From Mycobacterium colombiense CECT 3035 (GTDB taxonomy: Bacteria > Actinomycetota > Actinomycetes > Mycobacteriales > Mycobacteriaceae), in assembly GCF_002105755.1 (NCBI RefSeq), contig NZ_CP020821.1:186001-250000 (forward strand): 64,000 nucleotides of DNA, given 5' to 3'. A program made the position numbers and the translations under genes. Below are positions 1-64,000 of the stretch, one piece after another; position 1 is the stretch's first letter; each line of letters starts with the position of its first letter. Below the pieces are notes generated by a model. It was not told the DNA's origin. It did not search any database and saw only the letters and a program-made list of their open reading frames with translations.

Positions 1-141
1 TTCGAGCACTCGACGCTCGCGCGCGATGTGTTCGGCGGCGAGGTGGTCGCGCACTACCTGAACAACGCCCGGGTGGAGTTGGCGGCGTTCAACGCGGCGG
101 TCACCGACTGGGAGAGGATGCGTGGGTTTGAACGCCTCTGA
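1..141 (+). CDS. Glutamine synthetase-like protein, C-terminal fragment
   Basis: Frame 1 is open from the window edge and encodes the last 46 residues of a protein ending in a TDWERMRGFERL-type tail. The 'HYLNNARVELAAFNAAVTDWE' style of C-terminus is typical of glutamine synthetase and gamma-glutamylpolyamine synthetase-like proteins. In M. tuberculosis the neighbouring gene at this place is glnA4 (from memory), and the downstream amidotransferase and aldehyde dehydrogenase fit a gamma-glutamyl amine pathway. The catalytic part lies outside the window, so the substrate cannot be judged. The stop overlaps the start of the next gene by 20 nt, which suggests one operon. Confidence 0.7.
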   Translation, partial: FEHSTLARDVFGGEVVAHYLNNARVELAAFNAAVTDWERMRGFERL

Positions 142-937
142 ACTTGATGGTGGCGACCCGCTGCGCCCGGCTGCGCCGCGCTTGCGATCGCCACGGCTTG
201 ATGGTGGCGACCCGCTGCGCCCCGTCGTCGGCCTGACCACCTATCTGGAACAGGTGCAGACCGGCATTTGGGACATCCGCGCCGGGTACCTGCCCGCCGA
301 CTACTTCGAAGGCGTCCTGCTCGCCGGCGGGATCGCGGTGCTGCTGCCGCCGCAGCCGGTGGACGCCGGAATCGTCGACGCGGTCCTGGACGGCCTGCAC
401 GCGCTGGTGATCACCGGCGGCTACGACCTGGACCCCGCCAGCTACGGCCAGCAACCGCACCCCACCACCGACACGCCGCGAACCGACCGCGACGCGTGGG
501 AATTCGCGCTGCTGGAGGGCGCGCTGCGGCGGGGCCTGCCGGTGCTGGGTATCTGCCGCGGCGCACAGGTGCTCAACGTCGCGCTGGGCGGCACGCTGCA
601 CCAGCACCTGCCCGACGTCCTGGGCCACAGCGGGCATCGGGCGGGCAACGGGGTGTTCACCAGGCTGCCAGTGCGCACGGTGGCGGGCACCCGGCTCGCC
701 GCGCTGGTCGGGGAGTCCGCCGATGCGCCGAGCTATCACCACCAGGCCGTCGACCGGGTGGGGGACGGCCTGGTGGTCAGCGCGCGGGACGCCGACGGCG
801 TCGTGGAGGCGCTGGAGCTGCCGGGCGACAGATTTGTGCTTGCGGTGCAATGGCATCCGGAACAGTCGCTGGAAGACCTGCGGTTGTTCGCGGCGATCGT
901 CGACGCCGCCCGGTCCTACGCGGAGCGCACGAGTTGA
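122..937 (+). CDS. Class I glutamine amidotransferase / gamma-glutamyl-GABA hydrolase (Rv2859c-like)
   Basis: The 271-aa protein belongs to the peptidase C26 (PuuD-like) family that hydrolyses gamma-glutamyl amides such as gamma-glutamyl-GABA. Visible motifs are the substrate-side GGYDLDP, the nucleophile elbow GICRGAQ with the catalytic Cys, and the C-terminal HPEQ with catalytic His and Glu. The GTG start at 122 lies inside the end of the upstream synthetase gene. No alternative start lies between the N-terminal repeat region and the conserved core (RPVVGLTTYLE). The first ~35 residues contain LDGGDPLRP twice, encoded by a copy and a half of a dispersed palindromic repeat, so this N-terminus looks acquired from repeat DNA. 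TTG of the next gene overlaps its stop, which suggests co-translation with aldC. Confidence 0.85.
   Translation: MGLNASELDGGDPLRPAAPRLRSPRLDGGDPLRPVVGLTTYLEQVQTGIWDIRAGYLPADYFEGVLLAGGIAVLLPPQPVDAGIVDAVLDGLHALVITGGYDLDPASYGQQPHPTTDTPRTDRDAWEFALLEGALRRGLPVLGICRGAQVLNVALGGTLHQHLPDVLGHSGHRAGNGVFTRLPVRTVAGTRLAALVGESADAPSYHHQAVDRVGDGLVVSARDADGVVEALELPGDRFVLAVQWHPEQSLEDLRLFAAIVDAARSYAERTS
146..222 (+). repeat. Dispersed palindromic element, one copy and a half inside a coding region
   Basis: A 49-bp unit at 146-194 begins gatggtggcgacc and ends gatcgccac, with complementary outer arms (gtggcga and tcgccac). Its first half recurs at 200-222. The same unit occurs between genes at 32070-32158, in a covarying form at 35058-35109 and as a short hairpin at 36882-36904. 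Here it is translated as the N-terminus of the amidotransferase. Confidence 0.7.
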
Positions 938-2298
938 GCGCCGCGCGGCTGATCAACCCGGCGACCGAGGAGGTGCTGCGCTCGGTCGAGCACGCCGACG
1001 CCGCCGCCGTCGACGACGCGGTGGACCGGGCGCGGGCAGCCCAGCGGCGGTGGGCCGCGTTGTCCCCGGCCGAACGGGCCGCCGGCCTGCGGGACTTCGC
1101 CGCGGCCGTCGACGCGCATCTCGACGAGCTGGCCGCGCTCGAGGTCGCCAACTCCGGGCATCCCATCGGCTCAGCCGAATGGGAGGCCGGTCACGTCCGC
1201 GACGTGCTGAATTTCTACGCGGCCAGCCCGGAACGCTTGTCCGGCAAGCAGATTCCCGTCGCCGGCGGCCTGGACGTCACGTTCAACGAACCGATGGGCG
1301 TGGTCGGCGTGATCACCCCGTGGAACTTCCCCATGCCCATCGCGTCGTGGGGCTTCGCACCGGCGCTGGCCGCTGGCAACGCCGTGCTGATCAAACCCGC
1401 CGAGGCGACGCCGCTGACCACCATCCGGCTCGGCGAGCTCGCGGCGCAAGCCGGGCTCGACGCGGACCTGCTGCAGGTGCTGCCGGGTCGGGGCGCGGTC
1501 GTCGGGGAGCGGTTCATCACCCACGCGGGAGTCCGCAAAATCGTGTTCACCGGGTCCACCGACGTCGGCAAACAGGTGATGTCCCGCGCGGCCGCTCAGG
1601 TGAAGCGGGTGACTCTGGAACTGGGCGGCAAGAGCGCCAACATCGTGTTCGCCGACTGCGACCTCGAGCGGGCCGCCGCGACCGCACCGGCCGGGGTGTT
1701 CGACAACGCGGGGCAGGACTGCTGCGCTCGCAGCCGAATCCTGGTGCAGCGCAGCGTCTATGACAGGTTCATGGAGCTGCTCGAGCCCGCCGTCACCGGC
1801 GTCGTGGTGGGCGACCCGGCGTCCCGGGACACCGAGATGGGTCCGCTGGTGTCGGCCGCGCACCGCGACAAGGTGGCGTCCTACGTCCCCGACGACGCGC
1901 CCGTCGCATTCCGCGGCACCGCGCCGACCGGCCCCGGATTCTGGTTCCCTCCAACGGTTCTGACCCCGCAGCGCACCGACCGCAGCGTCACCGAGGAGAT
2001 CTTCGGCCCGGTCGTCACGGTGCTGGCCTTCGACGACGAGCGCGACGCCATCGCGCTGGCCAACGACACCAGCTACGGGCTGTCCGGATCAATCTGGACC
2101 GACGACCTGTCCCGTGCGCTGCGCGTGTGCCGGGCGATCGAATCCGGGAATCTGTCGGTGAATTCGCACTCGTCGGTGCGGTACAGCACGCCGTTCGGCG
2201 GGTTCAAGCAGTCGGGGCTGGGCCGTGAGCTGGGCCCGGATGCGCCGTTGCACTTCACCGAGACCAAGAACGTATTCATCGCGATCAGAGAGGACTAG
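934..2298 (+). CDS. aldC: NAD(P)-dependent aldehyde dehydrogenase (AldC-like)
   Basis: This 454-aa protein is a full-length aldehyde dehydrogenase superfamily member that oxidises aldehydes to acids. It shows the cofactor-binding segment TPWNFPMPIASW, FTGSTDVGKQ, the catalytic Glu motif LELGGKSAN and the catalytic Cys motif NAGQDCCARSR. A further conserved motif is EEIFGPVV. The TTG at 934 overlaps the upstream TGA and gives a protein of the same length as M. tuberculosis AldC; an upstream extension in this frame would read through the amidotransferase gene and is not credible. Its place after a gamma-glutamyl-amine hydrolase suggests it oxidises an amine-derived aldehyde such as a semialdehyde; this is inferred from context. 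Confidence 0.88.
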   Translation: MSAARLINPATEEVLRSVEHADAAAVDDAVDRARAAQRRWAALSPAERAAGLRDFAAAVDAHLDELAALEVANSGHPIGSAEWEAGHVRDVLNFYAASPERLSGKQIPVAGGLDVTFNEPMGVVGVITPWNFPMPIASWGFAPALAAGNAVLIKPAEATPLTTIRLGELAAQAGLDADLLQVLPGRGAVVGERFITHAGVRKIVFTGSTDVGKQVMSRAAAQVKRVTLELGGKSANIVFADCDLERAAATAPAGVFDNAGQDCCARSRILVQRSVYDRFMELLEPAVTGVVVGDPASRDTEMGPLVSAAHRDKVASYVPDDAPVAFRGTAPTGPGFWFPPTVLTPQRTDRSVTEEIFGPVVTVLAFDDERDAIALANDTSYGLSGSIWTDDLSRALRVCRAIESGNLSVNSHSSVRYSTPFGGFKQSGLGRELGPDAPLHFTETKNVFIAIRED

Positions 2299-2301
2299 GC
2301 G

Positions 2302-3081
2302 GTGGCGGTCGATCTCACCCAACGATTGGCGGGCCGTGTGGCCGTCGTCACCGGCGCCGGCGGCGGCATCGGGCTGGCCGCGGCGCGGCGGATGCGCGCC
2401 GAGGGCGCCACCATCGTGGTCGGCGACATCGACGCCGACGCGAGCGCCGCGGCGGCCGACGAACTCTCCGGCCTGTTCGTGCCCACCGACGTGTCCGACG
2501 AAGACGCGGTCAACGCGCTCTTCGATACCGCGGCGCGGTCCCACGGGCGCATCGACATCGCGTTCAACAATGCCGGCATCTCACCGCCCGACGACGACCT
2601 GATCGAGAACACCGAATTGCCGGCGTGGCAACGCGTCCAAGACGTCAACCTGAAGTCGGTGTACCTGTGCTGCCGGGCGGCGTTGCGGCACATGGTTCCG
2701 GCGCGGAAGGGCTCGATCATCAACACGGCGTCGTTCGTCGCCGTCCTGGGGTCGGCGACGTCGCAGATCTCCTACACCGCGTCCAAGGGCGGCGTGCTGG
2801 CGATGTCGCGCGAGCTGGGTGTGCAGTTCGCCCGGCAGGGCATCCGGGTGAACGCGCTGTGCCCCGGGCCGGTCAACACCCCACTGCTGCAAGAGCTTTT
2901 CGCCAAGGACCCCGAGCGGGCCGCCCGCCGGCTGGTGCACGTCCCGGTGGGCCGATTCGCCAACCCGGACGAGATCGCCTCAGCGGTGGCATTTTTGGCC
3001 AGCGACGACGCATCGTTCGTCACCGCCTCGACGTTCATGGTCGACGGCGGCATCAGCGCGGCCTACGTCACCCCGCTTTAG
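2302..3081 (+). CDS. Short-chain dehydrogenase/reductase (Rv2857c-like)
   Basis: The 259-aa protein is a classical SDR. It has the Rossmann glycine motif TGAGGGIG near residue 18, NNAG near residue 90, the catalytic Ser region (NTASFV), the YTASK catalytic Tyr-Lys pair and a C-terminal VDGG. The GTG start follows the aldC stop by 3 nt, so it is the last gene of the same operon. Its stop overlaps by 4 nt the end of the convergent PPE gene. The substrate is unknown; context suggests a hydroxyl or carbonyl intermediate of the amine-degradation set. Confidence 0.88.
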   Translation: MAVDLTQRLAGRVAVVTGAGGGIGLAAARRMRAEGATIVVGDIDADASAAAADELSGLFVPTDVSDEDAVNALFDTAARSHGRIDIAFNNAGISPPDDDLIENTELPAWQRVQDVNLKSVYLCCRAALRHMVPARKGSIINTASFVAVLGSATSQISYTASKGGVLAMSRELGVQFARQGIRVNALCPGPVNTPLLQELFAKDPERAARRLVHVPVGRFANPDEIASAVAFLASDDASFVTASTFMVDGGISAAYVTPL

Positions 3082-4025
3082 CCGCCGTACTTATCGGCCG
3101 CGTGTGACTCGCTGCTCGCGACCAAGTGGATGGGCTCGCCGACCCGCTCCTCGCGCGGCCGCTCCATCATCGGGGCCGCGGCCACCCAGGCGCGCGGCAC
3201 CGACAGCACGCCGAGCGCCGTCCCGCGGCCCAGGCCCGCGCGCACGCCGTCGGTGACAGCGGGCTTGGGGAACAGCGATCGCAGGGCCGCGGTCTTGTTC
3301 ATGGAATTGAGGCGGCCGATCGCGAAGTCCGACGGCGCGGTCACCGAATTCAGTTTCGACAGCGACGGGGTGACCGCGGCGAGCGACGCCTCGAGCGTGG
3401 TCAGCGGCGACGACGACAGCCGGTTGAGGGTGTCGGGTATCGCCGACAGCAGTTCGCCGCCGGCCGAGATCACGTCCGGCGCCGATTGCAGGGCCCAATT
3501 ACGTTTCTTGGCAACGGGATTGCCGGGCGGGGCGGGGAAGGGCGACATGGTCGCGGCACCGGCCGCGGCCGCGGCGTAGGCGCGCATGGCCTCGGCGTTG
3601 CGCGCCCACATCGCGTCGTACTCGGCGTCGACGTTCGCGATCGCCGCGCTCCGCTGGCCCAGGCAGTTCGTCGACAGCAGCGACGTCCGCTGCGCGCGGT
3701 TGCCGGCGATCTCCGGCGGCGGCACCGTCGCCGTGAAGGCCCGCTGATGCGCGCCGGCCGCCGCCGTGAGCTGGGCGGCCGCCTGCTGACTTCGGGCCGC
3801 GACGGCGCCGAGCCAGTCGACGTAGCGTGCCGCGGCGCCGGTGAGCACGGGGCCCGCGCCGCCCGCCGCCAGCTGAGCGGTCACCGCCCGGTAATCGGCC
3901 GCCGCGGTGAACAACCGCGCCGCCAACGTTTCCCACGCCGCGGCGGCGCACATCATCGATCCCGCGCCGGGACCGGAATACATCAGCCCGGAGTTGATCT
4001 CCGGAGCCAGCGTCGCGAAATCCAT
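3078..4025 (-). CDS. PPE family protein
   Basis: The 315-aa protein starts MDFATLAPEINSGLMYSGPG, the standard PPE N-terminus with its Pro-Glu pair, followed by an Ala-rich helical domain of about 180 residues (AAAAWETLAARL, WARNAEAMRAYAAA). PPE proteins are normally exported by ESX type VII systems as heterodimers with PE proteins. No PE gene or ESX component lies next to it, so a partner would have to be encoded elsewhere. The C-terminal part (about residues 180-315) is of low complexity without MPTR repeats, GxxSVPxxW or a recognised enzymatic domain; it contains LGVLSVPRAWVAAAP, which resembles the PPE-SVP region. It is convergent with the SDR gene (4-nt overlap). The function is unknown. 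Confidence 0.85.
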   Translation of the reverse strand: MDFATLAPEINSGLMYSGPGAGSMMCAAAAWETLAARLFTAAADYRAVTAQLAAGGAGPVLTGAAARYVDWLGAVAARSQQAAAQLTAAAGAHQRAFTATVPPPEIAGNRAQRTSLLSTNCLGQRSAAIANVDAEYDAMWARNAEAMRAYAAAAAGAATMSPFPAPPGNPVAKKRNWALQSAPDVISAGGELLSAIPDTLNRLSSSPLTTLEASLAAVTPSLSKLNSVTAPSDFAIGRLNSMNKTAALRSLFPKPAVTDGVRAGLGRGTALGVLSVPRAWVAAAPMMERPREERVGEPIHLVASSESHAADKYGG

Positions 4026-4167
4026 TACAGCCTCCGCCTGCCCATGGCGGCGTCAGTGGTGCCCGAACACATGAGGTCTTCTTTCACGAGATAGACACGG
4101 GGGTTACACGCCGTTGGGCGCTTGCCCGCCTCGGTAACCGTCGGCGACACACGCCCCTGGGTCACGA

Positions 4168-4626
4168 TCAGCGGCGGGCGACGCAGATCCGGGTCAAGAT
4201 ATCTCGGTCGGACACGACGGCCGCGGGAGCGCGGGGTCCGGTGCCGCCGGGCGCAAACCCTGCCGGGGTGAACGACAGCGGCGCCGGCGTCAGCACCGAG
4301 TGCGGTGACAACCGGTTCCAGGTCAGGGGCTGTTCTTTGGTCATCCACGCGCTGCGGAACGGCTTCGTGTTGGTCTTTTTCGCCGGTGCCGAAGATTCCG
4401 CAGCGGCCAGGTCGGCCCGGCCGGGGGCGACGGGACGCTGCTGCGTCGGACCGCCGTGCGCGCCGACGGTCGGCGCTGACCACGCCGCCGGCTGCGGCGC
4501 GGCCGTCGCGGCGAGGTTGGGTCGCACCGAGGAACCCGTGAGCAGGGCGACGAACACCCCCAGCGCCGCGGTAACCGCGATGGCCAGCCGCCATCGCCGA
4601 GTTGCGCCAACGCCCTTGAAAACCAC
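4168..4626 (-). CDS. Hypothetical membrane-anchored or secreted protein
   Basis: This is a 152-aa reading frame with a GTG start. Residues 1-12 are basic (MVFKGVGATRRW). A hydrophobic stretch at about 13-34 (LAIAVTAALGVFVALL) would serve as a membrane anchor or uncleaved signal. The rest is Pro/Ala-rich and lacks a recognisable fold; two sections carry PAPLSFTPAGFAPGG and a terminal ILTRICVARR. I do not recognise a family. It stands alone between the PPE gene and the phosphatase gene, with 142 nt to the PPE start and 85 nt to the phosphatase stop. The hydrophobic segment and codon-like composition favour a real gene, but the start is uncertain. Confidence 0.5.
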   Translation of the reverse strand: MVFKGVGATRRWRLAIAVTAALGVFVALLTGSSVRPNLAATAAPQPAAWSAPTVGAHGGPTQQRPVAPGRADLAAAESSAPAKKTNTKPFRSAWMTKEQPLTWNRLSPHSVLTPAPLSFTPAGFAPGGTGPRAPAAVVSDRDILTRICVARR

Positions 4627-4711
4627 AGTGCACCGAATGTACCGCGCGAAGATCGGTGAACGGTTGCGGCGAGCTGTGAACTCGATCCGAGTCCGATGTG
4701 TGTTTGCGCAG

Positions 4712-5836
4712 CTACGGGCGGAAAACGATCAGCGGAATCGCCATCTCCGCCGCGGTGGCTCCGCCGTGAAAGCCGACCAGGCGCGCCGTTTCCGGGGGCT
4801 CGTGCGCGCTGGCCAGCACCGCGGTGTCGCCGGAACAGACGACCACCACGTCGCCGAGCCGCTCGGTGTGTGGCGCGGCGACCGGCCCGAACATGCCGGT
4901 GGCCACCGCCTGCTCGCGGCTGTATACGGTGGCCCGGCCGTCCAGCAGCTCACCCCACACGGCCTGCACGTCGGCGGCGGCGCCCGGCTCGGTGTGCAGG
5001 TACCGCACCCGCGGCTCGCCGGCCACCACCCGGATCCCCTCGGACAGCCGGGGGTCGGTGTCGAGGTCGACGCGCGCGTCGGGTGGGACGTTGATGCCGC
5101 CGTGGTCGGCGGTCACCAGCACCGCCGCGTTCGCCGGCAGCGCGTCCAACAGGCGCGACAGCAGCACGTCGATGTTGGCGGCCGCGGCGTGCCACTGCTC
5201 GGAGCCGATGCCGAAGACGTGGGCGGCGGTGTCGAGTTCGGCGGTGTAGCCGTAGACCAGCCCCGGCGCCGCGCGCAGCTCGTCGGCGACCAGCCCCGCG
5301 TAGTCCCCGGTGGGATCGGCCGGGTGCAACTCGGCGCCGCGATAGGCGGCCTCGGTCAGCCCGCTGCCGATGAAAGCGGCGGGCAGCACGGCGCGCGCGC
5401 TCACGCCGGCGTTCTTGAGCCGTTCGAACCAGGTCGGCACCGGCTGCCAGAGCGCGGGCGGCGGGTCGTCGCGCCACCGGACATGGTGGAGCACCCGGTC
5501 GGTGCCGGGCACCTTGAGCGTGAAGCCCAGGATCCCGTGTTCGCCCGGCAGCGCACCGGTGCCCAGCGACACCAGGCTGGTCGGAGTGGTCGACGGGAAC
5601 GTGCAGTCCAGCCGGGTCAGGCGCCCGGTGGCACCGGCCAGCACGGACGCGAGCAGCGGCGCGCCGGCGGCCAGCTGGGGAAGCAGGTGCCAGCCCAGCC
5701 CGTCGACCAGCACGACGAGCACTCGGTCGATCCGGTCGGCGTCCGCCCAGTCCGCCACCGCCACGTTGTCCACCGCGGCCGGGACCCCGAGCAGCGCGGC
5801 CGCGGCGGGCAGCACGTCGCACAGGGAACCGGGCAC
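4712..5836 (-). CDS. Alkaline phosphatase superfamily (type I phosphodiesterase/nucleotide pyrophosphatase-like) protein
   Basis: The 374-aa protein shows the core of the alkaline phosphatase superfamily. These are a metal-binding VLVDGLGW near residue 43, the nucleophile region TFPSTTPTSLVSLGTG near residue 80, a substrate-pocket ELDTAAHVFG, and the metal-binding VTADHGG and FHGG His motifs. No signal peptide is evident, so it is probably cytoplasmic. It lies only 21 nt after the last hydrogenase-cluster gene in the same direction and may be transcribed with it. The link to hydrogenase is by position only. The substrate (nucleotide, phosphodiester or phosphonate) cannot be told from sequence. 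Confidence 0.75.
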   Translation of the reverse strand: MPGSLCDVLPAAAALLGVPAAVDNVAVADWADADRIDRVLVVLVDGLGWHLLPQLAAGAPLLASVLAGATGRLTRLDCTFPSTTPTSLVSLGTGALPGEHGILGFTLKVPGTDRVLHHVRWRDDPPPALWQPVPTWFERLKNAGVSARAVLPAAFIGSGLTEAAYRGAELHPADPTGDYAGLVADELRAAPGLVYGYTAELDTAAHVFGIGSEQWHAAAANIDVLLSRLLDALPANAAVLVTADHGGINVPPDARVDLDTDPRLSEGIRVVAGEPRVRYLHTEPGAAADVQAVWGELLDGRATVYSREQAVATGMFGPVAAPHTERLGDVVVVCSGDTAVLASAHEPPETARLVGFHGGATAAEMAIPLIVFRP

Positions 5837-5857
5837 GGGGCCAGTCTGGCGGTCAAG

Positions 5858-6580
5858 TCAGACGCGCGCCAGTCGGCCGCTGGTCGCCAGCAGCTGCCGA
5901 TCCGTGCTGTCGGTCAGCGCGCACAGCTGCGCCGGCGACAGCCGGCCGCACAATCGGCCCCAGTGCATCGCCACCACATCACCGGCGGCCACGTCGGGCA
6001 CCGCGCTGTACCCGTCGGCCCACACCTCGAGAACCCGGGGCGCCGGTTCGGACAGCGTCAGCGCCCGGCCATCCCAGGCCAGCCTTTCGCACAACACCTC
6101 GACGCGGTCGGCATCGCGGGAAAGCGCTGTGCCCCAAGTGATCCGGCAGTTGTCGAGCACACTCAACGGATGCTCATCCATGCCGCGCCCGAGAAACCGC
6201 GTCCACGGATACACCCCGAACACGTGGAAGCAGTGATTGCCGGCGGCCTCGCAGGCCAGATCGGCGGTCAGGTGCGACCAGTAGTGGCCGGCCTGCGGGC
6301 CGATGATCGCGAGCAGCGCGTCGAAGAAGTCCTGCGGGTCCAGACCGGCCGCGACGCCCCCGCCGAGCCAATACGATTCGACCAGACGGTAATCCAGCGG
6401 GTCGGCGATGCCGGTCAGTTGCGACAGCACCCGCAGATATGGCCACGCGCCGGAGAACTTCGTCGCCGCCCTGCGCACGTCGGCGACCGACCCGTCGCGC
6501 AGGGTGGCCCCCAACGGTGGACCGCAATAACCGAGCGCGTTGGGCGCATAGGCGTAGCGGGCGAACATCTCGGCGCCCAT
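5858..6580 (-). CDS. Hydrogenase-cluster protein of unknown function (DUF6390-like)
   Basis: The 240-aa protein starts MGAEMFARYAYAPNALGYCG. This matches my memory of the DUF6390 family found in actinobacterial uptake-hydrogenase clusters. Conserved-looking features are LGYCGPP, a WPYLR segment, HYWSHLTADLACEAAGNHCFH with several His and Cys that could bind metal, and a late WGRLCGRLS. The ATG at 6580 follows the hypD stop by 8 nt, so it belongs to the hyp operon. No signal peptide is seen. A role in hydrogenase maturation or electron transfer is inferred from context only. Confidence 0.7.
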   Translation of the reverse strand: MGAEMFARYAYAPNALGYCGPPLGATLRDGSVADVRRAATKFSGAWPYLRVLSQLTGIADPLDYRLVESYWLGGGVAAGLDPQDFFDALLAIIGPQAGHYWSHLTADLACEAAGNHCFHVFGVYPWTRFLGRGMDEHPLSVLDNCRITWGTALSRDADRVEVLCERLAWDGRALTLSEPAPRVLEVWADGYSAVPDVAAGDVVAMHWGRLCGRLSPAQLCALTDSTDRQLLATSGRLARV

Positions 6581-6588
6581 GTCAGCGG

Positions 6589-7719
6589 TCAAGTGCGCCC
6601 CACCAGCTTGACGGCGTCGCGGTGCATGCGCCCGAAGTTGTAGTAGGCCGCACAGGCGCCCTCCGGGGACACCATGCAGGTTCCGATCGGCGTCTCCGGT
6701 GTGCAGGCGGTACCGAAAACCTTGCACTCCCAAGGCTTGAGCACGCCCTTGAGCACCTCGCCGCATTGGCAGGCCTTCGGGTCGGCGACGCGCACGCCGG
6801 GCATCGCGAACCGCAGCTCGGCGTCGAACTCGGCGAAGTCGTCGTGCAGCCGCAGCGCGCTCTGCGAGATGAAACCCAGCCCGCGCCATTCGAAGTGCGG
6901 GCGCAGCGCGAACACCTTGCCCATCAATGCCAGCGCCGCGGGGTTGCCGTGCTCGGGTACCACGCGCTTGTACTGGTTCTCCACCTCGCAGCGGCCCTCG
7001 CGGATCTGGCGCAGCAGCATCGCGACCGAGGCCAGGATGTCCAGCGGCTCGAAACCGGCCACCACCAACGGCTTTCGATACACGTCCGGCACGAACCGGT
7101 ACGGGCGGTTGCCCACCACGGTGGACACGTGCCCGGGACCGATGAAACCCGACAGCCGCAGGTCCGGTGACTCGAGGATGGCCCGGATCGGCGGCACGAT
7201 GGTGACGTGGTTGCAGAAGACGCTGAAGTTGGGCAGGCCCAATTCGCGCGCCCGCACCAGGGTCACCGCGGTCGACGGCGCGGTGGTCTCGAAACCGATG
7301 GCGAAGAACACCACGTGTTTGTCGGGGTTGTCGACCGCGATCTTCAACGCGTCCAGCGGGGAGTAGACGAACCGCACGTCGGCCCCGCGGGCCTTGGCGT
7401 CCAGCAGGCTGCCGTGCGAGCCGGGCACCCGCATCATGTCCCCGAAGCAGGTGAAGATCACGCCGGGTTGGCCGGCCAGCCACATCGCGTCGTCGATGCG
7501 GCCCATCGGGATCACGCAGACCGGGCAGCCCGGCCCGTGCACCAGTTCGACGTTGTCCGGCAGCAGGTGTTCGATGCCGTGCCGGTAGATGGTGTGCGTG
7601 TGCCCGCCGCACACCTCCATGAATTTGAAGTCCTCGCCGCCGTCACCGGCCAGGTGTTCGATGGCCGTCAGCAGCTTGCGCGCTGCGGCCGGGTCACGGA
7701 ATTCGTCAACGAATTTCAT
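6589..7719 (-). CDS. hypD: Hydrogenase maturation protein HypD
   Basis: HypD (376 aa) is the [4Fe-4S] scaffold that, with HypC, assembles the Fe(CN)2CO unit of the [NiFe] active site. The characteristic motifs are present: CGGHTH (Cys37), GPGCPVC (Cys65, Cys68), GFETTAPSTA, and the C-terminal cluster-binding Cys set in CQCGEVLKG, FGTACTP, GTCMV and GACAAYY. Length is normal for the family. It sits between hypC and the DUF6390-like gene in a run of minus-strand maturation genes, with a 14-nt gap to hypC. Confidence 0.97.
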   Translation of the reverse strand: MKFVDEFRDPAAARKLLTAIEHLAGDGGEDFKFMEVCGGHTHTIYRHGIEHLLPDNVELVHGPGCPVCVIPMGRIDDAMWLAGQPGVIFTCFGDMMRVPGSHGSLLDAKARGADVRFVYSPLDALKIAVDNPDKHVVFFAIGFETTAPSTAVTLVRARELGLPNFSVFCNHVTIVPPIRAILESPDLRLSGFIGPGHVSTVVGNRPYRFVPDVYRKPLVVAGFEPLDILASVAMLLRQIREGRCEVENQYKRVVPEHGNPAALALMGKVFALRPHFEWRGLGFISQSALRLHDDFAEFDAELRFAMPGVRVADPKACQCGEVLKGVLKPWECKVFGTACTPETPIGTCMVSPEGACAAYYNFGRMHRDAVKLVGRT

Positions 7720-7733
7720 TGCCGCTCCTAGGG

Positions 7734-8006
7734 TCAGACGATGGCCGACGAATCGAAGGCCTGCATTTCGACCGCGTACGTGTCGCCGAGTTTCTTGATG
7801 GCGGCCAAGGTGAGCAGCGCCTCGGTCTCGTCGATCTTGGCCATCGCGAACCCGACGTGCACCAGCACCCAGTCGTCCGGGGTGGGCATGTCGTCTTCCA
7901 ACAGGCGCACGCTGATCGTGCGTTGCACGCCGCTGACGTCAACCTTCGCCAAATAATTTGCAGGATCGGTGATCTCCACGATCCGGCCCGGAATTCCTAG
8001 GCACAT
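7734..8006 (-). CDS. hypC: Hydrogenase maturation chaperone HypC (copy 1)
   Basis: The 90-aa protein starts MCLGIPGRIVEI. Cys2 of this motif is the residue HypC uses to carry the iron unit and bind the large-subunit precursor. The ATG at 8006 is chosen because HypC function needs Cys directly after the initiator Met; an in-frame upstream start would bury it. The remainder (DDWVLVHVGFAMAKID) is the usual OB-fold core. A second stand-alone HypC (12886-13152) and a HypC domain fused to a SIS-like domain (9799-10518) lie in the same operon, so division of labour among them is likely. Confidence 0.95.
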   Translation of the reverse strand: MCLGIPGRIVEITDPANYLAKVDVSGVQRTISVRLLEDDMPTPDDWVLVHVGFAMAKIDETEALLTLAAIKKLGDTYAVEMQAFDSSAIV

Positions 8007-8027
8007 GTCGGTGTATCTCCTCATCTA

Positions 8028-9140
8028 TCAACAGATCCGGGGCAGCGGGTCGCCGACCAGCATGTCGACGATCCGGGTCCCGCCGAATCCGGTGCGCAGC
8101 ACCACGCTTTCCGCCGGTTCGGTGACGATTTCCCCGACCTCGGCCGCCTGCGCGCCCAATGGGTGCGACCGTAACGCGGCCAGTCCGGCCTCGACCTCCT
8201 CCGGCGCGACGACGGCGACGAACTTGCCCTCGTTGGCGACATAGAGCGGATCGATGCCGAGCAGTTCGCAGGCGCCGTTCACCATGGGCGCCACCGGAAG
8301 TCGTTCCTCTTCGAGCAGCACCCCGAGGCCGCAGGCCTGGGCCAACTCGTTGCACACCGTGCCGACCCCGCCCCGGGTCGCGTCGCGCATCCACCGGGTG
8401 GACGGGGCGGCCGCCATCAGCAACTCGACCAGCGGGCTGACCGACGCGGTGTCGGAGGCGATGTCGGCCTCGATGGCCAGGTCGCCCCTGGCGAGCATCA
8501 CCGCCATGCCGTGATCGCCCATCGACCCGGACAGCAGCACCTTGTCTCCGGCCCGGACCGACTGAGCCGACAGCGCGCGGCCCGCGGGGATGACGCCGGT
8601 TCCGGCGGTGGTGATGAACAGGCCGTCGGCCGCGCCCTTGGGCACCACCTTGGTGTCGCCGGTGACGACCTGCACCCCGGCGGCCGACGCCGCGGCGGCC
8701 ATGTCGGCGACGATCTCTTTCAGTTCGCTGATCGGGAAACCTTCTTCGAGCACGAACGCCGCCGAGATCCAGGACGGCACGGCGCCGGCCACCGCCAGGT
8801 CGTTGCAGGTGCCGTGGATGGCGAGTTCGCCGATGGACCCGCCGGGAAACCGGCGGGGTTGCACCACAAAGGAATCCGTCGACATCGCCACCCGCTCGCC
8901 GCTGGGCAGGGCCAGGACGGCACCGTCGCCCAGCGACTCGAGCAGTGGATTGCGAAACGCCTCCACGAACACCGCGTCCACCAGCGCCGCCGACGCCTTG
9001 CCGCCCGCCCCGTGCGCCAGGGTCACATGGTCGTCGAGCAGCCGGGGGCGACGCCGGCGGAACGACTCGATCCGCTCGATCACGTCGCCTTCGCCGAACC
9101 GCGGCCCCGACGACAGGTAATCACCCGCGGGCTTGTTCAT
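8028..9140 (-). CDS. hypE: Hydrogenase maturation protein HypE
   Basis: HypE (370 aa) dehydrates the carbamoyl group delivered by HypF into the cyanide ligand. The protein ends PLPRIC; the C-terminal Cys is the residue that is thiocarbamoylated. Also visible are LAHGAGGKAS near residue 44, STDSFVVQP, CNDLAVAGAVP, and an AIR-synthase-like ATP-binding core (VVTGDTKVVPKG, DATRGGVGTVCNE). The ATG at 9140 overlaps the stop of the upstream SIS gene by one base (TGATG), which points to coupled translation. The first ~35 residues precede the conserved core and are a mild extension. Confidence 0.96.
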   Translation of the reverse strand: MNKPAGDYLSSGPRFGEGDVIERIESFRRRRPRLLDDHVTLAHGAGGKASAALVDAVFVEAFRNPLLESLGDGAVLALPSGERVAMSTDSFVVQPRRFPGGSIGELAIHGTCNDLAVAGAVPSWISAAFVLEEGFPISELKEIVADMAAAASAAGVQVVTGDTKVVPKGAADGLFITTAGTGVIPAGRALSAQSVRAGDKVLLSGSMGDHGMAVMLARGDLAIEADIASDTASVSPLVELLMAAAPSTRWMRDATRGGVGTVCNELAQACGLGVLLEEERLPVAPMVNGACELLGIDPLYVANEGKFVAVVAPEEVEAGLAALRSHPLGAQAAEVGEIVTEPAESVVLRTGFGGTRIVDMLVGDPLPRIC

Positions 9141-9802
9141 CACGCCGCCCCCCAATCGTGAGCAAGGCAATCGTGGACGGCCAGCCACAACTGGTAGCCG
9201 ACCAGCGCCTGTGATTCCTGAATGCGGTGCACGCTCTGCGACCGAACGACGAAGCAGGCGTCCACGTTCGGGTTGTTGACGAACGCGCCGCCGTCGTAAC
9301 CGGAAAAACCGATGGTGTACAGGCCGCGCTTGTGCGCCTCGGCCAGCGCCGTCAGCAGGTTGGGAGAATTGCCGCTGGTCGACATCGCGATCGCGATGTC
9401 GCCGTCGCGCGCGCGGGCGATCAGCTGCCGGGCGAACACCAGCTCGAACCCGACGTCGTTGCCCAGTGCGGTCAGGATCGCCTGGTCGGCGGTGAGCGAC
9501 CAGGCCGGCAGGGGATTGCCCAGCGGCGGCCGCGCGAAGAGTCCGGCCAGCGTGGTGCAGTCGGTGCAGCTGCCGCCGTTGCCGAAGGTGAACATCCTTC
9601 CGCCGGCGGCGAATCGGCGCGCCAGCTCGGCGGCGGCGGCCGCCAGCAGGTCGGCGTTGGCTTCCAGCGTGGAGCGTCGCAGTGCGAGGCTTTCGGACGC
9701 CTTGGCCAGCGCGGAGGCGGCGAGGTCGGTGAGCAGCGCGGAGGGGTCGTCCTCTTCGGCGTCGATGAACGGGTACAAGAAGTTGGTGGGCTCCGGACTC
9801 AT
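9140..9802 (-). CDS. SIS-domain protein of the hydrogenase operon (GmhA-like)
   Basis: The 220-aa protein has the sugar-isomerase (SIS) fold of the phosphoheptose isomerase type. MFTFGNGGSCTDCTT gives the phosphosugar-binding loop, MSTSGNSPNLL the second loop, and GFSGYDGG a third. A Cys-rich patch (GGSCTDCTT) is unlike typical GmhA. It overlaps hypE by one base and the SIS-HypC fusion by 4 nt, so it is embedded in the maturation set and is unlikely to serve lipopolysaccharide-type heptose synthesis. It may form a hetero-oligomer with the adjacent SIS-like fusion protein; this is inferred. The substrate is unknown. Confidence 0.82.
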   Translation of the reverse strand: MSPEPTNFLYPFIDAEEDDPSALLTDLAASALAKASESLALRRSTLEANADLLAAAAAELARRFAAGGRMFTFGNGGSCTDCTTLAGLFARPPLGNPLPAWSLTADQAILTALGNDVGFELVFARQLIARARDGDIAIAMSTSGNSPNLLTALAEAHKRGLYTIGFSGYDGGAFVNNPNVDACFVVRSQSVHRIQESQALVGYQLWLAVHDCLAHDWGAA

Positions 9803-10518
9803 GAAACGTCCTCCTCATCCATGCGGCTGATCGCGGTGCCGGCGTGCACCAGCACCAACTCGCCGGGAGCGACCGGGTCGACGAGCGTGGTGACCACGTC
9901 CTCGACCCCCCGGGCGGTGCGCACCCGGGCCTGTCCGCCGGCCGAGGCGCTCACCACCTCGCCGAGCCGGCCCTCGTCGCTGCACGTGACACACACCTCG
10001 TCGTCGGGTTGGGGTTTGAGCAGCCCGGAGTGTTCGAAACACACATGGGTCAGCTCCCACAGCAGGTGGTAGAACAGCACGAAGCCACCGGTGGCGGGCA
10101 CGCGCGGGTCGGGATCGTCCAGCCACAGCACGTGATCGGCCATGGCGGCGGGGGCCACCTCGCCACTGCCGATCCAGATCGTGGTGGCGCCCCAGGCCGG
10201 TGCGCGGCGCATCACCGCACGCACGTCCGCATTGTCGGCACCCGATATCGCGACCACGATGTCGCCGGGGCGCACCGAAACCCGCACCAGGTCCACCAGA
10301 TCGGATCCGGTCAACGCCACGGCCGGCAAGGCCCGCTTGCCCATGATCACCGGGTGGACGAATTCGACCGCGATGTGCAGCGCATGGGGTTCCCACGACG
10401 GCGCGATGGACCACATGGTGGCGCCCGCGGCGAATCGCTTGGCCAGCGTCAGGGCGGTCGCGGCGAGGTCTTCGGCCAGTTCGGCGCTCAGCCCGCGATC
10501 GATGGCGGTGGTGATCAT
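9799..10518 (-). CDS. SIS-like domain fused to a HypC/HupF domain
   Basis: Residues 1-165 resemble a SIS isomerase domain (phosphate-binding-like [10 protein letters not shown] near 91 and TTIWIGSG near 112). Residues 172-239 match the HypC/HupF family ([15 protein letters not shown], then [19 protein letters not shown]). In stand-alone HypC the functional Cys is residue 2; here the equivalent Cys176 and a second Cys179 are internal, so iron-unit transfer by a free N-terminal Cys cannot work in the same way. Start and stop overlap hypF and the next SIS gene by 4 nt each (ATGA type). The fusion itself is visible in one continuous frame. Its role, perhaps as a scaffold or regulator of maturation, is inference. 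Confidence 0.85.
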
Positions 10519-12884
10519 CGCGTCGACACCTCCTCCTGTGCGGTCAGCACCGAGACCGCGGCCTGTCCCAGGGCCAGCCCGCCGTCGTTCGGTGGCACGA
10601 TGCGATGTGTGAGCACCTCAAACCCGTTCTGCCGCAACCGCGTACGGCAGGCTTCCAGTAGCAGGACGTTCTGGAACACGCCGCCGGTGAGCCCCACCAG
10701 CGCGGTGCCGCCGGCCACCTGGGTGACGACCTGCGTGACGGCGACCGCGACGGCCTGGTGAAACGCCGCGGCCAACACCGCCGGTGCTGTCCCGGCGTAC
10801 AGCGCCGCGACCATGGTCTGCACCATCGGGGCGGGATCGATGACCCCGTCGGCACCCACCGTCAGGGGCAACGACGGCCGCGTGCGGGTATCGCCGGCCG
10901 ACTGCGCCAGCGCTTCGAGTTCGATCGCGGCCTGCCCCTCGTAATCGATGCGGTGCCGCACCCCCAGCAGGGAGGCGACCGCGTCGAACAGGCGGCCCAT
11001 GCTCGAGCAGGGCACGCAGGCCGCCCCGGTCTCCAATTGCGAACGGGTGAGCCGCAATTCGTCGTCGGACGCGGCCGCCACCGGCGCCAGGTCGGGGGTC
11101 CAGTCGATGTCGGCCGCCCACAGCTGGGACAGCGCCATCCGCCACGGGTTGCGCACCGCCGCGTCGCCACCGGGCAGCGGCACCGCCGACAGGTGGCCGG
11201 CCCGAACGAAACGATGGCTGCGGGCGTCGAGGGTGAGAATCTCACCGCCCCAGATGGTTTCGTCGCAGCCGTAACCGGTGCCGTCGAAGGCGACGCCGAC
11301 GATGGGTTCGCCGAGACGCCCATGTTCGGCCAGCAGCGACACCACATGGGCGTGATGGTGCTGGACCAGATCCAGCGGACGCTCGCCGGCATGACGCTCC
11401 GCCCAGCTCCGCGTGTGATAGCCGGGATGCAGGTCGGCGGCCAGACGTGCCGGCCGGCCACGGATTTCGCTGAGCTGGCTCACCGCCCGCTCGAACGCGC
11501 GCAGCGTCTCCCAGGTGGCCATGTCGCCGATGTGTCCGGACAGGTAGGCCCGGCCGCCGTCGGTGAGGCAGAAAGTGTTCTTCAATTCGCCGCCCACGGC
11601 CAGCACGGCCGGGCCGTCGAGTCGCAGGTCGATCGGCAGCGGTGCGTAGCCGCGGGACCGGCGGATCGGCAGCTCGTGGGCCCCGTGTTCGTCGTGGACG
11701 ACACGCACCACCGAGTCGTCGCAGGGCACGTGAATCGGCCGGTCGTGATCGAGCACCGCATCGCATAGCACCGGGAGTCGGTGCGCGGCATCACCGTCGG
11801 TGAAGCAGATGGGCTCGTCGGAGCGGTTGGCACTGGTCAGCACCAGCGCGTCGGGCGCCGGTGCGGAGCCGCCGGGTACCGGTGCCAGCAGCAGGTGATG
11901 GAGGGGGGAGTACGGCAGCATCAGTCCCAGCAGCGGGCTGCCCGGCGCGACAGCCTCGGCGACGGGCGCGCCGCCGCGCCGCCGCAGTAAGACGATCGGG
12001 CGGGCCGGGCCGGACAGCACCGCGGCCTCGGTGGCGTCGAGGTGGGCGTAGCGGCGCGCCACGCCGAGGTCGCGCACCAGCATCGCAAAGGGCTTGGCGC
12101 CGCGCGCTTTCCGGGCCCGCAACGCGGCGACCGCCGTCTCGTCGTCGGCGAGGCAGGCCAGGTGGTAGCCGCCGACACCCTTGATGGCCACCACGGCGCC
12201 GGACGCCAGGGCGCCCTGGGCGGCGGCCAGCGCCGCGTCCGCGCCGCTCACCCGCCCGGCCGGCGAGGCGAACCACAGGCTGGGCCCGCAGTCGGGGCAG
12301 GCGATCGGCTGCGCGTGGAATCGCCGATCAGCCGGGTCGTGGTATTCGGCGGTGCAGCGCGCACACATGGCGAACCGTGACATCGTGGTGGCGGGCCGGT
12401 CGTAGGGCAGTGCGGTGATGATGGTGAACCGCGGCCCGCAGTTGGTGCATGTCACGAACGGGTGCCGGTAGCGCCGGTCGAGCGGGTCGAACAGCTCGGT
12501 GACGCAGTCGTGACACACCGCGATGTCGGGGGGGATGGGAGTGCTGGTGCCGGCGGCCAATCGGCTTGGCACGATGCGGAATTCGGGTGGGCACGCGGGG
12601 TCGGCGGCGACGTCGGCAAGCTGTACGTCGGCGATCCGCGCCAGGGGCGGCGCCTCGGCGCGCAGCCGGCGCCCGAATTCCGCCACCGCGGCGGGCCGGC
12701 CCTGCACCTCGAGGAAGACCGCGCCCGAGTCGTTCCCGACGAACCCGGCCAGGCCCAGCTCGGTCGCGATCCGATGGACGAACGGGCGGAAGCCGACCCC
12801 CTGCACCACACCGGTGACCGTGGCGCGCTGCCGCACTTGGGTGTCGTGTGGGCCGCGCCGCAACAGCAGGGGGGTCTCGGTCAT
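10515..12884 (-). CDS. hypF: Carbamoyltransferase HypF
   Basis: HypF (789 aa, normal length) makes carbamoyl-AMP from carbamoyl phosphate and transfers the carbamoyl group to the HypE C-terminal Cys. The domain order is complete. An acylphosphatase domain (about 20-105, [14 protein letters not shown]) comes first. Two zinc-finger pairs follow (Cys124/127, 146/149, 174/177, 196/199). A YrdC-like domain begins at about 210 ([15 protein letters not shown]). The Kae1/HypF domain carries HHHAH and FDGTGYG. It overlaps the downstream SIS-HypC gene by 4 nt and follows the second hypC by 1 nt, so all belong to one transcript. Confidence 0.97.
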
Positions 12885-12885
12885 C

Positions 12886-13152
12886 TCAGCCGGCCTCCGG
12901 CTGGGGTGTCAGGTCGGTGCGGCCGCGGCCCATCAGCTCCAGGCCGGCCATGGCCTGCTCGGCCCCGGCCTGATCCGTCTTCTCGACGACGAAGCCCATG
13001 TGGATGATCACCCAGTCGCCGGGCGCGAACGTCTCCTCCGGCAACATGCCGACGTTGACCTTGCGTTGGTCACCGGCGACGTCGACCAGCGCGAGCTGTC
13101 CTTCGTAACCGTCCAGCATGGCGATGACCTGCCCCGGTATGCCCAAACACAT
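12886..13152 (-). CDS. Hydrogenase maturation chaperone HypC (copy 2)
   Basis: This 88-aa protein starts [12 protein letters not shown], with the essential Cys2, and shares the HypC core [16 protein letters not shown]. It differs clearly from the other stand-alone copy at 7734-8006 in the C-terminal half and in the turn after the first strand. One copy may serve the HypD complex and the other chaperone the large subunit or work with the protease that follows it directly (3-nt gap); this is inference from position. It lies between the protease gene and hypF in the operon. Confidence 0.93.
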
Positions 13153-13155
13153 GAT

Positions 13156-13653
13156 TCAGCACCCCGTTTCGGCCGTCGGGGACGTGGCGCCGTGCAGCGC
13201 CGCGACGATCTCCTCGACCGCCCGCGCCGCCCGCGGGACGGCCTGCGCGACGGGCTCGGTGAGCCCGATGCCCTCCTGCACGCTGCCCGCCTCACACCCG
13301 ACGACCACGGTGTAGGGCGGCTGGCCGCCCAGCGCCCGCAGGCTGGCGAAGACCGCGGCGGGATCCATGCTGTGCCCGTCGAGGCCGTTCGCCTCGGAGG
13401 ACGAATCGTGGTCGGCCTGAAAGACGTGCAACGTGCCGGGATGCCCCTGGCTGGGCACGGCGTCGACCAGCACCAGCGTGTCCCACTCTTCGAGCAGGTC
13501 GTAGGCCAGGTGCATGCCCCGGATTCCGTAGTCGATGACCTGGACCGTCGGATCGTCCTGGGGCAGTTCGGCGTTGCGGACCACCTCGGAGCCGAACCCG
13601 TCGTCGCCCAGGAAGATGTTGCCGATCCCGGCTACCAGGATGCGCGTCGTCAT
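13156..13653 (-). CDS. Hydrogenase large-subunit maturation endopeptidase (HyaD/HoxM type)
   Basis: The 165-aa protein belongs to the peptidase A31 family, which removes the C-terminal peptide of the large subunit after nickel insertion. The N-terminal motif VAGIGNIFLGDDGFG followed by SEV gives the nickel-sensing acidic residue, and VIDYGIRGMHLAYDL and VLVDAV match the family core. The large subunit in this cluster keeps a 22-residue tail after CGVH, which is the expected substrate. The ATG at 13653 is chosen because the family motif starts within ten residues. It lies 17 nt after the microprotein stop and 3 nt before hypC copy 2. Confidence 0.93.
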   Translation of the reverse strand: MTTRILVAGIGNIFLGDDGFGSEVVRNAELPQDDPTVQVIDYGIRGMHLAYDLLEEWDTLVLVDAVPSQGHPGTLHVFQADHDSSSEANGLDGHSMDPAAVFASLRALGGQPPYTVVVGCEAGSVQEGIGLTEPVAQAVPRAARAVEEIVAALHGATSPTAETGC

Positions 13654-13670
13654 GGTGGCACCCGTGTCGG

Positions 13671-13790
13671 CTACATCCGCCTCAACTTGAGATAGCGGCG
13701 GGCATCGGGCACCGATATCGCGCCGAGAACCAGCCCGATCGCGGCCACCAGCGCGACGATGGCGATGAAGATCCAACCTAGGACTTCCAT
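13671..13790 (-). CDS. 39-aa single-pass membrane microprotein (DUF6893-like)
   Basis: A short frame encodes MEVLGWIFIAIVALVAAIGL, then a short linker and a basic end (PDARRYLKLRRM). One hydrophobic segment of about 20 residues (5-25) should span the membrane, with a cytosolic basic tail by the positive-inside rule. The ATG at 13790 has a strong ribosome site, aaggag, 6 nt upstream and overlaps the 3' end of the preceding gene by 13 nt, so translation is probably coupled. The Ser-x-Pro-Asp-x-x-Arg-Tyr-x-x-x-Arg-x-Met end matches my memory of the DUF6893 small-protein family. It is a candidate membrane tether or stabiliser for the otherwise soluble hydrogenase; that role is inferred. Confidence 0.75.
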   Translation of the reverse strand: MEVLGWIFIAIVALVAAIGLVLGAISVPDARRYLKLRRM

Positions 13791-15139
13791 GGTGAACTCC
13801 TTTTGTTTGTGCTGTGCTGCGGTTGCAGCGGTTCGACTTCGTCGGGGGAGAAGTACAGATAGCGGCCGTACCAGTCATGCAGGTCCGCGGCCGGGTCCTC
13901 GTCCACGACGACGCCGACGTGCTTGTTGCCCTCGACATCCTCATGCACCGAGGTGACGCGGGCGGTCTTGCCGGCGACGAAGATGTCCTGCGCGTCGGCG
14001 TTGCGCCGCGGCCGCAGCCGCACCTTGCTGCCCCGCGCTATCCGGACCCCGTTCACCAGCACCGCGTCGATCTCGGGCCGGACGGCGTTGTCGGCCAGCG
14101 GATCCCACCAATCCACGCCGTCGGGGATCTCGGGCACCATGCCGGCGGAGACATTGAGCCCGTGCGGGTCGCGCAGCACGCCGTGCAGCCGTGCCATGGC
14201 CTCGGGCGACATGGCGTCGCACTCGTCGATGATTCGCGCGGCCCGCGGGTCGGTCGCCCGGGCCTGCGCCTTCTCGTCGTCGGTCATGGTCATCACGCGC
14301 AGGGTGAGGATCTCGTCGATCTCCGTGCAGTCGTACAGCGCGGTGTCGCTCTGTTCGGCGACCTCGGGGTGGTCGTAGAGGATGATCGGTGAGATCAGCA
14401 GCATGTCGTCGGTGCCTTGAGGTCCCGCCAGCACCGGGAAGCAGCGGTGCCGCCGGCAGCGGGACACCGCGTCGGTCGCGGCCTGGGGTGGCTCGAGCAG
14501 CGAGATGAACCGGCCGCCAACCACTTCGGCGATGAGGTGCGTGCCGATCATCGATCGTGCGATCACCGAATTTTTGTCGTCGTCCGCGCGTACGGCCGCA
14601 CCGGTGTTGGCGACCCGCACCGAGACCCGCCGCAGGTCGCCGTCGGGCTCGCTGGTGACGGTCAGTTCGCCCCGTATCTCGTGACGTTCGCGAACCAGCC
14701 GGCCGCCGTCCACGGTTTCGATGTCGGTGCCCGCTTCGGCGGTCACCGGCAGCGACCAGGGCTGGTCGCCGAACGCCAGCGGGCCGAAGGAGATCTCGCA
14801 TTCCACGGCCTCGTCCCAGGTCAGCCACGATCCGGCTGGGGTGTGGAGTTCGTCGACGGCAACGAAATCGCCGTCGCCGGTGGCCCGTTCGGCCCGCCGG
14901 CGCTGCAACTGCAGGAAGCGCACCACCAGCGTCAGCGCCCGCGCGTCGTCGACCAGGAACTCCGCGGACAGGGTGTCGTCTTCGCCCAGGCCGGCCTCGG
15001 CCGCGCCGGGCGGTCCCAAAACCCCGAATTGCCAGCGTGATTGGTTCTTGCTCGACGTTCCCCGATACGGGTAGAGCAGATAACCCTCGTAGAGCACGGC
15101 GTCGGCGACGGCGCGCGCCCGGTCCCAGCTCGATGTCAT
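13778..15139 (-). CDS. Hydrogenase-cluster protein of unknown function (453 aa)
   Basis: The protein has no signal peptide or membrane segment. The N-terminal part contains VLYEGYLLYPYRGTSSKNQ, a middle part has a beta-rich region (SVRVANTG, VISGTHLIAE-like), and near 220-240 a Cys/Arg patch SRCRRHRCFPV. The last ~80 residues (GSKVRLRPRRNADAQDIF to YLYFSPDEVEPL) look like a small beta-barrel with an acidic 'HVGVVVDEDPAADLHDW' segment. I do not recognise a characterised family. It overlaps the DUF6084-like gene by 4 nt and the microprotein start by 13 nt, so it is certainly translated within the hydrogenase operon. Similar genes in other group 1h clusters are expected but could not be checked. 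Confidence 0.8.
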   Translation of the reverse strand: MTSSWDRARAVADAVLYEGYLLYPYRGTSSKNQSRWQFGVLGPPGAAEAGLGEDDTLSAEFLVDDARALTLVVRFLQLQRRRAERATGDGDFVAVDELHTPAGSWLTWDEAVECEISFGPLAFGDQPWSLPVTAEAGTDIETVDGGRLVRERHEIRGELTVTSEPDGDLRRVSVRVANTGAAVRADDDKNSVIARSMIGTHLIAEVVGGRFISLLEPPQAATDAVSRCRRHRCFPVLAGPQGTDDMLLISPIILYDHPEVAEQSDTALYDCTEIDEILTLRVMTMTDDEKAQARATDPRAARIIDECDAMSPEAMARLHGVLRDPHGLNVSAGMVPEIPDGVDWWDPLADNAVRPEIDAVLVNGVRIARGSKVRLRPRRNADAQDIFVAGKTARVTSVHEDVEGNKHVGVVVDEDPAADLHDWYGRYLYFSPDEVEPLQPQHSTNKRSSPWKS

Positions 15140-15795
15140 CGCGCCACCTCGTGATCGACGGTGGCATCCAGCAGCGCGGTGACCGCGTGGTCGAAGTCGA
15201 GCATCCCGTGGGCCGACTTGTAACCGGCCAGTTCCGCGATGGTCTCGTGGCTCAGCCGGATCCATCCGCTGTTGGGGTAGTGCTGGGCGATCAGGTCGCG
15301 CCAGACCGTGACGGGCATGGCGTAGTTGTCCTCGCAGTCCCAGGACACCTGCTGCACCGAGAACCCGCGCTCGGAGTTGACGAAAATCGTTCCGCTGAAC
15401 AGGAACTGCAGCGGCACCGCCCCGTCGCGTAGCGCGTGCAGGTATTTGGCGGCCGCGACCTCGAAGTCGTAAGTGCACTCCAGCGGCAGGGTCGCCGTCG
15501 TATGCCCGGTGAAGCCCGGCACCATCGCGGCGCAGTGCTGCCACAGGAAGGTGCGCTGGGTGCTGGCCCAGCGCTCGCGGCCGCCGAACAGATCCATCAG
15601 CCCGGCCGCCTCGTCGTCGGAGTAGCTACGGCGCAACGGCTCGATGCGGACCTGGCAGCGCAGGGCGATGGCGTGCACCGGGTCGGGGCCGGCGGCGGTG
15701 ACGCCGACCCGGGCGGTGAGCACCGGGCTGACGGTGTACGGTTCGGCGGTCACGTCCAGGACCTCGAAGCTGACGTTCGTCGGCGGGGCGTTCAT
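15136..15795 (-). CDS. Hydrogenase-cluster protein, DUF6084-like
   Basis: The 219-aa protein contains SFEVLDVTAEPYTVSPVL, AIALRCQVRIEPLRR, LMDLFGGRERW, MVPGFTG and CTYDFEVAAAKYLHALRDG. These agree with my memory of DUF6084, an actinobacterial family linked to uptake-hydrogenase loci. It is predicted soluble and rich in beta structure, followed by a helical end (IAELAGYKSAHGMLDFDHAV). The ATG at 15795 is chosen over upstream in-frame starts because it overlaps the DUF5947-like stop by 4 nt and starts just before the conserved strand. The biochemical role is unknown. Confidence 0.78.
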   Translation of the reverse strand: MNAPPTNVSFEVLDVTAEPYTVSPVLTARVGVTAAGPDPVHAIALRCQVRIEPLRRSYSDDEAAGLMDLFGGRERWASTQRTFLWQHCAAMVPGFTGHTTATLPLECTYDFEVAAAKYLHALRDGAVPLQFLFSGTIFVNSERGFSVQQVSWDCEDNYAMPVTVWRDLIAQHYPNSGWIRLSHETIAELAGYKSAHGMLDFDHAVTALLDATVDHEVAR

Positions 15796-16436
15796 CGCGG
15801 TGTCTTTGTGGCGCGGGTGGCGAGCCGGTCGAAGAAGTCGTCGATGTATTCGCGGGCCTGTTGTCCGCCGTCGAAGCCGCGCCACACCATCCGCAGGCGT
15901 CCGACGAATTCATAGCAGGCGTCGATGGGCACCAGATAGGTTTGTGGCTGCGACAATTCGCCGTCCTGGGCGGTGTCGGCGACCCGGACGAGCAGCGCCT
16001 CGACGTCGTCGGCCAGCAGGCTCACCCGCGGGTCGGCGCCGCGGATGGTGTCCCAGACCTCCATGTCCAGTTCGGATTCCGTTGCCCCGGCCGGCCCCGG
16101 GTAGAAGGCGACGGTCTGGCCGAGGGCGGAGTTGGTGAAGAAGAACGCGACCCCGACCGGGATCTGCAGCGCCTCCCACACCAGGCGGTCGAGCGCGAAG
16201 TCGGGGAAGGACAGGTACCGGTCCGGCACCGCGCGGTAACGAAGGTCGGCTTCGGTGTCGGTGAACAGCAGATAGCAGGCGCGGCACACGCACATGAGCT
16301 GGCGGCCGGCCACATTGACCACGTGTTGGTGCTCGTCGGCGATCGACTCCGCGCACATCTCGCAGCGCTCACCCGCCGGCTCGGGGGCGCGGCGGTCGCT
16401 CCTGATGCTCGCCAGGACGTCGAACGGGGTGCTCAT
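15792..16436 (-). CDS. Zinc-ribbon-containing hydrogenase-cluster protein, DUF5947-like
   Basis: The 214-aa protein has two Cys pairs near the N-terminus (CEMC at about 25-28 and CVCRAC at about 49-54) with a His in between (DEHQHVVNV). This looks like a zinc or iron site. The remainder contains RAVPDRYLSFPDFALD, FFFTNSALGQ, FYPGPAGATES and WRGFDGG, which fit my memory of DUF5947. It overlaps both neighbours by 4 nt. Its placement directly after the NifU-like/4-Cys protein suggests a part in cluster handling or electron transfer; this is inference. Confidence 0.78.
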   Translation of the reverse strand: MSTPFDVLASIRSDRRAPEPAGERCEMCAESIADEHQHVVNVAGRQLMCVCRACYLLFTDTEADLRYRAVPDRYLSFPDFALDRLVWEALQIPVGVAFFFTNSALGQTVAFYPGPAGATESELDMEVWDTIRGADPRVSLLADDVEALLVRVADTAQDGELSQPQTYLVPIDACYEFVGRLRMVWRGFDGGQQAREYIDDFFDRLATRATKTPR

Positions 16437-17356
16437 GCCGGCGCGCCCAACCCGTGCACCGGCTCGTGGGCCGGCAAGGCCACCGACAGCACGCCGTCCC
16501 GGGCCAGCAGCGGCATCGGATCCAGATGGGCGGCCGAACCCTCGGCGGCGGCCCCCGCACCGACGACGTCGAAATCCGTCCCGCAGCCGGCGCAGCGCAG
16601 CATGCGACCGTGCAGGTGCGAACCCGCCAGCGTGTCGTCACACACCGGGCAGTGATCTCGGTAGGCGAAGGTCCGGTCCCCGACCCGGCAGGCCAGCATC
16701 CTCACCCCGTCGATCGCGAATCCGGCGACCTCGCCGGGTATCAGCTCGGCCAGCTCGGGGGCCGGGCGCCAGGCGGTCGGCCCATGGCCGTTCGAATGCA
16801 GGTGCGCCAGTAGCGACTGCGCCGGAATGACGCTCGCCGGAGCGGTCGTCGTCTCGGCCGTCACCACCTCGATCGAGGAGATCTCCGGTGCCGCCGCGCG
16901 GACCGCGTCCTGCACGGCCAGCTCCAGCGTCACCGCGGACGACGGGCAGCTCTTGCAGCTGCCGGTGAAGGCCAGCCGCACGGTGTCGTCGGCCACCTCG
17001 AGCAGGTCGACGTCGCCGCCGTGCGAACCCAGGTAGGGCCGCACCCGATCCAGGGCGTCGGAGACCCTGCGGTGCACGTCGTGCGGATGCAGGCCGTGCA
17101 CCAGGAGCAGGCTGGCCACCAGGTCGTCGGTGGCCAGCCGCTCGACCAGCCCCCCGTCCGGTTCGGGATCGCCGACCATCCACATGATCCGCTCCAGCCC
17201 GGCGCCGTACAGCCCGACCACCTCGCGAACCAGTTGCTGCGCACGGTCATACGCGGCGGTCCCACCCGCAGCGCAGGAATCCAGCAGTGTCTGGATCCGA
17301 TCGCCCGCCTCACGCCACTGCGCGTCGTTCGCGGACTTGTCCGGGCGATCCGCCAT
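16433..17356 (-). CDS. NifU-like scaffold domain fused to a four-Cys Rieske-like domain
   Basis: The 307-aa protein has a helical N-terminus, then a NifU C-terminal-type Fe-S domain (about 95-165; Cys134 and Cys137 in TGSCKSCPSS). A C-terminal domain (about 205-300) is laid out like a Rieske ferredoxin. In that domain the ligand set reads CPVC (236/239) and CAGC (255/258), so all four positions are Cys instead of two Cys and two His. That suggests a tetra-Cys iron, Fe-S or zinc site. It is placed 3 nt after the large-subunit gene. In related high-affinity hydrogenases such proteins are thought to carry electrons toward the quinone pool; the same role is inferred here. Confidence 0.85.
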   Translation of the reverse strand: MADRPDKSANDAQWREAGDRIQTLLDSCAAGGTAAYDRAQQLVREVVGLYGAGLERIMWMVGDPEPDGGLVERLATDDLVASLLLVHGLHPHDVHRRVSDALDRVRPYLGSHGGDVDLLEVADDTVRLAFTGSCKSCPSSAVTLELAVQDAVRAAAPEISSIEVVTAETTTAPASVIPAQSLLAHLHSNGHGPTAWRPAPELAELIPGEVAGFAIDGVRMLACRVGDRTFAYRDHCPVCDDTLAGSHLHGRMLRCAGCGTDFDVVGAGAAAEGSAAHLDPMPLLARDGVLSVALPAHEPVHGLGAPA

Positions 17357-17359
17357 GCG

Positions 17360-19159
17360 TTACTCCCCGACGGGTGACTGGGTGGGCGTGTGCAGTCTGT
17401 CCAGGGATTTGCCCTTCCCCAGGTACATGTGCACGCCACACGGCAGGCACGGATCGAAGCTGCGCACCGTGCGCATGACGTCGATTCCCTTGAAGTTGTC
17501 CCGGCCGTTCTCCTCGAAGATCGGCTGGCCCTGGACCGCGTCCTCGTACGGACCCGGCGTGCCGAAGCTGTCCCGCGGGTTGGCGTTCCACGGCGTCGGC
17601 GGGTACGGGTGATAGTTGGCGATCTTGCCGTCCCGGATCACCATGTGGTGGCTGAGCACACCGCGCACCGCCTCGGTGAAGCCGCATCCGATGGCCTCGT
17701 CGGGCACCTCGAACTTCTCCCACGTCTTGGTGCGTCCGGCGCGGATCTCCTCGAGCGCCTTCTCGGCGAAGTGCAGAGCGCACGCCGCCGCGTAGGCCTG
17801 GAAGTAGGTGCGCGCCCGGTCGCGTTCGAGCGTGTTGCTGCCGTACGTGGGGATCTTCCACTCCAGCTCGACCGGTCCCTTCAGGGCGGTCTTGGGCAGG
17901 TTGATCTTCACGCTCGAACCGGTCGCCTTGACGTAACCGATGTCGACCAGGCCGGCCAGCGCCGTCGACCACAGCCGGGCCAGCGGACCGCCACCGGTGT
18001 CCAGCGCCAGGTGGTCCTTGCCGTCGAACCAGCGCGGTGACATCACCCAGCTGTACTTGCCGCCCTCTAAGTCCCGCTTCTGCGGGTGCGGGTTGGTGTG
18101 CTGGTTCCACGGGTGGCGCCGGTCCACCGCGTTGCCCAGCGGATCGGTCTTGACGAACATCTCCTGGTCGGTCCAGTCATCGTAATATGAACTGCCCAAA
18201 AGGATTCGGATGCCGAGGTTGATGTCCACCAGTGAGTGGGTGACCAGTTTGCCGTCGACCACCACGCCAGGGGTGACGAACATCGCGTTACCCCAGCGCT
18301 CCATGTCCTTGTATTCGAAGTTGCACACCTCGGGGTCCTGGAAGGAGCCCCAGCAGCCCAGCAGGGTGCGGCGCAGCCCGACCTTCTCGTAACCGGGCAA
18401 TGCGGTGTAGAAGAAGTCGAACAGGTCGTCGTGCATCGGGACGACCTTCTTCATGAACTCGACGTAGCGCATCAGCCGCGTCATGTAGTCGGTCATCAGC
18501 TGGATGGTCGCCACCGTGCCGACCCCGCCGGGGTACAGGGTGGAGGGGTGCACGTGGCGTCCCTCCATGAGGCAGAACATCTCTCGCGTCCACCGGCTGA
18601 CCACCAGCGCCTCGCGGTAGAACTCACCGCTGAACGGGTTGAGCGAGCGCATGATGTCGGCGATCGTCTTGTACCCGTGGGCGTCCGCGTGCGGGGCGGG
18701 CGTCTTCTCGGCCAACGAGAGCACGCTCGGGTTGGTCTCGGAGACCATCTTCTCGCAGAAGTCGACGCCCACCAGGTTCTCCTGGAAGATGTTGTGGTCG
18801 AACATGTATTCCGCGGCCTCGCCGAGGTTGACGATCCACTCGCCCAGGTGTGGCGGCTTGACGCCATAGGCCATGTTCTGCGTATAGCACGAACAGGTGG
18901 CGTGGTTGTCGCCGCAGATGCCGCAGATGCGGCTGGTGATGAAGTGGGCGTCGCGGGGGTCCTTGCCCTTCATGAAGATCGAGTAGCCGCGGAAGATCGA
19001 CGAGGTGCTGTGGCACTCGACGACCTCACGGTTCTCGAAGTCGATCTTGGTGTAGATGCCCAGGCTGCCCACGATCCTGGTGATGGGATCCCAGGCCATG
19101 TCGACCAGTTGGCCGGGCTCCCGCTTCGCATGGGTGGGTTCAGGAATGATGGTTGTCAT
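17360..19159 (-). CDS. hhyL: [NiFe]-hydrogenase large subunit, group 1h (actinobacterial high-affinity type)
   Basis: The 599-aa catalytic subunit oxidises H2. The proximal motif is RICGICGDNHATCSCY with active-site Cys79 and Cys82. The distal motif is DPCLPCGVH with Cys571, Cys574 and His577, followed by a 22-residue tail that the protease should remove. Segments such as EYMFDHNIFQENLVGVDFCE match Streptomyces and Ralstonia actinobacterial-type enzymes as I remember them and differ from the Huc (group 2a) type. The ATG at 19159 is preferred; an upstream in-frame extension lacks conserved sequence. No Tat signal is present. The gap to the small-subunit stop is 97 nt. Confidence 0.96.
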   Translation of the reverse strand: MTTIIPEPTHAKREPGQLVDMAWDPITRIVGSLGIYTKIDFENREVVECHSTSSIFRGYSIFMKGKDPRDAHFITSRICGICGDNHATCSCYTQNMAYGVKPPHLGEWIVNLGEAAEYMFDHNIFQENLVGVDFCEKMVSETNPSVLSLAEKTPAPHADAHGYKTIADIMRSLNPFSGEFYREALVVSRWTREMFCLMEGRHVHPSTLYPGGVGTVATIQLMTDYMTRLMRYVEFMKKVVPMHDDLFDFFYTALPGYEKVGLRRTLLGCWGSFQDPEVCNFEYKDMERWGNAMFVTPGVVVDGKLVTHSLVDINLGIRILLGSSYYDDWTDQEMFVKTDPLGNAVDRRHPWNQHTNPHPQKRDLEGGKYSWVMSPRWFDGKDHLALDTGGGPLARLWSTALAGLVDIGYVKATGSSVKINLPKTALKGPVELEWKIPTYGSNTLERDRARTYFQAYAAACALHFAEKALEEIRAGRTKTWEKFEVPDEAIGCGFTEAVRGVLSHHMVIRDGKIANYHPYPPTPWNANPRDSFGTPGPYEDAVQGQPIFEENGRDNFKGIDVMRTVRSFDPCLPCGVHMYLGKGKSLDRLHTPTQSPVGE

Positions 19160-19256
19160 CGCGTAACTTCTTCCCGCTTTGGCTGCTGTCAGCGTCCGCT
19201 GATGCGGCGACGGCTTTTCCGGACTGGAGGGAGGAGCGCGCACACCGGTAGGTGAC

Positions 19257-20312
19257 CTACCAGGTGCGGCGCGCTCCAGTGGTGAGTTTGTCGCCGTTGT
19301 GGCGCCACCGCGGCTCTTTGTCGACGGTGCGTTCCGTGATACCCCTCAGACTGCGAATCACGGCTCCGTACAGACCCGACGCGGTGCTCGAGATCTTGCC
19401 GCCCGGCGGCTCGTCCATGAACGGCATGAACTTGTCCGGGAACCCCGGCATCGTGCAGCCGATGCAGATCCCACCGACGTTGGGGCAACCCCCGACACCG
19501 TTGATCCACCCGCGCTTGGGCACGTTGCATTTGACGACGGGGCCCCAGCAGCCAAGCTTCACAATGCATTTCGGCGACCCGTACTCGGTGGCGAAGTCGC
19601 CCTGCTCGTAGTAGCCGGCCCGGTCGCAACCCTCGTGCACGGTCTTGCCGAACAGCCACTGCGGGCGCAGCGCGTCATCGAGCGGGATCATCGGCGCCTG
19701 GCCGGTCGCCATGTAGAGCAGGTAGGTCAGCGTCTCCGACAGGTTGTCCGGCTGGATCGGGCAGCCGGGCACGCACACAATCGGGATGCCCGCCTTGCTC
19801 TTCCAGTCCCAGCCGAGGTAGTCCGGCACGCCCATCGCCCCCGTCGGGTTGCCGGCCATCGCGTGGATTCCCCCGTAGGTGGCGCAGGTCCCGACCGCCA
19901 CGATGGCGGTGGCCTTGGGCGCCAACCGGTCGAGCCACTCGCTGGTGGTCATCGGCTGCCCGGTGGCCGGGTCGTTGCCGAAGCCGCACCAGTAGCCCTC
20001 GTCCTTGATCTTCTCGTTCGGAATCGATCCCTCGACCACCAGCACGAAGGGTTCCAGCTCGCCGCGGTCGGCTTTGAAGAACCACTCCAGAAAGTCGTCC
20101 GCGCCTCCGTTGGGGCCGCACTCGAAGTCGATCAGGGGCCAGTGCACGGCGACCTGGGGGAGTCCGGGCAGGGCTCCCAGGGCGATCTCCTCGACGCTGG
20201 GCTGGGTGGCAGCAGTCAATGCCACCGAATCACCGTCACAACTGAGCCCAGCATTGATCCATAGAACATGGATCAGTGTTTGTTCTGCCTTGACTGCTGC
20301 TTCTGTTGGCAT
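19257..20312 (-). CDS. hhyS: [NiFe]-hydrogenase small subunit, group 1h
   Basis: The 351-aa subunit carries the Fe-S relay to the electron acceptor. It begins without a twin-arginine leader, so the dimer should be cytosolic. The proximal cluster motif is GLSCDGDS (Cys25, Asp28), where Asp takes the place of the second Cys; a 3-Cys/1-Asp proximal cluster is known for the actinobacterial-type enzyme of Ralstonia. Later Cys motifs include VGTCATYGG, VPGCPIQPD, HEGCDRAGYY, KLGCWGPVVKCN and GGICIGCTMPGFPD. It lies upstream of the large subunit, and an upstream gap of 256 nt to hypB probably holds a promoter. A ggaaag ribosome site lies 8 nt before the ATG. Confidence 0.96.
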   Translation of the reverse strand: MPTEAAVKAEQTLIHVLWINAGLSCDGDSVALTAATQPSVEEIALGALPGLPQVAVHWPLIDFECGPNGGADDFLEWFFKADRGELEPFVLVVEGSIPNEKIKDEGYWCGFGNDPATGQPMTTSEWLDRLAPKATAIVAVGTCATYGGIHAMAGNPTGAMGVPDYLGWDWKSKAGIPIVCVPGCPIQPDNLSETLTYLLYMATGQAPMIPLDDALRPQWLFGKTVHEGCDRAGYYEQGDFATEYGSPKCIVKLGCWGPVVKCNVPKRGWINGVGGCPNVGGICIGCTMPGFPDKFMPFMDEPPGGKISSTASGLYGAVIRSLRGITERTVDKEPRWRHNGDKLTTGARRTW

Positions 20313-20526
20313 GCTGCAGCTTTCCGGAGCCGGGCTGGGGCTCCTGCGCCGCCGGAGTCGACCGTCGGCCCACTTGCGCAGCGCTATTTTTTGGGTCTAC
20401 TCCCGCTATCGTGCGTTGTCAACGGTCCGATATCCCGCGCTAGTACGCACGTGTCGCATAGCGCCGAAAAGCCATGGCGCGCTTGGCTGCTTCGCCGCGT
20501 CCGGGTATCGGTCGCGGACCGGTCGT

Positions 20527-20545
20527 CCTGCGAATGTTTCGCAGG
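20527..20545. terminator. Perfect hairpin between hypB and the small-subunit gene
   Basis: An 8-bp perfect inverted repeat (cctgcgaa, loop tgt, ttcgcagg) lies 24 nt beyond the hypB stop and 215 nt before the small-subunit start. It could end the nicT-hypA-hypB transcript or act as an operator for the structural genes. There is no T-run, as is usual for mycobacteria. The rest of 20313-20568 holds no gene that I can support. Confidence 0.45.
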
Positions 20546-20568
20546 AGAACGGCGGCGTCGGGCACGAT

Positions 20569-21342
20569 TCAGGCGGCGTCCGCGGCAAACCGGCGCAGCC
20601 AGCCGAACCACGCGGCCATACCGTCGCCGGTGCGCGCGCTGAGCGGCAAGATCGTCGCTGCCGCATTGACTTTGCGGACGTGGGCGATGTACGTGTCGAC
20701 GTCCACGTCCAGATGGGGCACCAGGTCGATCTTGTTGAGCAGCACCACATCGACCGACCGGAACATCACCGGGTACTTCAGCGGCTTGTCCTCCCCTTCG
20801 GTCACCGAATACACCATGGCCTTGGCGTGCTCGCCGACGTCGAACTCGGCCGGACAGACCAGATTTCCGACGTTCTCGATGATCACCATGTCCAGCGCGG
20901 TGAGGTCGAGGCCGGGCAGTGCGCGGTTGATCATGGGCGCGTCGAGGTGGCATTCGCCGCCAAATCCGTTGCTGGTATTGAGCAGCGATACCTGGGCGCC
21001 GCGGCCGCTGAGCTTGGCCGCGTCCAGGTCGGTGGCGATGTCGCCCTCGATCACCCCGATGCCCAGCTCGCCGGCGAGCTCGTCGAGCGTTGCCTGCAGG
21101 ATGGTGGTCTTGCCCGATCCCGGCGAGCTCATCAGGTTGAGGGTGCGCACCCCGTTGCTCTCGAAGGCCGCCCGGTTGGCGTCGGCGAGCAGGTCGTTCT
21201 CGGCGAAGATCGCCTCCAGCACGTCGACGCGCTGGCTGCCGGTGCGATAGCGGCTGTGATCGCCGTGATCGTGATCGTGCGGAAGGTCATCGTGGGAGTG
21301 GGTGTGCACCGTTCCGTCGTCGTGCCGATGAAATCTACCCAT
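20569..21342 (-). CDS. hypB: Hydrogenase/nickel GTPase HypB
   Basis: HypB (257 aa) is the GTPase that, with HypA, delivers nickel to the large subunit. The N-terminus is His/Asp-rich (HTHSHDDLPHDHDHGDH), a nickel-storage feature. Walker A is SSPGSGKTT (72-80), followed by EGDIATD, ENVGNLVCPAEFD and the base-recognition NKIDLV. The ATG at 21342 is chosen because a gaaagg ribosome site is 8 nt upstream; an upstream TTG at 21348 would sit too close to it. It starts 12 nt after the hypA stop, so the two are co-transcribed. Confidence 0.96.
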   Translation of the reverse strand: MGRFHRHDDGTVHTHSHDDLPHDHDHGDHSRYRTGSQRVDVLEAIFAENDLLADANRAAFESNGVRTLNLMSSPGSGKTTILQATLDELAGELGIGVIEGDIATDLDAAKLSGRGAQVSLLNTSNGFGGECHLDAPMINRALPGLDLTALDMVIIENVGNLVCPAEFDVGEHAKAMVYSVTEGEDKPLKYPVMFRSVDVVLLNKIDLVPHLDVDVDTYIAHVRKVNAAATILPLSARTGDGMAAWFGWLRRFAADAA

Positions 21343-21354
21343 CGCCAATGCCTT

Positions 21355-21690
21355 TCACGAGACATCCAGTGACGTCACCAAGAATTCGTTGCCGTGCAGC
21401 ACCTCGACGTCGGAACTGTCGCACTCCGGACACCAGATCGACCACGGTGACGTGATCTCGGACTGCCCGCCGCATGCACGGCACCGGACCTCGGCGCCGA
21501 CGCATTCGAGTTCCAGCTCGGCGTCGGGCATGTCCTCGGCGTCGCGGACCAGCGTCCAGCAGAAGGACAGCGACTCGGGCACCACCTGCCGCAGCGCACC
21601 CACCCGCACCCGCACCACGTCGACGTGCCGGCCGTCGGCGTGATCCTTGACCACGCCGGCGATCGCTTCGCACAGCGACAGCTCGTGCAC
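21355..21690 (-). CDS. hypA: Hydrogenase nickel-incorporation protein HypA
   Basis: HypA (111 aa) starts with GTG and reads MHELSLCEAIAGVV; the amino terminus, His2 and Glu3 bind nickel. The zinc site is formed by Cys70/Cys73 (CRAC) and Cys87/Cys90 (CPEC). It hands nickel to HypB and the large subunit. It follows nicT after a 100-nt gap in the same direction, so nickel import and nickel insertion are likely expressed together, although a hairpin lies in that gap. Confidence 0.95.
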   Translation of the reverse strand: MHELSLCEAIAGVVKDHADGRHVDVVRVRVGALRQVVPESLSFCWTLVRDAEDMPDAELELECVGAEVRCRACGGQSEITSPWSIWCPECDSSDVEVLHGNEFLVTSLDVS

Positions 21691-21758
21691 CCGGTCACCG
21701 CCGATCCGCGAGCCGGGCGCAGGCCGAAAAGCCCATGAGCACTGTTCTACACCCGAAC

Positions 21759-21787
21759 GGCCGCTTGCGGTCAGCCTCTTTGCGGCC
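21759..21787. terminator. Possible hairpin after nicT
   Basis: Arms ggccgc and gcggcc are separated by 17 nt directly downstream of the nicT stop and upstream of hypA. A nested ccgcttgcgg palindrome is part of the same region. It may be a partial terminator or attenuator that separates nicT from hypA. The stem is only 6 bp, so this is weak. Confidence 0.3.
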
Positions 21788-21790
21788 CGC

Positions 21791-22906
21791 TCAGGACGAG
21801 GTCCACTTCTCTTCGATGCGCCCGTAGCGCCAGACGAGCAGGGCCACCGCCCACGTCACGACGAACATGCCGACGACGACGTAGCCGATCGTGTTCAGGT
21901 CCAGCCCGCCGATCCAGCTCCAGAACGCGCCCCGCCAACCGAACTGGTCGGCCAGCACGACGAGGAGCTCGATGCTGCCGATCAGCAGCGCGACCGCCAC
22001 CGACAGGGCGGTGATGGTGAGGTTGTAGTAGATCTTGCGCACCGGGTTGGAAAACGCCCAGCCGTAGGCGAAATTCATGAACGAACCGTCGATGGTGTCC
22101 AGCAGGCACATGCCGGCGGTGAACAGCACCGGCAGGCACATGATCGCGTACCAGGGCAGCCCCGCGGCGGCGCTGGTGCCGGCCAGCACCAGCAGCGCGA
22201 TCTCGGTGGCGGTGTCGAAGCCGAGCCCGAACAACAGGCCGACGGGATAGCAGTGCCAGGACTTGGTGATCGACTTGGTGACGCGGCCGAGCAACCGGTT
22301 CATCAGCCCGCGGTTGTCCAGGTGCCGCTCCAGTTCGGCCGCATCGGTGTCGGGATCGTATTCCCCGCGGCGCACCCGGGCGAAGACGCGCAGGATGCCG
22401 ACCAGGACGATGACGTTGAGAAGCGCGATCGCGTACAGGAAGACACCCGAGACGCTGGTGCCGATCAGTCCGGTGTAGTGGTGCAGCGTCGAGGAGTCGT
22501 CCCTGACCGGACCCACCACCGCCTGCACCCCGCACGCCAGCAGCACCGCCAGCGCGAAGACCACCGTGGAGTGGCCCAGCGAGAAGAAGAAGCCGACGGC
22601 CAGCGGGCGCCGCCCGTCGTTCATCAGCTTGCGGGTGGTGTTGTCGATGGCGGCGATGTGGTCGGCGTCGAAGGCGTGACGCATGCCCAGGGTATAGGCA
22701 GTCAGCCCGACACCGACGCCGAAAGCCTTGCCGCCCAAGCTGTATTGGGACGGAGCGACGAAGACGACCAACGTGAACCAGCCGAGCAGGTGCAGGGCCA
22801 CGATCACCGCTAGCATCGACGCCAGTCGCCACCACTCCGCCGGCGACAGGGCGCCGAGAAGCCTCGTCGCCCGTGACGGCCGCCGGTCGATCTCGGTGCT
22901 GGCCAC
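21791..22906 (-). CDS. nicT: Nickel/cobalt permease NicT (NiCoT family)
   Basis: The 371-aa integral membrane protein imports Ni2+ (possibly Co2+). The NiCoT signature RHAFDADHIAAIDN lies in the second transmembrane helix. Other family motifs are FFFSLGHSTVV, LGFDTATEI and a MCLLDTIDGSFMN segment. About eight hydrophobic helices are visible. The GTG at 22906 is chosen because aagga lies just upstream and because the longer frame reads through the divergent promoter region. Expression beside hypAB and a Fur-type regulator fits nickel-dependent hydrogenase supply. M. tuberculosis keeps an orthologue (Rv2856). Confidence 0.95.
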   Translation of the reverse strand: MASTEIDRRPSRATRLLGALSPAEWWRLASMLAVIVALHLLGWFTLVVFVAPSQYSLGGKAFGVGVGLTAYTLGMRHAFDADHIAAIDNTTRKLMNDGRRPLAVGFFFSLGHSTVVFALAVLLACGVQAVVGPVRDDSSTLHHYTGLIGTSVSGVFLYAIALLNVIVLVGILRVFARVRRGEYDPDTDAAELERHLDNRGLMNRLLGRVTKSITKSWHCYPVGLLFGLGFDTATEIALLVLAGTSAAAGLPWYAIMCLPVLFTAGMCLLDTIDGSFMNFAYGWAFSNPVRKIYYNLTITALSVAVALLIGSIELLVVLADQFGWRGAFWSWIGGLDLNTIGYVVVGMFVVTWAVALLVWRYGRIEEKWTSS

Positions 22907-22969
22907 TGGGGTCCTTCCGGCGCGTCCTTGCGGTATCGGCTGAGCACAACCGGCACGACTGTAAGTACC

Positions 22970-22996
22970 GCGACTCGCCAGATGCAAGTGAGTCGC
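22970..22996. promoter_or_regulatory. Inverted repeat in the nicT/Fur-family divergent promoter
   Basis: Arms gcgactc and gagtcgc are separated by 13 nt and lie about midway between the two divergent start codons (22906 and 23064). The position and dyad symmetry suit a binding site for the adjacent Fur-family repressor, which could then control its own gene and the nicT-hyp-hydrogenase genes. No direct evidence for binding exists in the sequence. Confidence 0.4.
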
Positions 22997-23063
22997 AGGA
23001 ATTGAGGTGCCGTGATCGCACCCAAGACTGGCGATCCCGCCGCTACGGCGCGACACTGAACCG

Positions 23064-23555
23064 GTGGCGCCCAAGCCGTCGGTACTGGATGCGTCGGTCA
23101 CCGAGAGGATCGGCGATTTTCTGCGTGCCCGGGGGCTGCGACGGATGGCCTCGCGGATCCAGGTGCTGGCGGTGCTCGAACCCGTCAACGGCCACCTGCC
23201 GGTGGCCGAGATCGACAAGCGACTGCGGGAGTCCCTGCCGCCCGGCGCCCACGCGCCCGACGTGGCGACCGTCTATCGCACGGTGACGACGCTGGTCGAT
23301 CAGGGGGTGTTGCACGCGTTGACGCTCGACGGCGGCGTGACGACCTACGGTCTGGCCACCGCGCCGCACCATCACGCGGTATGTACGAAGTGCGCCACCA
23401 TCATCGAGGTGCCCGCGCGCCAGCTGAGTTCGGCCCTCGAACACGCGATGGCGGGCAGCTCGTTCGCGCTGTCGGAGGCGGCAGGGCTGACGCTGCACGG
23501 CTTGTGCCCGCGGTGCCAGGAGGACAAGCCCGCCGCGCGGCCGCGCCGGCGCTGA
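23064..23555 (+). CDS. Fur-family metalloregulator, probable nickel sensor (Nur-like)
   Basis: The 163-aa protein has the Fur layout: an N-terminal winged helix with DVATVYRTVTTLVDQG (about 66-80), a His-rich hinge HHHAVCTKC (102-110) and a C-terminal dimerisation domain with CPRC (148/151). The two CxxC pairs form the structural zinc site, and the three His residues belong to the regulatory metal site. It is transcribed away from nicT, so it probably represses nickel uptake and perhaps the hydrogenase operon. Zur or a general Fur identity cannot be excluded from sequence. GTG start. Its end is 2 nt from the convergent mtr stop. Confidence 0.85.
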   Translation: MAPKPSVLDASVTERIGDFLRARGLRRMASRIQVLAVLEPVNGHLPVAEIDKRLRESLPPGAHAPDVATVYRTVTTLVDQGVLHALTLDGGVTTYGLATAPHHHAVCTKCATIIEVPARQLSSALEHAMAGSSFALSEAAGLTLHGLCPRCQEDKPAARPRRR

Positions 23556-23557
23556 GG

Positions 23558-24937
23558 TCAGCGCAGGCCCAGTAGCGCGTTCTCCACCACCTCGGCCAGC
23601 GCCGGGTGGATCCAGTACTGCCCGCGGGCCATCTGCGGGGCGGTGAGGCCGAAACTCATTGCCTGGATCAACGGCTGGATGATCGACGAGGCCTGATGGC
23701 CCATGATGTGCGCGCCCAGCAGGCGCCCGGTGCCGCGTTCGGCGACGAGCTTCACGATGCCCGTGGTGTCCTCCATCGCCCAGCCGTAGGCGACGTCGCC
23801 GTAGTCCTGAATCTTGGTCGAGATCTTGAATCCCTGTGCGATGGCCTCGTTTTCGGTCAGACCGACGGAGGCGATCTGCGGATCGGTGAACACCGCCGAC
23901 GGCACGTAGCGATGGTCGGTGACGGCCATCGCCTCCGTGTCGTCCCAGTCGCGGAGCAGGTTATGCTGCACCACGCGCGCCTCATGGTTGGCGACGTGCT
24001 TGAGCTGATACGGCGAGGAGACGTCGCCGAGGGCGAAAATTCCACGGGCCGTGGTCCGCTGGTACTGGTCGACGACCACCAGGCCATCCTCGACGGCGAC
24101 GCCGGCCTGCTCGAGGTCGAGTTGATCCGCGTTGGACACCCGCCCGGTCGCCACCAGCAGCGCGTCGGCGTGCAGGGTGCGACCGTCGTCGAGGTGCACC
24201 GCCACGCCCGAGCCTCGGTTCTCGGCGCCCACCACATTGCGGTGGGTGTGCAGTTCCCACTTGTTCGCCACGATGCGGGTGAAGCGCTTGCACAGGACGT
24301 CGTCGCAGTGCCGCAGCAAGGCGGAGCCCCGGACCACCAGGGTGACCCGCGAGCCCAGCGAGGAGAAGATGTGCGCGAATTCGGCCGCGACGAATCCGCC
24401 CCCGACGATCACCAGATGCTCGGGCAACTCGGAGATCCGCATGATCGTGTCGCTGGTGTGGTAGCGGGCGCCGCACTCCAGGATCGCCGGCGGCACCACC
24501 GCCCGGGCGCCGGCGGCGATCACCACCTGGTCGGCGGTGAACTCGTCGCCGGCGTCGGTGCGCAACAGGTAGCGGCCGTCGTGCTGCACCGGACCGAACC
24601 TGGTGTGCTGCTTGTACACATCGATGTTGGGCTCCGAGCTGCGATAGTCCTCCCCGCTGACGCCGATCGGATCGATGCGCCCGAAGACGCGCGAGACGAT
24701 GTCGTCCCAGCGCACCCGGTCGACGTGCGCGTCGATGCCGAAGCGCGCCGCGTCCCGGATCGTCTGGGCGACCTCGGCGGCGTAGACGAACATCTTGGTC
24801 GGGATGCACCCGACGTTCAAACAGGTGCCGCCGAAGGTGCCCTGCTCGCAGATCGCCACCCGCTTTTCGCCGAAGCGATCGTCGAGAATGGTGTTGCCCG
24901 AACCGGTTCCGATGATCGCGATGTCGTAGGTCTCCAA
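23558..24937 (-). CDS. mtr: Mycothione reductase
   Basis: The 459-aa flavoprotein reduces mycothiol disulfide with NADPH and keeps the cytosolic mycothiol pool reduced. FAD binding is shown by DIAIIGTGSGN at the N-terminus. The redox disulfide is GGTCLNVGCIPTK (Cys39, Cys44). The NADPH site is LVIVGGGFVAAEFA, a second FAD motif is GIFALGDVSS, and the C-terminal HPALAEVVENALL carries the catalytic His-Glu pair. The TTG at 24937 is chosen because aggggtg lies upstream and because it matches the length of M. tuberculosis Mtr. It follows the hydrolase gene by 4 nt. Confidence 0.96.
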   Translation of the reverse strand: METYDIAIIGTGSGNTILDDRFGEKRVAICEQGTFGGTCLNVGCIPTKMFVYAAEVAQTIRDAARFGIDAHVDRVRWDDIVSRVFGRIDPIGVSGEDYRSSEPNIDVYKQHTRFGPVQHDGRYLLRTDAGDEFTADQVVIAAGARAVVPPAILECGARYHTSDTIMRISELPEHLVIVGGGFVAAEFAHIFSSLGSRVTLVVRGSALLRHCDDVLCKRFTRIVANKWELHTHRNVVGAENRGSGVAVHLDDGRTLHADALLVATGRVSNADQLDLEQAGVAVEDGLVVVDQYQRTTARGIFALGDVSSPYQLKHVANHEARVVQHNLLRDWDDTEAMAVTDHRYVPSAVFTDPQIASVGLTENEAIAQGFKISTKIQDYGDVAYGWAMEDTTGIVKLVAERGTGRLLGAHIMGHQASSIIQPLIQAMSFGLTAPQMARGQYWIHPALAEVVENALLGLR

Positions 24938-24941
24938 GCCC

Positions 24942-26006
24942 TCACCCCTTCCGCAGCGATGCCGAGGCGTCATTGTCGACGCGCAGGTAGCCCTCCAGCC
25001 AGAGGTCGAGTTCCCGATAGGCGACTTCGCGCGGCCCCGGCAGCGATAAGAACACGTCGTGCTTGGCGTCGGTCACCGGAACCACGGCGGTGCGGTTGCC
25101 GACGCAGCCGGCCCAGCGCGCGATCTGGGTGACGTCGAGAACCGCGTCCCCGCGCTGCATCGAGGCGGAATCGGCGCTTTCGTGCACGCTATGATCCGAT
25201 CGCAGAATCAGATTCGGCACACCGACGTCGAGACCGCGATGCAGCCGGGCCTGGCCGCGGCGGACGGCGTGCAGCCAGCCGAAGGTGATGGGAAAGCCGC
25301 CCACGGGTTTCCACTGCAGGTTGTAGTCGAATTCACCGCCGTAGTCGCGGTGCAGGGTGGTGCCGTAGCCGCCCTCGCCCGGCGACCGCGCCACGCCCTT
25401 GGACCGCACGCGGGACAGGCCGGCGATCAGCGCCACGGTCGCGGAATGCCGCAGGATGGGCGGGCCGGGCAGCTCCAGGAAGGGACTGTTGAGCACCAGG
25501 CCGCCAACGCGGGCGTGCGCGGCCGGATTTCGCCGGCGCAACCGGTCCAGCCACAGCGACACGATCAGCCCGCCCGCCGAATGCGCGTACAGCAACACCT
25601 TGCCGCGCTCCGCGATGCCGGCCAGCGCCTGATCGAGTTCGGCCTCATAGTTGGTGAGGTCGGTGATGAAGTGCGGCGTCTGGCCGTCGCGCCGTGACCG
25701 GCCGCACTTATGGAGGTCCAGCGCATAGAACGTGAAGCCTCGGGCCGCGAAATGGTCGGCCAGCTCGGTGTGAAAGAAGTAGTCGGTGTAGCCGTGCACC
25801 GCAAGCACCGCGCGCGCGTCGGGCGCCGTCTCGCGGCCCGCCTTATCCGGTTCGGGGCCGCGCCGGATCAGCGTGGCGACGATGTCGCCCTCACCGGCGG
25901 GATCGGCCCCGAGGGCGATCGTGCGCTGCTGATAACCGGGGAGGACGTCGGGCACCCAGCCGGTCTCGTCGCCGGTCACCCTGCCAGTCACCCCGCCTTT
26001 CACCAA
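24942..26006 (-). CDS. Alpha/beta hydrolase (Rv2854-like)
   Basis: The 354-aa protein has an alpha/beta-hydrolase fold of the monoacylglycerol-lipase kind. Features are the oxyanion segment [12 protein letters not shown], the nucleophile elbow YAHSAGGLI and a late [12 protein letters not shown] with the catalytic His. No signal peptide is seen. It lies directly upstream of mtr (4-nt gap) and is divergent from mqo with 108 nt between. In M. tuberculosis the same gene pair exists; from memory a PE_PGRS gene lies beyond it, which is absent here. The substrate is unknown. Confidence 0.85.
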
Positions 26007-26114
26007 GCCAGCTTAGAGCTTTTGCTGGGCAGGGGGCGGCGCACGTCGTTCGTGTCCATTTTGCCTCGGGATAACCTGGGGATCGGCCCAGTCGAGGGAA
26101 GGACCAGCAAGCCG

Positions 26115-27602
26115 GTGTCATCGCTAGCCACAACCACGTCGACGGACGTCGTGCTGGTGGGCGCGGGCATCATGAGCGCGACGCTGGGAACGTTGCTGCA
26201 CCGGCTGCAGCCGGACTGGTCGATGACCTTCGTGGAGCGTCTGGATGCCGTCGCCGCGGAGAGCAGCAGCCCCTGGAACAACGCCGGCACCGGCCATTCG
26301 GCGCTGTGCGAGCTGAACTACACCCCGCAGCGCGCCGACGGCTCGATCGACATCGGCAAAGCGGTGCGCATCAACGAGCAGTTCCAGGTGACCCGCCAGT
26401 TCTGGGCGCACGCCGTGCAGAACGGGATCCTGACCGATCGCCGCTTCCTCACCGCGATCCCGCACGCGAGCTTCGTGCGCAGCGCGCGCGGCGTCGAGTA
26501 TCTGCGGCGCCGGCAGCGGGCGCTGGCGCCCAACCCACTGTTCGCCGGCATCGAATTGATCGAGGACGCGGGGGAGTTCGCCCACCGGTTGCCGTTCATG
26601 GCGGCCGGGCGCGATTTCTCCGAACCGACCGCGCTCAACTGGGCCGCCCACGGCACCGACGTCGACTTCGGCGCCCTGACCCGACAGCTCGTGGGGTACT
26701 GCGTGCGTGGCGGCGCGACGGCCCTGTTCGGCCACGAGGTGCGCAGCTTGTCCCGCCAGTCCGACGGCGGCTGGGTGCTGTCGATCCGCAACCGGCGCAC
26801 CGGCGAAAAGCGCCGTCTGAAAGCCAGATTCGTGTTCGTCGGGGCCGGCGGTGATGCGCTGCCGCTGTTGCAGAAGTCCGGCATCCGCGAGGTCAGGGGG
26901 TTCGCCGGATTTCCGATCGGCGGCCGGTTCCTGCGCGCGGCCAACCCCGCGCTCACCGCCGCTCATCGGGCCAAGGTCTACGGAGCTCCGGCGCCGGGCG
27001 CGCCGCCGCTGGGCGCGCTGCATCTGGACCTGCGCTACGTCAACGGCAGGCCGTGGCTGGTGTTCGGCCCCTATGCGGGCTGGTCGCCGAAGTTCTTGAA
27101 GCATGGGCACCTCACCGATCTGCCCCGCTCGGTGCGGCCGGACAACCTGGCCTCGCTGCTCGGTGTCGGCGTCAGCCAGCTGACGCTGCTGCGATACCTG
27201 CTGGGTCAGCTGCGGCTCTCCGAACCGGGCCGGCTGCGCATGCTGCGCGAATTCGCGCCCACCGCAACGGGTTCGGATTGGGAGCTGACGGTGGCCGGTC
27301 AGCGCGTGCAGGTGATCCGGCGGGACAGGCGCAAGGGTGGGGTGCTCGACTTCGACACCACCGTGGTGGCCGACGCCGAGGGAAGCATCGCGGGGCTGCT
27401 CGGTGGCTCCCCGGGAGCGTCGACGGCGGTGCCGATCATGCTCGGGGTGCTGGAACGCTGTTTTGCCAACCGCTTTCAATCGTGGCTGCCGGCGCTCAAG
27501 GAGATGGTTCCGTCGCTGGGAGCGACGCTGTCGGATGAGCCGGCGCTGTACGACGAAGTCTTTGCCTGGGGAACGAAGGCGTTGGGGTTGGGCGTGTCAT
27601 GA
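26115..27602 (+). CDS. mqo: Malate:quinone oxidoreductase
   Basis: The 495-aa membrane-associated flavoenzyme oxidises malate to oxaloacetate and passes electrons to menaquinone. It begins with the FAD-binding motif [17 protein letters not shown] and shows [42 protein letters not shown] and [12 protein letters not shown], all typical of Mqo. GTG at 26115 is preceded by gggaagga. The stop TGA overlaps an ATG that opens the first of three micro-ORFs in the following repeat array. In this window both mqo and the hydrogenase feed electrons to the quinone pool. Confidence 0.95.
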
Positions 27603-27764
27603 CCCGTCCCGACGACGAGTACGCAGAGCGCAGCGATGAGGAGGAGCGGCGCCAGTGACATGCGACGACGACGATGCAGAGCGCAGCGATGAGGAGGAGC
27701 GGCGCCAGTGACATGCGACGACGACGATGCAGAGCGCAGCGATGAGGAGGAGCGGCGCCAGTGA
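27599..27764 (+). other. Three overlapping micro-ORFs inside the MIRU array
   Basis: Reading frames 27599-27658 (ATG, 19 aa), 27655-27711 (GTG, 18 aa) and 27708-27764 (GTG, 18 aa) are chained by 4-nt overlaps (ATGA, GTGA, GTGA). The chain begins in the mqo stop and ends in the GTG of the GNAT gene (27761). Each codes for an acidic then mixed-charge peptide ending SDEEERRQ, and each carries a gaggaggag ribosome site before the next start. The arrangement could relay ribosomes from mqo to the GNAT gene. Stability of the peptides is unknown. Confidence 0.55.
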
Positions 27765-27766
27765 CA
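27608..27766 (+). repeat. MIRU-type tandem repeat, 53-bp unit, about three copies
   Basis: Copies lie at 27621-27673, 27674-27726 and 27727-27766 (the last truncated), and a degenerate partial stretch precedes the first. The unit contains cagagcgcagcgatgagg followed by aggagcggcgcc. The 53-bp size and this core match mycobacterial interspersed repetitive units as I remember them. Copies 2 and 3 are identical over the shared part, and copy 1 differs by one base (acgcag instead of atgcag), so copy number is likely to vary among strains. Confidence 0.85.
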
Positions 27767-28231
27767 GAAGCACTGCGACGTATTTGGGCCAAAGACCTTG
27801 ACGCCCAGACACTCTACGAGCTACTCAAGCTCCGGGTGGAGGTGTTCGTCGTCGAACAGGCGATCCCGTATCCGGAGCTCGACGGGCGCGACCTGCTCGC
27901 CGAGACCCGGCACTTCTGGCTGGAAACGCCCGACGGCGAGGTGATCTCCACGCTGCGGCTGATGGAGGAGCACGCCGGCGGCGAGAAGGTGTTCCGGATC
28001 GGGCGGCTGTGCACCAAGCGCAATGCGCGCGGCCAGGGGCACACCACCCGGCTGCTGCGCGCGGCGCTCGCCGAGGTGGGCGACTACCCGTGCCGGATCA
28101 ACGCGCAGACCTATCTGGCGGACATGTACGCCCAGCACGGATTCGTCCGCGACGGCGACGATTTCCTGGACGACGGCGTTCCGCACGTGCCCATGCTGCG
28201 GCCCGGATCGGGTTTGGCGGCGCAGCCGTGA
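27761..28231 (+). CDS. GNAT-family N-acetyltransferase (ElaA-like, Rv2851c-like)
   Basis: The 156-aa protein is a small GNAT acyltransferase of the ElaA kind. [21 protein letters not shown] is followed by the acetyl-CoA loop region [20 protein letters not shown] and a C-terminal [19 protein letters not shown]. The GTG start and its ribosome site (gaggaggag) are supplied by the last MIRU copy. Its stop overlaps the chelatase start by GTGA. The acceptor substrate is unknown. Confidence 0.88.
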
Positions 28232-30075
28232 AGCCCTACCCGTTCAGCGCCATCGTCGGGCACGACCAGCTGCGCCTGGCCCTGCTGCTGTGTGCCGTGC
28301 GTCCGGAGATCGGCGGCGCGCTCATCCGCGGCGAGAAGGGCACGGCCAAGTCGACGGCCGTGCGCGGCCTTGCGGCGTTGCTGTCCGAGGCCACCGGGAG
28401 CGACGCCGGCCTGGTCGAAATGCCGCTCGGGGCAACCGAAGACCGGGTGATCGGCTCGCTGGACCTGCAACGGGTGTTGCGCGACGGCGAGCACGCGTTC
28501 TCGCCGGGCCTGCTGGCCCGCGCGCACGGCGGGGTGCTCTACGTCGACGAGGTCAACCTGCTGCACGACCACCTTGTCGACGTGCTGCTCGACGCCGCGG
28601 CGATGGGGCGGGTGCACATCGAACGCGACGGCATCTCGCATTCGCACGAGGCTCGATTCGTGTTGATCGGCACCATGAATCCCGAAGAGGGCGAACTGCG
28701 TCCGCAGCTGCTGGACCGGTTCGGGCTCACCGTCGACGTCCACGCCTCGCGCGACGTCGACGTGCGGGTGGAGGTCATCCGGCAGCGGATGGCCTACGAG
28801 GCCGACCCTGAGGGTTTCGCCGAGCGCTACGCCGACGCCGACGCGGAGCTCGCCCGCCGCATCGCCACCGCGCGTGCGCTGGTCGACGAAGTGGTATTGC
28901 CGGACAACGAATTACGGCGCATCGCCGCATTGTGCGCGGCGTTCGACGTCGACGGGATGCGCGCCGATCTGGTGGTGGCCCGCACCGCCGTCGCACACGC
29001 CGCGTGGCGCGGCGCGCACACCGTCGAGGAAGAAGACATCCGGGTGGCCGCCGAACTGGCGCTGCCGCACCGGCGCCGCCGCGATCCGTTCGACGACCCG
29101 GGCATCGACCGCGACCAGCTGGACGAGGCCCTGGCGCAAGCCGGCTCCGACACGGATCCCGATCCCGACCCCGACCCGCCCGGCGGTGGCGAGTCCACCC
29201 GCACTGAACACGATGCACCACAACAGCATTCATCGGACGGCGGCGCGCCCCAGGCCCCGAAGACCGGGCGCAGCGCGCCGCCGGCGAAGACCTTCCGCAC
29301 CCGCGCGCTGCGAGTTCCGGGGGTCGGGGAGGGCGCGCCCGGGCGCCGGTCGCGGGCCCGCAACGCCGGCGGCAGCGTCATCGCCGCCGCCGACGCGAAC
29401 GACACGAGTTGCGCCGGGCACGGGCTGCACTTGTTCGCTACGCTGCTGTCTGCCGCCGAGCGCGCCGGTGCCGGCCCGCTGCGGCCGCGGCCCGACGATG
29501 TGCGCCGCGCCGTGCGCGAGGGGCGCGAGGGCAATCTGGTGATCTTCGTGGTGGACGCGTCGGGTTCGATGGCGGCGCGCGATCGCATGTCCGCGGTCAG
29601 CGGCGCCGCGCTGTCGCTGCTGCGCGACGCATATCAGCGGCGCGACAAGGTCGCCGTGATCACGTTCCGGCAGCAGGAGGCTCGGCTGTTGTTGCCGCCG
29701 ACGTCGTCGGCGCACATCGCGGGTCGGCGGCTGGCGAGCTTCGACACCGGCGGCAAAACCCCGCTGGCCGAAGGCCTGCTGGCCGCGCGTGAACTCATCG
29801 TGCGGGAGAAGGCGCGTGACCGGGCGCGGCGCTCGCTGGTGGTGGTGCTGACTGACGGCCGGGCCACCGCCGGTCCGGATCCGTTGGGGCGCAGTCGAAC
29901 CGCGGCGGCCCGGCTGGTCGCCGAGGGTGCGGCCGCGGTGGTCGTCGACTGCGAAACGTCGTTGGTGCGGCTGGGTCTGGCCGAGCAGCTCGCCCGCCAG
30001 CTCGGTGCCCCGGCCATCCGGCTCGAAGAGTTGCACGCGGATTCCCTGACGCGTGCGGTGCGCGACGCGGCCTGA
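28228..30075 (+). CDS. AAA+/von Willebrand factor A chelatase-like protein (BchI-BchD fusion, Rv2850c-like)
   Basis: The 615-aa protein joins an AAA+ ATPase and a vWA domain, as in magnesium or cobalt chelatase accessory subunits. Walker A is GEKGTAKST (about 36), Walker B is [10 protein letters not shown] (about 108), and an arginine-rich sensor follows ([10 protein letters not shown]). A Pro/Asp-rich acidic linker spans about 290-350. The MIDAS vWA motif is [12 protein letters not shown] (about 440) with TDGRA later. It sits directly before cobO and cobB, so a role in cobalt insertion is plausible; no CobN-like catalytic subunit is in the window. GTG start overlaps the GNAT stop. Confidence 0.88.
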
Positions 30076-30094
30076 GCGGAAAGGGTAAACGCTG

Positions 30095-30709
30095 ATGCCA
30101 CAAGGCGTTCCACTGCAAGTTCCCGATGACGGCCTGACCACGCGGGCGCGTCGCCACACGCCCGTGCTGGCCGTGCACACCGGCCCCGGCAAGGGGAAGT
30201 CCACGGCGGCATTCGGCATGGCCCTGCGGGCATGGAACGCCGGGCTGTCCGTCGCGGTGTTCCAGTTCGTCAAGAGCGCCAAGTGGAAGGTGGGCGAGGA
30301 GGCCGCATTCGCCCACCTGGGCCGGTTGCATGAAGAGCACCAGGTCGGTGCGCCGGTCGAATGGCACAAGATGGGCGCGGGCTGGTCCTGGACCCGCAAG
30401 GCGGGCAGCGACGTCGACCACGCGGCGGCCGCGGCCGACGGCTGGGCGGAGATCGCGCACCGGTTGGCCGATCAGCGTCACGACTTCTACGTGCTCGACG
30501 AGTTCACCTATCCGCTGAAGTGGGGTTGGGTGGACGTCGACGCGGTGGTGGGGGAGTTGGCCGCCCGGCCCGGTCATCAGCACGTGGTCATCACCGGGCG
30601 CGACGCGCCGCAGCGCCTGATCGACGCGGCCGACCTGGTGACCGAGATGACCAAGGTCAAACACCCGATGGACGCCGGGCGCAAGGGGCAGAAGGGCATC
30701 GAGTGGTGA
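30095..30709 (+). CDS. cobO: Cob(I)yrinic acid a,c-diamide adenosyltransferase
   Basis: The 204-aa CobO/BtuR-type enzyme adds the adenosyl ligand to the corrinoid. The ATP-binding loop is HTGPGKGKSTAAFG (about 28-40), and FVKSAKW, YVLDEFTYPLKWGW and HVVITGRDAP are family features. A 19-nt gap separates it from the chelatase gene, with ggaaaggg as ribosome site. Its stop overlaps the cobB start (GTGA). It is the second gene of a small corrinoid set. Confidence 0.95.
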   Translation: MPQGVPLQVPDDGLTTRARRHTPVLAVHTGPGKGKSTAAFGMALRAWNAGLSVAVFQFVKSAKWKVGEEAAFAHLGRLHEEHQVGAPVEWHKMGAGWSWTRKAGSDVDHAAAAADGWAEIAHRLADQRHDFYVLDEFTYPLKWGWVDVDAVVGELAARPGHQHVVITGRDAPQRLIDAADLVTEMTKVKHPMDAGRKGQKGIEW

Positions 30710-32103
30710 GTGTTCCCGCCGTCGTCGTCGCCGCTCCCGCATCCGGCAGCGGAAAGACCACGGTGGCAACGGGTTTGATTGGCGCCTTGCGACGGGTGGG
30801 CCACACCGTGGCGCCCTTCAAGGTCGGCCCGGACTTCATCGATCCCGGCTACCACGGCCTGGCCGCCGGCCGGCCGGGCCGCAACCTCGATCCGGTGTTG
30901 GTGGGGGAGAACCTGATCGGCCCGCTCTACGCCCACGGCGCACGCGGCGCCGACATCGCCGTGATCGAAGGGGTGATGGGGCTGTTCGACGGGCGGATCG
31001 GGCCCGCCGCCACGACTCCCGCGGCCGGATCGACGGCGCACGTCGCCGGCCTGCTCGGTGCGCCGGTCGTGCTGGTCGTCGATGCGCGCGGGCAGAGCCA
31101 GAGCATAGCCGCTCTGCTGCACGGCTTTTCGACGTTCGACGCCGCCACCCGCATCGCCGGCGTGATCCTCAACCGCATCGGGTCGGACCGCCACGAGCAG
31201 GTGCTGCGGCAGGCCTGCGAACAGGCCGGTGTCCCGGTGCTGGGCGCCATCCCGCGCGCCGCTGAATTAGAGCTCCCGACAAGGTATTTGGGACTCATCA
31301 CCGCCGTGGAGTACGGGCAGCGGGCGCGGGAGGCGGTGGCGGCGATGACCGAATTGGTCGCGCGCCACGTCGACTTGGCGGCCATGGCCGCCGTCGCCGG
31401 CGGCCGGGTCGCGCAGCCGGCGTGGAATCCCGTGACGGCGGTAGGGGAGACGTCCGGGGGACGCGCCACCGTCGCGGTGGCGGCCGGCAAGGCCTTCAGT
31501 TTCGGCTATGCCGAACACTCGGAGCTGCTGGCGGCCGCCGGTGCCGACGTCGTCGAATTCGACCCGCTCGCCGACGCCCTGCCCGACGGCACCGACGCGG
31601 TGTTGCTACCCGGTGGGTTTCCCGAACAGTTCACCGCGGAGCTCTCGGCCAATGCGGTCGTGCGCCGGCAGATCAACCAACTGGCCGCCACCGGCGCGCC
31701 GATACACGCCGAGTGCGCCGGGCTGATCTATCTGGTCTCCGAGCTCGACGGCCATCCGATGTGCGGTGTGCTGGCGGGGCGGGCGCGGTTCACGCCGCGG
31801 CTGACCCTGGCGTATCGCGACGCCGTCGCGGTCGCGGATTCGTCGTTGTATGCCGCCGGCCAGCGTGCGGTCGGACATGAATTCCACCGCACCGCAGTCA
31901 CATTCACCGACGACTATCAGCCCGCCTGGATGTACCGGACCCACGACGGCGACCGGCAGGGCGGCCCCGTGCGCGACGGCGTCGTGCACGCCGGTGTGCA
32001 CGCGTCGTATCTGCACACCCATCCGGCCGCGGCGCCGGAGGCGGTGACGCGGTTCGTCGCACACGCCGGCGCCCGGCTTCGCCGCGCTGGCGATCGCCAC
32101 TAG
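30706..32103 (+). CDS. cobB: Cobyrinate/hydrogenobyrinate a,c-diamide synthase
   Basis: The 465-aa CobB/CbiA enzyme amidates the a and c carboxylates of the corrin ring using glutamine. The N-terminal ATPase half has APASGSGKTTVA and the PFKVGPDFIDPGYH motif; the C-terminal class I-like glutaminase half has HAECAGLIYL with the nucleophilic Cys and HEFHRTAV. A GTG at 30703 is an alternative start. The last ~11 residues (GARLRRAGDRH) and the stop codon are encoded by half a copy of the dispersed palindromic element, which seems to have inserted at or replaced the original C-terminus. Confidence 0.95.
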   Translation: MSVPAVVVAAPASGSGKTTVATGLIGALRRVGHTVAPFKVGPDFIDPGYHGLAAGRPGRNLDPVLVGENLIGPLYAHGARGADIAVIEGVMGLFDGRIGPAATTPAAGSTAHVAGLLGAPVVLVVDARGQSQSIAALLHGFSTFDAATRIAGVILNRIGSDRHEQVLRQACEQAGVPVLGAIPRAAELELPTRYLGLITAVEYGQRAREAVAAMTELVARHVDLAAMAAVAGGRVAQPAWNPVTAVGETSGGRATVAVAAGKAFSFGYAEHSELLAAAGADVVEFDPLADALPDGTDAVLLPGGFPEQFTAELSANAVVRRQINQLAATGAPIHAECAGLIYLVSELDGHPMCGVLAGRARFTPRLTLAYRDAVAVADSSLYAAGQRAVGHEFHRTAVTFTDDYQPAWMYRTHDGDRQGGPVRDGVVHAGVHASYLHTHPAAAPEAVTRFVAHAGARLRRAGDRH

Positions 32104-32158
32104 ATCGATGGTGGCGACCCGCTACGCCCGGCTTCGCCGCGCTGGCGATCGCCACTAG
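32070..32158 (+). repeat. Dispersed palindromic element, half copy plus full copy
   Basis: A half copy (32070-32103) supplies the cobB stop and is followed by a complete 52-bp copy (32107-32158) from gatggtggcgacc to gccactag. Outer arms gtggcga and tcgccac and an inner cggcttcgccg hairpin can pair. The element ends in ctag, directly followed by the cysG start region. Confidence 0.75.
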
Positions 32159-32161
32159 GCT
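32156..32161 (+). promoter_or_regulatory. Candidate -10 box (TAGGCT) for a leaderless cysG mRNA
   Basis: TAGGCT fits the TANNNT -10 consensus and ends 6 nt before the GTG of cysG, the spacing expected if transcription starts at the start codon. Its first bases are the end of the palindromic element. No Shine-Dalgarno sequence precedes the gene. Confidence 0.45.
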
Positions 32162-32167
32162 TGCCGG

Positions 32168-33373
32168 GTGACCGAGAGCGCCTACCTCGCTGGGCTGCGG
32201 CTGACCGGAAAAAAAGTCGTCGTGGTCGGCGGCGGCACCGTCGCCCAGCGCCGGCTGCCCTTGCTGATCGCCAGCGGCGCCGACGTCCACGTCATCTCCC
32301 GCAGCGCCACCCGCTCGGTCGAGGTGATGACGGGAATCACCCTGGCGTTGCGCGAATACCGCGACGGCGACCTCGACGGGGCGTGGTACGCGATCGCGGC
32401 CACCGATGATGCCCGAGTCAACGAGGCGGTGGTCGCCGAGGCCGAAAGCCGGCGCATCTTCTGCGTCCGCGCCGACATCGCCGTCGAGGGGACCGCAGTA
32501 ACCCCAGCGTCTTTCGACTACGCGGGGCTGTCCGTCGGAGTCCTGGCCGGCGGCGACCACCGCCGCTCGGCGGCGATCCGCTCGGCCATCCGCGAGGCGC
32601 TGCAGACCGGGCTCATCACGCCCGACAGCCCGGTCGGCTCCGACGTCGTCAAGGGTGGTGTCGCGCTGGTCGGCGGCGGACCGGGCGACCCCGAACTGAT
32701 CACCGTGCGCGGCCGGCGCCTCCTGGCCCAGGCCGACGTCGTGGTCGCCGACCGCCTCGCGCCGCCGGAACTCCTCGCCGAGTTGCCGCCGCACGTCGAA
32801 GTCATCGACGCCGCCAAGATCCCGTACGGACGGGCCATGGCCCAGGACGCCATCAACGACGTCATGATCGAACGCGCCCGCGCCGGCAGCTTCGTGGTGC
32901 GCCTCAAGGGCGGTGACCCTTTCGTGTTCGCCCGCGGCTACGAAGAGGTGCTGGCGTGCGTCGAGGCCGGGATACCCGTGACGGTGGTGCCGGGTGTGAC
33001 GAGTGCCATAGGAGTGCCCGCATTGGCGGGCGTTCCGGTCACGCATCGGGCGATCAATCACGAGTTCGTGGTGGTCAGCGGCCATCTGCCACCCGGCCAT
33101 CCCGAATCGTTAGTGAATTGGGATGCACTGGCCGCAATGTCAGGCACGATTGTTTTGCTGATGGCGGTCGAACGCATCGAGCTTTTCGCCGACGCGCTGC
33201 TCAAAGGCGGCCGACCTGCGGATACCCCGGTGCTGGTGGTTCAGCACGGAACGACCGCCGCTCAGCACACTTTGCGGGCCACCTTGGCCGACACGCCCGA
33301 AAAGATCCGCGCCGAGGGTATCCGACCTCCCGCGATCGTCGTGATCGGCGCCGTGGCGGCCTTCGGGCTTTAA
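32168..33373 (+). CDS. cysG: Siroheme synthase-type protein CysG (precorrin-2 dehydrogenase and uroporphyrinogen-III methyltransferase)
   Basis: The 401-aa protein has an N-terminal precorrin-2 dehydrogenase part (VVVVGGGTVAQRRLPLL, about 17-33) and a C-terminal SUMT methyltransferase part from about residue 160 (GVALVGGGPGDPELITVRG, VVADRL, VRLKGGDPFVFARG, VVPGVTSA). It makes precorrin-2 and then sirohydrochlorin, feeding siroheme and, from precorrin-2, the corrinoid route served by cobO and cobB next to it. The linker between the halves is short, as in M. tuberculosis CysG. GTG start without ribosome site. Confidence 0.93.
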   Translation: MTESAYLAGLRLTGKKVVVVGGGTVAQRRLPLLIASGADVHVISRSATRSVEVMTGITLALREYRDGDLDGAWYAIAATDDARVNEAVVAEAESRRIFCVRADIAVEGTAVTPASFDYAGLSVGVLAGGDHRRSAAIRSAIREALQTGLITPDSPVGSDVVKGGVALVGGGPGDPELITVRGRRLLAQADVVVADRLAPPELLAELPPHVEVIDAAKIPYGRAMAQDAINDVMIERARAGSFVVRLKGGDPFVFARGYEEVLACVEAGIPVTVVPGVTSAIGVPALAGVPVTHRAINHEFVVVSGHLPPGHPESLVNWDALAAMSGTIVLLMAVERIELFADALLKGGRPADTPVLVVQHGTTAAQHTLRATLADTPEKIRAEGIRPPAIVVIGAVAAFGL

Positions 33374-33406
33374 ACGGTTCTTAAGATTACTGTAAGGTAA
33401 CCCTTT

Positions 33407-35023
33407 ATGACGGCTCTCAACGATGCAGAGCGCGCGGTGCAGAATCAGGCCTCGGCGCGCCCCGATCGTCCGGCCCCGGTGAGCAGTGCGTTCCCGGCGG
33501 AGACCGCCTCCAAGCCCCCGGCGGAGACCGCCCTGAAGCGCATCAGCAAGTACTACCCGGCATGGCTGCCCTCCCGCCGCTTCATCGCGGCCGTGATCGC
33601 CATCGGCGGTATGCAGCTGCTTGCGACCATGGACAGCACCGTCGCCATCGTCGCGCTCCCCAAGATCCAGAACGAGCTGAGCCTGTCCGACGCCGGGCGC
33701 AGCTGGGTCATCACCGCCTACGTGCTGACGTTCGGCGGCCTGATGCTGCTGGGCGGTCGCCTCGGCGACACCATCGGGCGCAAGCGCACCTTCATCGTCG
33801 GCGTCGCGCTGTTCACCATCTCGTCCGTGCTGTGCGCGGTCGCCTGGGACGAGGCCACCATGGTGATCGCCCGGCTGTCGCAGGGCGTCGGCTCGGCCAT
33901 CGCCTCGCCGACCGGTCTGGCGCTGGTGGCGACCACCTTCCCCAAGGGCCCGGCCCGTAACTTCGCGACCGCGGTATTCGCCGCGATGACGGCTGTCGGC
34001 TCGGTGATGGGGCTGGTGGTTGGTGGAGCGCTCACCGAGGTGTCGTGGCGGCTGGCGTTCCTGGTGAACGTGCCGATCGGCCTGGTGATGATGTACCTGG
34101 CCCGCACCGCGCTGCGGGAGACCAACCGCGAGCGGATGAAGCTCGACGCCACCGGGGCCTTACTGGCCACCTTGGCCTGCACCGCGGCCGTGTTCGCTTT
34201 CTCGATGGGGCCGGAAAAGGGCTGGGTGTCGATCACCACCATCGGATCCGGCGTGGTTGCGCTGGGTGCCGGGCTGGCCTTCATCATCGTGGAGCGCACC
34301 GCCGAGAACCCGGTCGTTCCGTTCGATCTCTTCCGCGACCGCAACCGGCTGGTCACCTTCACCGCGATCTTTTTGGCCGGTGGGCTGATGTTCAGCCTGA
34401 CCGTGTGCATCGGCCTGTACGTGCAGGACATCCTCGGTTACAGCGCGCTGCGCGCGGGGGTCGGCTTCATCCCGTTCGTCATCGCGATGGGCATCGGACT
34501 CGGTGTCTCCTCGCAGCTGGTGTCCCGGTTCTCGCCGCGGGTGCTGACCATCGGCGGCGGGATCATGCTGTTCTGGGCGATGTTGTTCGGCTGGGCGTTC
34601 ATGCACCGCGGCGCTGCGTACTTCCCCAACCTGGTGTTGCCCATCGTGGTCGGCGGAATCGGGATCGGCATGGCCGTCGTCCCCCTCACGCTGTCGGCCA
34701 TCGCCGGCGTGGGCTTCGATCAGATCGGCCCGGTATCGGCGGTCACGCTGATGCTGCAGAGCCTGGGTGGGCCGCTGGTGCTGGCCGTCATCCAGGCGGT
34801 GATCACCTCGCGGACGCTGTACATGGGCGGCACCACCGGCCCGGTGAAGTTCATGAACGATGCGCAGTTGGCCGCACTGGACAACGGCTACACCTACGGA
34901 CTGCTCTGGCTGGCCGGTGTGGCCGTCATCGTCGGCGGTGCGGCGCTGCTGATCGGCTACACCCCCGACCAGGTTGCGCACGCGCAAGAGGTCAAGGAAG
35001 CGATGGACGCCGGGGAGCTGTAG
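33407..35023 (+). CDS. efpA: MFS drug efflux pump EfpA
   Basis: The 538-aa protein is a 14-helix DHA2-type MFS exporter. The hydrophilic first ~55 residues precede TM1. Motif [15 protein letters not shown] (motif A) follows TM2, and [28 protein letters not shown] is motif C. The family acidic residue in TM1 ([12 protein letters not shown]) is present. The mycobacterial EfpA N-terminus ([16 protein letters not shown]) is recognisable. It has its own upstream region: taagat at about 33380 fits a -10 box and taagg is a ribosome site. It exports lipophilic compounds in other mycobacteria. Confidence 0.95.
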
Positions 35024-35057
35024 CTCACCACGCACGGACGCGCAGCACGCTGGACCC

Positions 35058-35109
35058 GATGGCGGTGACCTGCCGCGCCCAACTTCGTTGCGCGCGCAGT
35101 CACCGCTAG
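35058..35109 (+). repeat. Dispersed palindromic element, covarying copy
   Basis: This 52-bp copy runs from gatggcggtgacc to accgctag. It has the same length and layout as the copy at 32107-32158 but different paired bases: outer arms gcggtgac and gtcaccgc, inner hairpin caacttcgttg. Both stems stay paired, which shows selection for the fold. Confidence 0.7.
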
Positions 35110-35112
35110 GCT
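35107..35112 (+). promoter_or_regulatory. Candidate -10 box (TAGGCT) for proS
   Basis: TAGGCT overlaps the end of the palindromic element and stops 8 nt before the GTG of proS. No ribosome site is present, so a leaderless mRNA is likely. The same hexamer serves cysG and ribF in this window. Confidence 0.4.
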
Positions 35113-35120
35113 GGCCCGCT

Positions 35121-36878
35121 GTGATCACCCGGATGTCCCAGTTGTTTTTGCGCACTTTGCGCGACGATCCCGCCGACGCCGAAGTCGCCAGCCACAAGCT
35201 GCTGATCCGGGCCGGCTACATCCGGCCTGTGGCGCCCGGGCTGTACAGCTGGCTGCCGCTGGGATTACGCGTGTTGCGCCGCATCGAGCGCATCGTCCGC
35301 GACGAGATGAACGCCATTGGCGGGCAAGAGATCTTGTTTCCCGCGTTGCTGCCGCGCGCACCGTACGAGACGACGAACCGGTGGACCGAGTACGGCGACT
35401 CGGTGTTCCGGCTGCAGGACCGCCGCGGCAACGACTATCTGCTGGGGCCCACCCACGAAGAGCTGTTCACCCTGACCGTCAAAGGCGAATACAGCTCCTA
35501 CAAGGACTTTCCGGTCCTGCTGTATCAGATCCAGAACAAATACCGCGACGAGGCGCGGCCGCGGGCCGGCATCCTGCGCGTGCGGGAGTTCCTGATGAAG
35601 GACTCCTACTCGTTCGACATCGACGACGCCGGGCTCAAGGCCGCCTACCACGCGCATCGGGAGGCGTATCAGCGCATCTTCGCGCGGCTGCAGGTGCGCT
35701 ACGTCATCGTCTCCGCGGTGTCGGGCGCCATGGGGGGCAGCGCCTCCGAGGAGTTCCTGGCCGAGAGCGCGGTCGGGGAGGACACCTTCGTGCGCTGCCT
35801 GGAGTCCGGCTACGCGGCCAACGTCGAGGCCGTCGTCACCGCCAAGCCGGAGCCGCCGCCCGCTGAAGTGGTGGCCGGGCTGCCCGAGGCGGTGGTCCAC
35901 GAGACCGGCAACACCCCGACCATCGCCACGCTGGTGGACTGGGCCAATCAGGCGGATCTGGGCCGCACCGTCACCGCGGCCGACACGTTGAAGAACGTGT
36001 TGCTCAAGGTGCGCCAGCCCGGCGGGGAATGGGAGCTGCTGGCCATCGGGGTGCCGGGCGATCGTGAGGTCGACGACAAGAGGCTGGGCGCGGCGCTGGA
36101 ACCGGCCGAATACGCCCTGCTCGACGACGCCGACTTCGCCAAATACCCCTTCCTGGTGAAGGGATATATCGGACCGAAAGCGTTGCAGGGCAACGGTGTT
36201 CGCTACCTCGTCGACCCGCGGGTGGTGGACGGCACCAGCTGGATCACCGGCGCCGACGAGCCCGGGCGCCACGTCGTCGGGCTCGTCGCCGGCCGCGACT
36301 TCACCGCCGACGGCACCATCGAGGCCGCCGAGGTGCGCGACGGCGACCCCTCACCGGACGGCGCGGGACCGCTGGTCTCGGCGCGCGGTATCGAGGTCGC
36401 GCACATCTTCCAGCTCGGGCGAAAGTACACCGACGCCTTCACTGCCGACGTGCTCGGCGAGGACGGCAAGCCGGTGCGCCTGACCATGGGCTCCTACGGC
36501 CTCGGGGTGTCGCGGATGGTGGCCGTCATCGCCGAGCAGCACCACGACGAGCTCGGGCTGCGCTGGCCGTCCGCGGTCGCGCCGTTCGACGTCCATCTGG
36601 TGATCGCCAACAAGGACGCGGAAGCTCGCGCCGGAGCCCTCGAGCTGGCGGACGAGCTGGATCGGCTGGGCGTCGAAGTGCTGCTCGACGACCGCCAGGC
36701 CTCGCCCGGCGTGAAGTTCAAGGACGCCGAGCTGCTCGGGATGCCGTGGATCGTCGTGGTGGGACGCGGCTGGGCGGACGGCGTGGTCGAGCTGCGCGAC
36801 CGCTTCGGCGGCCAGACGCGAGAACTGGCCACCGGGCCGTCGCTGGCCACCGACATCGCGGCCGCCCTGGCCGGCTAG
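35121..36878 (+). CDS. proS: Prolyl-tRNA synthetase
   Basis: The 585-aa class II synthetase charges tRNA-Pro. Motif 2 and 3 regions appear as [47 protein letters not shown] and [20 protein letters not shown]. The YbaK-like editing insertion of bacterial-type ProRS occupies about residues 220-400, and the anticodon-binding domain follows ([16 protein letters not shown]). GTG at 35121 matches the mycobacterial N-terminus ([20 protein letters not shown]); ATG at 35133 is an alternative. It is convergent with the DUF4439-like gene. Confidence 0.96.
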
Positions 36879-36881
36879 TCC

Positions 36882-36904
36882 GATGGTGGCGAGCCGCCAC
36901 CTAG
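36882..36904. terminator. Short hairpin between convergent proS and DUF4439 genes
   Basis: Arms ggtggc and gccacc with a 5-nt loop form a perfect short hairpin between the two stops; the downstream ctag contains the stop of the minus-strand gene. It starts gatggtggcga and ends ctag like the dispersed palindromic element with the middle removed. It could terminate transcription from both sides. Confidence 0.5.
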
Positions 36905-37347
36905 TCGTTGCCGCCGGGGAAGCTCGTCGTGATGGGCCAGGCGCCCAGCACCCGGCTCCACCGGGCCGCCATCACCGCGCTCTGAACCAGGGCTGTCGCG
37001 GCGAACGCGCGGTCCGCGCCGGTCTCCGCGTGCTCGGCGACCACGCGCCACGCGCCCGCGCCGTCGTTCTCCATCCGGGCGGCCAGCCGCGCGGCGTCGG
37101 CCGGGCCGCCGACCACCAGGGGCAGCTGGTAGCCGGCCGCGGCGATCGGGGCGGTCACCTTGCGGGCGGTCAGCATCGCGATGACGTCGTCGCGGCGCTG
37201 CCGATGCTGGGCGAGCGCCTCCACCACCATGTCGTTCACGCTGGGCGGCGACAGCGCGGACACGATGCCGTAGCCGTAGATCGTCGAGTGCTCGATGGCC
37301 AGCGCGTCGCACAAGGCCTGGTTGTCGGCGTCCTTCCCGGAGGTCAT
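36901..37347 (-). CDS. Ferritin-like DUF4439 protein (Rv2844-like)
   Basis: The 148-aa, helix-rich protein contains [14 protein letters not shown] (about 19-32) and [14 protein letters not shown] (about 46-59). The Glu/His pairs are spaced as in ferritin-like four-helix proteins, and the sequence fits the DUF4439 family. It has no signal peptide and is coupled to the upstream lipoprotein by an ATGA overlap. Both genes are on the opposite strand to the rimP-nusA and proS genes, as in M. tuberculosis (Rv2843-Rv2844). The function is unknown. Confidence 0.78.
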
Positions 37348-37874
37348 ATCGACGGACCCCCGGGCACCAGCGCAACTGTGTACGAGGCCGTGCAGGACGC
37401 CGCGATCGAGGCGAGCAGCCCGGCCCGGTAACCCGATTCGGTGCCCACCAGCCGGCTCGCGCTGTCGGCCGAGGCGCGCAGCGCGTTGATCACGTCGGAC
37501 ACCGGCGGCGGGGGTGGTGGCGGCCCCGCCGGCTCGGCCTGACTCGGGCTGGGCGCTTCGCTGGTGGACGACGTGGCGAGCTTGCCCGCCGCGCGCGAGA
37601 TCTCCGCGGACAGCGCGCGGGCGTGCGCGGCGCGCTGGCTGGCCACCACCGTCAGCGCGGCGGCGACCTGCGGTGGGTTGCCGACGGCCGCCGCGGCGGC
37701 ACCGGCGAGGGTGCTGTCGTGCCGCGCCTGATCCAACGGCCCCAGCAGTTGTTCGACGGGCGGGGGCTTGGGCGCGGACTTGCCACAGGCGGTCGCGACC
37801 GCCCCGAGCGCAGCGAAAGCCACACCACCGGCGAGGACATCTCGCCTGTTGACGAACGGAACTGCGCTAGCCAC
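37344..37874 (-). CDS. Probable Tat-exported lipoprotein (Rv2843-like)
   Basis: The 176-aa protein begins with [23 protein letters not shown]: a twin-arginine pair, a hydrophobic stretch and a lipobox-like ending with Cys at about residue 30. It would therefore be exported by Tat and lipid-anchored. The mature part is Ala-rich and helical, with a proline run (PPPPPPP) at about 117-123. It overlaps the ferritin-like protein gene by 4 nt and its helices resemble that family, so the two may form one complex. This is inference. Confidence 0.72.
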
Positions 37875-38102
37875 AAGGACATCCTGCCATCGGCGCGGAA
37901 GCGGGCACGATGCCAGGACGCGATCGCGCCGTCATCGGCGAATCCTGGCGTATCGTGGATAGCTGGTTCTCGCAGAGGGCAACCACCGACAGCAACCGTC
38001 GGCACGGATGTTCCTCCGCCGGGACACCGGAAGTCGCCTACGAAGCCATCGGGGCGCCGACATCCGCCAGATGACCGGACAACTCAAGATGAGGAGCTCG
38101 CC

Positions 38103-38636
38103 GTGACCACCGGGCTACCGTCGCAGACGCAGGTGATCGAGCTACTCGGTGGAGAGTTTGCGCGCGCGGGATTCGAGATCGAAGACGTGGTCATCGACGG
38201 CCGGACCCGCCCACCGCGAATCCTGGTGATCGCCGACGGCGACGACGGCCTCGACCTGGATACGGCGGCCACCCTGTCCCGTTCGGCATCGGCATTGCTC
38301 GACGGCCTGGACACCATCGACGACCACTACGTGCTCGAGGTCTCCTCGCCCGGCGTCGACCGCCCGCTGACCAGCGCGAAGCACTTCCGTCGGGCCCGCG
38401 GCCGCAAGGTCGACGTCGTCCTGTCGGACGGTTCGAAGCTGACCGGCCGGGTCGGTGAGACCACCGACGACGCCGTGGCGCTGGTGGTCCGCGCCGGCCG
38501 GGACTGGACGGTGCGCGAGATCCCACTCGGTGACATCGCGAAAGCCGTTGTCCAGGTGGAGTTTTCGCCCCCTAATCAAGCGGAGCTGGAACTGGCGGGT
38601 ATGGGTCAGGCCCTGAGGACGGAGGAGCGGCGCTGA
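38103..38636 (+). CDS. rimP: Ribosome maturation factor RimP
   Basis: The 177-aa protein helps mature the 30S subunit. The family signatures are [24 protein letters not shown] in the N-domain and [30 protein letters not shown]. The GTG at 38103 has gaggag 8 nt upstream. It is the first gene of rimP-nusA-ylxR-infB-rbfA-nrnA. Its stop overlaps the nusA ATG (TGATG). A 228-nt region upstream, divergent from the lipoprotein gene, must contain the promoter, although I cannot single out one box. Confidence 0.94.
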
Positions 38637-39691
38637 TGAACATCGACATGGCCGCACTGCACGCCATCGAGGTGGATCGTGGCATCTCGGTCAACGAGCT
38701 GCTCGAGACGATCAAATCGGCGCTGCTCACCGCCTACCGGCACACCGAGGGCCACCAGAACGACGCGCGGATCGAGATCGACCGCAAGACCGGCGTGGTG
38801 CGGGTGATGGCCCGGGAGACCGACGAAGACGACAACGTCATCAGTGAATGGGACGACACCCCCGAGGGTTTCGGCCGCATCGCCGCCACCACCGCGCGCC
38901 AGGTCATGCTGCAGCGCTTCCGGGACGCCGAAAACGAGCGGACCTACGGCGAGTTCTCCACCCGCGAGGGCGAGATCGTCGCCGGCGTCATCCAGCGGGA
39001 CAGCCGGGCCAACGCGCGGGGGCTGGTGGTGGTCCGGATGGGCACCGAGACGAAGGCCTCCGAGGGCGTGATCCCGGCGGCCGAGCAGGTTCCCGGCGAG
39101 AGCTACGAGCACGGCAACCGCGTGCGGTGCTACGTGATCGGGGTGACCCGCGGCGCCCGGGAACCGCTGATCACCCTGTCGCGGACCCACCCCAACCTGG
39201 TGCGCAAGTTGTTCTCGCTGGAGGTCCCCGAGATCGCCGACGAATCGGTGGAGATCGTCGCCGTGGCCCGGGAGGCCGGCCATCGCTCCAAGATCGCGGT
39301 GAAGTCCAACCTTCCCGGCCTGAACGCCAAGGGTGCCTGCATCGGCCCGATGGGGCAGCGGGTCCGCAACGTGATGAGCGAACTCTCCGGCGAGAAGATC
39401 GACATCATCGACTACGACGAGGACCCCGCGCGCTTCGTCGCCAACGCGCTGTCGCCGGCCAAGGTGGTGTCGGTCTCGATCATCGACCAGGCGGCCCGCG
39501 CCGCCCGCGTGGTGGTGCCCGACTTCCAGTTGTCGCTGGCGATCGGCAAGGAGGGCCAGAACGCGCGGCTGGCCGCCCGGCTCACTGGGTGGCGCATCGA
39601 CATCCGCGGGGACTCGCCCGGCGGCTCCGGGGGGCATTCGGAGAGCCAGTCCGAACACGGTGCCAGCCACGGAATGGCCCACGACCGCTAG
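38636..39691 (+). CDS. nusA: Transcription termination/antitermination factor NusA
   Basis: NusA (351 aa) controls pausing, termination and rRNA antitermination. The N-terminal polymerase-binding domain (about 1-115) is followed by an S1 domain ([22 protein letters not shown]) and two KH domains ([21 protein letters not shown] and [21 protein letters not shown]). There is no C-terminal acidic repeat, as usual in actinobacteria. The last ~20 residues are Ser/His-rich. Confidence 0.96.
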
Positions 39692-39739
39692 CGGCGAGCG
39701 CGCACCGTCGGGTGGTTCTGACCATCTATTCGGTGACGC

Positions 39740-39745
39740 TAGACT
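39740..39745 (+). promoter_or_regulatory. Candidate -10 box (TAGACT) before ylxR
   Basis: TAGACT matches TANNNT and ends 5 nt before the GTG at 39751. It may start a leaderless mRNA that raises ylxR-infB expression independently of nusA. Confidence 0.35.
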
Positions 39746-39750
39746 GAGCC

Positions 39751-40122
39751 GTGATCCAGCGTGAACTTTCGGCTCCCGAAACCAGAGGGTCACACCGTCA
39801 TGCGGGTGGACCCGTACGGACATGTGTCGGGTGCCGGAAGCGAGAGCTGGCCGTCGAGCTGCTTCGAGTGGTGGCTGTGCCGGACGGGAACGGCGGATTC
39901 GCCGTGATCGTTGACACAGGCAATAGCCTGCCGGGGCGGGGTGCATGGCTGCATCCCGGGCCGCAGTGCGCGCAACAGGCAATCCGGCGGCGGGCTTTCA
40001 CCAAAGCGCTGCGCATCACCGGTTCACCGGACACATCCGCGGTGGTCGAGCACATAGAGTCTCTCTGTGCGCCCGAGCGCCCGGCAACAGAACAGGTAGC
40101 TAAGAACATGAGCACACCGTGA
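39751..40122 (+). CDS. YlxR-family RNA-binding protein
   Basis: The 123-aa protein carries the YlxR signature [20 protein letters not shown] and [27 protein letters not shown], found between nusA and infB in most actinobacteria and firmicutes. YlxR proteins bind RNA and affect RNase P and transcription. The GTG at 39751 adds ~23 residues before the conserved CVGC; a start nearer the core has no ATG/GTG in frame. It lies 59 nt after nusA and 85 nt before infB. Confidence 0.85.
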
Positions 40123-40207
40123 AGTCCCGATGACTCGCATTCCTATGCGTTACAGCTAATTCCCGAGGCGCGGCCCCACGACTGTCGCCTCATAGACAGG
40201 AGATGTA

Positions 40208-42984
40208 GTGGCAGGTAAGGCCCGCGTACACGAGTTGGCTAAGGAACTCGGTGTCACCAGCAAGGAAGTCCTCGCCCGACTGAACGATCAGGGCGAATTC
40301 GTTAAATCCGCATCGTCGACGGTAGAAGCGCCGGTGGCTCGCCGGCTGCGCGAGTCCTTCGGCGGCGGCAAGGCCGCCGAGAAGGCCCCGGCGAAGGCCT
40401 CCGCGCAAGCGGGGGCCAAGGCGCCCGCGGCCAAGGCCCCCGACAAATCGCTCGACAAGGCCCTCGACAACGCCATCGGCAGCGCCGGCGGCAACGGCGA
40501 GGCGACGGCGACACCCGCCAAGCCCGCCGCCCCGCAGGCCTCGGCCGCGGCGCCCGCCGAGGCCCGGCCCGCCCGGCCCGGCCCCGCGCGGCCATCCGCG
40601 CCGGCCCCGGCGAGCCGAAACCGCCCGCGGCCGGGCAGGCGCCCGGCCAGGCGCCGCGCCCCGGTGTGACGCCCGGTCCGCGTCCGGGCCCGATGCCCAA
40701 GCCCCGCGCCCCGCGCGTCGGCAACAACCCGTTCTCGTCGGCGCAGCCGGTCGACCGGCCCATCCCGCGTCCGCAGGCGCCCCGTCCGGGAGCGCCCCGC
40801 CCGGGCGCCCCGCGGCCCGGCGGCGCGTCGCCGGGCAACATGCCGCCCCGCCCCGCCGGTGCCGGTGGGCCCGGCCGCCCGGCCCGGCCCGGCGCCCCGC
40901 GTCCCGGTGGCGGCCGTCCCGGTGGTCCCGGCGGCCGTGACGGAGGCGGCGGCAACTACCGCGGTGGCGGTGGCGGCGGAGTCGGCGCCCCGCCCGGAGG
41001 TGGCGGCGGTTTCCGCGGCCGTCCCGGTGGCGGTGGCGGCGGTGGCCGTCCCGGCCAGCGCGGCGGTGCGGCCGGCGCGTTCGGCCGTCCCGGCGGTGCG
41101 CCGCGACGCGGCCGCAAGTCGAAGCGGGCCAAGCGCGCCGAATACGAGAACATGCAGGCGCCGGTCGTCGGCGGCGTGCGGTTGCCGCACGGCAACGGCG
41201 AGACGATCCGGCTGGCCCGCGGCGCATCGCTCTCCGACTTCGCCGACAAGATCAACGCGAACCCGGCCTCGCTGGTGCAGGCGCTGTTCAACCTCGGCGA
41301 AATGGTCACGGCCACGCAGTCGGTCGGCGACGAGACGCTCGAGCTGCTCGGCAGCGAGATGAACTACGTCGTCCAGGTCGTCAGCCCCGAGGACGAGGAC
41401 CGCGAGCTGCTGGAGTCCTTCGACCTGAGCTACGGCGAGGACGAGGGCGGCGAGGAAGACCTGCAGACCCGCCCGCCGGTGGTGACCGTGATGGGCCACG
41501 TCGACCACGGTAAGACCCGCCTGCTGGACACCATCCGGAACGCCAGCGTCCGCGAGGCCGAGGCCGGCGGCATCACCCAGCACATCGGTGCCTACCAGGT
41601 GACCGTCGAACACGACGGGGAAGAGCGGCCGATCACCTTCATCGACACCCCGGGTCACGAGGCGTTCACCGCCATGCGTGCCCGCGGTGCGAAGGCCACC
41701 GACATCGCCATCCTGGTGGTCGCCGCCGACGACGGCGTCATGCCGCAGACGGTGGAGGCCATCAACCACGCGCAGGCGGCCGACGTGCCGATTGTGGTGG
41801 CGGTCAACAAGATTGACGTCGAGGGTGCCGACCCGGCCAAGATCCGCGGCCAGCTCACCGAATACGGTTTGGTGGCAGAGGATTTCGGTGGCGACACCAT
41901 GTTCGTCGACATCTCCGCCAAGCAGGGCACCAACATCGAGCAGCTGCTCGAGGCGGTGCTGCTGACCGCGGACGCCGCCCTGGACCTGCGGGCCAACCCC
42001 GACATGGAGGCCCAGGGTGTGGCGATCGAGGCGCACCTGGACCGCGGTCGCGGCCCGGTCGCCACGGTCCTGGTGCAGCGCGGCACGCTGCGCGTCGGCG
42101 ACTCGGTGGTGGCCGGCGACGCGTACGGCCGGGTTCGCCGCATGGTCGACGAGCACGGCGAGGACGTCGAGGAGGCGCTGCCGTCGCGGCCGGTGCAGGT
42201 CATCGGTTTCACCTCGGTGCCCGGTGCCGGCGACAACCTGCTGGTCGTCGACGAGGACCGCATCGCCCGGCAGATCGCCGACAAGCGCAGCGCCCGCAAG
42301 CGCAACGCGCTGGCGGCGCGCTCGCGCAAGCGGATCAGCCTGGAGGACCTGGACTCGGCGCTGAAGGAAACCAGCCAGCTGAACCTGATCCTCAAGGGCG
42401 ACAACGCCGGTACGGTCGAGGCCCTCGAAGAGGCCCTGATGGGCATCCAGATCGACGACGAGGTGGCGCTGCGCGTCATCGACCGCGGCGTCGGTGGCAT
42501 CACCGAGACCAACGTCAACCTGGCGTCGGCCTCGGATGCGGTGATCATCGGGTTCAACGTGCGCGCCGAGGGCAAGGCGACCGAGCTGGCCAACCGCGAG
42601 GGTGTGGAGATCCGCTACTACTCGGTGATCTACCAGGCGATCGACGAGATCGAGAAGGCCCTGCGCGGCATGCTCAAGCCGATCTACGAGGAGAACACGC
42701 TGGGTCGCGCCGAGATCCGGGCGATCTTCCGGTCCTCCAAGGTGGGCATCATCGCCGGCTGCATGATCAGCAGCGGCATCGTGCGCCGCAACGCCAAGGC
42801 GCGGCTGCTGCGCGACAACGTCGTCGTCACCGAGAACCTCACGATCAACTCGCTGCGGCGGGAGAAGGACGACGTGACCGAGGTCCGCGAGGGCTTCGAG
42901 TGCGGTATGACGCTGGGCTACTCCGATATCAAGGAGGGCGACATCATCGAGTCCTACGAGTTGGTCGAGAAGGAACGCACCTGA
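40208..42984 (+). CDS. infB: Translation initiation factor IF-2, with apparent frameshift
   Basis: The frame from GTG 40208 encodes the IF-2 N-terminus ([20 protein letters not shown], an IF2_N domain, then a Pro/Ala/Arg-rich linker) but ends at 40669. The +1-related frame carries the rest: [10 protein letters not shown] from about 40609, a Gly-rich linker, the G domain with [18 protein letters not shown] and NKID, and domains II-IV to 42984. A single missing base in the gccccggcg run near 40604-40611 would restore one protein of about 925 aa. infB is essential, so an assembly error is the likeliest reason. The aggag ribosome site is 7 nt before the GTG. Confidence 0.9.
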
Positions 42985-43020
42985 CCACCACCGTCGACGC
43001 AGAAATGGACCGTGTGATGA

Positions 43021-43051
43021 GGTGGGGGTACCTCCCGCTTGCGGGGGAGAG
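43021..43051. repeat. Short GC-rich hairpin element between infB and rbfA
   Basis: A ggtgggggtacctccc segment followed by gcttgcgggggaga can fold (ctcccgc against gcggg(gg)ag). I remember similar short hairpins between genes of other mycobacteria. It lies within the 80-nt infB-rbfA gap and ends 14 nt before the rbfA ATG, so it may influence rbfA translation. Confidence 0.4.
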
Positions 43052-43064
43052 GCGGTGAATCGAA

Positions 43065-44535
<1,471 letters not shown>

Positions 44536-44540
44536 AACGC

Positions 44541-44560
44541 GCTGGGCTAGAACGCCCAGC
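44541..44560. terminator. Bidirectional hairpin between nrnA and the secreted-protein gene
   Basis: gctgggc and gcccagc flank the 6-nt loop tagaac, a perfect 7-bp stem. It overlaps the last codons of the minus-strand gene and lies 6 nt after the nrnA stop. A 15-bp near-duplication (gcgctgggatagaac / gcgctgggctagaac, 44524-44553) supplies the stop codons of both genes. Confidence 0.5.
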
Positions 44561-45128
44561 TTCCCGAGCGCTGCACGACGAATCCGTGGTCGCCGCTGGT
44601 GGTGTCCAGGCAGGCGACCAGGTTGTCGGCGCCCACCGCGCAGGTGACGTTGAGGTAGCTCAACTTCTGGCCCGTTCCGAGCGCTTTGCCGCCGGCCGGA
44701 AGCGGGGGCGGGTTGCCGTCGCAGCCGCCGTAGGCCATCCGGCTCAGCTGGTAGCCCGGGCCCTTGAAGTCGACCGAACCCACCATGCAGTCGCCGGGCC
44801 GTGGGCGGCCGCCGGGGAAGGGCACGTCGTCCATCCCGAGCATGTCGCCCTTGCACTTGATGTCCTGCGACGGCTGCGGCACCGGCGGCGGACCGCCGTA
44901 GAAGTCGCAGACCAGCGCGGAACCGGCGGAGAAACTGACCCGCGGCGGGCTGCCCGGCGCGCCGGCACCCAGATAGCCGTCGGCCGGCACGGCGGTGAAG
45001 GCGTCGAGGTTGGGAAATCCCGGCGGCGGCGCCGCGCCCGCGTGCGGCGCGGACACCGCGATCGCCGGCGCGGCCGCCAGCGTCAGGCCGCCGAGCACCC
45101 GCACGATGACTCCGGCGACCGCGTTCAT
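44547..45128 (-). CDS. Secreted Cys-rich protein of unknown function
   Basis: The 193-aa protein has a signal peptide (VLGGLTLAAAPAIAVSAPHAGAAP, cleavage probably after AGA or AAP near residue 33). The mature part has six Cys (near CDFYGG, IKCKGD, GDCMVG, GGCDGN, VTCAVG, ACLDTT), which fit three disulfides. GFVVQRSGSWAF ends the protein. I recognise no named family, although similar small secreted proteins are common in mycobacteria. It is convergent with nrnA and upstream of nothing else in an evident operon. Confidence 0.75.
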   Translation of the reverse strand: MNAVAGVIVRVLGGLTLAAAPAIAVSAPHAGAAPPPGFPNLDAFTAVPADGYLGAGAPGSPPRVSFSAGSALVCDFYGGPPPVPQPSQDIKCKGDMLGMDDVPFPGGRPRPGDCMVGSVDFKGPGYQLSRMAYGGCDGNPPPLPAGGKALGTGQKLSYLNVTCAVGADNLVACLDTTSGDHGFVVQRSGSWAF

Positions 45129-45186
45129 CAGCTGATCGTATGGTGCGGGGCGGACCCGGGGGAACGGACCGGCGCAGATCGGTACG

Positions 45187-45936
45187 TCAGCGCACCTGTG
45201 AGCGGCCGCGTTCCAGCACGGCCTCCCGGTTGGCGGCGATGTCGTCGCCGCTGGTTCGGAACTGGCGGGCCGCCGTCGCCTCCTGCCACAGCCCCGCGCT
45301 GGTCTGCGCGTCGTCGATGCGGTGATAAGACGCCAGCAACGCCCGCACCGCGTCCTGGTTGTTCCCGACGATCGAGGCCGCCACCGCCCGTGCCGCGCCC
45401 AGCAGCTGGTCGTGCGGCACCACCTCGGTCACCAGGCCGGCGCGCAGCGCGTCGGCGGCGGACAGGTAATCCCCGGTCATGCTCATCCGCCGGGCCAGCC
45501 CGACCCCCACCTTCTGCGGCAGCCGCACGCTCAGGCCCCACGTGGGCAGCAGCCCCACCCGGGCGTGCGTGTCGGCGAACCGGGCGTTCTCCGAGGCGAT
45601 CAGGATGTCGCAGTACAGCGCCAGCTCCAGCCCGCCGGTCACCGCGGCGCCGTTGATCGCGCCGATCACCGGCTTGGTCAGCGCCGGCCACCGCGGCGAG
45701 ATGTCGGGGAGCGCCGTGGAGCCGCCCAGCTCCTTGAGGTCCAGTCCCGCGCAGAACACCGGGTCGGCGCCGGTGACGATGACGACGTCGACGTCGTCGT
45801 CCGTTTCGGCGTCGGCCAGCGCGCCGAAGAAGCGGTCCCGCAACGCCGACGACAGCGCGTTGCGCGACTGCGGCCGGTTGAGGGTCAGGGTGCGCGCGCG
45901 CTCGTCGGTGTCGATCAGCAGGATCTCGTCGGTCAT
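45187..45936 (-). CDS. echA16: Enoyl-CoA hydratase/isomerase family protein EchA16
   Basis: The 249-aa crotonase-fold protein shows GADPVFCAGLDLKELG, the oxyanion-hole segment INGAAVTGGLELALYCD, ASENARFADTHARVGLLPTWG and KVGVGLARRMSMTGDYLSA. It probably hydrates an enoyl-CoA; the exact substrate is unknown. The ATG at 45936 gives the M. tuberculosis length, and a TACGGT box is correctly spaced for leaderless transcription from it. The gene is divergent from DUF2277, with 71 nt between. Confidence 0.92.
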   Translation of the reverse strand: MTDEILLIDTDERARTLTLNRPQSRNALSSALRDRFFGALADAETDDDVDVVIVTGADPVFCAGLDLKELGGSTALPDISPRWPALTKPVIGAINGAAVTGGLELALYCDILIASENARFADTHARVGLLPTWGLSVRLPQKVGVGLARRMSMTGDYLSAADALRAGLVTEVVPHDQLLGAARAVAASIVGNNQDAVRALLASYHRIDDAQTSAGLWQEATAARQFRTSGDDIAANREAVLERGRSQVR

Positions 45937-45942
45937 CACATC

Positions 45943-45948
45943 ACCGTA
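45943..45948 (-). promoter_or_regulatory. Candidate -10 box (TACGGT) for echA16
   Basis: On the minus strand TACGGT ends 6 nt before the ATG at 45936. The spacing supports that ATG as a leaderless start rather than the GTG at 45939. Confidence 0.35.
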
Positions 45949-46007
45949 GCCAGTCGTCGGTTGCGACCAGAGGCGGTGCCGCGGTGCAGCGCTTATCGTT
46001 GACCTTT

Positions 46008-46277
46008 ATGTGCCGGAATATCACCGAACTGCGTGGCCTGCAGCCAGCGGCCACCGCCGAGGAAATCGCCGCCGCGGCCCGGCAGTACGTGCGTAAGGTC
46101 AGCGGCATCACCCATCCCTCGGCGGCCAATGCCTCGGCGTTCGAGGCGGCGGTCGCCGAGGTCACCGAGACGACGACGCGGTTGCTGGGTCAGTTGCCCG
46201 CGCGGCGCCAGCCACCCAAGACGGTCCCGCCGCTGCGGCGGCCCGAGGTGCTCGCCCGCATGGCGGGCGCGAAATGA
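46008..46277 (+). CDS. DUF2277 protein
   Basis: The 89-aa protein starts MCRNITELRGLQPAATAEEI and continues RQYVRKVSGITHPS, the DUF2277 signature. The ATG at 46008 is chosen because the family begins MCRNI; an upstream in-frame TTG/GTG would add non-conserved residues. TATCGT 8 nt upstream may be its -10 box. It overlaps the DUF1802 start by 4 nt. Function unknown; the N-terminal Cys-Arg-Asn is invariant in the family. Confidence 0.85.
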   Translation: MCRNITELRGLQPAATAEEIAAAARQYVRKVSGITHPSAANASAFEAAVAEVTETTTRLLGQLPARRQPPKTVPPLRRPEVLARMAGAK

Positions 46278-46834
46278 CCGTCACCACAACGGTGCCCGCG
46301 CTCAAGGAGTGGAGCGCGGCGGTGCATGCCCTGCTGGACGGGCGCCAGCGGGTGCTGCTGCGCAAGGGCGGCATCGGGGAGAAGCGATTCGAACTGGCGG
46401 CCCGCGAGTTCCTGTTGTTCCCGACCGTCGCGCACAGCCACGCCGAGCGGGTGCGCGCCGAACATCAAGACCTGCTGGCGCCCGCCGCCGCCGACAGCAC
46501 CGACGACGAGTTGGTGATCCGGGCCGCCGCGAAAGTCGTTGCGGCGGTGCCGGTCGAGCGCCCGGACGGCCTTGCGGCCATCGAGGACTTGCACATCTGG
46601 ACCCCGGAGTCGGTGCGCGCCGACCGGCTCGACTTTCGTCCCAAGCACAAGCTGGCCGTGCTGGTGGTGTCGGTGCGCCCGCTGGTCGAGCCCGTGCGGC
46701 TGGACCGGACTCCGGAGTACGGCGGCTGCAAGAGCTGGGTGGAGCTACCCGTGCAGGCGCCGCTGCGCGACCCCGTTCATGACCAGGCGGCGCTAGCCGC
46801 GGTCGCCGACCGGGTCCGCGCCGCCGTTGGCTGA
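46274..46834 (+). CDS. DUF1802 protein
   Basis: The 186-aa protein has ALKEWSAAVHALLDGRQRVLLRKGGI, FLLFPTVAHSHAERV and WVELPVQAPLRDPVHD, typical of DUF1802. No catalytic motif is known to me. It is co-transcribed with DUF2277 (ATGA overlap), and its last 42 nt overlap the convergent CocE-type hydrolase gene. Confidence 0.82.
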   Translation: MTVTTTVPALKEWSAAVHALLDGRQRVLLRKGGIGEKRFELAAREFLLFPTVAHSHAERVRAEHQDLLAPAAADSTDDELVIRAAAKVVAAVPVERPDGLAAIEDLHIWTPESVRADRLDFRPKHKLAVLVVSVRPLVEPVRLDRTPEYGGCKSWVELPVQAPLRDPVHDQAALAAVADRVRAAVG

Positions 46835-48523
46835 CGGCTCGGCCGGCCCGATCGGCAACAGCAGCCGGGAGCGCCCGTAGCGCACCGTGTGGGTGACCGG
46901 CGTCGGCTGCCGGCCGGTCAGCACCGGTTCGCCGGAGCCGAGGTTGTGTGCGTAGCGCGGTGACCAGCTGCCTGCGATCAGCACCCGGATGCGTGAGCCG
47001 GCCCGGAAGCGGTGCGCCATGCCGTCGAGATCGAGGCGAACGATCTTGTCGGACTTGGGTTTTGCCGCGGCCTGCAGCCGCCGGTACGCCTCGCTGACGT
47101 TACGCGACCGGCCCTTGGCGTCGACCTCGCTGACCCGCACGAACAGGTCGGCGTGCGGATTGTCCGCGCCATGGGCGAGCTCGACGACCGGGCTGCCGTA
47201 GACGTACACATCCTCGGTGAGCGTCGCGCTGGTGAACGCCAGCACGTCGTCACGCGACGCCAGCCGGCTGTCGTCGCGGTAGCCGCCGTTGGCCGACAGC
47301 AACGGGCCGCCGGTCGTCGGCGTCGGGTGGGCCGGGTCGTAACGAAAAGTGACCGGGGCCAACCCCTTCAGCGTCGGCGCGGTCTCGCCGAGGTAGCCGC
47401 CGGGCCGCAGGTAGAGGGCACGTTCGGTGGTGGCGGGCGGCCAGTCGGGCAGGTTGCGCCAGCCGCCGCCCGCGCCGCCGCCGGTGACGTAGACCCGGAC
47501 CCGGCCGGGGCGGCGCGACGTCGCCGCGCCGGCCAGATGCGCGCCCAGCCAGTCCAGCGCCTCCCGGGCGCAGGTGGAGAACCCGCTGGTGAGCAGCTGG
47601 GTGTGCGTCCACGGGCCGACGGTGAGCGCGACGTCGACGCCGCGGCCGCGCAGGTGCGCGTACTGCTGCAGGGTCTGCCTGATGAAGATGTCCTGCCAGC
47701 CGCCCACCAACAGCACCGGCGCCTGCACGCGGTCCAGCGCGTCGTTGCACCGCAACGCGTCCCAGAACGGGTCGTCGGCTTCGCTGTGCTCGGCCCAGGA
47801 TTCGAACCAGGGGGCGCCGGTGCCGAGCAGGTCGCGCGCGGCGTCGCCCAGCGGCACCGCGGTCGCGGCCCGCGCCACCCTGCGGCGGGTCTGCAGCTGG
47901 CGCAGCGCGGCGCGAACACGCACCGGGTCCTCCTGGTGCGCCACCATATCGCTCCACCCGAGGAAGTCGTTGACCGCGAATGTTCCTGTGCCCCAGGTTG
48001 ATTCGTTGAAATCGTGCGGGCCGACCATGATGACGGCGGTGGCCAGTTCCGGCGGGGGATCCTGCAGCAGCGCCCACTGGGTGAAGCCCAGGTACGACAT
48101 GCCGATGGTGGCGAAACGCCCGGTGAACCAGGGCTGTTCGCGCAGCCAGGCGACGGTGTCGGCGCCGTCGGCGACCTCGTTGGCCATCGGCTCGAACACC
48201 CCGCCCGATCCGAACGTGCCGCGCACGCTCTGCAGCACCACGTGGTAGCCGCGCGACGCGTACAAGGCGCCGAAGATCAGCGTGAACGGGAACCCGCGCC
48301 CGTAGGGACCGCGGACCAGCAAGGTGCCCAGGGCCGACGCGGTGGTCGGCGCGTAGTGGTCGGCCACCAGCCGCACCCCGTCGCGCATCGGCACGGCGAC
48401 GCGCTGCACGGTGTAGTCGGTGGTCGCCGGCGGCAGGCCGAGCAGCCGGCCGGCGGCCTTGGTGCCCAGGTGCCGCAGGGTGTGCAGCGCCGGCTGCGCG
48501 GGTCGGACCGAGGTGAGACTCAC
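46793..48523 (-). CDS. CocE/NonD-family alpha/beta hydrolase (Rv2800-like)
   Basis: The 576-aa protein shows the X-Pro dipeptidyl-peptidase/cocaine-esterase architecture. VPMRDGVRLVADHYAP leads in, QSVRGTFGSGG is conserved, and GMSYLGFTQW carries the nucleophilic Ser. GGWQDIF and GPWTHTQ hold the other triad residues, and the C-terminal jelly-roll half follows (LTEDVYVYGSPVVEL to the end). No signal peptide is seen. It follows the DUF3558-like gene by 3 nt. The substrate is unknown (an ester or amide). Confidence 0.88.
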   Translation of the reverse strand: MSLTSVRPAQPALHTLRHLGTKAAGRLLGLPPATTDYTVQRVAVPMRDGVRLVADHYAPTTASALGTLLVRGPYGRGFPFTLIFGALYASRGYHVVLQSVRGTFGSGGVFEPMANEVADGADTVAWLREQPWFTGRFATIGMSYLGFTQWALLQDPPPELATAVIMVGPHDFNESTWGTGTFAVNDFLGWSDMVAHQEDPVRVRAALRQLQTRRRVARAATAVPLGDAARDLLGTGAPWFESWAEHSEADDPFWDALRCNDALDRVQAPVLLVGGWQDIFIRQTLQQYAHLRGRGVDVALTVGPWTHTQLLTSGFSTCAREALDWLGAHLAGAATSRRPGRVRVYVTGGGAGGGWRNLPDWPPATTERALYLRPGGYLGETAPTLKGLAPVTFRYDPAHPTPTTGGPLLSANGGYRDDSRLASRDDVLAFTSATLTEDVYVYGSPVVELAHGADNPHADLFVRVSEVDAKGRSRNVSEAYRRLQAAAKPKSDKIVRLDLDGMAHRFRAGSRIRVLIAGSWSPRYAHNLGSGEPVLTGRQPTPVTHTVRYGRSRLLLPIGPAEPSANGGADPVGDRG

Positions 48524-48526
48524 GAC

Positions 48527-49114
48527 CTAGAACTTGTAATACGGGGCGAGGTCGTTGGCGCGCTGCAGATTGGTCTGCATGCAGTCGACCTCGGGGTTGG
48601 AGTAGACGGTCGAGTAGTACAGCGCCTGCTGCAGCACGCCGTAGCTGGTCTTGAACGCGACCATGCAGGAGTAGAACCAGTAGCTGTTGTGGTAGGTCGG
48701 CTTGAGCACCCAGTACTGCGCGGCGCGGTGACCCGCGATCGTCGTCTCGACGGCGTCGGCGGGCAGCGACTGCTCGTAGGTGCGCCAGATGATCGGCTCG
48801 ACGGCCACCTGATAGTTCCCGGCGTCGAAGTGGCAGCGCAGCCCGTCCTCGTGTTCGGGCGGTGTGAAGCCCAGGCCGAGCCCCTGGATGACGTCGAACG
48901 GGATGTCCTCGCACGCGTCGAAGGGGCGCGGATCCGTCGTCGCCACGATCGGGCTCTTCATCGTGGTCTCCATCGGCTGGGCGGTCGAGCGCAGCTCGAC
49001 GGACCGGTCGCCGCCACCCGGCGCGGCCGGGCCGCTCAGCAAGCCCACCGTGCCCCCGATGGCCGCTGTGAGCAGCGCGCCCAGCGCCCCCATCAGACGA
49101 ACATTGGCGAACAC
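48527..49114 (-). CDS. Exported DUF3558-like protein (Rv2799-like)
   Basis: The 195-aa protein has a signal-anchor (VRLMGALGALLTAAIGGTVGLL, about 5-27) and a DUF3558-like core starting RPFDACEDIPFDVIQGLGL with later RCHFDAGNYQVAV and DCMQTN. In mycobacteria this family includes small lipoproteins, but no lipobox is evident here. It lies 161 nt from the divergent pptH and is probably transcribed with the CocE-type gene. The function is unknown. Confidence 0.7.
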   Translation of the reverse strand: MFANVRLMGALGALLTAAIGGTVGLLSGPAAPGGGDRSVELRSTAQPMETTMKSPIVATTDPRPFDACEDIPFDVIQGLGLGFTPPEHEDGLRCHFDAGNYQVAVEPIIWRTYEQSLPADAVETTIAGHRAAQYWVLKPTYHNSYWFYSCMVAFKTSYGVLQQALYYSTVYSNPEVDCMQTNLQRANDLAPYYKF

Positions 49115-49275
49115 GACAACCCCCCTGACGCCTCAGCGGTCCTTTGGGGGGAGTGTACAAGTCCCGCGCGCGGCGTCACAGGCAAACCTGAACTTGTTCT
49201 AACTCGCCCGCTCGCGGGCCGAAATGGCGCCCGCGAAAGGGGCCTGCCCGGTTCGGGTCGTTAGGGTGGTTAATC

Positions 49276-50253
49276 GTGGCTGTGCATTCAGCGGGGCAGG
49301 AATCGACCAACGGTGGGCAACCGACGCTGTGGGCGGTGTCCGACCTGCACACCGGCCATCTGGGCAACAAGCCGGTCACCGAATCGCTGCACCCCTCCTC
49401 GCCCGATGACTGGCTGATCGTGGCCGGCGACGTCGCCGAACGCACCGACGAGATCCGCTGGGCCCTTGACCTGCTGCGACGGCGCTTCGCCAAGGTGATC
49501 TGGGTGCCGGGCAACCACGAGCTGTGGACCACCACCCGCGACCCGGTGCAGATCTTCGGCAAGGCGCGCTACGAGTACCTGGTCAACATGTGCGACGAGA
49601 TGGGCGTGGTCACGCCCGAGCATCCGTTCCCGGTCTGGACCGAGCGCGGCGGCCCGGCCACGATCGTGCCGATGTTCTTGCTCTACGACTACAGCTTCTT
49701 GCCCGAGGGGGCCACGAGCAAAGCCGAAGGCCTGACCATCGCGCGCGAGCGCAACGTGGTGGCCACCGACGAGTTCCTGCTCTCCCCGGAGCCGTACGCC
49801 ACGCGTGAGGCGTGGTGCCGCGAGCGCCTGCAGATCACCCGTGCCCGTCTCGAAGAGCTGGACTGGATGACCCCGACCGTCCTGGTGAATCACTTCCCGC
49901 TGGTCCGCGAGCCCTGCGACGCGCTGTTCTACCCGGAGTTCTCGCTGTGGTGCGGAACCACCAAAACCGCCGACTGGCATACCCGCTACAACGCGGTGTG
50001 TTCGGTCTACGGCCACCTGCACATCCCGCGCACCACCTGGTATGACGACGTGCGCTTCGAGGAGGTGTCGGTGGGTTATCCGCGGGAGTGGCGGCGCCGC
50101 AAGCCACCCAGCTGGCTGCGCCAGGTGCTGCCGGATCCGCAGTACGCGCCGGGCGACCTCAACGACTTCGGCGGCCACTTCGAGATCACTCCCGAGATGA
50201 AGGCGCAGGCCGCGCAGTTCCGGGAACGGTTGCGGCAGCGGCAATCACGATGA
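49276..50253 (+). CDS. pptH: Phosphopantetheinyl hydrolase PptH (metallophosphoesterase)
   Basis: The 325-aa protein has the calcineurin-like metal motifs SDLHTGHL, AGDVAE, PGNHELW, LVNHFPL and GHLHIPRTT. Its orthologue Rv2795c removes phosphopantetheine from carrier proteins, opposing PptT. The two genes overlap by ATGA, so opposing activities are made from one mRNA. The GTG at 49276 is preceded by tagggt 8 nt upstream, which may be a -10 box for a leaderless mRNA. Confidence 0.92.
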   Translation: MAVHSAGQESTNGGQPTLWAVSDLHTGHLGNKPVTESLHPSSPDDWLIVAGDVAERTDEIRWALDLLRRRFAKVIWVPGNHELWTTTRDPVQIFGKARYEYLVNMCDEMGVVTPEHPFPVWTERGGPATIVPMFLLYDYSFLPEGATSKAEGLTIARERNVVATDEFLLSPEPYATREAWCRERLQITRARLEELDWMTPTVLVNHFPLVREPCDALFYPEFSLWCGTTKTADWHTRYNAVCSVYGHLHIPRTTWYDDVRFEEVSVGYPREWRRRKPPSWLRQVLPDPQYAPGDLNDFGGHFEITPEMKAQAAQFRERLRQRQSR

Positions 50254-50930
50254 CGGGGGACATGCTGGTTTCCTCGGTGCTGCCGGTCGCCGACGGCCTG
50301 GCCTACTCGGAGGTGTACGCCGACCCGCCCGATCTCGCGCCGCTGCCCGAAGAGGAGCCGCTGATCGCCCGGTCGGTGGCCAAGCGCCGCAATGAGTTCA
50401 TCACCGTCCGGCACTGCGCCCGGATCGCGCTGGGCGAGCTCGGCCTGCCGCCGGTGCCGATCCTCAAGGGCGAGAAGGGTGAACCCTGCTGGCCCGACGG
50501 CGTCGTGGGCAGCCTCACCCACTGCACCGGCTATCGGGGCGCGGTGGTGGGCCGCACCGACGCGGTGCGCTCGGTGGGCATCGACGCCGAACCGCACGAC
50601 GTGCTGCCCGACGGCGTGCTCAACGCGATCAGCCTGCCGGCCGAACGCAGCGAGATCCCCGCCAGCCTGACGGGTGAGCTGCATTGGGATCGAATCCTGT
50701 TCTGCGCCAAGGAGGCGACGTACAAGGCCTGGTTCCCGCTGACCAAACGGTGGCTGGGCTTCGAGGACGCGCACATCGCATTCGAGGCCGACGGACCCGG
50801 GGCGGCGACGGGCGGGTTCGTGTCGCGGATCCTGATCGATCCCGAGGCGCTGTCCGGGCCGCCGCTGACCGAGCTGCGCGGGCGATGGTCGGTCGAGCGC
50901 GGGCTGGTGCTGACCGCCATCGTGCTATGA
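50250..50930 (+). CDS. pptT: 4'-phosphopantetheinyl transferase PptT
   Basis: The 226-aa Sfp-type transferase activates carrier proteins of siderophore and polyketide synthesis with the CoA phosphopantetheine arm. It has [51 protein letters not shown] and [25 protein letters not shown]; these include the magnesium ligands Asp/Glu and the KEATYK motif. The start and stop overlap pptH and truB by 4 nt each. Confidence 0.96.
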
Positions 50931-51819
50931 GCCAAAGCCCCACCGGGCCAGGGATAGTCGTCGTCGACAAGCCCCCCGGAATGACCAGTCACGACGTGGT
51001 CGGGCGCTGCCGCCGGATCTTTTCCACCAGGCGGGTGGGGCACGCGGGGACGCTGGACCCGATGGCCACCGGCGTGCTGGTGATCGGCGTCGAGCGGGCC
51101 ACCAAGATCCTCGGCCTGCTGACCGCGACCGCCAAGTCCTATACCGCCACCATCCGGCTGGGCCAGAGCACGTCCACCGACGACGCCGAGGGCGAACTCG
51201 TGCGCAGCGTCTCGGCGCGGCACCTGACCGGCGAGGCCGTCGAATCCGCGATGGGCGGCCTGCGCGGCGACATCGAACAGGTGCCCTCGACGGTCAGTGC
51301 CATCAAGGTGGACGGCAAGCGCGCCTACCGGCTGGCCCGCGAGGGCCAGACCGTCGAGTTGAAGGCGCGCCCGGTGCGCATCGACCGGTTCGAGGTGCGC
51401 GACATCCGATACCGCGACGACGTCGTCGACCTGGACGTCGAGGTGGACTGCTCGTCGGGAACCTACATCCGCGCCCTGGCCCGCGACCTCGGCGACGCGC
51501 TGGGCGTCGGGGGCACCTGACGGCGTTGCGGCGCACCAGCGTCGGGCGCTTCGGGCTCGACCAGGCGCACCAGCTCGACGAACTGGCGGAGCACCCGCGG
51601 CTCAGCTACAGCCTGGACGAGGCCTGCCTGCTGATCTTTCCGCGCCGCGACCTGTCCGCCGCGGAGGCCGAGGCGACCGGCCACGGCCGGCCGCTGGGCC
51701 CGGCGGGCATCGACGGCACCTACGCCGCCTGCGACCCCGCCGGCCGGGTGATGGCGCTGCTGCGCGACGAGGGTTCGCGGACCAAGCCGGTGGTGGTGAT
51801 CCGCCCGGCGACGCTGTGA
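50927..51819 (+). CDS. truB: tRNA pseudouridine synthase TruB, with apparent frameshift
   Basis: From ATG 50927 the frame encodes [34 protein letters not shown] with the catalytic Asp, and [22 protein letters not shown]. It then stops at 51520 because ggggg at 51509-51513 seems one G short. The next frame continues as [17 protein letters not shown] and ends at 51819, as expected for TruB. With one G restored the protein is about 298 aa and complete, including the C-terminal PUA-like part. TruB modifies U55 of tRNA. Confidence 0.88.
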
Positions 51820-51887
51820 CCGCCCCGGCCGAACGGTTGGTTGGGCTACGTTGCACACTGAATGCCTAGACCGTTCGGAAGGGGACA

Positions 51888-53093
51888 ATGATGTCCGGCA
51901 AGATGTCCAGCAAGGTTTATGTCGTCGGCGTCGGAATGACGAAATTCGAGAAGCCTGGCCGCCGAGAGGGCTGGGACTATCCGGACATGGCCCGGGAATC
52001 GGGAACCAACGCGCTGACGGACGCCGGCATCGACTACCGCGAGGTCCAGCAGGGCTACGTGGGCTACTGCTCGGGCGACTCCACGTCGGGCCAGCGCGCG
52101 CTCTACGAGCTCGGCATGACCGGCATTCCGATCGTCAACGTCAACAACAACTGCTCCACCGGCTCGACGGCGCTGTTCCTGGCCGCCCAGGCCATCCGTG
52201 GCGGGATCGTCGACTGCGCGATCGCGCTCGGCTTCGAGAAGATGCAGCCCGGCTCGCTGGGCGGCGGCGCGCAGGACCGCGAATCGCCGATGGGCAAGCA
52301 CGTCAAGGCGATGGCCGCGATCGACGAGTTCGCGATGCCCGTCGCGCCGTGGATGTTCGGCGCCGCCGGACGCGAGCACATGAAGCAATACGGCAGCACC
52401 GCCGAACATTTCGCCAAGATCGGCTACAAGAACCACAAGCACTCGGTCAACAACCCGTTCGCCCAGTTCCAGGAGTCCTACACGCTCGACGACATCCTGG
52501 CGGCGCGGATGATCTCCGACCCGCTGACCAAGCTGCAGTGCTCGCCCACCTCGGACGGCTCGGGTGCGGCGATCCTGGCCTCGGAAAGCTTCGTCGACAG
52601 CCACGGGCTGGCCGGCCAGGCGGTGGAGATCGTCGGGCAGGCCATGACCACCGACTTCGCGTCGACGTTCGACGGCAGCGCGAAGAACCTCATCGGCTAT
52701 GACATGAATGTCCAGGCCGCGCAACAGGTTTACGACCAGTCCGGGCTGGGGCCGCAGGACTTCCAGGTGATCGAGCTGCACGACTGCTTCTCGGCCAACG
52801 AACTGCTGCTCTACGAGGCCCTCGGACTGTGCGGTCCGGGCGAGGCGCCCAAGCTGATCGACAACAACGACACCACCTACGGCGGCCGCTGGGTGGTCAA
52901 CCCGTCCGGCGGCCTGATCTCCAAGGGGCACCCGCTGGGCGCGACCGGCCTGGCGCAGTGCGCCGAACTGACCTGGCAGCTGCGCGGGACCGCCGACAAG
53001 CGTCAGGTCGACAACGTCAGCGCCGCACTGCAGCACAACATCGGACTGGGCGGCGCAGCCGTCGTCACCGCCTACCAGCGCGCCGAGCGTTAG
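51888..53093 (+). CDS. ltp1: Lipid-transfer/thiolase-like protein Ltp1
   Basis: The 401-aa protein is an SCP-x-type thiolase homologue. The acyl-binding Cys motif is [14 protein letters not shown] (Cys89), and later HDCFSANEL and [13 protein letters not shown] carry His residues. Such proteins act in sterol side-chain or lipid breakdown. An ATG at 51891 is an alternative start; ggaagggg precedes them. fadE21 follows after 6 nt, so the pair may act on the same acyl-CoA. Confidence 0.93.
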
Positions 53094-53099
53094 GCCGCC

Positions 53100-54371
53100 A
53101 TGATCGAGTGGTCCGACACCGACCTGATGGTCCGGGATGCCGTGCGGCAGTTCGTCGACAAGGAGATTCGCCCGCACGTCGACGAACTCGAAACCGGCGC
53201 GATGTCGCCGTATCCGATCGCGCGCAAGCTGTTCAGCCAGTTCGGCCTCGATGCCATGGCCGCCGAGTCGGTCAAGAAGATGCTGGACCGCGAGCGGGCC
53301 AAGCTCGACGGCGCGCCCGCTCCCCAGGAACGTGACGAAAAGTCCGACGACTCAGGTGGTTTCGGTGGCGGCGCGCAGGGATCGATGATCGCGGTGCTGG
53401 TGTCCGAAATCGCCCGGGTCAGCATCGGGTTGCTCAGCACCGCGTCGGTGAGCCTGGGCCTGGGCGCGGCGACCATCATGAGCCGCGGCACGCTGGCCCA
53501 GAAGGAGCGCTGGCTGCCCGAGCTGATGACGCTGGAAAAGATTGCGGCATGGGCGATTACCGAGCCGGATTCGGGCTCGGACGCGTTCGGCGGCATGAAG
53601 ACCTACGTCAAGCGCGACGGCCAGGACTACATCCTCAACGGCCAGAAGACGTTCATCACCAACGGGCCCTGCGCCGACGTCCTGGTGGTGTACGCGAAAC
53701 TCGACGAGGGCGACGCGAGCCCGGACAAGCAGGACAAGCGCAACCGCCCGGTGCTGGTCTTCGTGCTCGACGCGGGCATGCCGGGCCTCACCCAGGGCAA
53801 GCCCTTCAAGAAGATGGGCATGATGTCCTCGCCGACCGGCGAGCTGTTCTTCGACAACGTGCGGCTGGGACCGGACCGGCTGCTCGGCGAGAGCGAACAG
53901 CACGCCGACGGTGACGGCCGCGACAGCGCCCGGGCCAACTTCGCCGCCGAGCGGATCGGGATCGCGATGATGGCCTTGGGCATCATCGACGAATGCCACC
54001 GGCTGTGCGTGGATTACGCCAAGAGCCGGACGTTGTGGGGCAAGAACATCGGGCAATTCCAGCTGATCCAGCTCAAGCTGGCCAAGATGGAGATCGCCCG
54101 AATGAACGTGCAGAACATGGTCTTTCACACCATCGAGCGCCAGCAGGCCGGCAAGCCGCTGACGCTGGCCGAGGCGTCGGCGATCAAGCTGTACTCGTCG
54201 GAGGCGGCCACCGATGTGGCGATGGAGGCCGTGCAGCTGTTCGGCGGCAACGGATACATGGCCGAATACCGGGTGGAGCAGCTGGCCCGCGACGCCAAGT
54301 CGCTGATGATCTACGCGGGCAGCAACGAGGTTCAGGTCACCCACATCGCCAAGGGCCTGCTGGCCGACTGA
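53100..54371 (+). CDS. fadE21: Acyl-CoA dehydrogenase FadE21
   Basis: The 423-aa flavoenzyme introduces a double bond into acyl-CoA. It has AAWAITEPDSGSDAFGGM, the DYILNGQKTFITNG flavin segment, KKMGMMSSPTGELFFDNVR, and the C-terminal QLFGGNGYMAEYRVEQLARDAK followed by YAGSNEVQ. A short Asp/Lys/Gly-rich insertion (about 75-95, DEKSDDSGGFGGG) is unusual. It is transcribed with ltp1 and may act in the same beta-oxidation-type step. Confidence 0.94.
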   Translation: MIEWSDTDLMVRDAVRQFVDKEIRPHVDELETGAMSPYPIARKLFSQFGLDAMAAESVKKMLDRERAKLDGAPAPQERDEKSDDSGGFGGGAQGSMIAVLVSEIARVSIGLLSTASVSLGLGAATIMSRGTLAQKERWLPELMTLEKIAAWAITEPDSGSDAFGGMKTYVKRDGQDYILNGQKTFITNGPCADVLVVYAKLDEGDASPDKQDKRNRPVLVFVLDAGMPGLTQGKPFKKMGMMSSPTGELFFDNVRLGPDRLLGESEQHADGDGRDSARANFAAERIGIAMMALGIIDECHRLCVDYAKSRTLWGKNIGQFQLIQLKLAKMEIARMNVQNMVFHTIERQQAGKPLTLAEASAIKLYSSEAATDVAMEAVQLFGGNGYMAEYRVEQLARDAKSLMIYAGSNEVQVTHIAKGLLAD

Positions 54372-54396
54372 GCTAGACCTTGCGCGCCCCGCCGGG

Positions 54397-55101
54397 TCAG
54401 GCCGTCACCCAGATCGCCCGGGCCGCCGGGCTGCCCAGGTCGACCGTCGTCTCGGCGCCGTCGCCGGAGTCGATCGAGACCGAGATCATGCCGGCGAATT
54501 CGCGGCGGGTCAGGACCCGCAGCCGGGAGTCGAGGTTGATGCCGACGTCGGTGAAGTAGCGCAGCATCTCGGGGTCGGCGTCGGAGATGCGGGCCACCGT
54601 CCCGGTGTCCCCGTCGTCGCACGCCCAGAGCTGGCGGGCCGGCGGGGTGGGCACCTGCCCGTCCGAGGCCGGGATCGGGTCACCGTGCGGGTCGCGCTGC
54701 GGGAACCCCAGCTTGGCGTCGATGCGCGCCACCAGCCGATCGGACACCGCGTGCTCGAGCACCTCGGCCTCGTCGTGCACCTCGTCCCAGGCGTAGCCGA
54801 GTTCGTTGACCAGGAAGGTCTCCAGCAGCCGGTGCCGGCGCACCATCGCCAGCGCCGCGCGCCGGCCCGCCTCGGTCAGCGTCACCGCGCCGTACTTCTC
54901 GTGGTCGACGAGGCCCTGCTCGGCGAGCTTGCGGATGGACTCCGAGGCCGTGCTGGCCGACACCCCGATCTTCTCGGCCAGCATCTTGGTGCTGACCTTC
55001 TGCGGCGCGTCTTTGGGGGACCACTCCTGGGCATTCCAGATGACCTTGAGGTAGTCCTGGCCGACCGCGGTGATGCCGCCGTGCTCTTCGTCAGCCCTCA
55101 C
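54397..55101 (-). CDS. sirR: DtxR-family metal-dependent regulator (SirR/MntR-like)
   Basis: The 234-aa protein has the DtxR/MntR plan. The winged helix holds VSTKMLAEKIGVSASTASESIRKL. The metal-binding dimerisation domain has HRLLETFLVNELGYAWDEVHDEAEVLEHAVSD. A C-terminal SH3-like (FeoA) domain is present (ARQLWACDDGDTGTVARIS). It probably represses manganese or iron uptake when metal is plentiful. The GTG at 55101 is chosen to match the M. tuberculosis start (RADEE). It stands alone, divergent from ribF. Confidence 0.9.
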   Translation of the reverse strand: MRADEEHGGITAVGQDYLKVIWNAQEWSPKDAPQKVSTKMLAEKIGVSASTASESIRKLAEQGLVDHEKYGAVTLTEAGRRAALAMVRRHRLLETFLVNELGYAWDEVHDEAEVLEHAVSDRLVARIDAKLGFPQRDPHGDPIPASDGQVPTPPARQLWACDDGDTGTVARISDADPEMLRYFTDVGINLDSRLRVLTRREFAGMISVSIDSGDGAETTVDLGSPAARAIWVTA

Positions 55102-55201
55102 ACCGAGAAAGTTTAGGCAACCCACGCCTCATCCGGCGTGTTCCCCGACACCATGGCGGGTGTTTGCCCCTCTGGATCTCCCGGCGGAACACTCGGCGCC
55201 G

Positions 55202-55207
55202 TAGGCT
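55202..55207 (+). promoter_or_regulatory. Candidate -10 box (TAGGCT) for ribF
   Basis: TAGGCT is followed by 7 nt and then the GTG of ribF, with no ribosome site. This is the third gene in the window with this exact hexamer at a leaderless spacing. Confidence 0.4.
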
Positions 55208-55214
55208 TGCGGGC

Positions 55215-56189
55215 GTGCAGCGGTGGCGCGGCCAAGACGAGATTCCCACGGACTGGGGCAGGTGTGTGCTCACCATCGGCGTGTTCGACGGTGTGCATCG
55301 CGGCCACGCCGAGCTGATCGCCCACGCGGTCAAGGCGGCGCGGGCCCGCAACGTGCCGACGGTGCTGATGACGTTCGACCCGCATCCGATGGAAGTGGTC
55401 TACCCGGGCAGTCACCCGGCGCAGCTGACGACGCTGACCCGGCGCGCCGAGCTGGTCGAGGAGCTGGGCATCGACGTCTTCCTGGTGATGCCGTTCACCA
55501 CCGACTTCATGAAGCTCACCCCGGAGCGCTACGTGCACGAGCTGCTGGTGGAGAACCTGCACGTCGTCGAGGTTGTGGTGGGAGAGAACTTCACCTTCGG
55601 CAAGAAGGCGGCCGGCACCGTCGACACCCTGCGCAAGGCGGGGGAGCGGTTCGGCTTCTCCGTCGAGTCGATGTCGCTGTTGTCCGAGCATCACAGCAAC
55701 GAGACCGTGACGTTCTCGTCCACCTACATCCGGTCCTGCGTGGACGCCGGCGACATGGTGGCGGCCACCGAGGCGCTGGGCCGCCCGCACCGCGTCGAAG
55801 GGGTGGTGGTCCGCGGCTACGGGCGCGGCATCGAGCTGGGTTACCCGACCGCCAACGTGGCGCCGCCGATGTACTCGGCCATCCCGGCCGACGGCGTGTA
55901 CGCCGCGTGGTTCACCGTGCTCGGGCACGGGCCCGCCACCGGCACCGTCATCCCCGGCGAGCGCTACCAGGCGGCGGTGTCCGTCGGCACCAACCCGACC
56001 TTCTCCGGGCGCACCCGCACCGTCGAGGCGTTCGTCCTGGACACCACCGCCGACCTGTACGGCCAGCACGTCGCCCTGGACTTCGTCGCCCGCATCCGCG
56101 GTCAGCACAAGTTCGACTCCATCAAGGAACTCGTCGCCGCGATGGGCAAGGACACCGAGAAGGCGCGCACCCTGCTCACCGCGGGCTGA
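55215..56189 (+). CDS. ribF: Riboflavin kinase/FMN adenylyltransferase RibF
   Basis: The 324-aa bifunctional enzyme makes FMN and FAD. The adenylyltransferase half has LTIGVFDGVHRGHAELIAHAV, TFDPHPMEVVYP and SSTYIRSCVDAGDM; the kinase half has GVVVRGYGRGIELGYPTANV and FSGRTRTVEAFVLD. The FMN and FAD it makes serve the many flavoenzymes of this window. The GTG at 55215 gives the family length. It is followed by rpsO after 153 nt. Confidence 0.95.
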   Translation: MQRWRGQDEIPTDWGRCVLTIGVFDGVHRGHAELIAHAVKAARARNVPTVLMTFDPHPMEVVYPGSHPAQLTTLTRRAELVEELGIDVFLVMPFTTDFMKLTPERYVHELLVENLHVVEVVVGENFTFGKKAAGTVDTLRKAGERFGFSVESMSLLSEHHSNETVTFSSTYIRSCVDAGDMVAATEALGRPHRVEGVVVRGYGRGIELGYPTANVAPPMYSAIPADGVYAAWFTVLGHGPATGTVIPGERYQAAVSVGTNPTFSGRTRTVEAFVLDTTADLYGQHVALDFVARIRGQHKFDSIKELVAAMGKDTEKARTLLTAG

Positions 56190-56342
56190 CGCCGGGGAGC
56201 CGTCGCACAGCGCGATGCTCGGCGTTTATGCCCGCGGTGATCGCGCTGCTAAACTGCCGGACGACATCGGCGCGTGCTGCGGTTCGCGGTGGCCGCGCCT
56301 TCACCATTCACCTTTCGCGGACCGATTGATGGAGATAGTTTC

Positions 56343-56612
56343 GTGGCGCTGACTGCCGAGCAGAAAAAAGAAATCCTGGGCAACTACGGCCTGCATGGCA
56401 CCGACACCGGTTCCCCCGAGGCGCAGGTCGCGCTGCTGACCAAGCGGATCGCCGACCTCACCGAGCACCTGAAGGTGCACAAGCACGACCACCACTCGCG
56501 GCGCGGGCTGCTGCTGCTGGTCGGACGCCGGCGCCGGCTGCTCAAGTACGTCGCGCAGATCGACGTCGAGCGCTACCGCTCGCTGGTCGAGCGGCTGGGC
56601 CTGCGTCGCTGA
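56343..56612 (+). CDS. rpsO: 30S ribosomal protein S15
   Basis: The 89-aa protein starts [21 protein letters not shown] and has [15 protein letters not shown] and [23 protein letters not shown], the S15 core that binds 16S rRNA. The GTG at 56343 has ggagat 8 nt upstream. It is followed by a hairpin and, 365 nt later, pnp, the order known from many bacteria. M. tuberculosis has lppU in between (from memory), which is absent here. Confidence 0.97.
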
Positions 56613-56617
56613 CGTAA

Positions 56618-56630
56618 GCCCCACCGGGGC
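56618..56630. terminator. Hairpin directly after rpsO
   Basis: gcccc, loop acc, ggggc form a perfect 5-bp GC stem 5 nt after the rpsO stop. It probably weakens or stops read-through into pnp. No T-run follows. Confidence 0.45.
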
Positions 56631-56977
56631 GACAGCGTCCCGCAAATTCCGAGCGATATGGCGGGCCGAGGTCGCCCGTGTAGAGTAAGGACGTTCTGGG
56701 CCGGTTCGGCCGGAGCAAACGGTGCGGTCACGCAGATCCGCGTGTGCCGTTCCAGCGTGTCACTACGCACGTTCGAGGGAGCAGCCAGTCTGCATCGGGC
56801 GGTCTTCGGTAGTGGCTGCCGGGCTCTCCGGATCTGGGGCAGGTCGGCCGCTTCGATCGATGGCCGTAGCCGTATTCAGACTCAGCGCCTCCCGCGGGTG
56901 ACCCGCGGCCGTCAGGCCTGCGGTTCGCGCGTGGCCACGCGAAAAAGCTGAATACAAGAGAGGCCGTACGGACGTCT
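56631..56977 (+). promoter_or_regulatory. pnp leader and promoter region with strong palindromes
   Basis: This stretch holds no gene that I can support. It contains tagagt at 56681-56686 as a possible -10 box, a ggccg-gtt-cggcc hairpin at 56699-56711 and a 17-nt near-perfect palindrome (ccgcgggt g acccgcgg) at 56892-56908. gagagg near 56960 may be the ribosome site. A structured leader would suit the autoregulation known for PNPase in E. coli; this is an analogy. Confidence 0.4.
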
Positions 56978-59233
56978 ATGTCTGTCGCTGAAATTGAAGA
57001 GGGCGTGTTCGAGGCGACCGCCACCATCGACAACGGGAGCTTCGGCACCCGCACCATCCGTTTCGAGACCGGCCGGTTGGCCCAGCAGGCCGCTGGCGCC
57101 GTGGTCGCGTACCTCGACGACGAAAACATGCTGTTGTCGGCGACCACCGCCAGCAAGAGCCCCAAGGAGCACTTCGACTTCTTCCCGCTGACCGTCGATG
57201 TCGAGGAGCGGATGTATGCCGCCGGTCGCATCCCCGGTTCGTTCTTCCGTCGCGAGGGCCGTCCGTCCACGGACGCGATCCTGACCTGCCGGCTCATCGA
57301 CCGGCCGCTGCGCCCGTCGTTCGTGTCCGGGCTGCGCAACGAGATCCAGGTCGTGGTCACGGTCATGAGCCTGGACCCCAACGACCTGTACGACGTGCTG
57401 GCGATCAACGCCGCGTCGGCCTCCACCCAGCTGAGCGGGCTGCCGTTCTCGGGTCCGATCGGGGGCGTGCGGGTCGCGCTCATCGACGGCCAGTGGGTGG
57501 CCTTCCCGACCGTCGAGCAGCTCGAGCGCGCCGTGTTCGACATGGTGGTCGCGGGCCGCAAGGTAGAGGGTGACGTCGCGATCATGATGGTCGAGGCCGA
57601 GGCCACCGAGAAGGTCATCGAGCTCGTCGAGGGAGGCGCCCAGGCGCCGACGGAAACCGTTGTGGCCGAAGGGCTCGAGGCCGCCAAGCCGTTCATCGCC
57701 GCGCTGTGCGCCGCGCAGGAGGAGCTGGCCGGGGCCGCCGCCAAGCCGGTCGGCGAGTTCCCGACGTTCCCGGACTACCAGGAAGACGTCTACTACTCGG
57801 TCGCCTCGGTGGCCACCGACGAGCTGGCCAAGGCGCTGACCATCGGCGGCAAGGCCGAACGCGACGCGCGCACCGACGAGCTCAAGGCCGAGGTGGCCCA
57901 GCGGCTCGCCGAGACCTACGAGGGCCGGGAGAAGGAGGTCAGCGCCGCGTTCCGCTCGCTGACCAAGAAGCTGGTGCGCCAGCGCATCCTGACCGACCAC
58001 TTCCGCATCGACGGCCGCGGCATCACCGACATCCGCGCGCTGTCGGCCGAGGTCGCCGTGGTGCCGCGGGCGCACGGCAGCGCGCTGTTCCAGCGCGGCG
58101 AGACCCAGATCCTGGGCGTCACCACCCTGGACATGGTCAAGATGGCTCAGCAGATCGACTCGCTGGGACCGGAGACCTCCAAGCGCTACATGCACCACTA
58201 CAACTTCCCGCCGTTCTCCACCGGCGAGACCGGCCGCGTGGGCTCGCCCAAGCGGCGCGAGATCGGGCACGGCGCGCTCGCCGAGCGCGCGCTGATCCCG
58301 GTGCTGCCGGGCGTCGAGGAGTTCCCGTACGCCATCCGTCAGGTGTCCGAGGCGCTGGGCTCCAACGGCTCGACGTCGATGGGTTCGGTGTGCGCGTCCA
58401 CCCTGTCCCTGCTGAACGCCGGTGTGCCGTTGAAGGCGCCGGTGGCCGGCATCGCGATGGGCCTGGTCTCCGATGACGTCGAGGTCGACGGCAAGACGGA
58501 GCGCCGCTTCGTCACCCTGACCGACATCCTGGGCGCCGAGGACGCGTTCGGCGACATGGACTTCAAGTGCGCCGGCACCAAGGACTTCGTCACCGCGCTG
58601 CAGCTGGACACCAAGCTCGACGGCATTCCGTCGCAGGTGCTGGCGGGCGCGCTGGGGCAGGCCAAGGACGCGCGGTTGACCATCCTGGAGGTCATGGCCG
58701 AGGCGATCGACGCGCCCGACGAGATGAGCCCCTACGCCCCGCGGGTCACCACCATCAAGGTTCCGGTGGACAAGATTGGTGAGGTGATCGGGCCCAAGGG
58801 CAAGGTCATCAACGCGATCACCGAGGAGACCGGCGCCCAGATCTCCATCGAGGACGACGGCACCGTGTTCGTCGGCGCCACCGACGGGCCCTCGGCGCAG
58901 GCCGCGATCGACCGGATCAACGCCATCGCCAACCCGCAGCTGCCGACCGTGGGCGAGCGGTTCCTCGGAACCGTGGTCAAGACAACGGATTTCGGTGCGT
59001 TCGTGTCGCTGCTGCCGGGGCGTGACGGCCTGGTGCACATCTCCAAGCTCGGTAAGGGCAAGCGCATCGCGAAGGTCGAGGACGTGGTGAACGTCGGCGA
59101 CAAGCTGCGCGTCGAGATCGCCGACATCGACAAGCGGGGCAAGATCTCGCTGGTTCTGGTGGAGGAAGACAACTCGGCTCCCGCCGATGCCCCGGCGGCC
59201 GCCCCTGCCGATGCCGCGACGGCGAGCAGCTGA
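56978..59233 (+). CDS. pnp: Polyribonucleotide nucleotidyltransferase (PNPase/GpsI)
   Basis: The 751-aa enzyme degrades RNA phosphorolytically from the 3' end and can synthesise (p)ppGpp-related or polymeric products in actinobacteria. Two RNase PH domains surround a helical linker ([26 protein letters not shown] and [26 protein letters not shown]). A KH domain ([21 protein letters not shown], about 605) and an S1 domain ([26 protein letters not shown]) end the protein. The acidic Ala/Pro tail is short. Confidence 0.97.
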
Positions 59234-60593
59234 CTCATCGACCGGGACGCGTCCCGGTCGGGCCGGCGCGCTGCGCCGGAGCAAGGTCGCTGAGGAGGAA
59301 TCGGCAACCCAGGCCGCGCTGCGGCGCACCACGCTGCCGGGCGGCTTGCGGGTGGTCACCGAGCACCTCCCCGCGGTGCGTTCCGCCTCGGTCGGGGTCT
59401 GGGTCGGGGTCGGCTCGCGCGACGAGGGTGCCACCGTGGCCGGCGCCGCGCACTTCCTCGAGCATCTGCTGTTCAAGTCGACCCCCAGTCGCACGGCGGT
59501 CGACATCGCGCAGGCGATGGACGCCGTCGGGGGAGAGCTGAACGCGTTCACCGCGAAGGAGCACACCTGCTACTACGCGCACGTGCTCGACAGCGACCTG
59601 GCGCTGGCCGTCGACCTGGTCGCCGACGTGGTGCTCAACGGGTGCTGCGCGGCCAACGACGTCGAGCTGGAACGCGACGTGGTCCTCGAAGAGATCGCCA
59701 TGCGAGACGACGACCCCGAGGACGCGCTCGGTGACATGTTCCTGAGCGCGCTGTTCGGTGACCACCCGGTCGGCCGCCCGGTCATCGGCACCGCGCGCTC
59801 GGTGACGTCGATGACGCGCAACCAGCTGCACTCGTTTCATGTCCGGCGCTACACGCCGGAGCGGATGGTGGTGGCGGTGGCCGGCAACGTCGACCACGAC
59901 GAGGTGGTGGCGTTGGTGCGCCGGCACTTCGGGCCGCATCTGGTTCGCGGCCGCGAACCGATCGCGCCGCGCAAGGGCGCCGGACGGGTCGCCGGCCGGC
60001 CCGCTCTGCTGCTGGGCAACCGGGACGCCGAGCAGGCCCACGTGTCGCTGGGTGTCCGCACGCCCGGGCGCGGCTGGGAGCACCGCTGGGCGCTGTCGGT
60101 GCTCAACACCGCTCTGGGCGGCGGCCTGAGCTCGCGGCTGTTCCAGGAGGTTCGGGAGCTGCGCGGCCTGGCCTACTCCGTGTACTCGACGGTGGACGTG
60201 TTCGCCGACAGCGGCGCGCTGTCGGTGTATGCCGCCTGCCAGCCGGAACGCTTCGCCGAGGTGATGGCGGTGACCAGCGGCGTGCTCGAGTCGGTGGCGC
60301 GCGACGGCATCACCGAGTCGGAATGCCGGATCGCCAAGGGGTCGTTGCGCGGCGGGCTGGTGCTGGGGCTGGAGGACTCCAGCTCGCGGATGAGCCGGCT
60401 GGGCCGCAGCGAGCTCAACTACGGTAAGCACCGCAGCATCGAGCACACCCTGCAGCAGATCGATCAGGTGACCGTCGACGAGGTCAACGCCGTGGCCCGA
60501 CGGCTGCTCGGGCAGCGGTACGGCGCCGCGGTTCTGGGCCCCTATGCCACCAAACGATCACTGCCCCAACAACTTCGGGCGATGGTAGGGTAG
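59211..60593 (+). CDS. pepR: M16-family zinc peptidase PepR
   Basis: The protein (about 460 aa) has the inverted zinc motif [10 protein letters not shown] with a distal Glu in [13 protein letters not shown], and the C-terminal M16 half with [21 protein letters not shown]. It follows pnp as in M. tuberculosis. The start is uncertain: ATG 59211 overlaps pnp by 23 nt, ATG 59187 by 47 nt, and the conserved core begins at [18 protein letters not shown]. The substrate may be a processing intermediate near the membrane, but this is not known. Confidence 0.88.
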
Positions 60594-60653
60594 CTCAAAT
60601 GTCCGCCTCCTCACTCGCGCCGTGCGGGCGCGCGCCGTCGACGGACTAGCCGA

Positions 60654-61679
60654 ATGGTACTGGGCTTTTGGGACATCATGGTGCCCATCGTGGGCGCACC
60701 CATGGCCGGCGGGCCCGGGACTCCCGCGTTGGCCGCGGCGGTGTCCAACGCGGGCGGGCTCGGCTTCGTCCCCGGCGGGCATCGCAGCGCCGAGCAGTTC
60801 GCCGACGACATCGCCGCGGCGCGCAAGGCCACCACCGGCCCGCTCGGGGTGAACTTGTTTGTGCCCCAACCCAGCGTCGCGGACTGGGTGGCCCTGCACT
60901 ACTACGCGGCCGAACTCGAAGAGATCGCCGAGCACTACCAGGTCGAGGTCGGTCAGCCGCAGCACGGTGACGACGACGAGTGGGAGCGCAAGCTCGAGGT
61001 GGTGGCCGACGTCCGGCCCGAGTTGGTGTCCTTCACCTTCGGCGTGCCGCCGCCCGACGTGATCCGGCGGCTGGGCGCGCTGGGCCTGCTGGTGATGGTC
61101 ACCGTCACCTCGGCCTACGAGGCCGGCATCGCCGTCGCGGCCGGCGCCGACAGCCTGGTGGTCCAGGGGCCCGCCGCCGGCGGCCACCGCGGCACCTTCG
61201 CACCGGACATGGAACCCGCCAACGAGTCGCTGCACCAGCTCATCGATCGCATCCGGCACGCCCACGACGTCCCGATCATCGCGGCGGGCGGCCTGGGCAC
61301 CGCCGACGAGGTCGGGGCCGCGCTGCGCCGGGGGGCGGTGGCGGCCCAGGTCGGCACCGCGCTGTTGCTGGCCGACGAGGCGGGCACCAACTCCGCGCAT
61401 CGCGTCGCGCTGAAGAACCCGCTGTTCGCCACCACCGTTGTGACGCGGGCGTTCTCGGGCCGCTACGCGCGGGGCCTGGAGAACGACTTCACCCGCATGC
61501 TCGACCACGTCGCGCCGCTGGGCTATCCCGAGGTCAACCAGATGACCTCGCCGATCCGGGAAGCCGCCGCGGCCATCGAGGATCCCAACGGCATGCCGCT
61601 GTGGGCCGGGACGTCGTTCAAGAACGCCTGCGCGGGCCCCGCGGCCGACATCATCGCCAACCTCGCGGCCACCAGCTAG
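60654..61679 (+). CDS. Nitronate monooxygenase-like FMN oxidoreductase (Rv2781c-like)
   Basis: The 341-aa protein has the TIM-barrel FMN site of the 2-nitropropane dioxygenase family: PIVGAPMAGGPGTPALAAAVSNAGGLGFV, LVVQGPAAGGHRG, PIIAAGGLGTADEV and AAQVGTALLLADEAG. It oxidises nitronates or related acids; the true substrate is not known. It follows pepR after 60 nt and is convergent with ald (11-nt gap). Confidence 0.9.
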   Translation: MVLGFWDIMVPIVGAPMAGGPGTPALAAAVSNAGGLGFVPGGHRSAEQFADDIAAARKATTGPLGVNLFVPQPSVADWVALHYYAAELEEIAEHYQVEVGQPQHGDDDEWERKLEVVADVRPELVSFTFGVPPPDVIRRLGALGLLVMVTVTSAYEAGIAVAAGADSLVVQGPAAGGHRGTFAPDMEPANESLHQLIDRIRHAHDVPIIAAGGLGTADEVGAALRRGAVAAQVGTALLLADEAGTNSAHRVALKNPLFATTVVTRAFSGRYARGLENDFTRMLDHVAPLGYPEVNQMTSPIREAAAAIEDPNGMPLWAGTSFKNACAGPAADIIANLAATS

Positions 61680-61690
61680 CCGCGCCCCGG

Positions 61691-62806
61691 TCAGCCCAGA
61701 ACGGCGGCCGGGCCGGTGAACGGCAGCCCGAGGTCGGTGGCCACCTGCTCGGACAGCAGCGCGCCATCGTGCGTCGAAAGACCTTTGGCCAGAGCGTGAT
61801 CCGAGCGGCACGCCGCCCGCCAGCCACGGTCGGCGAGCGCGAGCACGTACGGCATGGTCGCATTGGTGAGCGCCACCGTCGACGTCTTGGGCACCGCGCT
61901 GGGCATGTTCGCAACGCAGTAGAACACGGTGTCGTGCACCGCGAAGGTGGGGTCGTCGTGCGTGGTGGGCCGCGAGTCCTCGAAGCAACCACCCTGGTCG
62001 ATGGAGATGTCCACCAGCACGGCGCCCGATTTCATCTGCGAGACAAGGGAATTCGAGATCAGCTTGGGCGCCTTCGCACCGGGCAGCAGCACCGCGCCGA
62101 TGACCAGGTCGGCGCGCTTGACGGTGCCCTCCAGGTCGTAGGCCGACGAGTAGCGGGTGCGGACCTGGCCGCCGAACTCCGCGTCGAGCAGCCGAAGCTT
62201 GTTGATGTTGACGTCGAGCACCGTGACCGACGCCCCCATGCCGCCCGCGACCCGCGCGGCGTTGTAGCCCGCCGTTCCCGCGCCCACCACCACGACGTCG
62301 GCGGGCTTGACGCCCGGCACCCCGCCCATCAACACGCCGCGCCCGCCGTGGGTGCGCATCAGGTGGTAGGCCCCCACCTGAGCGGACAGCCGGCCGGCGA
62401 CCTCGCTCATCGGGGCCAGCAACGGCAGCGTGCCGTCGGCGCTCTGCACCGTCTCGTAGGCGATCGACGTCGTTCCCGACGCCAGCAGCGCCTCGGTGCA
62501 CGCACGCGAGGCGGCCAGATGCAGATAGGTGAACAGGATCTGGTTGCGCCGCAACAGGTCATACTCTGCCGGCACCGGTTCTTTGACCTTGAGCAGCAGG
62601 TCCGCGTCGGCCCAGACCTGGTCGGCGGTGTCGGCCAGCTGGGCGCCCGCCGCCTTGAACTCCGCGTCGGTGATGGCCGACCCTTCCCCGGCGCCGGCCT
62701 GCACCAACACGTCATGGCCGCGGCGGGTCAGCTCGGCGACGCCGGCCGGGGTGAGGGCAACCCGGAACTCGTTGGTCTTGGTCTCGGTCGGTACGCCGAC
62801 TCGCAT
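61691..62806 (-). CDS. ald: Alanine dehydrogenase
   Basis: The 371-aa enzyme interconverts alanine and pyruvate with NAD, and in M. tuberculosis also reduces glyoxylate. It starts MRVGVPTETKTNEFRVALTP and shows LLLKVKEP with the catalytic Lys, YLHLAASR with the catalytic His, VVVVGAGTAGYNAARVA for NAD, and DQGGCFEDSRPTTHDDP. The aagggg site lies 5 nt before the ATG. In H37Rv the Lrp-type regulator gene (Rv2779c) is adjacent; here a SRPBCC gene is divergent instead, with 90 nt between. Confidence 0.97.
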   Translation of the reverse strand: MRVGVPTETKTNEFRVALTPAGVAELTRRGHDVLVQAGAGEGSAITDAEFKAAGAQLADTADQVWADADLLLKVKEPVPAEYDLLRRNQILFTYLHLAASRACTEALLASGTTSIAYETVQSADGTLPLLAPMSEVAGRLSAQVGAYHLMRTHGGRGVLMGGVPGVKPADVVVVGAGTAGYNAARVAGGMGASVTVLDVNINKLRLLDAEFGGQVRTRYSSAYDLEGTVKRADLVIGAVLLPGAKAPKLISNSLVSQMKSGAVLVDISIDQGGCFEDSRPTTHDDPTFAVHDTVFYCVANMPSAVPKTSTVALTNATMPYVLALADRGWRAACRSDHALAKGLSTHDGALLSEQVATDLGLPFTGPAAVLG

Positions 62807-62884
62807 GATCGCCCCTTGATCGCCGGTTCACCAACAAGTGTGAAGAAAGTTCGCGGGGGCCGCAAAAGCTCGGTGTTCGCTGGC

Positions 62885-62890
62885 TATGAT
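62885..62890 (+). promoter_or_regulatory. Candidate -10 box (TATGAT) for the SRPBCC gene
   Basis: TATGAT ends exactly 6 nt before the ATG at 62897, a textbook leaderless spacing with a near-consensus hexamer. Confidence 0.5.
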
Positions 62891-62896
62891 CGGCGG

Positions 62897-63358
62897 ATGA
62901 CCGACCCGTGCGCGCAGGCCACCGTCCAGATCGACGCCCGGCCCGACGTCGTGTACCGGCTCATCACCGACCTGCCCACGCTGGCCGAGCTGGCCGAGGA
63001 GGCGGTGGCGATGGAGTGGCGCAAGGGCGACGCGGTGAGCCCGGGCGCGGTGTTCACCGGTCACAACCGCAGCGGCAGCCGGCGCTGGAGCACCAAGTGC
63101 ACGATCACCGACGCCGAACCGGGCCGTCGCTTCGCGTTCGACGTGAGCCACACCATGATTCCGATCGCCCGCTGGCAATACGACATCGCCGCGGCCGGCG
63201 GCGGATGCGAGGTCACCGAAAGCACCTGGGACCGCAGGCCCGGCTGGTTCCGCAAGGTCGCCGGCAAGGCCACCGGCGTCAGCGATCGGGTGACCGCCAA
63301 CACCGAGCACATCCGGCTCACCCTGCAGCGCCTCAAGCGCCGCGCCGAGACCGAGTAG
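62897..63358 (+). CDS. SRPBCC (polyketide cyclase/dehydrase-like) protein
   Basis: The 153-aa protein has the START-like helix-grip pattern: VQIDARPDVVYRLITDLPTLAEL, FTGHNRSGSRRWSTKCTITDAEPGRRFAFDV and GGCEVTESTWDRRPGWF. These proteins bind hydrophobic ligands in a deep pocket. No catalytic residues are evident. It precedes the flavin monooxygenase gene by 19 nt, so the pair may act on one lipid or ring substrate; this is inference. Confidence 0.85.
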   Translation: MTDPCAQATVQIDARPDVVYRLITDLPTLAELAEEAVAMEWRKGDAVSPGAVFTGHNRSGSRRWSTKCTITDAEPGRRFAFDVSHTMIPIARWQYDIAAAGGGCEVTESTWDRRPGWFRKVAGKATGVSDRVTANTEHIRLTLQRLKRRAETE

Positions 63359-63377
63359 CCCAAAACCGGGAGTTCCG

Positions 63378-64000
63378 ATGACGCGACGCGATCCCGCCGT
63401 AGCCGTCATCGGCGCCGGCATGTCGGGCTTGTGCGTCGCAATTGCCTTGCTGCGCAGCGGTATCAGCGATGTGACCGTGTACGAGAAGGCCGACGAGGTG
63501 GGCGGCACCTGGCGCGACAATACCTATCCCGGTCTGGTCTGCGACGTCCCGTCGCGCATCTATCAGTACAGCTTCGCCAGGAAACCCGACTGGTCGCACC
63601 TGTTCTCGCCCGGCGGTGAGATCCAGGCCTACTTCCGCGACATCGCCGACCGTTACGCGCTGCGCGACCGGATCCGTTTCGGCACCGAGGTCTGCCATGC
63701 GCGTTTCGAGGACGGCCGCTGGGTGCTGCGCACCGCCGCGGGGCAGGAATTCAAGGTCGACTTCTTGATCTCGGCCACCGGCGTGCTGCACCACCCGCGA
63801 CTGCCGTCGATCCGGGGCCTGGATGACTTCGGCGGCAACGTTTTTCACTCGGCCCGCTGGGATCACGGCGTCGACGTCCGCGGGCGGCGCGTGGCGATCG
63901 TCGGCAACGGGTCGACGGGCGTGCAGCTGGTGTGCGGCCTGGCCGGGGTGGCCGCACACGTCGCGCTGTTCCAGCGCACCGCGCAATGGGTGCTGCGCCT
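63378..64000 (+). CDS. Flavin-containing (Baeyer-Villiger type) monooxygenase, N-terminal part
   Basis: The protein is cut by the window edge after ~207 residues. It shows the FAD motif AVIGAGMSGLCVAIALLRSG and the family signature VGGTWRDNTYPGLVCDVPS. It also shows SATGVLHHP and the NADPH motif VAIVGNGSTGVQLV, and FQRTAQWV is visible at the end. It resembles mycobacterial EtaA-type and steroid Baeyer-Villiger monooxygenases. The substrate cannot be told. Confidence 0.85.
   Translation, partial: MTRRDPAVAVIGAGMSGLCVAIALLRSGISDVTVYEKADEVGGTWRDNTYPGLVCDVPSRIYQYSFARKPDWSHLFSPGGEIQAYFRDIADRYALRDRIRFGTEVCHARFEDGRWVLRTAAGQEFKVDFLISATGVLHHPRLPSIRGLDDFGGNVFHSARWDHGVDVRGRRVAIVGNGSTGVQLVCGLAGVAAHVALFQRTAQWVLR

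Follow-up and report, generated by a model that had tools for sequence, protein, structure and literature searches.

Why should a [NiFe]-hydrogenase gene cluster of Mycobacterium colombiense CECT 3035 encode two SIS proteins side by side, one of them continuous with a HypC domain, and what might such a pair do there? An earlier note on this locus, made from the DNA letters alone, had pointed to a SIS-like domain and a HypC domain in one reading frame, to a second SIS protein overlapping both this fusion and hypE, and to a link with hydrogenase maturation. All three observations held in our analysis, which covered the window (i.e., the whole stretch of 64,000 nucleotides, to whose positions the coordinates below refer unless another locus is named), its relatives, and samples of further genomes. 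The reading that we favor, with moderate confidence and from sequence comparison, is that the two proteins, P0001 and P0002, are putative halves of one GmhA-type metalloenzyme for [NiFe]-hydrogenase maturation, which would dock on HypD through a HypC variant that we call HypCx.

The hydrogenase cluster and its two SIS proteins

The minus strand of the window carries one [NiFe]-hydrogenase cluster, as judged from Pfam and NCBIfam matches. Read 5' to 3', it starts with the small (19257-20312) and large (17360-19243) hydrogenase subunits (Pfam; together 17360-20312), followed by NifU-domain, DUF5947, and DUF6084 genes (15136-17356; Pfam), a gene at 13941-15167 whose 408-residue product had no Pfam match at 0.001, the maturation protease HycI (13156-13944; Pfam), and an ordinary hypC (P0005, 12886-13152; N-terminus MCLG; Pfam and NCBIfam). 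It continues with hypF (P0004, 10515-12884; TIGR00143, 733.7 bits), P0001, P0002, hypE (P0003, 8028-9140; TIGR02124; C-terminal end PRIC), a second ordinary hypC (P0007, 7734-8024; TIGR00074, 79.3 bits; Met-Cys at residues 7-8 of the called frame), hypD (P0006, 6589-7719; TIGR00075), and a DUF6390 gene that overlaps the start coordinate of hypD (5861-6592; Pfam, 345.9 bits) and that also lies 3' of hypD in 74 of the 77 hypD-holding loci among the best 80 of 185 relatives. We take the hydrogenase to be of group 1h, a label based partly on cluster content; the NifU/DUF5947/DUF6084 set is common to this cluster and that of Cupriavidus necator pHG1. By their coordinates, hypF and P0001 overlap by 4 bases, P0001 and P0002 by 4 bases, and P0002 and hypE by 1 base, an arrangement like that of a tightly coupled operon. 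A gene for a NicO high-affinity nickel transporter (21794-23218) lies near the cluster.

P0001 (9799-10518, minus strand) is a 239-amino-acid protein read from an ATG start in a single uninterrupted frame. Pfam finds HupF_HypC at residues 187 to 237 (37.5 bits against a cut-off of 28.5) and no SIS domain in P0001 itself, and a comparison with PDB sequences gave weak matches only. A profile of 46 fusion proteins nevertheless aligned over residues 8 to 163 with a profile of six SIS proteins from hyp clusters, P0002 included (hhalign probability 98.6, E 8e-16), and orthologues in which this region is less degenerate pass the Pfam SIS_2 cut-off of 27 bits (50.4 bits at locus L142, 42 bits at L005). 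By these alignments, residues 1 to 165 (10024-10518) are a degenerate SIS domain, here called SISa. An assembly or frame artifact as the origin of the fusion is ruled out, since one frame spans both parts in all of the best 80 of 185 relatives; an M. colombiense record in that scan is 96% identical to P0001.

P0002 (SISb; 9140-9802, minus strand; 220 amino acids) is a plainer member of the family, with 60.5 bits to Pfam SIS_2, a best PDB match to Burkholderia pseudomallei GmhA (E 6e-28), a GNGGS loop at residues 74 to 78, a STSGNS loop at 141 to 146, and Gln195. It scores below the NCBIfam cut-offs for phosphoheptose isomerase (107.5 against 276 bits for PRK13936, 99.2 against 209.45 for TIGR00441), while P0001 has no match to these curated models. 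These scores, together with absent His and Glu residues (below), rule out P0002 as an ordinary GmhA.

HypCx, a CxTC-type variant of HypC

The second domain of P0001, HypCx (Pfam; residues 172-239, 9802-10005), has no N-terminal Met-Cys (Cys2); instead, it carries a CVTC motif at residues 176 to 179 (Cys176 and Cys179; 9982-9993), and a histidine, His225, within LVHAG. Both cysteines and the histidine are invariant across 46 aligned fusion proteins, and 115 of 117 HypCx hits have CxTC, the remaining two having CTIC and CIVC. Against TIGR00074, P0001 reaches 32.8 bits, under the cut-off of 48, and separately encoded HypCx proteins pass Pfam HupF_HypC (43.8 bits in Thermus, 31.1 bits in genome G368).

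The earlier note had remarked that HypC depends on an N-terminal cysteine, so that the fusion must act otherwise. The lack of this cysteine is, however, no consequence of the fusion: in the separate HypCx genes examined, with starts read from the sequence, several residues separate any Met start from the motif, so that unfused HypCx also lacks a Met-Cys start and the fusion did not bury the cysteine. Ten loci have the gene order hypC-HypCx-hypD, and in five loci the 1h small subunit is the next mapped gene after HypCx, at a distance of 3 kb in one case (L152).

A small glutaredoxin-like gene lies 3' of the tandem SIS gene in Thermus (L112, 12629-12889) and Sulfobacillus (L113, 12988-13215), and another occurs in the fetched stretch of genome G195 (L149, 14258-14482). 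Such a protein could reduce the CxTC of HypCx.

A probable GmhA-type active site divided over two proteins

In GmhA, one monomer contributes His61, Glu65, and His183 as zinc ligands and its neighbor contributes Gln175 (PMC5387315), and all four ligands matter for activity (PMC5705639). In a docked model, the substrate is bound by residues from two loops, GNGGS and STSGNS (PMC7705670), and three chains contribute residues to each site (PMC11056994). In our alignment, His48, Glu52, and His151 of P0001 match GmhA His61, Glu65, and His183, positions that are occupied by Thr84, Leu88, and Tyr203 in P0002, while Gln195 of P0002 stands at the position of Gln175. Neither polypeptide thus has all four ligands, P0001 having the His/Glu/His set only and P0002 the glutamine only; taken together, however, the two contain every zinc- and phosphate-site residue.

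This complementarity extends through the family. After thinning at 85% identity (48 SISa and 58 SISb rows from 127 each), His61, Glu65, and His183 are each present in 48/48 SISa rows, against 0/48 for the STS..S phosphate-loop set and 1/48 for the GNGGS serine. The SISb rows show the reverse, with the GNGGS Asn and Ser in 58/58, the STS..S set in 58/58, and Gln175 in 57/58, but His61 and Glu65 in 0/58 each. The unthinned alignments agree: each of the 127 SISa rows has the triad and none has the STS..S set, and each of the 127 SISb rows has the STS..S set and none has His61 or Glu65. Residual ligands (His183 in 32/58 SISb rows, Gln175 in 20/48 SISa rows) show that the split is incomplete in some lineages. 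Four single SIS proteins encoded on proteobacterial plasmids have all zinc ligands and both loops, one of them with Ala as the last loop Ser. In a phylogenetic tree, SISa and SISb each form one well-supported clade and single SIS and GmhA proteins two more, the branching order of the four being unresolved. One further case comes from G288, a genome of the same family, whose fusion lacks the His/Glu segments and the last, His-bearing helix but retains HypCx, CVTC included; searched in full, this genome gave no SISb match at E ≤1e-8. Loss of the triad alongside absence of SISb is, in this single case, what a shared site predicts.

Most likely, then, P0001 and P0002 would form one shared active site. 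The earlier note had envisaged a SIS pair that binds a sugar phosphate or nucleotide; to us, the two look unlike separate binders, the residues conserved in one complementing those of the other within a single GmhA-type site. SISa would supply the zinc ligands His48, Glu52, and His151, and SISb the phosphate-gripping loops GNGGS and STSGNS and the fourth ligand, Gln195, so that a SISa2-SISb2 tetramer would contain two functional sites, both alike, where GmhA has four identical ones. We infer that the proteins form a complex that binds metal, is catalytically active, and docks on HypD.

Alternatively, the SIS pair might be a noncatalytic sensor that binds a sugar phosphate and signals carbon status to maturation via HypCx. 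The degenerate phosphate loop of SISa would fit such a role, as would the presence of SIS domains in regulators, seen here as weak MurR/RpiR and AlsR matches in NCBIfam, and the absence of the SIS part in some lineages that retain HypCx. We nonetheless consider a sensor rather unlikely: a mere sensor would not need the metal triad, which is kept in every SISa row despite divergence elsewhere in the domain and is gone in the one case without SISb.

Occurrence and gene arrangements

Among the best 80 of 185 relatives, all of them Mycobacteriaceae or Pseudonocardiales records, SISa-HypCx in one frame is followed by SISb in 80/80 and then by hypE in 79, the contig ending in the remaining one. This conservation of the fusion and of the gene order is more than chance. 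In a phylum-wide sample of 296 genomes, 47 had a match, 40 of them to the SIS part and seven to the HypC part alone (G042, G133, G141, G163, G165, G172, and G283), and a class-wide sample added weak SIS-only matches (3e-7 to 6e-7) in G481, G487, and G496, all without a HypD match. As the query was the mycobacterial P0001, diverged SISa proteins may have escaped these searches.

The mapped loci comprise 91 SISa-HypCx fusions (counting the window copy and one genome twice), 28 SISa-SISb tandem frames (one broken), and seven loci with three separate adjacent genes. SISa and SISb are each found in 127 loci, the two sets differing at L128, a short stretch without SISb, and at L005, whose SISa had been labeled "single" by our script and was set aside, leaving four true singles. 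Thermus and Sulfobacillus have the tandem SIS gene, which in Thermus spans 11458-12636 of L112, and a separate HypCx before hypD. The four singles lie just before hypD on plasmids of Cupriavidus necator, Afipia, Methylocystis, and Bradyrhizobium (L111, L114, L115, and L125), and no HypCx hit was obtained within these fetched stretches; the single of C. necator H16, in the pHG1 hydrogenase cluster, is H16_RS31885. The module thus occurs in Actinomycetota, Deinococcota, Bacillota, and Pseudomonadota (other phyla were sampled through plasmids only). A hyp or hydrogenase gene besides HypCx is present in the fetched stretch of 126 of the 132 SIS loci, the other six being short stretches.

These data also speak to whether the SIS genes could be ordinary phosphosugar isomerases, for heptose or another sugar, that sit in hyp operons by chance. 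GmhA structures are indeed the best matches of P0002, and the M. smegmatis counterpart, numbered next to hypE, is annotated gmhA (PMC5445863). We disfavor this explanation as very improbable, given that neither protein alone has a GmhA site, that P0002 falls far under the curated cut-offs (107.5 against 276 bits, 99.2 against 209), that SISa is fused to a HypC domain, and that hyp or hydrogenase genes accompany nearly all SIS loci.

Several loci carry features of their own. In the record of the Sulfobacillus acidophilus plasmid (L113, about 11800-12990), the tandem SIS gene is unannotated and has a frame break toward its 3' part. Two genes publicly labeled "hydrogenase expression protein HypE" (L111, 2255-3310; L115, 4043-5122) have the 1h small subunit as a match, at E 1e-167 and 2e-170, respectively, and adjoin the large subunit; they are probably mislabeled. 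A 437-kb Mycobacterium intracellulare plasmid typed as mobilizable (L116) carries the module near rubisco and cbbX, in a cluster with a hydrogenase of another type, and may represent transferable hydrogen-driven carbon fixation.

The module follows a HypD lineage

The earlier note had proposed checking co-occurrence across group 1h clusters. The module, however, is not specific to that group: it occurs both with 1h and with a second hydrogenase type, which we take to be HydL2a, and what it follows is one lineage of HypD. Defining close HypD as at least 65% identical to the window protein (one partial), we found SISa in 38 of 44 close-HypD genomes of the phylum sample, against 0 of 109 genomes with other HypD matches. 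The corresponding counts for the class sample are 17 of 25 and 0 of 38, nine HypD genomes being common to the two samples. A HypD tree (58 of 124 rows after thinning at 93% identity) was built from loci that were partly hand-chosen, among them 40 stretches picked so that both SIS-bearing and SIS-free HypD loci were represented. It contains one 18-row clade without SIS or HypCx nearby; in the rest of the tree, leaving out the long-branched HypD of the C. necator membrane-bound hydrogenase (MBH), SIS or HypCx lies within 15 kb in 37 of 39 rows. The window HypD belongs to this SIS/HypCx-carrying lineage, as do those of the four proteobacterial plasmid clusters. Conversely, 1h clusters occur with either lineage. 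The same genus has two Hyp systems for 1h: the one in the window (5861-20312), with the SIS/HypCx type of HypD, and one at L154 (G038) and L156 (G501), where HypD is of another lineage and SIS, HypCx, and HypX are all absent nearby. The HypD positions at which the lineages differ gave no clear hint, the C. necator MBH HypD having many SIS-lineage states.

That the module tracks HypD and not the hydrogenase directs attention to the HypCD stage of cofactor assembly. HypCx, with its CxTC and conserved histidine, would probably dock the enzyme on HypD, and the product would be handed over at the place of Fe(CN)2CO assembly. Within this lineage, the SIS part is dispensable: of 14 close-HypD genomes lacking a hyp-type SIS, ten had no match at E ≤1e-10 in whole-genome searches, the other four had matches at 1e-29 to 1e-30 only, and the three of these that were inspected (L177, L178, and L179) showed ordinary GmhA motifs or placement with GmhA in the tree.

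A further possibility is that the work is done by HypCx, as a second HypC carrying iron or relaying electrons to HypD via CxTC, and that the SIS domains act mainly as an oligomer platform or as an aid in delivering HypCx. Ten close-lineage loci (L135-L141, L145, L147, and L148) have HypCx without SIS in the fetched stretch, and the glutaredoxin-like genes by the tandem SIS genes and in the G195 stretch would suit a redox function. The four plasmid clusters of the same HypD lineage, whose fetched stretches contain a complete SIS protein but gave no hit for HypCx, argue that SIS has a value of its own, and we regard this possibility as unlikely. The conserved order, the fusions and splits, the complementary residues, and the linkage to one HypD lineage are the observations on which the preferred reading, a divided enzyme docked on HypD, is built.

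HypX and the supply of CO

Mycobacteria make hydrogenase in air. In air, HypX produces CO from formyl-tetrahydrofolate, and the anaerobic source is not known (PMC12134894). A HypX search of the window's own genome gave partial, enoyl-CoA hydratase-like matches only, and none at E ≤1e-60. Near full-length HypX was found in six of 296 genomes, and matches at E ≤1e-60 in 14 of 246 (one partial), 11 of which belong to one genus (f4/g7) with the other HypD lineage. Among the loci of the HypD tree, HypX lies near other-lineage HypD only (2 of 18 rows, and the C. necator MBH) and in none of the 39 rows of the close lineage. When loci L162, L163, and L142 are compared, the mapped gene preceding the 1h small subunit in G023 and G452 is that for HypX, and SISa-HypCx-SISb occupies this place in G368.

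A strict replacement of HypX by the module is weakened by clusters that have neither and by a nonsignificant exclusion across genomes. Among 205 HypD genomes, 13 with HypX and 53 with SISa, both are present in G086 and G401, and p is about 0.3, an approximate value because two of the 53 (G184 and G259) have no HypD match. Neither SIS nor HypX was found nearby in seven of the fetched 1h loci (L154, L156, L157, L159, L161, L167, and L169), of which two lie in genomes of the same genus, and the genomes of these seven had no HypX match at 1e-60. For these reasons, we hold a role in CO supply as a candidate, not as a conclusion. We infer a metabolite-processing step at HypD, perhaps supplying CO without HypX. 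Our leading candidate for the product, put forward tentatively, is CO itself or an immediate precursor, for organisms whose hydrogenase matures under air. More doubtful still is the specific proposal of a second aerobic, HypX-independent supply of the CO ligand, in which the SIS pair or single, with or without HypCx, would act as a zinc enzyme with a divided site and turn a phosphorylated metabolite via an enediolate into CO or a formyl-type precursor at HypD.

Two genomes of the same family, neither of which gave a HypD match, also encode near full-length HypX relatives (G050:C98:165023-166711 and G235:C100:216970-218658), so that proteins of the HypX type may also serve purposes other than hydrogenase.

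Significance and comparison with known systems

Taken together, the sequences likely describe a variant of the Hyp machinery, in which a GmhA-like enzyme spread over two paralogues would be tied to HypD via a CxTC-type HypC. A divided enzyme, a HypC variant, and one HypD lineage, recurring together in four phyla, make a candidate for an extra chemical step, and the pair suggests an unstudied step in building the iron-carbonyl center. The splitting of the site of a homomeric enzyme over two paralogues looks like a clear case of its kind. The question of the aerobic CO source bears directly on mycobacteria, whose hydrogenase is made in air and in one of whose genomes, that of the window, we found no full HypX.

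The earlier note had regarded a SIS pair in hydrogenase maturation as undescribed. This stands for its function: within the open-licence literature searched, in the parts available, neither the fusion, the pairing, HypCx, the division of the active site, nor a function of the pair is described. It does not stand for the gene itself, which had been marked before. A putative gmhA and a putative glutaredoxin 3 are marked in Acidobacteria group 1h loci (PMC5900883), gmhA (MSMEG_2706, the number next to hypE, MSMEG_2705) is among the M. smegmatis genes that are higher in stationary phase (PMC5445863), and a SIS-domain cluster appears among genes near [NiFe]-hydrogenases (PMC12727194). The Acidobacteria and M. 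smegmatis genes are of the same type and lie in the same kind of cluster as the SIS module (PMC5900883, PMC5445863); in the available portions of those reports they are marked only, unlike here, where a pairing, a fusion, HypCx, and a split site are described.

Like HypX of C. necator, the SIS module is an extra set of maturation genes, and in G368 it precedes the 1h small subunit as HypX does in G023 and G452. Unlike it, P0001 and P0002 match no formyltransferase or enoyl-CoA hydratase-like family in Pfam or NCBIfam and in these searches show no sequence relation to HypX, which in the tree loci keeps to HypD of other lineages. HypCx shares with HypC, HybG, and HupF (PF01455) the Pfam match, the LVHAG histidine, and, in the ten loci above, a place between hypC and hypD; it differs from them in its internal CxTC in place of an N-terminal cysteine, in its TIGR00074 score below cut-off, and in ending about 10 residues past the last conserved motif, the tail of ordinary HypC being longer. 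With GmhA, finally, the pair shares membership in the SIS family by sequence, the GNGGS and STSGNS loops and Gln175 (in SISb), and the His/Glu/His set (in SISa). P0002 differs from GmhA in falling under the curated cut-offs. The GmhA site spans subunits (PMC5387315), as that of the pair putatively does, but the residues that GmhA repeats in four identical chains are here distributed over two proteins.
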